From Limonium bicolor (taxonomy: Eukaryota > Streptophyta > Magnoliopsida > Caryophyllales > Plumbaginaceae), in contig CM041779.1 in assembly GCA_023374045.1 (NCBI GenBank), positions 269,152,131 through 269,216,130 of the forward strand: DNA of 64,000 bases, read 5' to 3'. Position numbers and translations under genes: made by a program. The notes under the pieces were generated by a model. It ran no database searches and was not told the origin of the DNA. It saw only the letters and a program-made list of their open reading frames with translations. This document shows, one piece after another, positions 1 through 64,000 of this stretch. The first letter of the stretch is position 1. Every line of letters begins with the position of its first letter.

Positions 1-1463
1 CAGATAACTCAAAGATTATACGTAACACATAAGTGAGGGCTTAAAAGACAATTGAGACTTTGGAATAAGAGTAAGGAGTTTATTTAAGCTTAACTTAGGC
101 TACAAGTGATTGATGATAGACTACCTTTAATATTCTTCAGAGTATTGTTGATTGTTTGCGCAAGTTGACTAGAACTGCTACAGCGTTACCCAGGTACGAT
201 TTCTCGTACTCAGCGTGTTGTGTTTTGGACTCTATGGAATGTTTTGTACGATTTCTCGTACTCCGATATTTTTGCTGATTGACTTGTGGAATGTTTTGGA
301 AAACACTAACTGAGTTTAAGAGGAATTTCTAAAAGGAATTGGTTATGTGACTAACTCAGCTTGTGTGACTAACTGAGCCTTGAATGTGAAACTCACTTGG
401 TATTGGTTTCTTCTTTTTGGTTGTTCCATTAGACATTGACTGCTTAGGGTTTACGCTTCTGCACTCTGTAGGACTGAGTGTTTTGGTATTGCTCTAGGTA
501 GTTAGTGATCTGGTGGGAATTTGGAAAAGGTCAACTTTGGTAAATTCTTCTTTTGACTCTGGATATCATTTCATCCATGAGCTAGTTCTTGATGTTTCGA
601 CGTGCGCGCGTCTTCAATGGTAACAGCAGGGGGCTGTATATCCCTCGCCCATAGGGGCATTTATATTTGACAGCAGGGGGTTGTATATCCCTCGCCCATG
701 GGGGCATTTATATTTGACAGCAGGGGGCTGTATATCCCTCGTCCACCAGGACATTTAAATCTGACAGCAGGGGGCTGTATATCCCTCGTCCATATGGACA
801 TTGATATCTGGCGGTGGGGGCCATCTCTCTCAATTGAATTATTCTACTCTTGAGTTATTGGTTCTTGGATCTATCTTATTATTCCTAGTCCTTCGTGACT
901 ATCTGAGTCTTTATACTCCGAACGGGAATTGGTTCTAACATCAACAATGGATGCTTACTAACTATATGGTGTGACTACTTAAGTGGATGACTTGTTTTGG
1001 AAGTTCTCTATCTCTATCTTTGTCTTGTTTTCTTTTCTCTTTAACTTGATTGTTTTGAAGTGCTTTTATCTCTGTTTTACTTTTAAGAGTTTGTTTTCAT
1101 GTTACTGTTTATTTTGAAGAGTTATGTTTTATAAGTTTGTTTTTGGAGAATTGTACCAGTTCCATTCCAGGGAACTGACTCACCCCTCTCGGGGTGGGCT
1201 GCTTGGTTTCATCTTGCAGGTATAAATTGATTTACAGGTGGCCACGAAGAGCATGAGTGATTGGGATGGGATTAGGCTTATGGAGAGTGAATGTATTTTA
1301 TTATGGTTATGTTAATGTTAAGTTTTCTCGAAGTTCAGACCGTAACTTAGTTAGTTGTAATGGTTGTAATTGGTGAGGTTGGTACCGGGTGTTTGGAGCC
1401 CGATGGTCTGTAGCACCTTTAGTTTATTTTCCGCTGTTGTTTTATTATTATAGGGGTGTTACA
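1..1463 (+). repeat. 3' part of a Tekay-like gypsy LTR (left end outside window)
   Basis: The stretch ends in GGGGTGTTACA at 1463, the same terminus as the LTRs ending at 25224, 37004, 47179, 50411 and 60960. It also has the TTCCGCTG box shortly before the end (about 1426). The part around 445-530 resembles 40334-40405 inside element B. No primer-binding site follows 1463, so this is a solo LTR end or the 3' LTR of an element that lies to the left. No coding region is visible. Confidence 0.7.
623..810. repeat. 47-bp tandem repeat, 4 copies
   Basis: Copies begin at 623, 670, 717 and 764, exactly 47 bp apart, each with the core ACAGCAGGGGGCTGTATATC. The first three copies differ by only a few bases and the last is more diverged. 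It is a minisatellite inside the LTR fragment. CAGC...GCTG makes a short inverted repeat in each copy. Confidence 0.9.
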
Positions 1464-1582
1464 GATGGCACCATTGAGAATATCACCTGAAAATATACCG
1501 CATTCATCAGATAATAAGGTTCAAGGTTTCAAATTAGCACTTTAGAGGTCACTGTCAATTGAGCTCAACATAAATTAAAATA
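1464..1582. other. unassigned spacer
   Basis: AT-rich spacer between the LTR end and the first tandem array. Nothing recognisable. Confidence 0.5.
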
Positions 1583-2170
1583 CAACAATAGAGAATTTTG
1601 ATTTCTTTTGTCGCACCATGTGAGGCCAATGAGTTTGGTTATTGTCTATGCCTTTGAGTATTCTATTCTTATGTATGCACCTCTGTTGATAAACCACATG
1701 AACTGCTGATGTTGTAGTTGTTGCTCATATTAGTCCATTTGATACCAAGGTTTATATTCGAATTATCTCCTTCTCGTTGGCGATTTCAACAATAGAGGTT
1801 TTTTATTTCTTTTTGTTGCACTCTTGTCAAGCAAACGATTTTGGCTTACCATTACACCTATGTTATTTCTTTTGTTGTCTTTGTGCCTATGAAGATATAT
1901 ATACAAGTTTGAAGACATAGCTGAAACCAGTTCATTTGATACCAAGCTATGTAATCAACTCATCTTCTTCTCCTTGGCATTTTCAACAATATAGGTTTTT
2001 TATTTCTTTTGTCACACCTTATGAAGGAGACACTTTGGGTTTGCCATTGTGCCTATGTTCATTCTCTTGCTGTCTATGAGCCTCTGCATATACAACTTTG
2101 AAGACGTTGCTGAAACCAATTCATTTGTTACTTGACTATTTCTATGTATCTTATGATTAGTACATTGTTT
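1583..2170. repeat. ~200-bp degenerate tandem repeat, 3 copies
   Basis: The anchor CAACAATA followed by a TTT-rich run and a TTTATTTCTTTT-like block recurs near 1583, 1788 and 1983 (spacing 205 and 195 bp). Each copy continues with a 'tttggcttacc / gcctatg / tgaagac' series. The copies are considerably diverged. The short open frames here are repeat artefacts. Confidence 0.75.
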
Positions 2171-2682
2171 CTGAGTATCTTTGTGTATTGTTATATGAAT
2201 CCTTGTTGTTGGTATTTGAGCATCATGATCTTGGTGTTTCATTGCATGAAGCAAAGTATGAAGTCACCTACTAATTTTCTATATGTCTAAAAATTTTAAA
2301 AAGTCAAGCTGTGTCAAACATACAAAAATTCTCATCATAACCCCATACATATGTTAAAAAAAATAGTTAGTCACAATTGAATCCTAATGGTTTTTATTTA
2401 CATTTTATTGTATTTTATTCCGATCTACGGTAATTGTTTTTCCTTTTGTACATTTGGCAATATGTCTTCATTCGGATTGCATCAAATGGACAGTGAGTAT
2501 TTAAAAATCCCATAATTCATTAAATAATATGCTTGCTTTCAAGACTATATTGAAGGTTTTGTTGTACTAGTATATATATTGTTTGTGTGTTGTGGTGTCT
2601 TATTCACATTGCTTGAAAATGCACTTTTTTTTACATATGATTGTTATCACATTCAAGGATCTATTGTTTGTTACTAAATATG
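2171..2682. other. AT-rich spacer, nothing recognised
   Basis: Low-complexity AT-rich DNA between two tandem arrays. No ORF, RNA gene or transposon end could be recognised. Confidence 0.5.
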
Positions 2683-3200
2683 TCTGATACTTCTTTCTAA
2701 ATGTAGCTGGTACTTATTTCTGTTTGTCACTGGTACTATCTGATGCTTGTGGTTGGTATTACTTACTGCATACCAGCCAAGTGTTATTATACTTTATTAT
2801 GTTATTTGCTTGAGCATTATGTGATTTCATGATACTTCTGGCTACATATATATATGGTACTACCTACTGAATATGACTGTTACTTCTTTCTAAATGTGGT
2901 TGGTACTTATGTCTGTCTACGGCTGGTACTATCTGATGCTTGTGGTTAGTATTACATATTGCATACCAGCCAAGTGTAGTTATACATTATTGTGTTACTT
3001 GCTTGAGCATTATGTGATTCACGATGCTTCCGACAGCATATATATGGTACTGCCTACTGAATATGACTGTTACTTCTTCCTAAATGTGGTTGGTACTTAT
3101 TTCAGTCTGTAGCTGGTACTATCTGATGCTTGTGGTTGGCATTACTTTCTACATACCAGCCATGAGTTATACTTTATTATGTTATTTGTTTGAGTATGTG
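2683..3200. repeat. ~192-bp tandem repeat, 3 copies
   Basis: The anchor TTCTTTCTAAATGT recurs at about 2691, 2884 and 3074 (193 and 190 bp apart), each time followed by GGTACTTAT, GGTACTATCTGATGCTTGTGG and CATACCAGCC. It is better conserved than the array to its left and unrelated to it in sequence. Confidence 0.85.
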
Positions 3201-4149
3201 ATTTCATTATGTTGCATTATTATAGGTTTAATTAAGCAAACTAATTTTTTTTGTTGAGTTATAGTGAATTTCTAGCTGGATAATGCTTTGGTTAAATAAG
3301 ATTACATGTCAAGATCTAAATGTTCAACGGTGCAGCTACATCAAGTCATCGTTGACCTCAAAATTGACCCCCAACGTGACAAGAAGCGCACAGCTTTAGA
3401 TAAGGCGATGTTTGGTTTTTTTACTTGCATAAAAAATGATTATAGTGTCCCTTTTAATACATACTTATTTATCAAAATCATTTTTTCTCGTATAGTCTGT
3501 GATCAAGCTTGGGTGTAGAAGTATTAATGGAGAAGCTACATGGTCAAGCTTCTGGAGGGCTGGAATTACAAACTACATTTGACACACCAATGAGGATTGA
3601 GGCATTGAAGTACATAAGATATTCTAGGTAGACACAATGTTATTTTTCGATATGGAGTGTGTATGGCATAATTGTCATGACTTTCTTTTGTAAAAATTAT
3701 TTTGACACGATTATATATTATTAATTAGGTGTTGGGGAGCAGCTTCTATTTTGGCAGTAGATGATTAACTTGCTGATACATGTGGTGGTGGAGTTGATTG
3801 TTATTTTTGAAGCAAGTAGTGGCTGACAATTACGTTGATATTGTGATTAGATAAGTACTAATGATTAAGTTTGTGCTGGGTTGGGTTTGAGTACTTGATT
3901 TGCTCAATCTGTACTAAATTATGGTTTGGAACTATTTAATTTGTTGTGATCATCATCCCTTTGGGATTGGGTATTCCAAACTTTTTGAACATTAATGATC
4001 AGATGTCTCTAGATTTAGAAGAAAATTTTGAAGATTTGGAGAAGGAATCTTTTTTTTCTTATTTTGTCACAGACTGACATAAATTCCTTCTAATATACAG
4101 CCAAATGTTATGTGTGGCTTTTGGCGGTCATGGGCTGCTAAAAAGAAAC
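3201..4149 (+). other. unassigned AT-rich DNA with weak coding-like stretches
   Basis: A 70-codon frame at 3306-3518 has a polar, charged start (QLHQVIVDLK then DPQRDKKRTALDKA), and a further open stretch lies at about 3519-3632. The composition looks more protein-like than the surrounding repeats. I cannot assign a family. It could be a decayed exon of a captured gene or transposon ORF, or chance. Confidence 0.2.
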
Positions 4150-5090
4150 TTTGTTTTTCACGGTATCTAACAACTTGTTTGGTATAATACGTCGATGTCA
4201 ATATAACGGAATACCATGAATCTCCTGATGAAACACCTAGCACTAGTTCAATATGTCCCAATGTTTAAATACTGCCATGAACATAGCCATACACCACAAG
4301 TTCCTAAATAAAACACCTTGCACCCGTTGAATAAGCACCTGTTTATAATCAAGACGAGATGTTGGTAACAATTCTAATGGTATAGTGATTGGTATTGTTT
4401 TCTTGCAGACGAGTTATAATACACCGGCATCCATTTAACAAAATACCACGAATACTCTAATGAAACACCTAGAATATGTTCAATATGGGCCGACGTGTAA
4501 ATATCGTCATGAACATAGCCGTACACTACAAATGACTGAACTAAAAACCTTGTACATGTTCAATGAGTACTTGTGTGTAATCCAGTCAAGGTATTGGTAA
4601 TAATTGTATCATAGAGACATTTGTAGTGTTTTATAGCAGGCGAGATATAATACGCCAACAACAATATAACAAAATACCACGAATTTACTTATGAAATACC
4701 TAGCACTTGTTTAATATGTACCTATGTAAAAATTCAGTCATGAACATAGCCATACACCACAAATTCTTGAACTAAACACCTCGAACCTATTCAATAAGTA
4801 CCTATATATAAACCAGACAAGGTGTTTGTAACAATTTTAATCGCAAAGACACTAGTATTGTTTTCTAGATGAAAAGGTACAATACACCAACATCAATATA
4901 CTAAAATACCACTACTCCAATGATGAAACACCAAGCACTCCTTCAATATGTACCAATGTGTGTATACCGTCATGAACATAACCATACATCATAAATTTAT
5001 GAATTAAACACCTTGTACCTGTGCATTAAGTACCTGCGTATAAACCAGAGAAGGTGTTGGTAACAATTCTATTTGTAAAGACATCGGTAT
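4150..5090. repeat. 232-bp tandem repeat, 4 copies
   Basis: CATGAACATA anchors occur at 4276, 4508, 4739 and 4971 (232, 231 and 232 bp apart). Each copy also contains AAACACCT, AATACCACGAAT-like and GTTGGTAACAATT blocks in the same order. The regular spacing and unit size are satellite-like, but only four copies are present here. Confidence 0.9.
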
Positions 5091-5099
5091 TTACATATG

Positions 5100-6200
5100 A
5101 AGTGGGTAACAAATAAAAAGGTTTACCCTATACCAAACACCCTATAAAACATTCCAGGAAAATTAAAACGTTGAAGGTTCATTTTATGGTTTAAAGTTCA
5201 GCGTTTAGGGTCTAACAACCTAAAACCCCAAACCCCAAAATTCCAAGTCAAGGGCGTCACAAAGTGCAAACCAATCCAAAAAGATTACCCTAAACCACAC
5301 CCCCGAAATCCACACCTAGAAAAGTTAAAACGTCGAGGATCTATTTTATGGTTTGAAGTTCAACATTAAGGGTTAGGTGAGACAGTGACAACAATATGAT
5401 GTGCAGAACGAATAAAAACAAATTACCTAAAACCACACAATCTAAAATCCTTGGAAATTTAAAACGTCAAAGGTTTATTTTATGGGTTTAAAGCTCCGGT
5501 TTAGGGTCTATTAACCCCAAACCCTAAAAACTGTCGAGTCAGTGGTGAAATTATAGAGTGTAGAACCACTCCAAAAAGATTACTCTACACCACACCATAA
5601 ACCACCCTAAGAAAGTTAAAACGTCAAAGATCTATTTTATGGTTTGAAGTTCAACGTTAAGGGTTATTTGAGTCTGTGGCAATAATACGATGTGCAGAAC
5701 GAATAAAAAAAAGAAAGATTACCCTATACCACAAAACCTAAAAATACCCTTGAAAATTTAAAATGTCAAAGGTTTATTGTAGGGTTTGAAGTTCAGGGTT
5801 TAGGGTTTATCGACCCTAAACCCCAAACCACAAACCCTAAGAAACTACCGAGTCAGTGGCGACATTATAGAGTGCAAAACATTTTCAAAAAGGTTATCCT
5901 ACACCACACCCCCTAAACCACCCTAGGAAAGTTAAAACGTTGAATATCTATTTTATGGTTTAAAGTTCAACGTTAAGGATTAGTCGAGTCATTGACAACA
6001 ATATGATGTGCAGACTAAATACAAAACAGAAGATTATCCTACACCACACAACCTAAAAAACCCCTTGAAAATTTGAAACGTCGAAGATTAAGTTTAGGGT
6101 TTAAAGTTACCCTAAACCCTAACCACAAACCCTGAAAAACTGTCGAGTCAGTGGCGACATAATGAAGTGCTCCAAAAAGATTACCCTACATTGTTTCAAG
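5100..6200. repeat. ~300-bp higher-order repeat with telomere-like blocks
   Basis: GATGTGCAGA anchors lie at about 5398, 5689 and 6005 (291 and 316 bp). Each unit has two related halves of about 150 bp, each with an AAAACGT...TTTATGGTTT core. Short AACCCTAAA/AACCCCAAACC blocks near 5215, 5515, 5810 and 6110 resemble plant telomere repeat units. They are interspersed and short, so this is not a true telomere. Confidence 0.8.
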
Positions 6201-6559
6201 TCACTGGTGATATTGCCCGCTTTGCCGCAACTCATGGTTTTAAAAGCACCGTTAACAAAATTATAACTATTTACAGCGTATGTCGATGATATACTAATTG
6301 TGCTTAAAAGAAGAACCATGATACCGTGATTAAAACACCATTGAAAATTCTACAAAATACCACTAATAACAAGTTCCTCGCCATCAATTGAGAACAACAA
6401 ATAAATGCACCAACCATCAGAATATAATACTTTTTACCCTGTAACAAGATACCTACACGTTTTGTAAATACCTCAACTGCGTTCGTAAGTTAAGATTAAA
6501 AAAACAACAATACTAACCATCAGAAAGATTTTATACAGCAAGTTCACATGGTTCGCTGT
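6201..6559. other. spacer with a single RT-like motif
   Basis: Around 6275-6310 the plus strand reads AYVDDILIVL, like the catalytic box of a copia reverse transcriptase. The flanking sequence does not align with RT in any frame, so it may be the last trace of an element or chance. Confidence 0.25.
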
Positions 6560-6835
6560 CGTCGTCCATAAATTGTTGTACACCATCCACGGTATCACAC
6601 AGCTCCTTAGGGGAGTAGTTCAAATCAATGGACAATAAGGAAATCGACTTCATGTTTCAATCAATATCACTTTCAGGCATGTTTGTTCTGTCATCATCTG
6701 TCGAAATATCCAATTGCTGACATGATGATCGTTGATAATTCAATTGCATAATTGTTTCTATTGGAAGAGAAGAAGATGTAGAATCTTGATTATGAGGGTC
6801 ATCCATCAGCACAATAGAAGAATGATCAGAGGAGC
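6560..6835 (-). pseudogene. possible exon remnant, acidic unknown protein
   Basis: On the minus strand one frame runs about 100 residues with a single TGA: it begins MDDPHNQDSTSSSLPIE and, after the stop, continues SIDLNYSPKELCDTVDG. The Ser/Asp/Glu-rich composition looks like a disordered region of a host or transposase-related protein. I do not recognise the family. It is isolated between repeats and a copia fragment, so a captured or broken exon is the likeliest reading. Confidence 0.3.
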
Positions 6836-7097
6836 AAACAGATCCACGGACATTAGATGCTGGTATCTAACAGTGACGTAAGTGAGCAACATCTTCAAAT
6901 TATGCACGATTTGCCTATGTATAGATCAATTGGTGTTGGATGTAACCAAGGACGAAGTAGAGCGCAGTGGCAGAATAATATCTATATTCTGGAAGATCTA
7001 CGCCTCTGTTTGTTGAAGATGATTTCAAAGAAACTGTCAAGTGGTAACGGTCGATGGTAATGAAGAAAAATTTGAAGTCGCTACTAAATTCAGATTC

Positions 7098-7478
7098 TGT
7101 AGTAGAATGTAGTAGCTCGATCGTTAGCAGAATCTGAATTCAGAGCACTTGCTCATGAACTTTGTAAGCTATTATGGGTTCGGATCATTCTATCTGAGCT
7201 GCAGATTACATGGGACGGTCCTATGAAGCTAAGATGTGATAACAAGTCAGCTATAAGTATAGCCCACAACCCAGTCCAACATGATCGGACTAAACACATT
7301 GAAATTGATCGACACTTTATTAGAGAGAAGATAGAAGGAGGGTTGATCAAGCTTGATTATATTGCTTCAAAAGACCAAATAGCCGATGTCTTTACTAAGC
7401 CACTTCACAGTCCAAGATTTCATGACCTCATTACCAAGCTAGGAATGCAAAACATCTACAGTCCAGCTTGAAGGGGAG
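7098..7478 (+). pseudogene. Ty1/copia RNase H C-terminus fragment
   Basis: The frame from 7223 to 7471 has the copia RNase H end: CDNKSAISIAHNP, HIEIDRHFIREKI, then KDQIADVFTKPL. The purine tract AAGGGGAG (7471-7478) lies directly before the LTR. Everything upstream of about 7098 (most of RNase H, RT, integrase) is missing. It is a second, diverged copy of 11236-11574. Confidence 0.9.
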
Positions 7479-7736
7479 TGTCATTGTGCCTCTATCAAAT
7501 AGGCATAATCAATCTAGGAAATAATTTATTATTTCTCGGTAATTAAGAGTGTTAGGTGTTTGTTCAGTTATTATTTATTTGTGTATAGTTTGTGTCTATT
7601 TAGATATTACATTAAATATGTGTTTGTTCAGATGTATTTTACCTAAGCAGTCACCTCTAGAAGTTTCCTATATATATATATATGATTGTATATTTCTGAA
7701 AACAACAAACAGATACAAATAATACTTCAATAATCA
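7479..7736 (+). repeat. Ty1/copia LTR (left)
   Basis: It starts TGTCATTGTG after a polypurine tract and ends in AATAATCA. It is similar over its whole length to 11575-11855, including the TATATATA stretch (about 7673-7682) and the GTTTGTTCAGA/TATTTTACCTA segment. The right end is set by the CA dinucleotide, because similarity between the copies continues into the internal region. Confidence 0.75.
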
Positions 7737-10700
7737 TCGATCAATAACCACCGATCAAATAGTATGAATCTAAAAAATTTATCTTCTTAACCAAGTTAAA
7801 GTCTTTTAGAATAATCTTATTATTTTTCCCATACCTAACAAATCAAAAAATACCAAAACAAAACCACAAATCTATTCTAAACACCCCAAGTGAACGCCTC
7901 TTTATTGTGAATTTGGGTGATAACAAGTTGTTCACCTTTATTCACTCCAAGGTTTAGAGAACTAAAAATCTGTCTCTGAATATGCCACTACTCTCCAGCG
8001 TTGGTGGTATGAATTAGACCAATACCAAAGTTTATGCTGGGAAACTACAGGGGATGCTCCCCAATACAAGAAAGTAATTAATCACCAACGTGTCTACAGT
8101 TTCTTAGCCGATTTAAACTCAGAATACGACCAGGTTCGGGTTCAAATCCTTGGGCACTAGGAATTACCATCTATAGAGGAGACAATTGCTACCATCAAAT
8201 CATAAGAGAATCATCGTTCTGTGATGCTCGAAAGCAAGCCAATTGAAAACACAGCTCTGGCTGCAAAAGAAGATTCAAAAGGAAGTAGAAGTGGCAGATG
8301 GTGTGATCACTGCAAGCGCTCAAATCATAATATTAATTAATGCTGGAAGCTACATCCTCATCTACAAAAGGAGCGCAAAGGAAAAGATAAACTTGTACCA
8401 GCAATAGCTCATTCTGCATCCCCCCTAGCTGCTGCTACGCCTACCACTACTGAAAAAAGAAGAATCTACACAAATTTCTCAAGAGGGGCTGAACCAGATT
8501 CGAACCATGCTGAAATTCCTCAAGTCTAACTCAAGCTCCAACCAATGCTCTCTTGCACTACAAGGTAACTTCCTTAAATCTTTTTGTCTTAGTGCTTCAG
8601 ACTAAACTCTTTCCGGAAATTGGCTCCTTGATTCAGGTGCTACATCACATATGACTTCCACTTCTTCCTCACTTACAAACTATCGTCATTGTCCAACCAA
8701 TCTGCATATCACCATTGCCAATGGTACGATAGCATATATTACAGGACAAGGAACTGCTGTCATATCGGACCAATTGAGCCTTAGGAACACTCTACACGTT
8801 CCTAACCTTGCAATGAACCTTGCTTCAGTTTATAAACTTACCTATGATCTTAATTGTTTTACTGTTTTTCCCCTTCATGGTGTGTTTTGCAGGAACAACA
8901 CTCAGGGAGGACAATTGGGACTGGTAGCCAGCGGAATGGACTGTATTTCCTTGATATACCTGCTGTGCCAACAGCCCTTGCTTCTGCTGATAAGACCACC
9001 ACAATATGGCTTTACCACCGATGTTTTGGCCACCCTTCCTTCTCAGTTAGGAAAACTATGTTTCCAGATTTATTCCTCAATCTTGATGCTTCTATTTTCA
9101 AATGCGATGTGTGTGAACAATTAAAGCACTCTCGTAACTCTTTTTCTTTAAGTAATAACAGAAGTATGCAGCCTTTTGCCCTTATTTATAGTGATGTTTG
9201 GGGTCCTTCTCCCATTTCTAAATACCTTGGGCGCTCGCTGGTTTCTTATCTTTGTTGATAATTGTACCAGGTTTAATTGGGTTTTTTTTACTGAAACACA
9301 AAAATGAAGTTCCATTATTCCCATCTTTTGCAACTTGATTGATACACAGTTCTCCACCCGAATTCAAAGAATGCGGACAGACAATGGGACTGAATACTTC
9401 AACCACACAGTTATATCATTCTTCCAAATCTAAAGGTATTATCCATGAATCCTCTTGTGTTAACACTTCACAACAAAATGGATTAGCAGAAAGAAAAAAT
9501 CGACATCTCTTAGAGGTGACTCGGGCCTTGTTGTTTCAATCTCATGCTCCAAAGAGTTATTGGGGAGAAGCTACTATGACTGCTTGTCACCTTATAAACA
9601 AACTTCCCACTCGAACCTTACAAAATAAATCTCCCTTTGAATATGCCTTCACCACTTCTTTCCATACCACAAGATTTCTTCTGATATATAGATCTACGAG
9701 TCTTTGGTTGTACTCCTCTGTTGATGTTCACACACCTCATAGAGGGAAATTGGACCCTCATTCAATTAAGTGCATATTCCTTGGCTATTCACCAACTCAC
9801 AAAGGGTATAAGTGCTATAATCCTCCTGCTCGAAAAACCTACTTAACAGTTGATGTTACTTTTCATGAGGACACCCCTTTACCCTGCTACAGATGCTTCC
9901 TCAACCAACACTCCATCTCCACCTCATTCACCATTCCCCTATATCTTTAATACTACTACCTCCCTCTCACTACCCCTAAGTCGACCCTTACCTCAAGATT
10001 TGCAAGAGTCTTCTCCTAATATGGAATCTTCAACTAACCCAAACTCACCACCACCTATAACACGAGTATATTCAAGGCAACACATTTCTAGGCCGCTTCT
10101 GACTCAGGACCAATTGTCTGAACCAAGTCTTGATCCCACTCCAGCGGCTACCAATTCTGATCTTGACCATTTATTGCACTTTGCAAAGGTACTCACACAT
10201 GTACTAAAACACCTCTTTATCCCTAGGCAAACTTCATCTCTTTTGGCAACTTTTCTCCAACTCATGCTATGTTTGTCAAAAGTCTCAATCAAATTCTCAT
10301 TTCAAACACTGTCTCTGAAGCACTAACAAAGAGAGAATGGAGAGAAGCTATGCAAGAAGAGATCAGGGCATTAGAAAAAAAATAACACTTGGGATATTAT
10401 TGACAAGCCTGTTGGCAAGAATGTTGTTGATTGTGGATGGATTTTTACACTCAAGTACAATGCTGATGGATCACTTGAATGCTATAAAGCACGACTGGTA
10501 GCAAAAGGATACACACAGGCCTACGGGATTGACTACGAAATGAGCATGGTTTGAATGATTTGCCAATGTTGTATGTGGTGCAGGTTATAAGCAAAGTCAG
10601 AACGATCATATTTGTCAAGCACTCTCCCCCAGGGGGAGTCACTATCTTGCTTGTATATGTTGATGACATTATTGTCACTGGAAATGATCATCAAGAACAT

Positions 10701-11574
10701 CATTGATTAGTGAAGCAACTTCAAGCTCACTTTGAGATCAAGTCACTTGGCTCCCTAAAATACTTCTTAGGCATTAAAGTTGCTCGCTCATCTCGTGGAA
10801 TTTTCATTAGCTAACAAAGATATGTAACTGATCTTCTAATTGAAACAGGGGAAAGTGGATGTCACCCGGCCACTTCACCAATAGATCCGAATTATAAGTT
10901 AGTAGAAGCTTTGGATGAGCCGAAAGTTGATATCTCTATGTATCAACCGTTATGTGGAAAACTGATTTACCTTTCTTATACTCAGGCAGACATTGCTTGT
11001 GAGTGTCCTTAGCCAATTCATGCATGATCCACGAAAACCACATCTTGAGGCCGCGTATAGAGTACTTCATTATTTAAAAGGGGCACCTAGGAAAGGGATT
11101 CTTTTTAAGAAAATGAAGAAATTAACTCTCCAAACTTTCAGTGATGCTGATTAGGGAGGTTCTCTTGTTGATAGACGATCTACTACATGATATTGCATCT
11201 TTCTCGGAGAAAATCTAATCACTTGGAGGAGCAAGAAGTAGAATGTAGTAGCTCGATTGTCAGCAGAATCTAAATTCAGAGCGCGTGCTCATGGACTTTG
11301 TGAGCTATTATGGGTTCGGATCATTCTATCTGAGCAGCATATTACGTGGGACGGTCCTATGGAGCTAAGATGTGATAAAAGTCAACTATAAGTATAGCCC
11401 GCAATCAACACTTCATCAGAGAGAAGATAGAAGGAGGGTTGATCAAGCTTGTTTGTATTGCTTCAAAAGACCAAATAGCCGATGTCTTTACTAAGCCACT
11501 TCACGATCCAAGATTTCATGCCCTCATAACCAAGTTAGGAATGCAGAACATCTACAGTCCAGCTTGCGGGGGAG
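7737..11574 (+). pseudogene. Ty1/copia gag-pol, decayed
   Basis: Order of domains is gag, protease, integrase, RT, RNase H. Seen in order: gag UBN2-like (WWYELDQYQ, YSFLADLNSEYDQVRVQILG, about 7990-8160), zinc knuckle WCDHCKRSNHN (about 8300), protease LDSGATSH (about 8630), GAG-pre-integrase (HRCFGHPSF, CDVCEQLKHS), integrase DNGTEYFN (about 9380) and QQNGLAERKN (about 9475), RT start [12 protein letters not shown] (about 10440), catalytic YVDDIIVTGND (about 10655), RNase H end KDQIADVFTKPL. Many stops and frameshifts. About 100 RT residues between the GIDYE and YKQSQND segments are deleted, and RNase H has a further deletion near 11400. It cannot encode active proteins. Confidence 0.92.
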
Positions 11575-11855
11575 TGTTATTGTACCTCTATCAAACAGGC
11601 ACAATTAATCTAGGAAATAATTTATTATTTCTCTGTAAATAGTGCTAGGTGTCTATTCAATTATTATGTATTTGTGTCTTTTGTCTAGATATTATATTAA
11701 ATACGTGTTTGTTCATATGTATTTTACCTAGGCAATCACTTCTAGAAGTTTCCTAGAGCTCCTCATCTCATTAGTAGTTCCTATATATATAGGGTTGTAT
11801 ATTTCTGAAAACAGCAAGCAGATACAAATAATACTACAATAAACTTCAATAATCA
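11575..11855 (+). repeat. Ty1/copia LTR (right)
   Basis: Begins TGTTATTGTA directly after the purine tract CGGGGGAG (11567-11574) and ends AATAATCA. It is followed by TGGATCGATAACC, a possible degenerate primer site. It carries a short segment around 11758-11785 that the left LTR lacks. Confidence 0.75.
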
Positions 11856-12092
11856 TGGATCGATAACCACCGGTCAAATAGTATGAATAAAAAAAATTAT
11901 TTCCTTAACCAAGTTAAAGTTTTTTAGAATAATCTTATTATTTTTCCCATACCCAACAAATAAAAAAAAATACCACACCAAAACCACAAATCCATCCGAA
12001 CACCCCAAGTGAACGCCTCTTTATTGTGAATTTGGGTGATAACAGGTTGTTCACCTTTATTCACTCCAAGGTTGAGAGAACTAAAAATTATC
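11856..12092 (+). repeat. second copy of the copia internal 5' start
   Basis: This repeats the sequence that follows the left LTR (7737-7970), including the GTGAACGCCTCTTTATTGTG and TTCACCTTTATTCACTCC stretches. The copy stops near 12092. So internal sequence lies outside the right LTR, as expected from a truncated tandem (LTR-sharing) array. Confidence 0.8.
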
Positions 12093-12119
12093 TTTTTCAT
12101 CCTTTCGATAATGGGAATG

Positions 12120-12321
12120 TTTTTTAAGCTCAAACGGGTATGAAGTTATTCGAGAGCACCACAAAATTTATATTACATACCAACTTATTGCTCTCTATCT
12201 TGACATCGCAATCTCACGAACAGCACAACGAGATAAGCTGCTTCTCCGATCAGTTCGTGGATCCACTTATGCGGATGATGTCAGAAACGCCTTCTACAAA
12301 CGCATTGGCATGACCAGCTAA
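12120..12321 (+). pseudogene. short coding-like fragment of unknown family
   Basis: An open frame ends at TAA 12319-12321 and contains YQLIALYLDIAISRTAQRD and GSTYADDVRNAFYKRIG. The amphipathic, charged composition looks like a real protein C-terminus, not repeat noise. It is cut at its 5' side by the copia sequence and lies head-on to the DTX45-like gene. Family not recognised. Confidence 0.3.
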
Positions 12322-12338
12322 GGAATTGTTCATCTAAA

Positions 12339-15300
12339 CTAGTTAATCGCAGCCTGAAAAGAAAACAGAATTACAAGAGAAGTGGGAGGTCTCGTGCAAG
12401 GTAAGCACATGCTTGAAAATGTAGGCTGCATGGTCCAAAAGTTCATCAGCGTAGAGTTACTAAAATTTATCACCAATGCAAGTAATATCAACAACAACAA
12501 AAGCACTTTACAAAAAAAAAAAAAAAGCAGCACACATTGTGACACGTTTCTCCAATAGAATAAAAAATACTAGGATCATCATCAATGAAATCCATTATTT
12601 CAAAAAAAAAATCATCAATGAAATCCATAGCAAATTTCATCCAACAATATTATATTTTTAATGATAAACAAAGCTTTATGTTGGGCAAGTCTAAGGAGTT
12701 TCTTCCAGTCAATTGGAGAGTGACAAATCAAATATACACCAGAGCAGAACTCAAGATATACAATTTTTTGTAACATTCGCCCATTAGAGACAAAGCACTC
12801 TCAAAGAAGCAATTGGTATAGACCTCAACTGGATCCAACCTATTTTCCATATTGTAACCAGAAATTAAGAACATACCTTGTATTTTGGTGGGATTCTGTG
12901 CAGGAACCACCATGGACCATTCTTTGATTGTAACCTGAGCATAAGAGGAAATAACAAAAAGCTATTACCAACCAATTATTGGTACTTAACTGACGTTGGG
13001 TGAAACAAACATTAACAATTTCTATTGCTACTGACCAGAGCATATCAAGAAGTCTATGCATAAAAATCAGGTACTCAAGTGTCTTACTATCCCTTGCTAT
13101 AAACGAGAATCCTATCTTAGTCATCATCATTGTAATTTAGTACTATCCTCTTTCACATTATTTTGTCCACATCAGTGATAACCTTACCTGACAATTCCTG
13201 CTATCATTCGCAAGGCCATGAAGAGGGTCAATCCCAACCAAACACCACGAAGACCCATCACTCTGGGGGCATACAACAAAACTGTGGATGATATCACCCC
13301 CACTGCAATCTAGTAAATTTAGCACACAGATTATCAAGCTTAGTAAATGCCCGAACCCAACTCAGAACCTACAAAACAAATTTGAAAGATGAAGATAATA
13401 CTCTAAGAGTATCGAGATACCATAGAGCAAGCAGCATAGCGGAAATCTGAGACACCAAAATGAAGGCCATCAAAGATGAAGGCCAGAGCATTAAAAGGCT
13501 GGCTAGCAGCAACAAACTGTTCACAAATAGTAGGGAGAAAATCGCTATTGCAAAATTAGTACAAATTCTATACATACTATTAAAAAAGAAAAAAAATATT
13601 GGCATTTCAAGATTGGTTGTCACCAGAGCTCCAGATTTAACAGCTTCCAAAACTTGTAAGTCCTTAGTGAATAAGGTTGCCAAGGAACCAAATGACACAC
13701 CCAACACTGCACCTAATGAAGCTCCTGCGAATACTCCAAACTGAAGAAGAAAAAGAACAACAGAGTTTAATAGAGAGGCCATAAGCTCCTAGCATGTTAG
13801 ACCAGAGCATCACGATTCACAACACTGTCAACCTTGAGAAAAGTTACATGACCTTAAGCACAAAGTAAGCAGTCTCCCTCACGGCCATGAAGTCCCCTCT
13901 TGACACAGAGCTAGCTATCAAGGCCTGCAACCAGAAGCTCAAGTTTAGAGTTCGAAAGAAAGTTTTTAACACTGATGCACATAACTCCAGATCAACATCA
14001 CTGTGAACAGACAGCATGCCCAGATATCTAGGAGCTAGTTGATTAAGGCCCCATTCTTTACTAGCTGATAGTAGATGGCAATTGTCTGTTGATGGTAGGC
14101 AAAAGTAACGAGAAATAGTATACAAGAAGAAAAAAAAAATAGAATGTGACAATTGATGTATGTGACGTATAGAGATAAAAAAAATAAGCTGATCGATAAA
14201 CTCGTTTACATGAACTGGCAAAGCATGGAGCTTAGTTTTCTTGCTTTGTTTTTCATTCAAGTTGCTTAACGTGTGAAAAGCATGTAACAGAAACCTGTTT
14301 TTTCAGGGTTTTTTTTCTTTGCTATGGTCACGGCAACAAGATCTTAAATTCATATGACGGCCATGCTGCAAGTCTCACTCAAACATGTCTAGTCAATTCA
14401 AATCTGCTTGGTTTCACCTTAGAATATTAATTTACTTTATTCACTCCTTATCATATAAGCAGAAGGGAAGAAGAGGAGAACAGGGAGAGAGACCACTCAA
14501 AAGAGAGCAGACTCGAGAAAAACCTCGGGCTACACCAGTTGAATCTTGCTTCCCGTGTTCAGTTACACCGGCTAACTTTCCTCCATGATATGCTAACATG
14601 GTTATATGACTATGTAAGACAGGTTACCCTTTTTCTCCTAGCATGTAGAAGTCAATCATATTGTAGTTGAACAGATTATGAGCTCAAGATAGTAATTTCT
14701 TCCAGAAATTTACGAATAAAACTAAGAGACCAAAAATCTTCTGAATTTGAGGTCTTTTATTAAAATGAAAAACCAGCTTGAAAATCGGAAAGGCGTGTGG
14801 TGCCTGCTCCAAGCCGAGACAGGGAGATGTGAAGATGACAGATTGTTTAAAGAACTGGTAGAATATTTACATCCATGAAATACACGTAAACGTTAAAACA
14901 AAACAGGAAGTCTAATTCTGTTTATTTTCCCCTTTAGTTTCAGTGTCATTACCAAGCAACCTCTGATAATCATCCTAGAACCTACACTAACAGTAGCCAT
15001 GATTAAAAAAAAAAATCAACAATGATTCCATATAAGATGTTTTAATGCCAAACAGGTCAAGGGTGTCACGGTGCACATTTTACCTGACTAGAAGTGGCCA
15101 GTGCATCAGTCAAGAGAGAAACAGCTAACCACACTTGCGAGCAAATCTGGTGGGCAGCCATAGAAACAGGGCCTTGGCGAGCAGCCATAGATGTTGCAAT
15201 TGTCATGGTTATCAATACAGCCAAAGTTCTCCCAAGAAGAAAGACACCTGAAAGGTTTGACCGTAGATGTGGATGATAAGGCGGGAATTTATAATCACCT

Positions 15301-18300
15301 TCAACCACATTGACAGACTGGAAAAGATTTTGCGATCAAAATATGTGATCTGAGTTGTGAATTTATGAATAAGCATAGCTTGCATATACTAAATAAGCAT
15401 AGAACAGGGCACCACATCAGGATTTCAACTGATAGAGGAAGAAGACAGACAAAGAAAAGCAGCATGACATGAGATGCAAGGTCAAAAATATATATATACA
15501 AGCCTATCACCCACACATAATTATAAAAGAAAGAAATCATTCATCACTAAATGAGCACAGAGCTATCTACAGACGCTGATACACTCACCAGACTTCAGAT
15601 AGACGCCAAACTTCAATCCCCCCAAGTTTGGAGGAAGCAAAATCACCCTCCTACCAAGGTACCAAATCAACAGGAAGGTCACAATATATCTGAAGCATCA
15701 GAAGGAAAATCTGTGAGTAACACACATAAGGATCATAAACAATCTTACATGTAGGAATGACAAAGACTAAATTGGAATACAAACATACTGAGACACAACA
15801 GTGGAAATGGCAGCTCCCATCAAACCCAATTGACAAGAATAAATAAGTAGTGGAAACAGAAAAACAGCAGCAAAATTACCAACACCTGCAAAGAATGACT
15901 TCTAATTAACAATGGGAAATTGAACGAATGATATAACATACTTCATTTGTAAGAGAACACTTGAAGGAGAATATGCTTCAGAATAATAATACCTTTGTAA
16001 AAGATTTTTCTTAACACGCCATTTTATTATTTCAAAAAGATGCTGCTTAGAATACTTAAGTGCAGAATTTTGCACTTGCACAAATGCGCAATGCATTACA
16101 AACACTATTTGAGTAGTATCACAAATGAAAGTGTGGAACACAGCTTTCTTCTATGCAGTTTGGTGTATATGGAAAATGAGAAATGAAATGATCTTCGAGG
16201 GGAGGACACCAGTATTAGAGCTCACGGTCAGAATTCCAAAGCTCCATAGTTGGAATTGGACAAGAACTTGGTGGAGGGATTTCCCCATTTCGTCAGCCAT
16301 TTTTTGTGGGGATAAAGGGATTGGAAAGAGAATATAATACCATACATCTAAAAGTGGGGTGATTATATTCTTGAATGGCTCAGATGGTTTAGTAGTTTTG
16401 GGTGTAATTGAAGTCTTATTTTTGTGGTTGAGCAAGGTTCATCAGACAGACATATATGTAGGTCCGTTTGATGAAGTTTTGATCATTCTCTAGGGTAAAA
16501 ACCCTATGTATGACCTGGAAGTTTGTATTACTACGGCTTTTCGCCAATATCTATCAAAAAAAAAACTTGGGTAAATCACATCCAAAAACAAAACAAAACA
16601 AAAATGAGAAATAGAAATTAGCCATGTCGGTCTGAAGTATAAAGCAATTTGGTTTTCCAGCATTGACTAAGATTCTGAAACCTACTGCGTTAGAAAATAG
16701 TGTGAGCGCTAACCCTTCACTGAAAAGGTTTTCCATAGATTACTAGATAACTTATTCAGCCTAACATATGGCCCAAGCGTGATCTGATTGTATGCAAAAA
16801 ATCTGTGTCTGCATTAGAATAGGTAACCATGGGCTCTATAAAGCATGACACACTTGAAGAATCATTAGGAATACTTGGATAACCCCAAGGATTAATATTT
16901 TAAATTTTAGTTAACAGAAAAATGCATCGCCTCACCTTCCAAATAATTGGTTTGCATCAAGTGGAAACCATAGTTACATGTTCAAAAGAAAACTTCAATA
17001 GTTCCAGAAACAAAATGTGCATTTACTACATTGTAAAAAGTTAGCCCCAAATACATGAATAAGCTGCATGCCAATAAATTTCACATACATCACATTATAT
17101 ATACCTAGGCAAAAGACGGGTGTCTTTGTGTCCTTAAACCCCCGAAGAATGCCTTGAAGGGCCAATGAAATAACAACTGCCGGAGCACCAAGAGCCCTCA
17201 GTGATAAGAACTTCCGTGCCGAGGAATACATTGGTGATTCCTGTTAACAAAAACATCAAGTTAATTAGAAAAGCCAGCCAATAAGAAGGATAAATGCAGA
17301 GGGAAAAATTAAGCGTGTCTTTAATCAAAACTTGATTGCCCAAAAACCATAGTATTATACAGCATACTTATGAGTTCTAGAGCTCAAAACAGCAGGCAGG
17401 AAAACCACCTAAAAGTAGCAGCAAGGATCAAAAACATCTTGGAACTTACTTGTGAGATTCCCATCAACTCGAGCAATGGACGAGATCCTAAAAGCAAAGC
17501 CAGAGCCTCAAAGATACCAATACCCACAGCTAAAAACAAGGCTGTGGATACAGATGACAATTGCTTTTTTTCTTCTCCTCTGAAAAAGGGCTTTCCGTTG
17601 GTGCAACTACTTTCTTCACCTAGTGCTGCAGAGTATTATCCATATTATTAGAGGTACAAAAAATCCGTATGCCAGATTGATGATGAATCATTTGAGACCA
17701 GCAGATCACAGAATATCACCTGCAGCAGCATCTTTGTCGTTCTTGTATAACTCTTCAGCAACAAAAGATGTAGCCACACTAAGGAGAGGTACGTTAAATA
17801 ACTTTGAAATTATATTGATTACTGATATAGAAACACCAGCAGACGCCAGCTCAAGGGGACCTGCATGTGCAATTAGTTTTTAGTTCAATGCTGATCGTAC
17901 CCCTAAATATAAAAGTTAATAACCAAGTTATTAAACTTTATTTTGATAACATCCTGAGAAATGTCGTGCCTAAAAGACGCAAAATTTGCTATCAAGGAGA
18001 CTATGAATCTAATCCCAAAGTATAAATATAGAATGTTCGAGCATGTACATGGTCAAAAATTCAGTTGTACAAATGCAATGCAACATTGTAGCAATAGTTA
18101 CTTCCTTAAGAATTCCAGTTTTTTGTGCAATCGAATTCTAAAAGAAACAGCACCAGATAATGGAAAAACTTAAAATACCTAATCTGCCAACATATGCAGT
18201 CTCCATCAGCTGCGACAGGGGTTCCAGGGCCTGGCCAGCAATTGCAGGTAAAGATAGCAATACAAGCTCGCGTTTAATATCAGGGTAAGGGAACTCGTCA

Positions 18301-18932
18301 CAAATAATATCAGCTGATTCACTGCATAAATTTAGAACGAAGTAAGGGATAAATATAAGTATTGACAAGTTGATAATGATGGGCAAATGTTGAATCCAGG
18401 AAGTAGCAAATAATACTAAGAAAAGACTACCAAAATTGGGGGGGGGGGGGGGGGGGGGGGGGTCTCTAACAGCTAAGCATCCTAAACCCATATAATCCAG
18501 TATCACACAGCTGGTTAAGCGTGACGACCAAATAGACCAGTGAATTAGGTAAATGACATAAAAAAAGTCAACATCTTACGAAGAATCAGGGGTTTTGATA
18601 TCGCTAACATCAGCATTCTCTTCTAAAATACAGTCGTCGTCTACACAACCAGCCACATCACGGTCTGACCTGAATTGACTACAAAGTGGCCCAAGAAGAG
18701 GCTTTCTATATACAATCATAGGACAAAGTGGGCATCTCCTACATAGGGACAAACTACACCTGCCAGAGGAACCTCGACCATCGCCAAAACCCTTCCAACC
18801 ACAGAGCATAGAGTCATCGCAAAATTGAAGTAACGAACATGTATGGGTAGACCCTCTTAGTTTGCTCCATTCAGTATCTCTTCTGATCAGCGTTTCAGAT
18901 AAAGCACCGCCGGGAGTGCGAGCAGCCATCAT
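12339..18932 (-). CDS. DTX45: MATE efflux transporter, DTX45-like, probably plastid
   Basis: Fourteen coding exons can be joined in one frame (594 codons plus stop) with GT-AG borders: 18580-18932, 18179-18321, 17720-17860, 17450-17619, 17105-17240, 15789-15885, 15589-15689, 15084-15247, 13853-13924, 13624-13740, 13421-13516, 13188-13309, 12877-12934, 12339-12353. The last 5-codon exon (AAIN) is the least certain. MATE core evidence: RELVLLSLPAIAGQALEP, METAYVGRLG, SVATSFVAEELYK, QGILRGFKDTKTP, SMAARQGPVSMAAHQIC, FIFDGLHFGVSDF, GLRGVWLGLTLF and GPWWFLH near the end. The first ~115 residues are Ser/Arg/Cys-rich, consistent with a transit peptide. MATE proteins are multi-pass cation-coupled exporters. 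The order and motifs match the plastid DinF-like DTX44-47 group, best DTX45 from memory. The substrate is not deducible. No stop or frameshift was found, so the gene looks intact despite TE-laden introns. Confidence 0.88.
13925..15083 (-). other. long intron of the DTX45-like gene
   Basis: 1,159-nt intron between the exon ending SLLTDALATSSQ and the exon starting ALIASSVSRGDF. It is AT-rich, with no transposon ends or open frame I would trust. Confidence 0.7.
16125..16562 (+). mobile_element. LINE (non-LTR retrotransposon) 3'-end fragment
   Basis: The plus strand encodes AFFYAVWCIWKMRNEMIFEG, the characteristic C-terminus of plant L1-like reverse transcriptase ORFs. A short 3' UTR follows (AAAACCCTATGTATGACCT) and then an A10 tail at about 16554-16563. 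It is 5'-truncated, as usual for LINEs, and antisense to the host gene, inside its fifth coding intron (15886-17104). Target duplications were not identified. Confidence 0.75.
18438..18462 (+). repeat. G25 homopolymer in intron 1 of the DTX45-like gene
   Basis: Uninterrupted run of 25 G on the plus strand (C on the transcribed sense), in the first coding intron about 115 nt upstream of the exon at 18179-18321. The length could be an assembly approximation. Confidence 0.85.
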
Positions 18933-18986
18933 GATTGATTATATTACTATATCCTTGAACTTGGTTGCATAATCTCCGAACGATAA
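18933..18986 (-). other. probable 5' UTR exon end of the DTX45-like gene
   Basis: On the minus strand a good 3' splice site (TATTTGCAG) precedes 18986, and the leader then runs without a further ATG to the tandem ATGATG at 18927-18932. This suggests a 5' UTR intron and an upstream first exon. Not proven without transcript data. Confidence 0.45.
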
Positions 18987-19765
18987 CTGCAAATATAAAA
19001 CAAACGTATAGACGAGTACTCAATTAGTGAGAAATGATTAAACAGACTGCGTAGATAGTAGATGGTGAAATTCGTATCCGTAATGCGGATAAACCAAGGC
19101 GGTGAGTGAAAAAGGTGAAGTTTCTCTGTAACGGTTTTCAGTAGTCAAGAATATGCATTTTTGGGCACATTCCTCCATTATTAATACAGCACTTTTCCTA
19201 AAATCACACAGCAAAGCAGGCTAGATTATTGAAAGCGTGGATGAATGAAATCAAAATACAAGTACAACAATCCACAAATGAAACATACCCATGATACTTG
19301 AAACAGAAAAAGTTTTGTTGTGTAGATGTAATAATATATATCTACAAAAAGACAGCCATCTATGCTTTGAGCGCATTGGCGGGATAGTAAATAAGCGGTT
19401 CAACAGAACTTACCAGATGATGGGTAGACCTTGCAAAAGTGACATGAACCCGAAAAACCGATCCGACTCAATCTGATATGAACCCGATTTTAAACCGAAT
19501 AATGTGACCCGAAAATCCAAAACAACCCGAACCACACCGCAATTTGGTACAACCCGAATCCACCCAAACCAAACTCACCCGAAGCAAACTAACTCAAACC
19601 TAGTTCACCCGAACGCTTGGTTGAAACCTAAATCTAATATATTTATTCCAACCATAAATAATAATCTAGAAACTAAAAACACAAAATGGCAACTTAAGAC
19701 ATCCAATAGGGGATCATTGCTCACAAATGATATATATATAATATCGGATATCTTTCAATCTTTGA
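18987..19765 (-). other. upstream region of the DTX45-like gene
   Basis: Probable 5' UTR intron and/or promoter. 19440-19640 is rich in ACCCGAA/AACCCGA motifs, resembling the GGGTTCGGGT-rich stretches at 21680-21850 and 22010-22330 in inverted orientation. No ORF of note. Confidence 0.4.
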
Positions 19766-19865
19766 GCATCTCAAGAGAATGCAGCAGTTCCATAACAGCA
19801 TCACAAACAATTATCCTCTACTCCGAAGACACAAGAGAATGCAGAAGTTCCATAACAACATCACT
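19766..19865. repeat. 62-bp direct duplication
   Basis: AGAATGCAG followed by (A/C)AGTTCCATAACA(A/G)CATCAC occurs twice, about 62 bp apart (near 19777 and 19839). Confidence 0.75.
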
Positions 19866-19884
19866 ACAGGTATGCACAAACATA

Positions 19885-20445
19885 ACACCAGTTCGAGTAT
19901 TTTACCGGTTACAGCCCCGTCTTCAGTAGGTGTGCGAGATGCAGATACAGTGATTAATCTCAGCAGAGGAGAAGACACAAGAAGAGAAGGAAGAAAGGGG
20001 CAGACAGAGCATGTGTACTACCGGTTTCCTGAATGCTTATCGTTTACTTCACATAGTGCGACAGAAGAAACAAAAAAACTTCTATTTTTATACTCGCCAG
20101 AGAGAAGAAGATAAGTTCGAGTATATCACCGGTTCCCAAATAAAATGTTTTCAGACCCGTCTTCAATCTGGTGTGCGAGAGATGCAGCAGTTCCACTTCC
20201 AGTGGCGCAGACACAAGAAGTGAAGACAGGCACAGAGCATCTATGTTCCTTGTTCGCCAGTTAGGGTCGCAAAATTACCGTGATTGAAGAGATAAGTTCG
20301 AGTATATTACCGGTTCCGATTCTGAAATATCTGCAGCCCCGTCTTCAGTCTGGTGTGTGAGTGATGCAGCAGCTCCAATCTCAGCAATGGCGCGGGCACA
20401 AGAAGAGAACGAAGAGAGGCGTAGTTTTCCCGTTGCAAAATTATT
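19885..20445 (-). repeat. three degenerate copies of a ~180-225-bp unit upstream of the MATE gene
   Basis: AGTTCGAGTAT(A/T)T(T/C)ACCGGTT recurs at 19890, 20114 and 20295, each followed by CCGTCTTCA(A/G)T and a GTGTGCGAGAGATGCAGCAG-like segment. On the minus strand each copy reads a coding-like stretch and then an ACCGGTAA/ACCGGTGA donor-like site. They could be duplicated first exons or promoter modules of the DTX45-like gene. Confidence 0.65.
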
Positions 20446-20464
20446 GTGAGTGAAGAGAATGAAG

Positions 20465-21852
20465 CAGGGGTGGCAAAACGATTGATCATTAATAGACTCC
20501 ATTTATTAAATGGGTAGATCAATTTATTACCTATTCAAATCCCCATATATTAAACTCAAAGCTAAATTATTTACTTATATATAAGATAAGGGAAATTTCA
20601 TGAAATACCACTACATTTTTTGCTAATTCATGAAATGCCACTAGAAAAAAAAAGTCACAAAATGTCACTATATTTTCATAAAAGTACATGAAATGCCACT
20701 ATAGTTATTGACGAGATGAAAAAAAGATAAAAATACCCCTACTAATTAACAAAATACTTTTAAAGTTCACAATATGCCCCTAAGTGTTAAAAAATTCACA
20801 AAAAATTCAAAATACAACAAAAATATAAAAATATGTATATAAAAATTAAAAAAATTATATAAATTGAAAAATAATATCATAAAATATTAAAAAAAATCAT
20901 TTTTTAAAATTTATTCAGTTTCATAAAAAAGAATATTGTATTCTAAACAAATAATTTATACCAATTTTTCTACCAAATTATACAATTAAGTACCATAATT
21001 TATACCAAATAAGTACCATAATTTTTACCACATTTTTAATTATTATTTTCTATCAATTTAAATTATTTGTTCAAAGTAAATTATTTTATTTTTTTACTTA
21101 TATTTAGAAATTTAGTTTTTAAAATTTATGTTCTATTTTTATGGTATTGAATAAATTTTAAAAAATAAAATATTCACTTCTTTTAGTAGTTCATGATTTT
21201 TTCATTTTTTCATTTTTAATTTAATTTTTATAAATTTTTTAAAATTTTATATATTATTTTATGTTCTTGTTGTATTTTGATTTTTTGTGAATATTTGTGA
21301 TTTTTAACACTTAGGGGCATATTGTGAACTTTAAAAGTACTTTGCTAACTGGTAGGGGTATTTTTGTCTTTTTTTCATCTGGTCAATGTCTATAGTGGCA
21401 TTTCATGGACTTTTATGAAAATATAGTGGCATTTTGTGACTTTCTTTTTTTTTAGTGGTATTTCATGAATTAGCCAAAAATATAGTGGTATTTCATTAAA
21501 TTTCCCATAAGAAAATAATTTGACTAATTAACATTAGTTTTGTCATTCTATGATATTATTAACTTTACTTTAAATTAAAATACTTAATTTTTAATATTTG
21601 TATTTCTTATTAATATTAAAATTTGATAAAATTTATTAGTATATAATCTATAATATATATAATTATTTAATATAAATTACCTAAACGGGTTAGCGGGTTA
21701 CACATTGAAAACCCAACCCGACACGGTTATTAAACGAGTCGTGTTCGGGTTGACCCGTTTATTTAATTGTGTCAAATTTTAAAACCCAAACCCGCTAACT
21801 TCATGTCGGGTTCGTGCTGGTCAAACGGATCGTGTTGAAATTGCCACCCCTA
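20465..21852. mobile_element. non-autonomous hAT-like element
   Basis: Terminal inverted repeat CAGGGGTGGCAA at the left and TTGCCACCCCTA at the right (one mismatch at the last base). Flanking 8-bp target duplications are GAATGAAG (20457-20464) and AAATGAAG (21853-21860), 7 of 8 identical. The right subterminal part is rich in GGGTTCGGGTTGACCCG-like motifs. No transposase. It contains a nested Mutator-like element. Family placement rests on TIR type and 8-bp TSD. Confidence 0.82.
20590..21506. mobile_element. Mutator-like long-TIR non-autonomous element
   Basis: Ends GGGAAATTTCATGAAATACC and its inverted counterpart at 21487-21506. The inverted similarity continues over more than 200 bp each side (ACTATA...GGCATTT, CCCCTAAGTGTTAAAAA). 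The flanks ATAAGATAA (20581-20589) and ATAAGAAAA (21507-21515) match 8 of 9, the 9-bp target duplication typical of Mutator elements. The centre is AT-rich and non-coding. It is nested in the hAT-like element, so it is younger. Confidence 0.82.
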
Positions 21853-22607
21853 AAATGAAGACGACCGTCAAACTTTTCCTCAATTTTTCAGTTCCTAAAT
21901 TGCCCCTATTTTGTTATAGGTTATTGATGTTATTTTATTATTTGAATTTTTTAAAACTTAAAAATAAATATTTTGGTGCTATTATTATCACTAATTTTAA
22001 AGGAGGCGGTTCGGGTCAATTGTATTGGGTTCATCTCAGTTTGGTTTGGTTCAGGTTGATTTTAAATCGTCTAGTATTCGGTCCGGGTTAGATCGGGTCG
22101 GGTGAATTCGGTTTGTTTGTGTTAAGTTTAGTTTATTGAAATTTTGGGCCGGTTTGGATAGGTATGGGTGACTTTCGGTTTGGTTAACTTTCAGCTTGGA
22201 TGACTTCGTTTTGGGAACGTTCTGGTCGGGTTAGCCTCTGGGTTGCTCGGTTTTTTTGGGTTACAGTTTAAATTCAGGTTAGTTATTCAGTTAAATTCGG
22301 GTCATGGGTCAAATTTGGGTCAATTATTCGGTTAAATACGGTTTGCATTACAGAATCAAACAACTTCATAATCATGATATATAAATTTGACTTTAATCAC
22401 TCTCAATAACTTGTATTAGATTAGGTCGAGACTACCATAAAGTTAAGCGGTGGTTTAAAGTATACAACATCTAGACATCCAAAGAATACCAAGCTTGTTT
22501 ATCATATTTCTAATTTCTTTTGTGTTTCTTTACTAAAGCATGCTTAATCTATTAATTGCAATCGAGCCTACAAATGAGTTTGCTTATAATTTGATTTCAT
22601 TAAACTC
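21853..22607. other. unassigned flank with GGGTT-rich low-complexity DNA
   Basis: 22010-22330 is dominated by CGGGTT/TTCGGTT words. The rest (22340-22607) is unique-looking AT-rich sequence. No gene or element end recognised. It directly abuts the damaged left end of element A's 5' LTR. Confidence 0.4.
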
Positions 22608-25224
22608 ATAAAAACAGTGATTAATTAGGCTAATTATATTTTTAAAAGCTTAATTACACTTAAATAAATATGAGGGAACAAATCCCGAAGAAAACGGACC
22701 TTTAAAATGGGTTAAAAGCATAAACAAACCTTAAAGCGCGTTTTTCGAGGAAATCGGGAAAACGTGACTTTAAGCGGGTCAAATAGACTCGTAACAGTTT
22801 TGGTCAACTAAATAGTCACTAATAAATATTAGTGAAGCTTTAGAACCAATAAAATTAATTAAACAAGAAGATTCCGGAAAACGGGTACCGGATAGTAGGA
22901 ACTGTAACAACCGGGAAGTTGTGGGGTGAGAATGCAAATAAACAAACTTAGTGTGTCCACTTTATAAATAAAAATTAAAAATCTATGTATGTGTGCATAT
23001 GGGGGCCGGCCAGCTTCCCTCTCACTCACTCCCTTTATTATTTTGTAACTCACAAGAAGACAAAAGACATAAAGAAGGAAAAGAGACTCTCTCTCCTCAC
23101 TTCCCCACACCCTCTCACGTTGGCATCTCCCTCCTTCTCTATTCTTTCTTCTTCCCTGCGACATCCATGGAGAAATGAGGAAACTCACCCAACTCTCACC
23201 TTCTCTCCTCTTGTAAACCCATTAATCTTTCTCCAAAAATTACAAAATTTCTCCCGTCAGAAACCTTCTGGAATGGACCGAACTTGCGACCGGACTTGCA
23301 AGTTCGGTCGGCCAAAAAAATTCCCGTAATGCAAGCTACTGGAATGGACCGACCTTGCGACCGGACTTGCAAGGTCGGTCGGGCTAAAATTCTCACGAAG
23401 GAAACTTACTGGAATGGACCGACCTTGGGACTGGACTTGCAAGGTCGGTCGGCCCTGGAATTTTCACACGATGTAGGCTACTGACTTAGACCGAACTTGC
23501 GACCGGACTTGCAAGTTCGGCCGAGTAAAAAAAAATTTTTTATTATATGATTATAGTAATCATGTATATATATATATATATATATGCCTCTACACGTATA
23601 TGCATATGTATGTAGTAATACACCATTAATGAAGGTAATAAGGGTAAGAAAGTAAGTGAATGAATAAGGAAACAAGTTTAAGAAGTAGTAAAGGAAGAAT
23701 GGTTTTATAATCGAGTAAGAAAGTAATAAAGTAGTAAGTATACATTGAAAGTATCAATGAAGGAGTAAGTTAGATCGATAATAGATCATTGATCTTACTA
23801 CTTCATGTATGTATAGGAATCAAATAGTTGACCCTCGAAGGAACCCGGTAGTACGTATACGACGGTGAACGGTATGATTTCTTCATGCCCTGTATCCTAA
23901 CTTGGTTACCCCGATTTGTGTGCTTATGTGATCACCAATAAGATAAATGCACGAATCGGACTTTTATTGCACTTAATTGTGTTTGAATTATATTGTTCTT
24001 GTTGTATCTTCTTGAACAAATAGTTTGTATAATTCATGAAATGTAGGAATGAGAATGAAGTGTATGTGTAAGAATGAGTACTTGTGTATTGTATTGATGT
24101 ATGGAAAGAAAGTATGGACTTCTACTAATTCCTAACGATCTAACTCCTAACATGAGTAATGAGTAAAATGGAATGAGTAGAAGCCCGAGATAGTTTCGAC
24201 CACGCGTGAGGATAAGGAAACACAAGAGGTTGGATCCGAATCCTGGCTATAATCTTTTCCATGGACCAATTCCCTTGAATGGGTAGCATCCTGGATTAGT
24301 GGGCCACCCTAAAGCCTGGTGGTGGGATGTAGTAATCCCTGCCCGGAGGTCATACCGACTTAACTGGAAGTAAAGTATGTAAGAAGTAAGTATTGTATGT
24401 GTATTGGTCTTGACTACTGTAAGTCATCGACCCGGAGTAAAAGAGTATTGAACACCCGATTAACCCGGGTGTGTAATGTGGCTAACAAGACCTTTGTATG
24501 TATTGGAGAATTGTATCTCCGTAATGCGGTGAGTATGGGTAAGTATGAACAGTTGACTTGAATTGTCTTCCTTGTATGTATTGTATGTATGTATGCCTTG
24601 TGAAATGAATGTATTGAATTGTATTGTATAAAGCATGTATGTATGTATGAATGAAACGAACCGCATGTACTCGACCAATTAGTTGGCGTACCCTCGCTAG
24701 CACGCGGGGTATGCGGTTATCATATGCAGCGTAAGCTGACCCCCTAGGGGGAATGTTTTTACGCCACGGTACCGCCGGAGGCGTGAAGGTAGAGTAAGGA
24801 CCGGATGTAATCCTTTTTGGTATAGTTAGTAGGTTTGGATGGTGTACCGAGTTGTACCCGGCTAAGGCCATTTTGCGTAGCCGGTGCACCATGTGGTACA
24901 CCTTTTTGGATAAGGAATTCATGATTGGATAGTAAAGAGCAGTTGTATAAACTCTTAATTTTTGGGGAGTAGCATTGGATTGTAATTCGTATATTTGGAT
25001 ACTCGGTAATCAAATGTAAGTAAGTATTTGGTATTGTAAGTAAGTAGTATGTATTCAATTATTCTAATCGTCAGACCGATACGTAAGTAGTAGTAGCCTT
25101 GTTAACCTTGGATGGTTAACGGCGTTGTATCACCCGCCGGAAGTAAGTAAGTATTCCGCTGCGAGTAAGGTAATTATGGGAATAATCAGAGGATAATGGA
25201 AGGATTAGCGGTAGGGGTGTTACA
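22608..25224 (+). repeat. 5' LTR of element A (left tip missing)
   Basis: Homologous to 47615-50411. It lacks the first ~15 bases (TGAAATACCCCGTAA), which are replaced by unrelated flank. It ends TAGGGGTGTTACA and is followed by the primer-binding site. A TTTATAAATA box near 22962 and the CT-rich stretch after it look like the LTR promoter and transcript start region. 22711-23245 is not homologous to the matching part of the 3' LTR (47733-48445). Confidence 0.88.
23278..23520 (+). repeat. ~71-bp tandem repeat with hairpins, 4 copies (5' LTR of A)
   Basis: Each copy has a 10-bp stem, 10-nt loop GACCGGACTT (or variant), 10-bp stem: 23278-23307, 23349-23378, 23419-23448, 23491-23520. Stem type 1 is CCGAACTTGC/GCAAGTTCGG and type 2 is CCGACCTTGC/GCAAGGTCGG, so both strands of the stem change together. 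Copy 3 has one mismatch. Confidence 0.9.
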
Positions 25225-25229
25225 AAAAG

Positions 25230-25241
25230 TGGTATCAGAGC
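25230..25241 (+). other. primer-binding site of element A (initiator Met tRNA type)
   Basis: TGGTATCAGAGC, five bases after the LTR end. It is the standard site complementary to plant initiator-Met tRNA used by most copia and chromovirus elements. Confidence 0.93.
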
Positions 25242-25449
25242 GAAGTCTCGCTCTGATGATTAGAATCCTAAGTGTAGTGATTACCGAGTTAGGATTTCAA
25301 CCGTTTAAAACGGATACTTAGAAACCTAACTAGGAACTACCATTGTTAACAACGGATAACCTTAACGTCTGCGAAGACGATACCATTGTTTGAATGAAGA
25401 CCATGAGGTCATAGTATCACAACATCTAATGTCATCCACACTTGTCCAG

Positions 25450-26920
25450 ATGTCAGGAAGAGGTCCAGGCCGACCTAGAGGAGGTGGCAACGAAGGACCG
25501 GGCGCGCAGACGATAGCTGAGATCGTCGCCGCCACGGTAGCGCAGATGCTACCGCAAGTAATTACTGCTGTACAACAAACACAACAAACTCAACAACAAC
25601 AGCAACAACAACAGCAGCCCGACCCACCTCATCCCCGTGAGACCAATTGGGTAAAAGCCATCGCCGACCTTCGACCTCCATGCTTTAGAGGCGAGAGCGA
25701 CCCCGCCAAGCTCGAGGCTTACCTCTCCGAGATGGAGACGGCCTTCGAGACACTTGAGACTCCCGCTGGAGTTCAAGTGAGGATAGCTGCGTACTACCTC
25801 AAAGACGCGGCTATGGACTGGTGGAAGCTCATCAAGGCCGAGCACGTAGCCGACCCTGCATTCGGTTGGGAAGCATTCACCTCTCTCCTCCGATCTAAGT
25901 ATTACCCCGAGCATGTCAAGACCAAGAAAAGGCTTGAGCTCGATGCACTGAAAATGACCGAGAAGATGACGGTTGATGAATATTACCGCACCTTCACCTC
26001 TCTTCTCAGACTTCTACCCGACCTTGGGTATACCGGCCAAGTCTTGGTCGACCGCTTCTACGGCGGATTGAGCCATCGACTCCGGTATGGCATGGGCTTC
26101 ACACGGTTTACCTCCCTTCAGGTAAACATCGTTGAACCCTTAAGGGCCATGAGTAATGTGAATTAGTATTCCCGTATGTAAGTGTAACCTAACGCCTAAG
26201 TAATTCAGGAGTGTTACCACGCTGCATCTCGAGTTGAGATCACCTGCCAGCTGAGAGATGAGGAGCAAACACTGAAGCGCAAGGTGAGCGGCAAGGATAA
26301 CACCTCTGACGACCAAAACCAAGCCAGACCTTGGAAGAAGAAGGAGGGGAAGCATTCCCACCACAAGAACACTTCAGGAGACGGCGGAGCCCATACTGAG
26401 AAGGGCAAGGCAGCTGAACCGCTACAGATTGCCTACATCGCACCAGTGGCAGCGAAGCCACTGAGGTCTCAGCCCTACAAGGGTAAGAACCCGAAACCGA
26501 ATTAGAACACTTGTGAACACGTATGTATATAGAGTATTGTAAGTATACCGAACCTTGCTAACTTGGAAGCTATAGGTTCTGGATTTGGCCAAGGCAAGAA
26601 CCAATCTGATGGCCGTAGCTACATATGCCGTAACTGCAACAAGGATCATCCCGGCACAGATTGCCAAGGAAGGGAGATCCGCTGCTTCACTTGCGAGAAA
26701 CCGGGTCACCGTGCTAATGCATGCCCGGAGAATTCTAAGCCCAAGGGCAATTATCAGGGCTACAAGCAGCGTGAAGGCAAGGAGACTACACCTGGCGATG
26801 CTCATGCCCAGCATGCCTCACAGGGACAGGGATCCCGAGGTCCGCAGAAGGGCGCACCGCAGAGGCAGCTGGCCTTACACATCATAGACCGTGATGGGAC
26901 CGGGACTAAGTCCGGCCCAG
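25450..26920 (+). CDS. element A Gag (three exons, spliced)
   Basis: Gag forms the particle and binds RNA. The start at 25450 (MSGRGPGRPRGGG) is chosen because element B's Gag begins the same way; an in-frame ATG also lies at 25390. Exon 1 is 25450-26121: Gly/Arg-rich start, poly-Q, then the capsid fold (AAYYLKDAAMDWWKLIKAEH, SLLRSKYYPEH). An intron 26122-26208 separates it from exon 2 (26209-26482, ECYHAASRVEITCQ). A second intron, 26483-26575, precedes exon 3 (26576-26920) with two zinc knuckles, CRNCNKDHPGTDC and CFTCEKPGHRANAC. Joining at GT-AG borders keeps one frame; reading through hits stops (26164, 26502). Exon 3 can splice to pol (27992) or to the AlkB exon (27110), both in frame. 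Confidence 0.85.
26122..26208 (+). other. intron 1 of element A gag
   Basis: Donor CAG/GTAAAC, acceptor TAATTCAG/GAG, 87 nt, phase 0. The position (…Q / ECY…) is the same as the intron 37864-37943 in element B. Confidence 0.82.
26483..26575 (+). other. intron 2 of element A gag
   Basis: Donor AAGG/GTAAGA, acceptor GCTATAG/GTT, 93 nt, phase 1, inside a Gly codon just before the first zinc knuckle. It matches the intron 38269-38342 of element B in place and phase. Confidence 0.82.
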
Positions 26921-27991
26921 GTAACTACCGTAACCTTTAATCCTTGAAGAGCATGACTAAGTATTAAAGTAATTGTATGAATGGGAGTATGAATGCGTAA
27001 GTACTTGAAGTATGAAATTGAACATGAATAAGTAACATGGAAGTATGTCTTGAGCATGAAATGAATTAGTAAGCCTAGAACTCACTCTAGATATAATTTA
27101 CCACCTTAGGGAAATTCCTTATCTGTTACCCAATACCTTCGAACTCACCTCATGAAGAGACCGACATCGCCACTCACCACTTCGACAACAATCAGTGTCA
27201 GGTCATCCGCCCAGGTATGATTTTATTAAAAGGATACCTGACACCCGAAGCACAAGTCTAAATCATCCGACGATGCAACGAGTTAGGAATGGGTCCAGGA
27301 GGATTTTATACACCCGAATTCCCCGGTGGAGCTACAATGAAGCTGAAAATGATGTGCTTGGGAAAGGATTGGAATCCTTATACCAAGGCATATCAAACGA
27401 CGCGAGCAGGAGACGGAGCCACACCTCCAGCAATACCCCTAGAATTCCAAATGCTTGTCACTCAAGCTGTAGAAATTGCACAACAATGTGAAGATGAACC
27501 AATCCCTGCACTTGAAGTAGATCTATGTATCGTCAACTTCTATGAGAAAGAAGGACGACTTGGCTTACACCAAGATAAGGACGGGACAGCGGAATCTCTC
27601 GAACTAGGAGTGCCCGTAGTGTCTTGGTCCATTGGTGATGACGCCGTATTTTCGTATAGCGAGCAGAAGCGTGTGGACCTCGCAGAGAAACTGGTATTAA
27701 GATCAGGAGATGTTCTAATCATGGGTGGAGAATCAAGGTTGCTGTATCACGGGATCCAGAAGATCAAGTTGAATACAGCACCACCGGCAATAGTCAATGC
27801 CACACACATGAAACCAGGACGCCTGAACCTTACCTTTAGAAAGTATTAATCTTGTAGTAGCATGTAATCCAGTAGTAACGTGTATTAGAGACACAGCATG
27901 TATGATGGATGGTTATTAAATAAAAGCAGTGTTGGTTATTAAATTCCACTTGCGTTCCACCATCGTTACTTATAATCTTATGAATCAATAG
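26921..27991 (+). other. intron 3 of element A, carrying an AlkB ORF
   Basis: Donor GGCCCAG/GTAACT, acceptor AATCAATAG/GTTGTGG, 1,071 nt, phase 1. Removal joins the end of Gag (TKSGP) to the start of protease ([17 protein letters not shown]) in frame, which supports its being spliced. It contains the whole AlkB module and an internal 3' splice site at 27109/27110. Confidence 0.75.
27110..27849 (+). CDS. AlkB-type Fe(II)/2-oxoglutarate dioxygenase captured by element A
   Basis: AlkB-family enzymes oxidatively remove methyl groups from RNA or DNA bases, using Fe(II) and 2-oxoglutarate. The frame 27289-27849 (186 aa) has the full core: GPGGFYTPEF, LKMMCLGKDWNP, NFY then LHQDKD (iron ligands H94, D96), PVVSWSIGDDAVF, SGDVLIMGGESRLLYHGI (distal ligand H154) and the terminal RLNLTFR (2-oxoglutarate-binding R178 and family-typical R184). 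Upstream in the same frame the N-terminal part VIRPGMILLKGYLTPEAQV is present but cut by one TAA at 27259-27261. From a 3' splice site (CCACCTTAG/GG, 27110) the frame is continuous with Gag exon 3. No introns inside, so capture from a processed mRNA is plausible. It has its own stop, so it cannot be in the same protein as Pol. It resembles plant ALKBH1-type homologues. Active status is unproven. Confidence 0.87.
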
Positions 27992-30900
27992 GTTGTGGAC
28001 TCGGTACCGAAGGTAACCTGAGCATCCTCACCGAAGAACAAGCCGGCAAAAGCGGCACCATTCTAACGGGAACATTCCCAGTAAACGGCATCGAAGCCTT
28101 AGTATTATTCGACTCCGGCGCCTCTCACACCTTTGTATCGCCATCATTCGCTACAAGGTTGGGGCTAGACGCAGATGAGCTACCGAATTTCTTGGTTACT
28201 CTCCCGTCGAAGGAGCGGGTAAAGTGTACTAAGTATTACCACACCGCCACAATTCAAATCAAAGGCGAAGCGTTTCCCATCTCCTTCATTGAATTCAACG
28301 GGTTGGGATTCGACTTAATAATTGGAATGAACTGGTTGGAGCGGCACAAGGGGAGAATCCTATGCGCCGAGCACCGATTGCTGCTCAAGAGTCCATCTGG
28401 GGTCACTGTTTCATACCGCCAAAGACCGAGAGAGCCTTCAACTACAGTCATCTCCGCTATGGCAATGTACCGGGAGCTCAGAAAAGGACATGAAGTGTAT
28501 TTATGCCATGTGCAAGATCTGGAAAGAGATCCAGAATTCAGTGATGATGTGACCGTCGTCTCAGAATTCCCTGATGTATTCCCGAAAGAGCTACCTGGTA
28601 TGCCACCACAGAGAGCAGTAGAATTCGAAATCGACCTTGTACCGGGTACTGGTCCCACTGCTAGGGCACCATACCGTATGGCACCAGCAGAAATGACAGA
28701 ACTCAAAGAGCAACTACGGGATCTTCTCGACAAAGGGTTTATACGCCCGAGCGTATCACCCTGGGGAGCACCGGTCCTCTTCGTGAAGAAGAAGGACGGT
28801 AGTCTCCGCCTCTGCATCGACTACCACGAATTGAATGCGGTCACTGTAAAGAACAAGTATCCATTACCACGCATCGACGACCTGTTCGATCAGTTAAAGG
28901 GAGCTTCAGTCTTTTCTAAGATTGATCTCCGATCCGGATATCACCAAATTGCTATCAAAGAGCAAGATATTGAGAAAACAGCATTCCGAACAAGATATGG
29001 CCACTACGAATTCACGGTGATGCCATTCGGTTTGTCTAATGCACCAGCCAAGTTCATGGACCTAATGAATCGGTTATTCAGTGATCAGCTGGACACTTCA
29101 GTAGTAGTATTCATCGACGACATCCTTGTGTATTCGAAGTCAGCAGAAGAGCATGAAAACCACTTGAGAAGAGTACTTGAGACACTGCGTGAGAATCAGC
29201 TGTATGCGAAATTCTCCAAATGCGAGTTTTGGCTAGATCAGGTATCATTCCTCGGTCATGTCATCTCGAGCGCGGGCATTTCAGTAGATCCATCCAAAAT
29301 CGAAGCAGTGCGATCATGGCCTAGACCTAAGACTGTTACCGACATCCGGAGCTTTCTTGGTTTAGCCGGTTATTACCGGAGGTTTGTAAAGGACTTCTCA
29401 AAAGTCGCTAAGCCCATGACGTCATTGATGAAGAAAGATGCACCGTTTGTATGGACAAGCGAGTGCGAAGTATCCTTCCAGAAACTAAAAGACTCATTGA
29501 CCTCAGCGCCAATTCTCACACTTCCAGAGGGCACAGAGGGATTTGAGGTGTATTGTGATGCATCGGGCAAGGGCATGGGATGCGTACTCATGCAGCATGG
29601 CAAGGTAGTAGCATACGCCTCCCGCCAGCTGAAAAAGCATGAGGAGAATTACCCGACACATGATCTAGAGTTAGGAGCCATTGTCTTCGCCTTGAAGATA
29701 TGACGACACTATCTCTATGGGGTAAGCACCACCATATACTCCGACCACAAAAGTCTACAGTATGTATTTACCCAGAAAGAACTGAATCTAAGACAGAGGA
29801 GGTGGATGGAGTTTCTATCAGATTATGACATCAACCTCCAGTATAAAGAAGGGAAGGCAAACATTGTAGCCGACGCCTTGAGCCGTCGAGCACACTCGCT
29901 CCATTCGCTACTCGCTTCTTCTAGCTTGGTTGACGAGGTGCGAGACGCTCAGTTGAGCGACCCTTACTTCACAGAGATCAGACAGAAAATCACAGATGGT
30001 ACCTTCGAGAACCGAAAGTACGACTTCAAACTGCATGAAGATGGTCTGATCCGATTGAATGGCAGATTATGCGTCCCCCGAAGCAATGCTGAGCTAAGGG
30101 ATCGCATTCTACGAGAGTCACATTGTTCGACATTGCATGTCCATCCGGGAGCCTCTAAAATGTACAAAGACATGAAGAGGTACTTCTGGTGGTCAGGAAT
30201 GAAATCAGACGTGACTGAGTATGTTCTAAGGTGTCTCACATGCCAGAAGGTGAAGTTCGAGCACCGAAGACCGGGAGGAATGGTGCAATCCATGCCCATT
30301 CCGGAATGGAAATTCCACGATATCTCTATGGATTTTGTTGTTGGACTCCCACCTGCTAGGGGAGGACTCAACATGATCTGGGTAGTAGTCGATCGTCTCA
30401 CCAAGGTTGCCCGATTCATACCGATGAAGGACACCTGGAAGGTGGCGAAGCTCGCGGAGCTATTCGACAAGGAGATCATCCGACACCACGGAGTCCCAAA
30501 AACTATTGTATCCGATCACGACACCATATTTCTTTCGAGATACTGGAGAGCAACACGGGAAGCGCTTGGTACTGAGTTGAAGCTTAGCACCGCCTTCCAT
30601 CCACAGACCGACGGTCAAACAGAAAGGACCATCCAAACACTAGAGGATATGCTTAGGGCATGTGCCTTAGACTTTCAGGGGAGCTGGATTGAGAAGCTTC
30701 ATCTTATCGAGTTTTCGTATAACAATAGCTATCATGCTTCGATTAAGATGTCGCCATTCCAAGCTTTGTATGGTAGACCTTGTCGTACCCCGTTGTGTTG
30801 GGATGAGTCAAGTGAAGCGGTCATCATAGGACCGGAGTATTTGGAACAAGTACAAGCTGAGGTACAACAAATCCGAGCAAATATGAAGGCAGCCCAAGAT

Positions 30901-31371
30901 AGACAGAAATCCTATGCGGATGTGCGACGACGCGACCTTGAGTTCGCCGTGGGCGACCAAGTGTTCTTGCGTGTCTCACCTATGAAGGGTGTCTTTCGAT
31001 TTGGCCAAAAGGGCAAGCTGAGCCCGAAATTTGTAGGCCCGTATACCATTACCGAGAGGATTGGAACCGTAGCTTATAGGCTAGCATTGCCTGAAGAATT
31101 GGGGCGTGTTCATGATGTCTTTCATGTATCACAACTCAAGAAATACATAGCCAATCCCTCTCATGTATTAGAACCCGAACACCTATCCCTAGAGCTGACA
31201 ATGAGATATGTCGAGACTCCATTATGAATCCTTGATACAAAGACAAGAGACACTCGCCATAAATATGTACGAATGGTGAAGGTCTTGTGGTCTAACCACG
31301 ATGTCAAGGAAGCGACTTGGGAATTAGAGGACGCCATGAAGGCGAAGTACCCGAACTTATTTGTAGACTAG
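27992..31371 (+). pseudogene. element A Pro-Pol with chromodomain, two premature stops
   Basis: Order: protease ([11 protein letters not shown], about 28105), RT ([25 protein letters not shown], catalytic [10 protein letters not shown] about 29110), RNase H ([15 protein letters not shown] about 29550), integrase (HHCC zinc finger ending CLTCQ about 30235; catalytic MDFVVGLP, TIVSDHDTIF, DGQTERTIQTLED), then GPYTITERIGTVAYRL and a C-terminal chromodomain (VRMVKVLWSNHDVKEATWEL) ending at TAG 31369. RT/integrase sequence and the chromodomain place it in the Tekay/Del chromoviruses, which integrate by recognising chromatin. One frame runs throughout except TGA at 29701-29703 (a Trp expected before RHYLYG) and TGA at 31225-31227 just before the chromodomain. 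The integrase SDRD motif reads SDHD. Few lesions imply recent activity. Confidence 0.93.
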
Positions 31372-31414
31372 ATGTCTAGTATCCGTATAGCACGAAGGGT
31401 ACGGGGCGTACCCC

Positions 31415-31429
31415 TTTTAAGGGGGGTAG
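31415..31429 (+). other. internal polypurine-tract copy of element A and left TSD of element B
   Basis: TTTTAAGGGGGGTAG. Its last five bases, GGTAG (31425-31429), are repeated at 47180-47184 after element B and form B's 5-bp target duplication. Element B contains the uninterrupted equivalent (AAGGGGGGTAGAGCC) at about 40931-40946. Confidence 0.85.
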
Positions 31430-34400
31430 TGAAATACCCCAAAATTATTAAACATGGATTAAATATTTAATCACACTAATTAAGGCCTAAACATGCCTTA
31501 AAAGTCAACTGAGAACAACAGTGGTCAACACAAAACAAGATGTTGCACCCTTTGACTGTTAAGGGTAAATAAATACCCAATTGAACTTCTTAGGACCTAA
31601 AAATTTGTCCTAAGTCTATTAACATAATATTAAACATATTATAACCGTTGTACAACACTCCAACACAAATAAAAAGCATTTACATGCTTCAAGGTCAAAA
31701 AGGGCAAAAATGTGCTCTAAGAAACCTTAAAGGTCTAATGACCTCTAAATGTTATAAAATTGGATACCATGATTAAATATCATGTAAGGAACACAACAAA
31801 ACCGTTGTAAAAGAAAACCAAGCTCAGAAACACCTTGCGACACAAAATGTGCACTAAAACTCCTTAAAGCACGTTTTTGTGTAATTGTCTTCTAAATTGG
31901 TTTTAAATGGGCTAAAAGGTTATAAATACCTTTAAATATAATAAAATATCATATTATATGATATTAGGAATTTAATTCCAAGAATTTACGAATTTTTACA
32001 TATTTAATATTAAAATATTAATAAAACCCTAAAATGGGGCCCGTTTGAGTCAACATTGACTAAGAATGGTCAAGAGGTCAAATTTTGACCCCTTGGACCA
32101 CATGAGGTCGACATACACAGGCTGGGGGAGTCCAAATTCGTCACTTACTAGCTTAATAAACAAGACTCCACTTGTTCCCTTAATTAAGGCTTACTTTTTG
32201 CCTTTTATTAGTTTATACACTCCTTTAGGCTCCATTATTGACTCCACCAGCCACAAAATCGTGTGAGGCCAGCCTTCCCCTCCAATTATCAATGCCAGCT
32301 CCATTATTATCCCTTTGATGACTCATTAGTCATTACAAATCAATAATATAGTCCAAAAGTGCTTTTTCATTCAATAATGCTCATTTTCAATCATTCATTG
32401 CCTCCTAGCTCCATTCCAACGACTCCAGCTCATTCCAACCGAGCTCCTTGAGTTTCCAAACTCTCCCAACCGTGGTTCTTGAGTTAGGAAGGTATATCTA
32501 ACTCCAAAGCTCCTAAGGTAATGGTTTAAGGCTTATTTTGGCTCTTTTTCTTCATCTCTTCACCACCTATGCTTAGATCTCGTGACTAATCACTTCCTAT
32601 GGCTTATTCTCAGTGTTCTAAGGTTAGAACATCAATCAAATTCGAATGAAACAAGTTTAGAGACCAAGGTTGCTCAAAATCTCATTTTAAGGTAAAAACA
32701 TACCTTAAGCTTCTATACTCTTCATCCGATTTTATTCCTCTGATTTTTGTGAGTTTATACACTCATAATATTCATATTTACATGTTCAATCAGTTGGTTA
32801 GCCATTTGGAGCAAGGGTGGCCGAGATCCAAAGGAAATACCTTCTTTTAAGGCATTTTTCCAAGGTAAAACCTAATAACAAGGTAGCTTGTTGTGATCTA
32901 GCTATTTCCTATGTCAATATGGTAGATCTAACACCTTGTGGTGTGTTTGATTCAGGTCGAAACCATCTTGAACTTTCCTTGCATTTTTAAGGTGATTTTT
33001 GCCTTAAAATCTTACATAAATTATTCCTTATGGTTAGATCTTGCTTGGAGACTAACTATGCCTTGGTTTCTGTTTGAAAACATGTAAAACAAGCTGTGGA
33101 GAATTTCTCCTTAAGGTGGCGAACCCAAACAAGGCTTTACCTAAGCTAAATCAAGGTATAAATCACTTAAAACCTTAATTTGATACATTAACACAAGTTT
33201 AAGTGTGTGTATATTAATTTCCGTGAGTGAATGATTAAAATAAGGTCTTGTTTGACCTTAAAATGATTAAGGAATGGTTTAAAAATTTTATAACTAATTA
33301 AACAAGCATAAATGTCAAATTTAAGACATTATGTGGAAGTTTGGTAAATAAATGAAAGTTATATGGTGAGGCCGAGATTTATAAGTGTTTTTAGGACATT
33401 TATGTGTAATTTATTTTGCAAGCCAATGTTTGTAATAAGGCCATGTATTTTAGGCCATTTTATTTATGTATTTACAAGCTTTTATTTATGTTTAGGTGAT
33501 ATATAATTATTACCGAAATGAATAAGGGGTTATAGTGTAATTAAATTAAATTTAGGGACTTTAGAAAAATAAAGCCGAAAATTAGAGTTAAAAAGGAGTT
33601 AAAATAAAGTTTATAAGATTTTATAAAGTTTTGGGGTGTAAATTTTGGAAACTTAGGGGTTAAAACTGTGATTATAAGGAATTGGTGGTCAAGGAAATAT
33701 TAAGGTGGTCAACCTTGACCATATGCTAGGTTTTGACCAAATTAGATAAGTTAAATAACTTATTTAAGGTTTTATAATAAGATAAGTATCTTAAGGTAAT
33801 ATTTTTTATAACATATGTGGTAAATATGTTATTACCGAAAATAAAGGGTGTACAATGGTATTTTAAACACCCATGGGCTATTAGGAATTTTAGGAATTTA
33901 TTGGGTTGATTTTGGAATTAAAATGAACTATATATGTACAATATATAGTTATTATGTCATTATGACACTTTGGAGAAATATAGATGGTGGAATGGTAAAT
34001 ACCATAAGTACATGGGTTAATAAGGATATCTATAACCCTTTGGAGAAACTTGGTGATTTTTAGAATTATATAAGAGTATTTGATAAGACATGTGTATAAA
34101 ATATAGTCTTAAGGTTATGGTAAAACTATATGTTATAAATAGGGCCAAATGGCAATTAAAACAGCACAAGGGCTGTTTAGGATTTACAAAAAAATAACCA
34201 TAGGCTATACTCTTTTATAAGTTAGAAATGTTATATTAAATGGTATATAAACATGGTATAAAGAAAGGGGTGATTTTGTAAATAAAGGAAACTATGGTTT
34301 ATGGAAAAGAATAAGGTTTAATATATATGCCTAGGCGGCAATATATAATAGTTTTGTATAAAAACTATAGGTTATAATTAAAGGAAATAAAAATATCATA

Positions 34401-37004
34401 TCAAATGATATTAGTATTTTGGTACAACATTACATAATGTTATGTGGTCAAAATAGAATATAAATGAATTCAAGGGCCGTACCGAATTAATAGGAGTTGG
34501 AAAATGAATTTTAGACTAAGGTCTATAATGCTATAAATGTTATAACAATTATATGGGTTAGATGGAAATATAAGTAAGGATATTCACATCAAAGAATGTG
34601 ACAAACTATAAATAAATGGGATTTATAAACTAAGGTGTTTATGGAATAAACCTTAGGAGTTGTAATTATACAACATAAAATGTTACATAATATTAGGATA
34701 ATAATCTTAATATAAGTGGTATAATATAATACAATTAATGGGAATAATCATCTAATAAAAGATGATAAAATGTAACATAAAATAAGAGTTTATGATACTC
34801 ATGAGAATTACCTACGTGGTAAAAATATATACATAAACAAGAATAATGTATATAAGGTGGATATATATATTTTGGTTGGAAACCATATGATTTAATGGTG
34901 GTGGTTATTTAAAAAAAAATATAGTACGAACTATAAGTTATGAATTTTTGGATGCAAATATTATTTGCTAAAGATAAATGGATCATACAATACATTGTAT
35001 TATAGTGGATGGTGGGGAGAATGATACAATATAATAAGTGATACAATACAAAAATAATAATATAATACAATCATGCATGCATACATGCAACTATAGGTTA
35101 TGTACCTAAACTAGATGGTGGATAAGATTAAAAGAAATGTAACGAATTAAACTTAATAGTTGAAATGTTTTGACGTACGCGTTTTAAGTAACAAAGCCGA
35201 CTGTTTTAGAGAAACCTGTAACAAACAACTGTAGAAAACAGGGGTGAACTGTCGGGGTTACTTATTATTCGGAAACACCGGATGTAGTTAGTCATGGAGA
35301 CTGACTTATAGTTTTAATACCGTTTAGATTATACTTCTGACAAGGACGCTTGACAAGCTAGCGGACTACACGGAGTATAGGATCTTACTGATTCATACTC
35401 CACCGTAATACGATCAGGGTGAACGGTATGTAAAGGGGTTTGATCCGAGTTGTCCTAAGGTTGCTCCTTGGGCTCGGATTTGGTTGATATAACTTGCATG
35501 TTGTTATGTGTCTCTGATTGTCTCTGAGGGCTTCCTCAGTTCATACTTCTGTGTGATCTATGATAAGATTGTTTGTCTGAATGTGATAATTAATATGCTG
35601 AATTGTATATTTATAGCTGCTTATTATTTACTGTTGTTGAGTTAACAGTATTGGTTCGTATATATGAACCTATATATATAAAACGAACTAGCGGCTATGG
35701 TGCTATCTTATATGAAATATAAGGAACGTCAGTAAAACGTTGTAGCACTAGGATAAAACATATATTATATATATATATTATCCGAGACTTTTATACGGAG
35801 CATTGGCCTTTTATACGCCGCTCTCGTATCTAACACTGGATCCCGAGTTTACAGACTCCGGATTGGACTAATGACTTTAGTCCGCTGTGTTAGAAAATTT
35901 GGTATGTGATGCGATGGTATAATTAATTAATTAATGGAATGGAAGTAAAGCCAAGAGGATGTGGCTCTTGGTGCGCGCTGTGATCACAAAAACGATACCA
36001 GGATGTCCGCGTACGGGTCCGTAAGTATCAAGAAAATTTCCCGTGAGCTAGAATGGCTCGTTGGTCGGAGACTCTACCGTTGGAGTGGCTACTGCCGTGG
36101 GTGACCCGCCATAATATATGGGTAACTAGAGACATGTCGTTTTAACGAGACATTGTCACTAGGTATAACTGAACAACTAAAACAATTGAGACTTATACAG
36201 TGGCGAACAATACCATGGACGAGACTTAATACTTGTTTATTATTCTCGTTGTTTCGCTTTGTTGTTCATTGGTTATACTTGTGGTTATTTTATTGTGTGT
36301 TGATGGTTGGATGGAGCCTACAAGGCTAAGGTAAACTAAATATGAAAACTGTACATTATATTGTTATTGTTCGATACGTTCGATATATAATTGTGGACTG
36401 TGTTATTAAATGATTGTGGATTGGATGGATGGTTGAATATCTATGAATATTTGGATGGATGAATATGTGTATTATACATGTTTATTACAGTATTGTTATA
36501 ACTGTAAAATGGTAAAGCATGAAACCGACCTAGTAATAAGATGGTTAAAATGACAAGTGACCATTAGGGTCCAGGCCCGGCATACTCAGCGTCTATCGCT
36601 GATACTACACCATTTCAGGTTGTTGATCATTGTTGAAGCTGAAGAGCAGGAACAGGGTAATTGGAGTTTTGCTTTTGTTACCACACATGGAGATGTTGTA
36701 TAGCAATGTAGATGGTGAATTGTATTATGGTAAGGTTGTGTATTCAGGATTGGGTAGACGCTCACTTGTCGATGTTTATGGTTTATGGACTTAGTATGAT
36801 GTATAGGAATTTCTCGTTATCACTACGGTTAGCAGTTTGTTTATTTTGGAAGTTGGATGTAGTTTGGCTACGTTGCTCGCATGGGCGAGTAATGGCCGGT
36901 GACACCCGAGTGAGTTTTGTAATTGTTGGTAATTTTCCGCTGTGAGACGTTTTATTTATTGCTACGTGAGAGATTATATCGTGATTATGGAGAGGGGTGT
37001 TACA
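31430..37004 (+). repeat. 5' LTR of element B (5.58 kb)
   Basis: Starts TGAAATACCCCAAAATT, ends GAGAGGGGTGTTACA. Very AT-rich in the middle. It has the conserved TTCCGCTG box at 36936. Short frames inside (for example 32066-32266) recur unchanged in the other LTR simply because the LTRs are copies; I see no coding signal. Confidence 0.93.
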
Positions 37005-37008
37005 AAAG

Positions 37009-37020
37009 TAGTATCAGAGC
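37009..37020 (+). other. primer-binding site of element B
   Basis: TAGTATCAGAGC, differing from the canonical initiator-Met site of element A at one base (G to A, second position). Four bases (AAAG) separate it from the LTR. Confidence 0.85.
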
Positions 37021-37236
37021 GGAGTACCGCTCTGATGACGAGAAAGTAGGTTAAGACAGTGAGCTTAGGACTTGGGAAGTATTGGGAAACATTTGGGAAG
37101 TATGAGACGATCCGTCTTAGAAGGATATTGTGTCTAGTAATGCAAATGGCGTGATAGGTTAGCCTTAAGGCAACTTAATATCTACTGGTTGTGTACGGTA
37201 ATTTACCGAATATTTATGTGACATACTGTACTACAG

Positions 37237-38616
37237 ATGTCTGGAAGAACGAGAGGGCGTGGTACTGGAAGAGGTAGAGGCGGTGGCCCCGGCATTCCAG
37301 GAGTTGCTGAGACGGTTGCTGCCGTTCTTGCACAGCTGGGTACCCAAATAGGAGGAGCACCAGCCCACCCGCCACAGCCCAGGGAAACGAACTGGCTGAA
37401 GTCAGTTAGCGAGACACGACCACCTACATATTCTGGGGAACCAGACCCCGTAGCTTTGGAGCGTTACATTGTTGAACATGAGAAAGCATACGAAGCTTTA
37501 CAGGTACCTGACGACAAAAAGGTCGCCATTGCTGCCTTCCATTTGAAGGATGCAGCCAGTACTTGGTGGAGATTGGTCAAGGACCATCAGCTGGCTACGC
37601 CCGACTTTTTGTGGGCTGCCTTTGTCGAGTTGCTGAGAGGGAAGTACTACCCAACACATCTCAAACAGAAGAAGCGCTAGGAGTCAGAGACACTGACCCA
37701 AGGAGGTCTGACCGTGGATGAGTATTACGCTCGATTCATTGGTTCGCTGGACTCCATTCCCGGTGTGGATTACTCAGAGACCGTGAAGGTCGATAAGTTC
37801 TGGGGAGGACTATTATTTCGCATTCAGATGGCGATGGGTGCTACCCTCTACACTACCATCCAAGTACTAACATGAAAGCCATAAAATTCTTTACTTACTA
37901 CATTACCAATTAACTTTGTGAGAACTTACCAAGGAGATTCCAGGAGTGTTATGAGGCTGCCTCGAGGACGGAGCTAATGCTCCAGACTCGGGAAGAGACT
38001 CTCGGGGCCAAGAAAAGGAAGAACCCTGAGGGAGAGTCTGAGGGGAGGAGCATCTCCAGGCGAAAGCCAAAAGAAGGGAAAGTAAGGACTTATTCCATTT
38101 CAGATTATTTATCATATTAGATACCTTAGGAATGCTGACCCGAAACCTTAAATAGGAAATTCTTTCCAAAGAAAGGGCAGCAGGGTCACCAGGGAACAAA
38201 GGGAAAAGAGCCCGTCCTTCGGTTGACCGGCCCAGCCATAGCTACCTCTAGATCTGCACCTCCTAAGGGTGAGAACACCTACCTCTTAAATTTTGTGACC
38301 TTAACCTTATATCAATTATACTTAAATTAATACTACCATCAGGCACCAGACAGCCCCAGCGCCATTTTTACTGTAAGCGTTGTGGGAAAGACCATCCTGG
38401 GGTCGATTGCGAAGGCCGCAAATTGTCTGTCGGTGCTGCAAGAAAGAGGGCCATAGGGAATTCGAGTGCTGGATGAACCAGAGAGCCGTAACTACAGGCC
38501 ACCAAAGAATACTCAGAAGACCTCAGGGAGGATCTGGAGTACCACGAGGCGGTCAGGATGGCCAGACATCTACTGATGCTGGAGCCTGGAGAGGCAAGGG
38601 AGTAGATAGGGCATGA
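37237..38616 (+). pseudogene. element B Gag, four exons, broken
   Basis: MSGRTRGRGTGRGRGGG start, capsid fold (AAFHLKDAASTWWRLVKDHQ, LLRGKYYPTHLKQKK), then TAG at 37678-37680, which breaks exon 1. Exons deduced: 37237-37863, 37944-38081, 38172-38268, 38343-38616. Introns are 80, 90 and 74 nt, all GT-AG and phase-consistent (0, 0, 1). The first zinc knuckle CKRCGKDHPGVDC is in frame. The second (CRCCKKEGHREFEC) is in another frame, so a frameshift lies between them near 38420. The ECYEAASRTE and ...PPKG junctions correspond to those of element A. No pol follows. Confidence 0.85.
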
Positions 38617-40927
38617 GTACCCTGAACTCCATGAGACCGCTGGTGGAAGACTTTTACTTACTATTGTATTGTACTTACCTTGGATGTTAAACAGACTTAT
38701 GTTATAAGTATGTGGGAGTGTGTCATTGACCACTCGCCTTTGGTGTAAGACTTGGGATTAGTTGTGTGTACTCAGTACCAAAAGCTTTAAACCTCGACGG
38801 ATATATATGAACAAGATGTTAATGCTTACATTATCATGTATCAATACTCAAATGACGAAGAGTCAATGAGACCGTGAACTACTGAACCAGAATTTCCACC
38901 TGCATGGCGCACTTGCTATTGCAAGCGCTATGACAAGAAAACCACTGAAATTTCCATCTGCCTTGCGCACTTGCTACAGCAAGTGCAGCAACAGCAACAG
39001 CAATAGTAACAGCAACTGCAAATGCAACTGCAACAACTACTACTTTTTAGTCTTTTATTATATGTATACCAAAAAAAAAATGCTTTTCAAACTTTTCATA
39101 CAAACCTTGAGGTTAGAAACCTATGCCACTTTGGAAGGACCGTTAGTCCAACCACAGCAACTGGAGAAATGCTACAACCACTGTGATTGTAAATCACACC
39201 AGTTTAAATTGTTTGGGAATTTTCAGACAAGGCTTGTTAGCCAAATACCATCAGTGTATACCCGCATTTAATGCTAATCACTATCAGTGATAAATGTTTA
39301 GTCCTCATGGACAAGCATACCCTTTGTAGATGCACCACCGTTAGTGAGGATGGTTGGGAAGTGAAGAGCCAAGTTGCTCAAGCTATTATGCAATCTGCAA
39401 TACATCCAATTAAACGGATGAGGGAAAGAATGTGAACTATGGAAGAGTTGTGATCATGATAAACAGGGAGAAAAGGAAAATGTGTTGTACTCAATGAGAT
39501 CAAAAAAAAAAAGAGGAGAAACAAGTTTGCTAATATAGCACGGATTTTACTTACACCGAGTTGAATAATACCAGTCTATGGCACAAATTACCACGGATGC
39601 CACTAAGGCAATAGCACTTATTACAGGATAACTGATAACATGAACTATTACACAAAAAAGCAAGCAAAAAGAAGACAAAAAAAAGAAGGAAGAAGAAGAG
39701 AGAAAAAAAAGGGATATCCATCAGAGGGAGATTGACAACAGAATACTTCACAACAACCGTGTGACAGACATTACCAGTTTACTAAACGAGACATGGGACG
39801 ACCGCACTCCGTTAGGAGCATGTGGGCCTGACAGACTTATTTATGAGTTAGTCGGGTAAGTAGTAATGTATCAGTACGGTACCCCATGCAAGTAGACAAG
39901 TAGTGTTAGGAACACGAGAAGTAGTCAACTCCATTCTACGGACAGTAAGACGGATTACCTCGAAGATGGACGAGAAGAGCCGCAGTTAAACCAACGGGCT
40001 AAGGAAATCAAGAACCTTCAACAGAGAACAGTAGACAGTATACAGTGAAGACAGGGAAACAGTACAAGGACAGGAACCCAAAAAAAAAAATTCAGGAAAA
40101 CCCGTTATGGACGGATAACATGTAGAATCCTCATAAGGATCGAGTAAATTATTACAATCCAGAGGAAATCTACCAGATGATATGGATATAAACGCGTGAC
40201 TACGCAAGGAGAAAAGATAAAGCTATATGATAGCAGAAACCTTGCTCAAGGAACAGTGGATTCGGAATGTACCACTCACAGGATAATTCGCACATCTTAT
40301 CTGTTTGACTCACGAGATATTAGCTTGAGCGTTTACGCCTCTGCACTCTGTATGACTGAGTGTTTTGGTATTGCACTCGTGCAGTTATTAATCTAGTGGG
40401 AATGCAGAAAGATAAAGTGGATATCAACAAGAGTGTGTAAAAAAAAAGAAGAACTACAACAGTGTGTTACTCCGAACAAAACCACCAGGAGACAAGGATG
40501 ACAAACATCATCTTTATGGACATATAGGCTGGTACGTCTTAGTATTACAAGACAAGTGCAAGAGCACTAAGTACTAACAGTAGCCAATGTCACATTATAC
40601 CTCAAGCTGAATATCAGTGAGAGAAGACACACGCATGTTTGCTAGTGATCCAAATGAGAGGACACAGCAATGGAAATAGGCAAATTGAGCCTATGTTCAT
40701 GGGTCTACGCCTCATACGGAGCGAGTGGGCCCATAAGAACGAACTTAGAGAGAGCACAAATAGTTGGTGCCTCACTCTTTATATTGTGGAGCCCAGAAGG
40801 GCTAGAGTCATACCCGTCTCTCTGATATGAGGATAACCCATGAGTTGGTGAACTCTTTGAGAGCCAAGTATCCAGCGCTCCTTATTGAGCGGCTGTTGTA
40901 TACTTGTGGGGTACGGGGGCGTAACCC

Positions 40928-40946
40928 TTTTTAAGGGGGGTAGAGC
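40928..40946 (+). other. internal polypurine-tract copy of element B
   Basis: TTTTTAAGGGGGGTAGAGCC-type sequence about 650 bp before the true LTR boundary. It is the counterpart of A's 31415-31429. Confidence 0.75.
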
Positions 40947-41577
40947 CTCTTGGCTGTGCACATGTGTGCACTAAGTTTTGGTTGTTTAGTATGCATTGCG
41001 TACAAAGAATTGGTGGTGTGCGGGGCATACGAGGTTGTTTGTTTAGTATGCATGGCATACAGTGAATTGTTTCGTATGCATGGCATACAGTGAATTGGTT
41101 TTGTTGGTTATGTTTGGTACGCGGGGCGTGCGTTGTTTGGTTGTTTGGGTGTGATGTACACTTGAATGTATGTATCTTATGAGATACTTGTTTGAATGAT
41201 TGTATGTACACCATGTGTGTAGTACTTTTCTTATGCTATTTGTGATATGTATTCATATTGCTTTATAGAATGATTACATATGGTATCGCCTAGATACGAA
41301 ATGAATCATTAGATATGGAATGTGGAACAATGGAATGTTATGGACACCTCAGGGAGGTTGTCAGGGTTGGTAGAACTGATAGGAAATGATGGTGCTGATG
41401 GATCACCTATATCCATATATGATTGAACTAACGCCACAACGTGATGGCTATGTGCTTTATAAGCGCAATACGATGTGTGTAAATGATATATCACATAGAT
41501 ATACATTATGGGAACAATGGGTAGTTATACATTTATATATACTTACCTACTTGATTAAGAGACTTCGGGACGAAGTC

Positions 41578-41595
41578 TTTTTAAGGGGGGTAGAT
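41578..41595 (+). other. polypurine tract of element B
   Basis: TTTTTAAGGGGGGTAGAT immediately before the 3' LTR start, primer for plus-strand synthesis. Confidence 0.88.
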
Positions 41596-44500
41596 TGAAA
41601 TACCCCAAAATTATTAAACATGGATTAAATATTTAATCACACTAATTAAGGCCTAAACATGCCTTAAAAGTCAACTGAGAACAACAGTGGTCAACACAAA
41701 ACAAGATGTTGCACCCTTTGACCGTTAAGGGTAAATAAATACCCAATGAACTTCTTAGGACCTAAAAATTTGTCCTAAGTCTATTAACATAATATTAAAC
41801 ATATTATAACCGTTGGACAACACTCCAACACAAATAAAAAGCATTTACATGCTTCAAGGTCAAAAAGGGCAAAAATGTGCTCTAAGAAACCTTAAAGGTC
41901 TAATGACCTCTAAATGATATAAAATTGGATACCATGATCAAATATCATGTAAGGAACACAAAAAAACCGTTGTCAAAGAAAACCAAGCTCAGAAACACCT
42001 TGAGACACAAAATGTGCACTAAAACTCCTTAAAGCACGTTTTTGTGTAATTGCTTCTAAATTGGTTTTAAATGGGCTAAAAGGTTATAAATACCTTTAAA
42101 TATGATAAAATATCATATTATATCATATTAGGAATTTAATTCCAAGAATTTACGAATTTTTACAAATTTAATATTAAAATATTAATAAAACCCTAAAATG
42201 GGGCCCGTTTGAGTCAACATTGACTAAGAATGGTCAAGAGGTCAAAGTTTGACCCCTTGGACCACATGAGGTCGACATACACAGGCTGGGGGAGTCCAAA
42301 TTCGTCACTTACTAGCTTAATAAACAAGACTCCACTTGTTCCCTTAATTAAGGCTTACTTTTTGCCTTTTATTAGTTTATACACTCCTTTAGGCTCCATT
42401 ATTGACTCCACCAGCCACAAAATCGTGTGAGGCCAGCCTTCCCCTCCAATTATCGATGCCAGCTCCATTATTATCCCTTTGATGACTCATTAGTCATTAC
42501 AAATCAATAATATAGTCCAAAAGTGCTTTTTCATTCAATAATGCTCATTTTCAATCATTCATTGCCTCCTAGCTCCATTCCAACGACTCCAGCTCATTCC
42601 AACCGAGATCCTTGAGTTTCCAAACTCTCCCAACCGTGGTTCTTGAGTTAGGAAGGTAGATCTAACTCCAAAGCTCCTAAGGTAATGGTTTAAGGCTTAT
42701 TTTGGCTCTTTTTCTTCATCTCTTCACCACCTATGCTTAGATCTCGTGACTAATCACTTCCTATGGCTTATTCTCAGTGTTCTAAGGTTATAACATCAAT
42801 CAAATTCGAATGAAACAAGTTTAGAGACCAAGGTTGCTCAAAATCTCATTTTAAGGTAAAAACATACCTTAAGCTTCTCTACTCTTCATCCGATTTTCTT
42901 CCTCTGATTTTTGTGAGTTTATACACTCATAATCTTCATATTTACATGTTCAATCAGTTGGTTAGCCATTTGGAGCAAGGGTGGCCGAGATCCAAAGGAA
43001 ATACCTTCTTTTAAGGCATTTTTCCAAGGTAAAACCTAATAACAAGGCAGCTTGTTGTGATCTAGCTATTTCCTATGTCAATATGGTAGATCTAACACCT
43101 TGTGGTGTGTTTGATTCAGGTCGAAACCATCTTGAACTTTCCTTGCATTTTTAAGGTGATTTTTGCCTTAAAATCTTACATAAATTATTCCTTATGGTTA
43201 GATCTTGCTTGGAGACTAACTATGCCTTGGTTTCTGTTTGAAAACATGTAAAACAAGCTGTGGAGAATTTCTCCTTAAGGTGGCGAACCCAAACAAGGCT
43301 TTACCTAAGCTAAATCAAGGTATAAATCACTTAAAACCTTAATTTGATACATTAACACAAGTTTAAGTGTGTGTATATTAATTGCCGTGAGTGAATGATT
43401 AAAATAAGGTCTTGTTTGACCTTAAAATGATTAAGGAATGGTTTAATAAATTTTATAACTAATTAAACAAGCATAAATGTCAAATTTAAGACATTATGTG
43501 GAAGTTTGGTAAATAAATGAAAGTTATATGGTGAGGCCGAGATTTATAAGTGTTTTTGGGACATTTATGTGTAATTTATTTTGCAAGCCAATGTTTGTAA
43601 TAAGGCCATGTATTTTAGGCCATTTTATTTATGTATTTACAAGCTTTTATTTATGTTTAGGTGATATATAATTATTACCGAAATGAATAAGGGGTTATAG
43701 TGTAATTAAATTAAATTTAGGGACTTTAGAAAAATAAAGCCGAAAATTAGAGTTAAAAAGGAGTTAAAATAAAGTTTATAAGATTTTATAAAGTTTTGGG
43801 GTTAAATGGTAAATTTTGGAAACTTAGGGGTTAAAACCGTGATTATAAGGAATTGGTGGTCAAGGAAATATTAAGGTGGTCAACCTTGACCATATGCTAG
43901 GTTTTGACCAAATTAGATAAGTTAAATAACTTATTTAAGGTTTTATAATAAGATAAGTATCTTAAGGTAATATTTTTTTAACATATGTGGTAAATATGTT
44001 ATTACCGAAAATAAAGGGTGTACAATGGTATTTTAAACACCCATGGGCTATTAGGAATTTTAGGAATTTATTGGGTTGATTTTGAATTAAAATGAACTAT
44101 ATATGTACAATATATAGTTATTATGTCATTATGACACTTTGGAGAAATATAGATGGTGGAATGGTAAATACCATAAGTACATGGGTTAATAAGGATATCT
44201 ATAACCCTTTGGAGAAACTTGGTGATTTTTAGAATTATATAAGAGTATTTGATAAGACATGTGTATAAAATATAGTCTTAAGGTTATGGTAAAACTATAT
44301 GTTATAAATAGGGCCAAATGGCAATTATAAAACAGCACAAGGGCTGTTTGGGATTTACAAAAAAATAACCATAGGCTATACTCTTTTATAAGTTAGAAAT
44401 GTTATATTAAATGGTATATATAACATGGTATAAAGAAAGGGGTGATTTTGTAAATAAAGGAAACTATGGTTTATGGAAAAGAATAAGGTTTAATATATAT

Positions 44501-47179
44501 GCCTAGGCGGCAATATATAATAGTTTTGTATAAAAACTATAGGTTATAAATTAAAGGAAATAAAAATATCATATCAAATGATATTAGTATTTTGGTACAA
44601 CATTACATAATGTTTTGTGGTCAAAATAGAATATAAATGAATTCAAGGGCCGTACCGAATTAATAGGAGTTGGAAAATGAATTTTAGACTAAGGTCTATA
44701 ATGCTATAAATGTTATAACAATTATATGGGTTAGATGGAATTAATATAAGTAAGGATATTCACATCAAAGAATGTGACAAACTATAAATAAATGGGATTT
44801 ATAAACTAAGGTGTTTATGGAATAAACCTTAGGAGTTGTAATTATACAACATAAAATGTTACATAATATTAGGATAATAATCTTAATATAAGTGGTATAA
44901 TATAATACAGTTAATGGGAATAATCATCTAATAAAAGATGATAAAATGTAACATAAAATATAAGAGTTTATGAAACTCATGAGAATTACCTACGTGGTAA
45001 AAATATATACATACACAAGAATAATGTATGTAAGGTGGATATATATATTTTGGTTGGAAACCATATGATTTAATGGTGGTGGTTATTTTAAAAAAAATAT
45101 AGTACGAACTATAAGTTATGAATTTTTGGATGCAAATATTATTTGCTAAAGATAAATGGATCATACAATACATTGTATTATAGTGGATGGTGGGAGAATG
45201 ATACAATATAATAAGTGATACAATACAAAAATAATAATATAATACAATCATGCATGCATACATGCAACCATAGGTTATGTACCTAAACTAGATGGTGGAT
45301 AAGATTAAAAGAAATGTAACGAATTAAACTTAACAGTTGAAATGTTTTGACGTACGCGTTTTAAGTAACAAAGCCGACTGTTTTAGAGAAACCTGTAACA
45401 AACAACTGTAGAAAACAGGGGTGAACTGTCGGGGTTACTTATTATTCGGAAACACCGGATGTAGTTAGTCATGGAGACTGACTTATAGTTTTAATACCGT
45501 TTAGATTATACTTCTGACAAGGACGCTTGACAAGCTAGCAGACTACACGGAGCATAGGATCTTGCTGATTCATACTCCACCGTAATACGATCAGGGTGAA
45601 CGGTATGTAAAGGTGTTTGATCCGAGTTGTCCTAAGGTTGCTCCTTGGGCTCGGATTTGGTTGATATAACTTGCATGTTGTTATGTGTCTCTGATTGTCT
45701 CCGAGGGCTTCCTCAGTTCAGACTTCTGTGTGATCTGTGATAAGATTGTTTGTCTGAATGTGATAATTAATATGCTGAATTGTATATTTATAGCTGCTTA
45801 TTATTTACTGTTGTTGAGTTAACAGTATTGGTTCGTATATATGAACCTATATATATAAAACGAACTACAGGCTATGGTGCTATCTTATATGAAATATAAG
45901 GAACGTCAGTAAAACGTTGTAGCACTAGGATAATAACATATATATATATATTATCCGAGACTTTTATACGGAGCATTGGCCTTTCTATACGCCGCTCTCG
46001 TATCTAACACTGGATCCCGAGTTTACAGACTCTGGATTGGACTAATGACCTTAGTCCGCTGTGTTAGAAAATTTGGTAATGCGATGCGATGGTATAATTA
46101 ATTAATTAATGGAATGGAAGCAAAGCCAAGAGGATGTGGCTCTTGGTGCGCACTGTGATCACAAAAACGATACCAGGATGTCCGCGTACGGGTCCGTAAG
46201 TATCAAGTAAATTTCCCGTGAGCTAGAATGGCTCGTTGGTCGGAGACTCTACCGTTGGAGTGGCTACTGCCGTGGGTGACCCGCCATAATATATGGGTAA
46301 CTAGAGACATGTCGTTTTAACGAGACATTGTCACTAGGTATAACTGAACAACTAAAACAATTGAGACTTATACAGTGGCAAACAATACCATGGACGAGAC
46401 TTAATACTTGTTTATTATTCTCGTTGTTTCGCTTTGTTGTTCATTGGTTATACTTGTGGTTATTTTATTGTGTGTTGATGGTTGAATGGAGCCTACAAGG
46501 CTAAGGTAAACTAAATATGAAAACTGTACATTATATTGTTATTGTTCGATACGTTCGATATATAATTGTGGACTGTGTTATTAAATGATTGTGGATTGGA
46601 TGGATGGTTGAATATCTATGAATATTTGGATGGATGAATATGTGTATTATACATGTTTATTACAGTATTGTTATAACTGTAAAATGGTAAAGCATGAAAC
46701 CGACCTAGTAATAAGATGGTTAAAACGACAAGTGACCATTAGGGTCCAGGCCCGGCATACTCAGCGTCTATCGCTGATACTACACCATTTCAGGTTGTTG
46801 ATCATTGTTGAAGCTGAAGAGCAGGAACAGGGTAATTGGAGTTTTGCTTTTGTTACCACACATGGAGATGTTGTATAGCAATGAAGATGGTGAATTGTAT
46901 TATGGAAAGGTTGTGTATTCAGGATTGGGTAGACGCTCACTTGTCGATGTTTATGGTTTATGGACTTAGTATGATGTATAGGAATTTCTCGTTATCACTG
47001 CGGTTAGCAGTTTGTTTATTTTGGAAGTTGGATGTAGTTTGGCTACGTTGCTCGCATGGGCGAGTAATGGCCGGTGACACCCGAGTGAGTTTTGTAATTG
47101 TTGGTTATTTTCCGCTGTGAGACGTTTTATTTATTGCTACGTGAGAGATTATATCGTGATTATGGAGAGGGGTGTTACA
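41596..47179 (+). repeat. 3' LTR of element B (5.58 kb)
   Basis: Collinear with 31430-37004 from TGAAATACCCC to GGGGTGTTACA, with only scattered differences. Followed by GGTAG, the right target duplication (47180-47184). Confidence 0.93.
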
Positions 47180-47614
47180 GGTAGAGCCTTTTTGCTTTTG
47201 CATTGCTTCGGGTTAGCATTGCGTAGTACGTATGTATTGTAATTGTATTTTGTTGGCACACGTAGTGCTAATTGTATTTTATTGGCACAACTAGTGCTAG
47301 TAGTATTCGGTATGTAGTACGATGAGTATGGTATGTATGTAATGAGTAATGCTTTTGTGTTGTACGGTATATGACACGAATGACAATGTGAAGTGTATTG
47401 TGGAATGTGTGAATTGGATGGTGTATTGTGTATGGCAATTGAACTGAGTATGGTGTATGGTATTTGAATTGTGTATGCTGGTAGTGTAAGAATTGTGAAC
47501 ACCTTGTAAGGTGGTAGTAGAACGTATTGTGGCAATTGGCTTGCCAAGTGAGTAGAAACGGTAAACCGTAACCTTGAGCAACTTTGAGGGCAAAGTTTCT
47601 TAAGGGGGGTAGAT
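47180..47614 (+). other. internal 3' remainder of element A after the B insertion
   Basis: Starts GGTAGAGCC, continuing A's sequence interrupted at 31429. Composed of GTATG/ATTG-rich low-complexity DNA. It ends with the purine tract TTCTTAAGGGGGGTAGAT directly before the 3' LTR. No coding sequence. Confidence 0.85.
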
Positions 47615-50411
47615 TGAAATACCCCGTAATTAAAAACAGTGATTAATTAGGCTAATTATATTTTTAAAAGCTTAATTACACTTAAATAAATATGAGGGAA
47701 CAAATCCTGAAGAAAACGGACCTTTAAAATGGGTAGTATGTGTATATGTGCAGGAATTTTAATGTGTGTAGTGGAGTTGAATTGTGTGTATAGTGTATTG
47801 AATAAACAGGTGGTGAATGAGCAATTTGGGAACTGAAATAGTATGTGGGCAAAGCTAAAAATATAGGGGAGACTATGTCAAATTTTGTGTAAGAATGAGA
47901 GGACTTAAGTTGTTTAAGAGGAGGAAGTATTTGGAGAGTTTAAAAGGAGTGTTTAGTAGCTTGTAACAAAGTTGAATATGAGTTTGTAAATGGGATGGAA
48001 TTAGGTTGTGAGTTAATGTATTTAAGATGCTAAGGGTGGCATTGGATGAGGGAGTATTGGAGGATAAGTGTTGAGGGAAAAATCTGTAGCATAATGGACG
48101 AAACAAAATTTGTAGCATTAGTGTGAGGAACTAGTATAAGTGTTGAAAGGAAATGAGGAAAAATGTGTAAGTGAATGTAAGGATTGAGTAGTAAGTTTGG
48201 TGGATGAACCAAGGTGATTTAGAGGGTTTAATTAGTGCTAAATCATGTGGGGAAGTATTGGTAAAGATTGGGGAAGCAATGGGCAAAGAAAACACCCAAA
48301 AACAGATTTTAAAACTGAAGTACTGGGCCGGACCGGACTTGCGACCGGACTTGCAAGTTCGGTCGAGCCCAGATTTACAAAGACGGGAAACCTTCTGGAA
48401 TCGACCGACCTTGCGACCGAACTTGCAAGTTCGGTCGGACCAGAAATTTCTCCCTTCAGAAACCTTCTGGAATGGACCGAACTTGCGACCGGACTTGCAA
48501 GTTCGGTCGGCCAGAAAAATTCCCGTAATGCAAGCTACTGGAATGGACCGACCTTGCGACCGGACTTGCAAGGTCGGTCAGGCTAAAATTCTCACGAAGG
48601 AAACTTACTAGAATGGACCGACCTTGGGACCAAACTTGCAAGGTCGGTCGGCCCTGGAATTTTCACACGATGTAGCCTACTGACTTGGACCGAACTTGCG
48701 ACCGGACTTGCAAGTTCAGTTGAGTCAAATAAAAAAAAATTGTTTTATTATATGATTATAGTAATCATGTATGTATATATATATGCCTCTACACATATAT
48801 GCATATGTATGTAGTAATACACCATTAATGAAGTAGTAATGGTAAGAAAGTAAGTAAATGAGTAAGGAATCAAGTTTAAGATGTAGTAAGGAAAAGAATG
48901 GTTTTATAACCAAGTATGAATGTAAAGGAGTAGTAAGTATACATTAGGAGTATTAATGGGAGAGTAAGTTGGATCATTGATCATACAACCTCATGTATGT
49001 ATAGGAATCAAATAGTTGAGCTCCAAAGGAACCGGTAGTACGAATACGACGGTGAACGGTATGATTTCTTCATGCCCTGTATCCTAACTTGGTTACCCCG
49101 ATTTGTGTGCTTATGTGATCACCAATAAGATAAATGCACGAATCGGACTTTTATTGCACTTAATTGTGTTTGAATTATATTGTTCTTGTTGTATCTTCTT
49201 GAACAAATAGTTTGTATATTTCATGAAATGTATGAATGAGAATGAAGTGTATGTGTAAGAATGAGTACTTGTGTATTGTATTGATGTATGGAAAGAAAGT
49301 ATGGACTTCTACTAATTCCTAACGATCTAACTCCTAACATGAGTAATGAGTAAAATGGAATGAGTAGAAACCCGATATAGTTTCGGCCACGCGTGAGGAT
49401 AAGGAAACACAAGAGGTTGGATCCGAATCCTGGCTATAATCTTTTCCATGGACCAATTCCCTTGAATGGGTAGCATCCTGGATTAGTGGGCCACCCTAAA
49501 GCCCGGTGGTGGGATGTAGTAATCCCTGCCCGGAGGTCATACCGACTTAACTGGAAGTAAAGTATGTAAGAAGTAAGTATTGTATGTGTATTGGTCTTGA
49601 CTACTGTAAGTCATCGACCCGGAGTAAAAGAGTATTGAACACCCGATTAACCCGGCTGTGTAATGAGGCTAACAAGACCTTTGTATGTATTGGAGAATTG
49701 TATCTCCGTAATGCGGTGAGTATGGGTAAGTATGAACGGTTGACTTGAATTGTCTTCCTTGTATGTATTGTATGTATGTATGCCTTGTGAAATGAATGTA
49801 TTGAATTGTATTGTATAAAGCATGTATGTATGTATGAATGAAACGAACCGCATGTACTCGACCAATTAGTTGGCGTACCCTCGCTAGCACACGGGGTATG
49901 CGGTTATCATATGCAGCGTAAGCTGACCCCCTAGGGGGAATGTTTTTACTCCACAGGTACCCGCGAGGCGTGAAGGTAGAGTAAGGACCGGATGTAATCC
50001 TTTTTGGTATAGTTAGTAGGTTTGGATGGTGTACCGAGTTGTACCCGGCTAAGGCCATTTTGTGTAGCCGGTGTACCATGTGGTACACCTTTTTGGATAA
50101 GGAATTCATTATTGGATAGTAAAGAGCAGTTGTATAAACTCTTAATTTTTGGGGAGTAGCATTGGATTGTAATTCGTATATTTGGATACTCGGTAATCAA
50201 ATGTAAGTAAGTATTTGGTATTGTAAGTAAGTAGTATGTATTCAATTATTCTAATCGTCAGACCGATACGTAAGTAGTAGTAGCCTTGTTAACCTTGGAT
50301 GGTTAACGGCGTTGTATCGCCCACCGAAAGTAAGTAAGTATTCCGCTGCGAGTAAGGTAGTTATGGGAATAATCAGAGGATAATGGAAGGATTAGCGGTA
50401 GGGGTGTTACA
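47615..50411 (+). repeat. 3' LTR of element A (2.8 kb)
   Basis: Starts TGAAATACCCCGTAATT and ends TAGGGGTGTTACA. Collinear with 22608-25224 except for 47733-48445, which differs from the 5' LTR. It carries six hairpin repeats instead of four. Confidence 0.9.
48333..48719 (+). repeat. ~71-bp tandem repeat with hairpins, 6 copies (3' LTR of A)
   Basis: Stem-loop units at 48333-48362, 48405-48434, 48477-48506, 48548-48577, 48618-48647 and 48690-48719. Copies 3 and 4 are perfect type 1 and type 2 stems. Copies 1, 5 and 6 have single mismatches. Copy 2 carries an alternative perfect palindrome, ACCGAACTTGCAAGTTCGGT. Confidence 0.88.
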
Positions 50412-51294
50412 GAACCCAAAATTTGACAGAGAGTTAATAAGGTCGTGGAGAGTTGGAAAAGTAGAGTTGTAACCTGTTTTACCTTCGAATTCAAGAGGAT
50501 TCTTCACGTCGGGATTCTTCGGAGGCTCCGATGGTGCCGATTCCGGATTGAGTTCGACCCGAGCTTCTGGTTGTTGATTGTTGAAGGTGTTCTTCACGTT
50601 TTGGAGGTGGTTTGGTTGATGTTTGATGATTGTTGATGTGTTGGGAGTTGAAAAATGTATTTAGATGGTGATTTCGGGGGATTTTTGATGTGATTTTGGT
50701 GCTTGGGTGTGTAAAAACGTGAGGAGAATGAGACGGCTGCCTTATTTGAGAGTCTAAGGTTCTTGAGGTTCTGATTTGATCATGGGATAAGGTTCCTTAT
50801 ATAGGCTTCCTTAAAGATAGAAAAATCCGGTAAAAACCGAGATTTACCGATGTTTTAGCTCAAGGGCTCCCAAAAGGAATTTGATTATAGAATTTACACA
50901 TGGGTAAAGGATGATATTTCTGATTTTTCTAAAGTGGAATCGAATTTTTTGGATATTGGAATATTTTTAAATTCAATTTCTCGTCAGATCCAATCAGAAA
51001 TTGCTAGAAAATTATTGGAAATTAGAAAAATCAAAATTCCAACGCCATTATGCTTCAAATGTCATCCTCTATCATGGGTTAAAATTTCAAAGCATTTTGA
51101 ATTGATTTGACCCTTATTTGGAGGAGAGAGAAAGCCTATAGGGGGCTTAGGAGCCTTGAAAAATTACAAAAGTGCCCCTGGAGATGACTAAGCTGTCCCT
51201 AGTACTCTGAAATGTGCCGATCGAACCGGGAACCCTAACTACTAGCCAATTAGTAGAGACCCTCTTCCGGGGGGTTAAAATTTTGGGTATAACA
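50412..51294 (-). repeat. 3' LTR of element C, truncated by element A
   Basis: Nearly identical to 58687-59572. On the minus strand it begins TGTTATACCCAAAATTTT and breaks off exactly where the 3' LTR of element A ends (50411). The ORFs shared by both copies are not convincing genes. Confidence 0.88.
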
Positions 51295-51306
51295 GATTGC
51301 CCCCCG
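51295..51306 (-). other. polypurine tract of element C
   Basis: Minus-strand GACGGGGGGCAATC directly before the LTR start TGTTATACCC. It fixes the element's orientation. Confidence 0.75.
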
Positions 51307-51399
51307 TCAACTAGACTTTGTAATGGAAATGAAAAGGTTAGTTGATGATTGAGCGATACCCCAAAATTTTGGATCTTAAAAGACCCCGTGTGCCGCTCG

Positions 51400-51600
51400 A
51401 AATCTAGAGGGTTGTATCGAGCTATTCGAAGGCGCCAACTACCTAAAGAGGAAGGAAATGTTGTTGAACTATTCGAAGGCGCCAACTACCTGAAATGATG
51501 ATATGCTGACGAGCTATTCTAAGGCGCCGACTACCTAAAGTGATGAAAATAATGTCAAGCTATTCTAAGGCGTTGACTACCTAAAATGAAATGATGATAA
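51400..51600. repeat. ~46-bp tandem repeat, 4 copies
   Basis: CTATTC(G/T)AAGGCG followed by CC(A/G)ACTACCT recurs at 51422, 51469, 51514 and 51560. It lies within element C's internal region. Confidence 0.88.
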
Positions 51601-51819
51601 TGTCAAACTAGACCGGGCATCTAAGGTGTCGGGGTCCTAAAAATGAAAAGAGATGTAACGAGATTGATGTGATGTGTGCCTAAATTGATAAATGTAAAGT
51701 AGGACCTATGGGTGCCTAAGTGGAATGGTAGGAAATTAGGTTCATGACGAGCCTGAGGTTGAGTTCATCTATTCTGGTGAGTTCTGCTGTTCTGGTGAGT
51801 TCTGCTGTTCTGGTGAGTC

Positions 51820-52170
51820 TGAATCTCTGGCTGAGAATCCGTATCCCTGTATCTTTGGCTGAGAATCTGTATCTCTGAAGAGTTTGTATCTTGAGAATCT
51901 GTATCCCTGAAGAATCTGTACCTTTGGCTGAGAATCTGTATCCCTGAAGAATCGGTACCTTCGGTTGAGAATCTGTATCCTTGAAGAATCTGTACCTTCG
52001 GTTGAGAATCTGTATCCCTGAAGAATCTGTACCTTCGGTTGAGAATCTGTATCCCTGAAGAATCTGTACCTTCGGTTGAGAATCTGTATCCCTGAAGAAT
52101 CTGTACCTTCGGTTGAGAATCTATATCCCTGAAGAATCTGTACCTTCGGTTGAGAATCTGTATCCCTGAT
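51820..52170. repeat. 37-bp tandem repeat, about 7 copies
   Basis: GAATCTGTACCTTCGGTTGA alternating with GAATCTGTATCCCTGAA. The period is 37 bp (for example 52023 to 52060). Because 37 is not a multiple of three, its open frame cycles through three translations and is not a gene. The left part (51820-51920) is more diverged. Confidence 0.9.
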
Positions 52171-52625
52171 TTGCGATGAGAAATCTCGTATGGATAGGCG
52201 CAAGGTGAATTTTATGCAAATGATCATGAAAGTTGATTATGAAAGTGCCAAACATGGCAATGATGATGTTTATGAAACCGAAGTGTTTGAAGGAAAATTG
52301 TGCAGGACAAGAAATTGCTGAAAAAGGTGCTAAGCGTGGCAATGTTTAAAGGAAGATTCTGTTTACTGAAAAGGAAAGTGAAATTATCATTTCCAGACTA
52401 TAGGCTTCAGACTTGTTTTTTTGTTATCTCCTAATAGATGAACATGCCATCGGTGGGGTATGGTGTATGATGTGAGGGTAGGGGCTTATGTGGGCTTGTG
52501 TAGTGGTGGTGTGGAGGTGAGGTCTTATTTGGGCCTGTGTGGTGTATGATGTGAAAGTAAGGACTTATGCGAGCCTGTGGTGGGATGGTGGTGCTCAAGC
52601 TTTGGGTTTCAATTGGTGTTGTCAT

Positions 52626-52651
52626 GGCAATTGTTGGAACCAACAATTGCC
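52626..52651. other. perfect 12-bp stem hairpin
   Basis: GGCAATTGTTGG, loop AA, CCAACAATTGCC. It overlaps ATTGCCCCCAGTATT, whose minus strand is a PPT-like AATACTGGGGGCAAT. Confidence 0.9.
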
Positions 52652-52691
52652 CCCAGTATTTTTTCCTTAAGACAATCTGAGCTAGAGTTCA

Positions 52692-52720
52692 GGGCAATCG
52701 ATCGGAACGATCGATTGCCC
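52692..52720. other. perfect 13-bp stem hairpin
   Basis: GGGCAATCGATCG, loop GAA, CGATCGATTGCCC, followed by the same CCAGTATTTT context as the hairpin 66 bp to the left, but with a different stem sequence. Confidence 0.92.
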
Positions 52721-52729
52721 CCAGTATTT

Positions 52730-54265
52730 TCCTTTGATTAAACGTGCGAACGAGTCTCGTCCTCACAGGGTCAAGGCTTATGTTTTGATGTGGTGCTTCC
52801 TAACCTACACTCGGCGTGTTTGGTGCTTACACTCGTTCCTCACCTACGGTCACAACTTCTAGACCATTGAATTCGATATTTGATGGATTTACGCATTTGA
52901 TCTGTTACTTTCACGTGATTGGACACACAACTATCAAGTCGGAAGTCTTTAAAGCTTATAACGTGGCCATGGGGTGTGATGAAGGACAACGGGACCATGG
53001 AGGGATATTTGAGGTATGTGGAGCTTAAGTGGGTGACCAAAGCTACAACTTGCGTCTTCTCACGGATTCATCTTCCTTGTCTTGAAGTCGTCTGGCTGCT
53101 TCGTGTTGACGTTGTTTTCGAGCTTATGGACTTGGACTTTTGAAGTTGTCCATTACACCATTTCTCTTTTTGTCATTTGGATTTCTTCGAGACACTTTGG
53201 GTTTGCCTTGTTGTTTTATCCTTTCTTGACTTCGCCTTCGGGGTTCTTGTGTCTCCCGGTTTTGAGTTTTGAGAGCGGTTTTGATGTGAGCTCTTTGGAT
53301 CCTGTGTCACTTTGGGACCATTTGCGGATCACTTCGTCATGCTGATAGCGGCTTTGCTTCTCTGGACTGATGAAAACGTTATCTGAGAGTCAGGCTCCTC
53401 GCTTTCTTTGGTCACCGGGTTGGTTATTCATCACGGGCTGGCTTGTTTTGTGGAGCTTTGCAACATCGAGAAGGGATATATGAAAGGCTCAGCGGGGGTG
53501 CCTAGGGTTTAACATCAGTGTTCACAAGCTTTTGGCTATGTGGTGCTGCACCTAGGTGCTTCGTCATTCCTGATAGTTGTGTATCCATTCTTTGTTACTT
53601 TTCGCAGGTCTAAGAGTAAATTTACAAATTATCTCCTTCGGTCGGAGTTATGCCGTTTACCTCACCTTTGAATGTGGTCTCACCGGAGTCGTGTAAAAAT
53701 GACACGCTCGTTCACCCATGGTTTTTTCCACTCAAGACACTCTCACGAGATTTTCACTCGGAAACTCGTTCGCACATTTAAATAAAAGATAAAAGATGAC
53801 AAACTTAAACTTAGATTGCCCCCAGTATTGATTTTGGGGTTTGTGACAACAATTCGATAGATGTGGACCTTGAACCTCTTTGTGGGTTGTGAGTTGTGGT
53901 GTTTGGTTAGGCATGTTCAAATTTTCAGAAACAAAATGCAAATCTTTGTATTCCATTGCATAGTCAGAAAATGATTACCTCGTGATCCTTGAAAGACGTG
54001 AGTGCTCTTTTTTTAGTTTTTCGAATTAATGAATAATGCTTTGTACAAAAATCATGAAAATGGAACTATGTTTTATTTAACAAAAAGAATAATGTTGGAA
54101 ATTACAAACTCAGGAAAACTACCGAAAATGATCAAGGGAACTAACTACTACAAAAGTTGAAAGACAACTAATCAAGAAAAGAAATGCATTTAATGAGAAA
54201 AACACTAAAAAACAACATTCCTGATGATGCTTGGGCACGCGTGCTCTGCGCTCTCCACCATGTTC
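52730..54265. other. non-coding internal DNA of element C
   Basis: No frame with family resemblance on either strand. A third ATTGCCCCCAGTATT occurs at 53815-53829. Otherwise nothing recognised. Confidence 0.5.
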
Positions 54266-54913
54266 TTAGAATTGGAGCCCTTGGTCGATTAGATCCTGGA
54301 TTCTGTGTCGTAGGGCCCTGCAGTGGTCAATGTCGTGACCGGGCAGCTGATGGAAGTGACAAAATTGATTAAGATCCTTCCCCAAATGAGTAGTTCCTGG
54401 CCTCAGGGTGAGCGGTTGCATCAGATATCTTCCTCGAAGCTCTTCAAGTGCTTGTCTTGGTGTTCGACCGATGTCTGTAAACTCTCTCTGTCGAGAATTC
54501 CGTCGGGGTGGTTCTACTGTCCCAATGCTCCAACCAGGTCCTCTTGACTGTCGATCACTGTCTTCCTCATGTTGCCTGGTTCTCTTGCGGGTGCAGCTTT
54601 GGATGCAGGTTGCTACTCCCGGTTGCCTAATCACTTTCCTGAGTTCTGTAGCAATTTCTTTGACATTCCCCTCCGATCCTCGGACCCTAATGGAGCCAAC
54701 TTCAACGCAGTCATAAAGGGTGTTAAGAAGCCTGTCCACTAACTCATCCCGAGCTTGACGTTCGGACTCGAGGGAAAGAGCCTTTGCTTTCAACTCTTCG
54801 ATAACAACAACGTAGTTAGATTCCACGGCGTCCATGGCAGCACTATGCCTCTGCTCCATGGCATCAATGGTGGCCATGTGCTTTTGTTCCAAAATTGCGA
54901 GCTGGGCTTCCAT
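54266..54913 (-). CDS. element C Gag-like protein (215 aa)
   Basis: The N-terminus is a likely coiled coil (MEAQLAILEQKHMATIDAME, continuing Glu/Ala/Leu-rich to about residue 60). A basic region follows, and then a C-terminal zinc-knuckle-like motif FCHFHQLPGHDIDHCRALRH with the tail RIQDLIDQGLQF. This C-x2-H-x4-GH-x4-C pattern followed by an 'I..LI..G' tail is typical of Gag in Tat/Athila-type gypsy elements. 215 residues is short compared with a full Gag, so the capsid part may be missing. No protease follows. Intact frame. Confidence 0.7.
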   Translation of the reverse strand: MEAQLAILEQKHMATIDAMEQRHSAAMDAVESNYVVVIEELKAKALSLESERQARDELVDRLLNTLYDCVEVGSIRVRGSEGNVKEIATELRKVIRQPGVATCIQSCTRKRTRQHEEDSDRQSRGPGWSIGTVEPPRRNSRQREFTDIGRTPRQALEELRGRYLMQPLTLRPGTTHLGKDLNQFCHFHQLPGHDIDHCRALRHRIQDLIDQGLQF

Positions 54914-56094
54914 GTCGATTGGACCGCACTTAGGACTTGAGTTTACCTGTGTCCAAGGTGTCCATTACTAGCTAACAAAAGGAAGTGGGTTGAAAGATGA
55001 CGCTTCACAAGATAGATCGAAACAGACTAAGGCTGAAAGCAAGTGGGCCAGGATACCCAGAGAATGAGGTGTTTGGGCTGGAGTACCTTTCAGACTATGA
55101 ACTTGAACTTGGACTGAAATCTAAATAGATGGCCTTGATTGGGCCTGAGAGGCGACACCCCGAATAAGAAGTCTACCTAGTCTAGAATGAGCCCTTGGGC
55201 CGGAATGTGTTTGGGCCTGGGGTAAAGCTCATGGGCTGGAATGGTCCCTAGATCACAAATGGGCCTAACTTTCTTTGGGTCAGAGAAGATGATTGCTAAG
55301 TTGAAGAAGACTTTTTCAGGACCTGTGAGTTATTTCAAGTGCAGGTGGATTCTTTTTTATGGGCCTGGAACTAATTGGATAGTCTAAATTGGGCCAGAAG
55401 AGAAATCACCTAAGTCTAAGCTTTTGGGCTAAAGCCCGAATGACTCACATATTAAACCAAACAGGACCTCTAGGCCGCAAACAAACAGAGCCTCCAATTC
55501 GGGTTGGGCTAGGTTAATGTAGGAGAAGTTCCTATCAATCTCTAGGCTGGGTAATGGGCAGATCATACAAGCAAACAAGGCCCACACAAATTCAACATGT
55601 CCTCACTAAACGTTTAAATCAAACCGGGTATGGATCGATCCGGAGAGGTGCTTGGGGCATGGGCCCAGGTCACCACAAAGGAATAGGGCTTGCACACTAT
55701 TCTCTTTGGGCTTCCCCACTTTTTTTCACATCACCTGAAGGTGTGCGTCTACGGTCGGGTCTTTGATTGACCAAACAATGGGCTAGGTAAGGACACTACC
55801 AGGAAAACGCTTGGGGAAAAGGCCTAGGTATTAAGGGGATGTGGTTAGACGACATCCTCCTCTTTTCCCCGCTTATTCACAATCACCTTAAAGTGTGTGA
55901 GTCCCTGACAGGGGACCTAAAACGGGGATCCGGGGTTAAAATCGGTTTGCATGGACCCTCGCTCTCACATGGTGCAAAGGTGCAGAAATTAAAGTGCGCA
56001 CAAAAGTAAACAAACAAAGTAATAAAGCCATAAATAAACATTTTTGAGTTAAGCCCTCTTTCTTAAAATTAAACAAGTCAAAATTAAGAGTTTG
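54914..56094. other. 5' untranslated internal region of element C
   Basis: Between primer site and gag on the minus strand. Rich in TGGGCC/GGGCCT words on the plus strand. No ORF supported. Confidence 0.55.
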
Positions 56095-56112
56095 TCCCCA
56101 GCAGAGTCGCCA
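56095..56112 (-). other. primer-binding site of element C
   Basis: Minus-strand TGGCGACTCTGCTGGGGA, three bases inside the LTR end TCACA (56116). Of the TGGCG... type found in Tat/Athila-group elements, not the initiator-Met type used by A and B. The tRNA was not determined. Confidence 0.7.
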
Positions 56113-56115
56113 GTC

Positions 56116-59100
56116 TGTGAGCCTCGATTTTAAACCCTATCCTATGTTGATTAAAGCTGATTAGGATCTAACCGGGTTTTAGGTCCACTTATTACCTAAG
56201 GTTAATAACTATGTCATATAACAAAAAATATTAAAACCTAAGCTAGCTCACTGGAACCTATAATGAGTCGCCACCTAATTTTAACCTAGATCAAATTAGA
56301 AAAGGAGAGTTCGGGTTCGGGGGCTTGATATTCGACTTAATCAGGGTTCAATTACTTTCATTACCCTTCCTAGGTTGTTTCTCCTCTACTTGGTTAATTT
56401 ACGGCTTTCTACAAAGTTGTTTTTAACCTAGGTGCGCGCTTCTGTTTTTTTTTGTATTTTTAACATTTTTTGACAGAAATTAAAGTGAAATTAAAAGCTA
56501 CCTAAACTAGGGTTTCAGAGGCAGAATTAGGTCAAATTTTGTTTACGTCCGTAGCCACGGACCCCATGTCCGAGACCACGGACCCCGGTTAACCTAATTA
56601 TGCAGAAAAGCCGAATTTAAGGAAAAACAAAAATTTGAAAGGTCCGGGGCCACGGACAGGCTGTCCGTGGGCCCGGATGCAGACGTTATAATCTGAGTGG
56701 TTAAACTGGTGTAAAATTAAAAGAAAAGAAATTAAAACTCAAAATAAACGTCGGGCTGCAAACAAATCCCGGTCGCAGTAGTATAGTGAAAATGTAAGCA
56801 ACCGGATGTCGAACCGTGGGACTAATGTACATATAATAGTACCTAAGCGTGTCACAAGAGGGGGGATTAATTGACTTGTAAAATAAAAAGAAAGAATAAA
56901 ATAAACTAAGTTGATAGACAAATAAAAATGGAACTCTGGGTCAGGTTAATATGATCAGATTAACTATGCTATCTCGACTGGTTTAATTATAATTGTTTGG
57001 CAAAATTCCTCTTATTATCTTAAGGACTAAATCATAGACTCATAAGAACTCGTTACCAGAAAATGCTTGGTCTAATCAAGGTTCAAGCATCTCACATGTA
57101 AACAGACGGTTTAATATCAGGAATATATATGCATCTGAAAAACTAACTCATTATCATCATAACGCTTTCTCCAGATTTACGGCTTAATCAACCTATCTAT
57201 TTATCACCTGGTCTGATCAAAATAGACTTAGCAAGCAATTTAATAAATTCGTGAGATTTATTAGAAAGGCGAGAGATAAACTTTAAGCGTAACAAACTGC
57301 ATATAAATAAAACAGTAAATATATTGCAAAATTAATACAGATACATAATAACTATTCCCAGAGTATACGTAAACTAGCCTAACATATTAAATAGATAGAT
57401 AGAGATGAGAGTAATAGAAATCATCCGTAATCACTCCGTCTCACTCTGCTATTTTGTGTACGTAGGGCTAGAGGTGAATTTGTGGAATGTAAAATAAATA
57501 AAATGGAGAATACGGGAGAAGAGAAATGGGATGAATGTGTGAAGTGGTGAAGTTGGGTCGTGGATGGATTGGTTGATTCGTGAGTGATTTATTGGGTGAA
57601 GCTCGTGGGTTTATATAGAAAAAGGAAGAAGCAGTAGAGGAGGTAACAGACGCGTGAAGGATTGAGCTCACTGATTGCTCACTGATTGAAGCATTGATTG
57701 CTTCATTTATTGCAGGGGACAGACAGCTGAACACACGCGTGAATTAAGGTAGGCGTCGAGACAGTGGGCGAGTTGCAGAAGTCGTCGAACGTAAGTTGCA
57801 GACGGCGCGGGAAGAAGAAAACTAGTCCGGTTGATTTTTGGTCTTAACCGCCTCTTAATAGGCGGTTCCCTTGTTTCTGACCGCCTCAATTTAGGCGGTT
57901 TAATATGTCTTGACCGCCTCAATATGGGCGGTTGCCCTTGTCTTTTCCGCCTCCAAACAGGCGGAAGCATGTGTTCTTGTCCGCCTAAGAACAAGCGGTT
58001 GATTTGTGTGTTTCCGGTTGAAAATGTACATGTCCGCCTGTTTTTGGGCGGTTGCATGTACATGTCCGCCTGTTTTTGGGCGGTTGCAAGTGTACATGTC
58101 CGCCTGTTTTCACGACGTCAGGCTTATTTCTTCTACCGGCTCTAGATTCTTCGTTTGGACTCCGTTTTCTGAGCCGTCTGCGCCTATGCGTTCGTCTCTT
58201 CGTCTACTTTGCTCCTAGCTTGGTGTTTCCTCATGTTTAAACCAATAAATTTGTGAGAAAAACAATAAAACATAAACTAGAGGAAAAACAACCGAAGTGG
58301 AGAAATGAGCAAGAAAAGTGCTAATATTAAATATGAAATACACCTATAAATCATGCTCATTTGGACACTTATCACCGGACATTATTTAAAAAACCTAAAT
58401 TTTAAAAATCCCGCCGCCGTCCGTGGGTGTCCGTGGCCACGGACAATCCGTCCGTGGTCCCGGACCATAGGTCCGAGATCCCGAACCACCCACGGACAGG
58501 GGTTTTATGGTGGTTCCCGAGGGTGTTTTCGGCTCAAAATTAATGCACGTGTAGCCTGAAAGGTATACAAGACGTTAGTAATTGAAAGACTGCAATTTGA
58601 AGCCTAATTATGCACGAAACTTGACGAACAAGTAACAAGGCAGAAACAAAAGAAATTGGCAATACAGAAGCGTAAAAAGGTTAGTTTGAACCCAAAATTT
58701 GACAGAGAGTTAATAAGGTCGTGGAGAGTTGGAAAAGTAGAGTTGTAACCTGTTTTACCTTCGAATTCAAGAGGATTCTTCACGTCGGGATTCTTCGGAG
58801 GCTCCGATGGTGTCGGTTCCGGATTGAGTTCGACCCGAGCTTCTGGTTGTTGATTGTTGAAGGAGTTCTTCACGTTTTGGAGGTGGTTTGGTTGATGTTT
58901 GATGATTGTTGATGTGTTGAGAGTTGAAAAATGTATTTAGATGGTGATTTCGGGGGATTTTTGATGTGATTTTGGTGCTTGGGTGTGTAAAAACGTGAGG
59001 AGAATGAGACGGCTGCCTTATTTGAGAGTCTAGGGTTCTTGAGGTTCTGATTTGATCATGGGATAAGGTTCCTTATATAGGCTTCCTTAAAGATAGAAAA

Positions 59101-59572
59101 ATCCGGTAAAAACCGAGATTTACCGATGTTTTAGCTCAAGGGCTCCCAAAAGGAATTTGATTATAGAATTTTTCACATGGGTAAAGGATGATATTTCTGA
59201 TTTTTCTAAAGTGGAATCGAATTTTTTGGATATTGGAATATTTTTAAATTCAATTTCTCGTCAGATCCAATCAGAAATTGCTAGAAAATTATTGGAAATT
59301 CGAAAAATCAAAATTCTAACGCCATTATGCTTCAAATGTCATCCTCTATCATGGGTTAAAATTTCAAAGCATTTTGAATTGATTTGACCCTTATTTGGAG
59401 GAGAGAGAAAGCCTATAGGGGGCTTAGGAGCCTTGAAAAATTACAAAAGTGCCCCTGGAGATGACTAAGCTGTCCCTAGTACTCTGAAATGTGCCGATCG
59501 AACCAGGAACCCTCGCTACTAGCCTATTAGTAGAGACCCTCTTCCGGGGGGGTTGAAATTTTGGGTATAACA
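56116..59572 (-). repeat. 5' LTR of element C (3.46 kb)
   Basis: On the minus strand it runs from TGTTATACCC (59572) to CTCACA (56116). The first ~885 bases match 50412-51294. It contains the 33-bp hairpin array and several CCACGGAC/GTCCGTGG inverted motifs (56540-56690 and 58420-58500, including the palindrome GTCCGTGGCCACGGAC at 58429-58444). No gene. Confidence 0.75.
57847..58117. repeat. 33-bp tandem hairpin array, 7 full copies plus one partial
   Basis: Units each contain CCGCCT, a variable 6-8 nt loop and AGGCGG (or GGGCGG/AAGCGG). Hairpins start at 57847, 57880, 57913, 57946, 57980, 58033, 58065 and (half) 58099; spacing is 32-34 bp except one 53-bp gap that holds a decayed unit. The stems are conserved while the loops vary (CTTAAT, CAATTT, CAATAT, CCAAAC, AAGAAC, GTTTTT). 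Confidence 0.9.
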
Positions 59573-60960
59573 CCGGGTTAACATAGTTAGAGGTTTAAGT
59601 TGAAAAGAGAACCAAATTAGTTCTAAGACACAGGGTACTAATACTAGTTCTGATTACAGATCTAGATAAGTCAGAGGCGTTCGGCGGATTAGGCGAACGC
59701 GGGATTAAGAGCTAGCCAATCTCCGGTGTACGGTATGGGATTCTTGTAGCTTGTTTGCTAACGAGGTCTACCTCGGTTTGTGTGCTATATGTTATTGTGA
59801 TACGACCAAACAAGATTAAGCATGAAACCGATTTACTGTATTGTTATTGTGTCCATTGTACACTAACATTACTTGATTCAGAGCTTGTTCATTAACTTAG
59901 TTTAATAAACAATTGTATAAAGTTATAAGTACCCCTATTGTTAGTTGGTTAATACCGAGAGAGGTTTAACTAACCAATTGCCAAAGAGACTTCAGCTAAC
60001 TGGAACTTGTGAGGAGAGGAATCCGGGACTGACTCCGGTCATGTATGTTCAGGTTTAGGAGGTCGGCATCTGCATCAGATCTATCTTCCGCCTAGGGTCG
60101 ACAAACTGACCAAGCCATCTCGAGTGAACAGTTCGAGATGGGAGGCAACTTCAGGAGGCGCAGGAGGGTCAAGCCTACATCACTCATAACTTAAGAATTA
60201 TTGTTTATTAAACCAATGGAGCTAATAACTCATTGGCTAGGGTTACTTTGACCCGACAAAATAAACAATTCATGTAAAGAACAACCAATTCTAATAGGAG
60301 AATGGTTGACACTTATAAGGAATGGTCAAACACGAGAACTAAACAATTCTCAGGCCTCAGGATTTAGGAATCTAACTTACTCATTAATGGACGTCCATTA
60401 TGACGTTCAATTTATTTGAGCTGTGAATGTTTCACTTAAATGTGTTGTTTGTTATCGTACTTCTTATTATTATTTGTATGAATAAACAATTGCATGTATT
60501 TGACAAAGTAGACGTGTGTAACCCGGCTAGCTTGTGGGCTGCACGTTTTCTATACCAGCAATATGCTGAGCCCCTTGGGGCCTGTGATTTAAACTTTGCA
60601 GGTAGGTACCAGACGAAGACTCAACCTGAGAGTGGGAACGGGTAGAGTACTTCGGGTCGCTTTTACATTTGTTACACGAGTTGTGCATGTACACTCGTTT
60701 AGTATATTGATGAGATGTTAGTATGATGTATTAGGATGTGAGATACTCGGTATAAGTTGTGGTTTGTGAATTGTAATGTTTTAGAAGCTCGAGTAATTAT
60801 CCAGTTAGTCAGACCGTGACTTGTTAAGAGAATAGGCCTAGTTAGTCACGTGGGTGACTAACGGCGGTAACACCAATTTAGTAGAACATTTCCGCTGCGT
60901 TGTTAATGTACGAGATGGACTTAGGGTGATGATCATTGTATTTAGAGATGGGGTGTTACA
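59573..60960 (+). repeat. 3' part of a third Tekay-like LTR
   Basis: Ends GATGGGGTGTTACA at 60960 and has the TTCCGCTG box about 70 bp before, like A and B, but is otherwise diverged. Element C sits at its left border, so C probably inserted into this LTR. No primer site follows. 60427-60645 and similar frames are not convincing. Confidence 0.65.
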
Positions 60961-63900
60961 TTATGTATACACGGTTTCAATGAGTTATAGCTTGTCTATC
61001 CAGTTCTCTGGAGATTTGACGTTCATACTCTTATTACGCCTTCCAGCGTCTGATTTGTTTCCTACTAACTGACCCTCAGTCTGGGATTTCTGTATTATCT
61101 GGACTTACTGTTCAGTGCTTATTGCTCTTCACAGTTTCCTCGAAATTCTTGAGACATATAAATTGTTCGTACTTAGTAATCAGTGCTCCTCGCACTTCAT
61201 AACTCTTAATTATTTCCTCCTGGAATGAGTTCTCTGACTCTTTTGATCCCATTGGTTTAACTGAGTTCTTCCTCCTCCATTGTTCACGGTAACTTGCTGT
61301 TCTGGTGTGAGTTTGCATCTCTAACTGTCGTACGGAGTCGACTACTTCTCGTGTTTCTCACACTACTCGTTTACATATATTGGGTACCTTACTGATACAT
61401 TGCTACTTACCTAACTATCTTATAAATAAGTCCATCGGGTCCACAAGCTCCTTTTGAGTGCGGTCGTCCCACATCTCGTTTAAGTACACTCGTAGTGTTC
61501 GTCACACACTTAGTTACAGCTAATTTGTGAAGTATTCTATTGTCGATCTCCTATTTCATCATTCCAAAATAACGCACATGTCGTTCTTCTTGAACTTAAT
61601 CAAGGAATATCCATCTACTGGGTTCATAACTACATTACCTTCTGTATTTAGTACGGACTCGATCCTTTAGTAATTTAAGGTTTCTTTCCTTAGAGCCTCT
61701 TATCTCATCCCTCAAGTCGATCCACTAGGAATGCACTTCCAGCTCCCTACGGAATGGACAGTGTGCTTCCTGTGCAACCTTTCATCACATGGTTCAGGCT
61801 ACTGGCGTTACTGCACAGTTTGTCTCCCATTTCATCATCTTACTTACTTCGGGTATTAATTCATAAATCTGATTGCTTTCGTGTCAATATTTGATGGCTT
61901 ATATATAGTGGTTGCTCTGTTGTGCACCGTAACTTAATCTACATGAAAGGTATTATTCTCATGGCCTCTACTACCGAAGTAGCTTTAGCTGTCTTATATT
62001 GCCCATTGATGGCACAATTCTTCAATCGTTTTACTTCAACGTCTTGTCTTATTTTCAATCCCTTTCATGGTGTAACCACACTGGGGTTCTCTAATTTCAG
62101 TGTTGTAAAATGGTTATCTCTTAATATGAAGGTGTTCTGCTTCAATTTCAGGTTCGTAAGTAGGCTAATTTCTCTCACATTCTTTCATCCTTTATGATGT
62201 TATTTACCATGTAATTTAACCGGTTACTGAAAGAGTCATCCGTTGAATCACAAGCTCTTTTGAGCGTTGGTCACTTGACGTGCCATACTGTGCACTCACA
62301 CTGTTTATCTCTGACGATTGCTGATTCTTAAATCCTGGGTGTTGGATATGAGGTCTGTCTCTGCAGCCTTCCACATTATTTATGTGTATCTGGAATGTTC
62401 TAAGGTAATTTCAAGGTCTAAGGTTCCCATTCTCCATTAGAGAGTATTCAATCTCTAAGAAGTGAAAGCCCTTTTTGAGGGGTTTATTCCCACTCATGGC
62501 CTCACAACAAGGAGAGGTATCCCCACCCTAAAAGGAATGGTTCGTTCTCCACCCCTGTCAATAGCACTATCTCAACATTCTCATTGGTGCCCTTTTCTGG
62601 CAATTTTTCCTCAATTTAGTATAGGTTCTCATAACCACTCATATGTACGAGTTGTAGTTCATTCATGGCCTAGATAAGCCTTCTTATGCTTTCCTACGCC
62701 TCGAGCTCTGATATATTTAACATCCTTGGCTCGTAGGCCCTTAATGCTTGACTAGTCTCAAGTGATAGCCGGTGTTCGGTTCACTGTTGTATTCTTATTC
62801 ATCTGTAGGTTATCCACGTAATTCTCTTGTTCTCTGAACTCTGTCAATGTTGGGTCACATCATTGGATGTACTATTGGGTTTCACAATAAGTTATTGTAT
62901 CTCGCTTCCTGCTGTGGAAGTTCACTTAGGTAATTCGATGTTTATCAGTGTCTATGACAATACTTTCGCTCTCATAGACTTGCGTCTTTTAGCAATTAAG
63001 GATTCATTTTCATTAGGCCTCTGCCTTCAGGTGTCTAAGTCGGATATTTACCCTGGATATCATGTGCTGCCATGTCAATACTTTGTTCAACTTTCGTTGA
63101 CTACGCCACCCGTTAATGACTAATCATACTTGGGTGTTAATGAGTTAGGCAAGCAATATTAACCATCGTTTATGGGTCTTTTTCTGCTCAACTATACCAA
63201 CTCTATGGTGTAGTTCTTTTGAGGTTCTCTCTTTTGTGATTGCACGTATTTGATCCTTGGTAGGTCATTGCTTAAATTTGTTTCCTCTGATTCTGTTTCT
63301 GGGGTTATCAACATCTTCAATGAAGAGTGATGTTAATAGTATTATTCTGGGAGTTCATCCCGTTTTTATTGAAAGTTTTTATGTCTTCCATCTTCATTGT
63401 ATGTCATAATACCTTCCTTATAGGTTATTACTTACATCCGGTCTTCTCACATTGTTGAGTAATCTCTTTAGTTCTTCCATTCCAGGTTAGGCTTGGTTTT
63501 GGGCTGGTGTTCTTACCTATAGTGTCGGTTGTCTGTTGTTGATGCTCACGTCGTTTAGTTTCCTGACCAAGTCCAGCTCCCTGCTGACTGGTGTACTGAT
63601 TTAGTTGTCATGGTTAGGCCGTCAGGCCCTCCCAATGTTTCGCTCATCAGTCCTTAAGGATTTGTAATCCGGTGCTAATTTGTATTATATCTGTGGTTTT
63701 TACCATTTGGTCTTCACGGCTTCCCGTACAGCTTCATTGTGGCAGCACTTGCCAAGGCAAGTGTCCATGCAAGATGGGCTATCGGTATTGGGTACGTCAG
63801 TAATGGTACATTCTCCTAAACTCCATGCAGGTGGTAGTCCATGGGACTCCTTCTTTGCCCTTTTTGGCTTTGGTTAATTGTTTATCTGTACAGCTTCCTG

Positions 63901-64000
63901 ACTGCTTTTGATTGTATAGTTACTTATCAGGGTATTCCTCTTTCTGAGGGGACCCCTTTTTCTTTTGCTTTCGCCTTGGTTCTCACTCTCGTTTCCACAC
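60961..64000 (-). repeat. decayed, inverted relative of element B's internal non-coding region
   Basis: Read on the minus strand, 61560-61380 matches 39780-39960 of element B (GGGACGACCGCACTC, GACTTATTTAT, AACACGAGAAGTAGTC), 61300-61220 matches about 39970-40010 (CAGTTAAACCAA(C/T)GGG), and 63780-63720 resembles 38905-38990. It continues beyond the window. No protein domain recognised in either strand. Confidence 0.6.

Follow-up and report, generated by a model that had tools for sequence, protein, structure and literature searches.

A putative AlkB dioxygenase of the plant ALKBH1 type as a predicted alternative exon in the gag-pol intron of a chromovirus-like Ty3 LTR retrotransposon of Limonium bicolor

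A high-copy LTR retrotransposon of Limonium bicolor, hereafter element A, carries an AlkB gene between gag and pol as a regular module, which is under purifying selection about as firm as that on gag and pol. By its sequence the element is a chromovirus-like Ty3 element with introns in gag, and its AlkB region reads as more than mere cargo of an intron: it behaves as an alternative exon, reached from the same donor as pol, that would give a Gag-AlkB fusion. The copy described here lies in a window of 64,000 nucleotides (contig CM041779.1, positions 269,152,131 to 269,216,130), where the following features were placed.

22609-25224, + strand: 5' LTR of element A, with its first bases missing or recombined
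25230-25241, + strand: primer binding site (PBS) TGGTATCAGAGC, from the sequence
25450-26121, + strand: gag exon 1, capsid (Retrotrans_gag, E 3e-16)
26122-26208, + strand: intron 1, from its exact absence in two copies (L021 and L066) and from genomic spliced joins
26209-26482, + strand: gag exon 2, from its shared-variant N/S of 0.30 of neutral
26483-26575, + strand: intron 2, from GT-AG ends and frame read by eye and from the spacing of other joins
26576-26920, + strand: gag exon 3, zinc knuckle(s), ending in TKSGPG (zf-CCHC, E 4e-5)
26921-27991, + strand: gag-pol intron 3, from the spliced Gag/Pol join at 9 places
26921-27109, + strand: proximal part of the intron, ending at the AlkB acceptor (ACCACCTTAG/GG), from an AG in 59 of 60 rows and 4 Gag/AlkB joins
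27110-27849, + strand: predicted AlkB alternative exon, in frame with Gag and with its own stop codon
27289-27846, + strand: AlkB 2OG-Fe(II) dioxygenase core, 186 aa (PF13532, E 6.9e-39)
27992-29700, + strand: pol with protease, reverse transcriptase and start of RNase H (RVP_2, E 8.5e-26; RVT_1, E 1.3e-36)
29704-31224, + strand: pol with the remaining RNase H and integrase (Integrase_H2C2, E 7.5e-19; SH3_Tf2-1, E 1.4e-26)
31228-31371, + strand: candidate chromodomain remnant at the C end of integrase (PF00385, E 1.4e-4)
31430-47179: nested element B, near the 3' end of element A, with the target duplication GGTAG
47615-50411, + strand: 3' LTR of element A, beyond nested element B

Element A shows the whole set of Ty3/gypsy hallmarks, namely LTRs, PBS, gag, the order PR-RT-RH-IN and a PPT, and its Pfam domains follow the expected succession of capsid, zinc knuckle, protease, RT, RNase H, integrase and a weak chromodomain. 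The last of these scores 22.1 bits, below the family cut-off of 25.1, at the position where a chromodomain is expected. The PBS TGGTATCAGAGC is presumably of the initiator-tRNA-Met type, the 5' LTR was read by eye as ending in ...GGTGTTACA, and the gag start ATG was likewise placed by eye, after the gag start of the nested element B. A search with the Gag protein gave 758 candidates, none of them at E 0.001. The two stop codons in Pol mentioned in the preliminary description are real in the window copy, at 29701 and 31225. The LTRs of element A share 95.3% identity over 1991 bp (23245-25227 against 48444-50414) and 99% at their other matching stretch (22609-22712 against 47631-47734), with a K2P divergence of 0.038 (1964 sites). 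The middle parts of both LTRs (22713-23244 and 47735-48443) are mismatched and the 5' LTR lacks its first bases, as in a recombinant or converted LTR.

The splicing of the element was read from the genome itself, since a real intron implies that reverse-transcribed spliced RNA leaves exact exon joins, which were searched for in 2.92 Gb. The gag-pol intron is 1071 bp long, has GT and AG ends, starts at the donor CAG/GTAACT at the end of gag exon 3, and its removal joins the zinc-knuckle Gag in frame to the protease. In the window and the fetched copies together, the GT is present in all 60 rows with letters and the AG in all 61. The Gag/Pol join occurs at 9 genomic places, 4 of them without mismatch, and a Gag/AlkB join at 4, so that the genome holds fossils of in-vivo splicing of this intron; the unspliced donor, searched for as a 30-base stretch across it, was found at 1296 places with at most three mismatches. 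Genome-wide controls with reversed patterns gave 0 places for exon joins each time. The early claim that the splice sites at 26921 and 27991 excise the insert and restore the Gag-Pol frame is thus borne out, including its coordinates.

The two smaller introns left traces as well. Intron 1 is exactly absent from 2 of the 60 fetched copies, which are 98.9% alike, and its spliced join was found at 203 places, 24 without mismatch and 28 with one; many of the remaining joins are one common two-mismatch variant, which might represent a related family or a subfamily. Three copies have their intron-1 and Gag/Pol joins 622-625 bp apart, a distance that matches exons 2 and 3 joined directly and leaves no room for intron 2. 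Moreover, the gag of element B has GT-AG gaps (by eye) at the places where element A has introns 1 and 2, so both introns look old in the lineage. The large excess of intron-1 joins over Gag/Pol joins (203 against 9) might come from reverse transcription of partly spliced RNA whose copies then multiplied as a subfamily, or from a related family that lacks intron 1.

That AlkB lies inside an intron, as originally proposed, holds for the gag-pol intron as a whole, with its 9 Gag/Pol joins, but not for AlkB as such, which has an acceptor of its own at 27109, seen in 4 joins. The last codon of gag exon 3 is cut after its first base, and two acceptors, 27109 for AlkB and 27991 for Pol, lie in frame with the donor at 26920 and complete that codon in phase. 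The coding exon of AlkB would then start at 27110, upstream of the first ATG of the ORF, and run to the stop at 27847-27849. Several features mark this point: the AG at 27109 is kept in 59 of 60 rows, the GC content steps from 32% (26980-27099) to 49% (27100-27219), and frame-shifting length changes affect 21 of 60 rows over the 30 bp that precede the AG but 2 of 60 over the 30 bp that follow, against 5-12 per 30-bp window elsewhere in the intron. Past the AG the codons are open in 55 of 60 rows, and the residues between it and the first conserved ATG are kept in the database protein P0002 (12 of 35 identical, a value reached in 0 of 100,000 shuffles). The single TAA reported for the N-terminal part is there, at 27259, and is confined to the window, with 0 cases in 60 other aligned copies. 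Another acceptor, at 27214 and in phase by eye, was rejected, with 0 genomic joins.

The four copies with a Gag/AlkB join read TGTKSGP-G-KFLICYP across it, in the fusion frame. Within the 801 bp read, each of the four is interrupted by stops or frameshifts. One pair is 99.4% alike and the other pairs 91-93%, so that, with so few fossils, the number of splicing events they record is uncertain. Altogether, the boundary of constraint at an in-frame AG together with these fossils argues for AlkB as an alternative exon and, both predicted joins being found as fossils, the element probably makes Gag, Gag-AlkB and Gag-Pol.

The ORF at 27289-27846 matches PF13532 over residues 4-184, and the preliminary description rightly credited it with all metal and 2-oxoglutarate ligands. 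As a family, AlkB enzymes take methyl groups off the bases of DNA and RNA. Across an alignment of 40 sequences H94, D96 and H154 do not vary, and R178 and R184 hardly do, which gives the HxD...H metal triad and the RxxxxxR 2OG motif of AlkB enzymes on a jelly-roll fold. The predicted structure of the core (pLDDT 92.7) resembles most closely rice OsALKBH1 (PDB 5xoi and 5xeg; TMq 0.93 and 0.90, 49-50% identity), followed by E. coli AlkB (TMq about 0.79), human ALKBH1 (up to 0.65) and zebrafish ALKBH5 (0.52). Among the best 120 matches of each search, the named ones are all plant or algal proteins, and the best of them are of the ALKBH1 type or unlabelled dioxygenases. Model and matches point to a putative dioxygenase of the plant ALKBH1 type, not of the ALKBH5, ALKBH9 or ALKBH10 types.

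AlkB is a module of the element. A query with AlkB in the genome of L. bicolor (2.92 Gb) gave 47,844 first-look candidates, a figure not to be taken as the number of copies. Scores were computed for 150 of them, and every row matches AlkB: the 149 besides the window copy are 93-97% identical to it, and 143 of the 150 have no internal stop, a proportion biased by their being the best-scoring rows. Sixty copies were fetched, nearly all from the top of this list and with a block of equal-scoring rows at E 2.8e-116 omitted. In 59 of these AlkB-selected copies gag exons 2-3, parts of the intron, AlkB and pol, whole or partial, lie within 4.2 kb, with intron 1 missing from two of them, and the remaining copy (L067) is cut; the order gag-AlkB-pol was read in coordinates for the window and 7 other copies. 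Since such a sample is chosen by AlkB itself, bias was checked with 20 copies taken from the 85 rows of an integrase search. AlkB stands at the expected distance in 19 of them, as would be foreseen from the proposal that other copies hold it between Gag and Pol, and a one-off insertion is thereby rejected; the twentieth (L082) has no element match in the fetched 921 bp and decides nothing. The AlkB frame is free of stops and frameshifts in 1 of the 19, the other 18 being decayed or carrying assembly errors. Many copies of this sample (L069-L088) have one- or two-base length changes in AlkB, for which assembly error and decay are indistinguishable here. Scans of viral contigs with AlkB and Pol gave nothing useful.

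Selection was assessed across copies with variants split into those seen once and those present in at least two rows, N/S being scored against the expectation for each mutation type. Shared variants in AlkB comprise 31 N and 59 S, an N/S of 0.24 of neutral (61 rows), in a sample of best AlkB scorers, which lowers N. Comparable values were obtained for pol (0.20, 58 rows), gag exon 2 (58 rows, the value listed above) and gag exon 3 (0.32, 61 rows), with out-of-frame controls at 1.7-3.0. Even the variants found in a single row fall below neutral (AlkB 0.49, pol 0.61, gag exon 2 0.81, gag exon 3 0.69), so this yardstick is approximate. In the pol-selected sample alone the signal for AlkB is weaker (shared 9 N and 9 S, ratio 0.44, P 0.06), with out-of-frame controls, window added, at 1.2 and 2.1. 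The N-terminal extension taken by itself showed no significant constraint (shared 0.65, P 0.23). The suspicion that AlkB has been selected is upheld, and the purifying selection on it is about as firm as on gag and pol.

In trees of 121 and 53 proteins, the AlkB of the window and six database proteins (P0001-P0004, P0013 and P0074), which are 60-70% identical to it, form one clade with supports of 100/99 and 99/97 on a long stem. The clade stands apart from the sampled seed-plant ALKBH1 proteins in these midpoint-rooted trees with long branches, and the comparison with host ALKBH proteins that had been suggested at the outset places the window beside none of the sampled host ALKBH1 sequences; an origin as a copy of one of these was rejected for lack of any such grouping. 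An AU test did not reject (p 0.594) a tree with the clade beside the flowering plants, away from two gymnosperm-like and four alga-like rows. A second profile search, read through short sequence signatures, added no further member of the clade among the best 120 of 4199. One clade on a long stem makes the uptake of AlkB look old and single, and the tree suggests that the six relatives might be transposon-borne too.

The reading that we consider quite probable is that one donor and two acceptors set the output of the element, and that the Gag-AlkB product is packaged and removes methyl groups. With the intron retained, translation would stop a few codons into it and give Gag; read without splicing, the Gag frame meets an identical stop codon in 50 of 60 rows and a stop within a few codons in the other 10. 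Joining 26920 to 27109 would give Gag-AlkB, ending at the AlkB stop, and joining 26920 to 27991 would give Gag-Pol. The Gag part might then assemble Gag-AlkB into virus-like particles, where the zinc knuckles could hold it on nucleic acid, and the enzyme would oxidatively strip methyl groups, for example m6A or m1A from the template RNA and 6mA or 1mA from single-stranded cDNA, which would otherwise silence the RNA or impede reverse transcription. Such a donor-acceptor switch would offer a simple way of loading an enzyme into the particles. With an enzyme of the ALKBH1 type, adenine methylation of DNA, or single-stranded cDNA, comes into question as a target alongside m6A in RNA. With more than 1000 donor sites of the family in one genome (1296), the demethylation idea is directly testable.

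Three other explanations bear on parts of this reading. AlkB could be made as a protein of its own, with translation starting at an ATG just upstream of the exon (near 27091) or at 27217, from RNA that keeps the intron or is initiated separately, as the relatives P0001 and P0004, which start at the internal ATG, and the separate AlkB ORF of orchid elements (PMC9289625) might suggest. An in-frame ATG does follow the last intron stop in 19 of 60 rows, 17 of them at one spot, and these rows may have a stand-alone start; so do 6 of the 17 readable copies among the 20 selected by pol have it in frame. However, the other 41 of 60 rows, and 11 of those 17 copies (6 with one common variant), either lack this ATG or have it in another frame, so that it is not generally used. 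A start at 27217 would moreover leave the conserved N-terminal extension untranslated, and neither the open codons past the AG nor the spliced Gag/AlkB fossils fit a separate protein, which we regard as distinctly unlikely. Far less credible still is a passive cargo, that is, a host ALKBH1 copy caught in the intron and tolerated without function. The place of AlkB in spliceable sequence and its broken frame in 18 of 19 pol-sampled copies speak for it, but it is largely refuted by purifying selection akin to that on pol and gag, by a seven-member clade whose other six members have kept 60-70% identity to the window, and by the failure of AlkB to group with any sampled host ALKBH1 protein; when neutral drift to 70% identity was simulated, both lineages stayed free of stops in 2.7% of runs, and did so with all five ligands kept in 0.35%.

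The remaining alternative concerns the target only and fits the splicing model: Gag-AlkB would have its substrate in the host, either RNA or the DNA of chromatin (6mA, R-loops), and loosen silencing. In its favour, the nearest solved enzyme is rice OsALKBH1, and rice ALKBH1 has been reported to be nuclear, active on 6mA of single-stranded DNA in vitro and acting at R-loops (PMC10469495). Against it, a fusion to the Gag nucleocapsid would be easier to explain by packaging, and a retrotransposon RNA, that of ONSEN, is acted on by AtALKBH9B (reviewed in PMC12786077). We hold a host target to be possible, though rather unlikely.

The view that AlkB is not a standard part of Ty3 elements needs to be qualified, as there is a precedent in orchids, which is also the sole published instance of an LTR retrotransposon with AlkB that we found in the open-licence literature. 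Ty3/Gypsy elements of Phalaenopsis carry an ORF2 of the paALKBH5-like type (Alvarado-Marchena et al. 2022, PMC9289625), and the authors' screen of 121 angiosperm genomes placed an AlkB domain in LTR elements of Phalaenopsis only. Both systems are high-copy plant Ty3/gypsy elements with an AlkB 2OG-Fe(II) dioxygenase that has all its cofactor ligands. The orchid element, of the Tat family (a Tat/Ogre-like group) and sister to Ogre, is described there as 25 kb long with gag-pol in one ORF, and its AlkB, of the ALKBH5 type, occupies the C end of a separate 565-aa ORF2 and demethylates m6A in vitro (PMC9289625). Element A differs: it has a candidate chromodomain remnant, an enzyme of the ALKBH1 type, a gag-pol split by introns, and an AlkB exon between gag and pol in the Gag frame; the activity of the orchid enzyme was shown in vitro, whereas that of element A is a prediction from sequence and model. 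That the lineage of element A has long packaged a Gag-fused demethylase by splicing one donor to AlkB or Pol, after an uptake independent of that of the orchid elements and from another AlkB subfamily, seems to us an evenly balanced proposition. It would point to a second, independent uptake of AlkB by plant LTR retrotransposons, which would argue that base methylation is a recurrent barrier to these elements.

With rice OsALKBH1 (5xoi, 5xeg) the element enzyme shares the ligand set and the fold. It differs from plant ALKBH1 in being encoded by a retroelement, in frame with Gag, and in having its own clade and stem (100/99); moreover, 5 of 6 aligned host proteins have an insertion ahead of the domain's central P, and the element enzyme does not.

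Splicing has been reported for other plant LTR elements. A 2025 review depicts them as generally devoid of introns, with Ogre and EVADE as exceptions (PMC12786077), and alternative splicing has been described for sunflower elements (PMC7730604). In Ogre the intron lies between polyprotein coding regions, and in Ogre, EVADE and the sunflower elements splicing of part of the RNA controls protein output (PMC6317226, PMC12786077, PMC7730604). LTR elements with alternative splicing are thus nothing new as such, and element A is like these in that splicing would decide which proteins form. The available parts of those sources mention no enzyme-coding exon within an intron; element A, which is of a different lineage and has at least three introns, holds a coding exon within its gag-pol intron and, with it, a second acceptor.

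The dUTPase of betaretroviruses lies between NC and PR and is made as a Gag fusion through ribosomal frameshifting. The AlkB of element A, as predicted, is similarly an accessory nucleic-acid enzyme between nucleocapsid and protease and fused to Gag, but it would be reached through splicing instead of frameshifting, and its chemistry differs. The AlkB of plant RNA viruses sits in the replicase, and the likeness to element A is that of an AlkB enzyme in a plant parasite, those being RNA viruses. The presence of AlkB domains in plant RNA viruses is discussed in PMC9289625 (see also PMC544882).

The window also holds other repetitive elements. Element B, nested in element A, has LTRs of 5.6 kb with a K2P of 0.010 and a gag about 44% identical to that of element A (204 aligned residues); tblastn of the pol of element A against it gave no pol match, and it looks like a non-autonomous relative. 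In each of the two elements the true polypurine tract is preceded, at a distance of a few hundred bases, by an extra tract-like stretch (AAGGGGGGTAG), at 31419-31429 and 40933-40943, and that of element A is exactly the insertion point of element B. A third LTR-like pair (50412-51294 and 58688-59572, spanning 50412-59572; K2P 0.015) begins directly at the end of the 3' LTR of element A. Finally, a palindrome of about 920 bp with 76% identity occupies 20587-21509, in AT-rich DNA, and resembles a hairpin of the MITE type.
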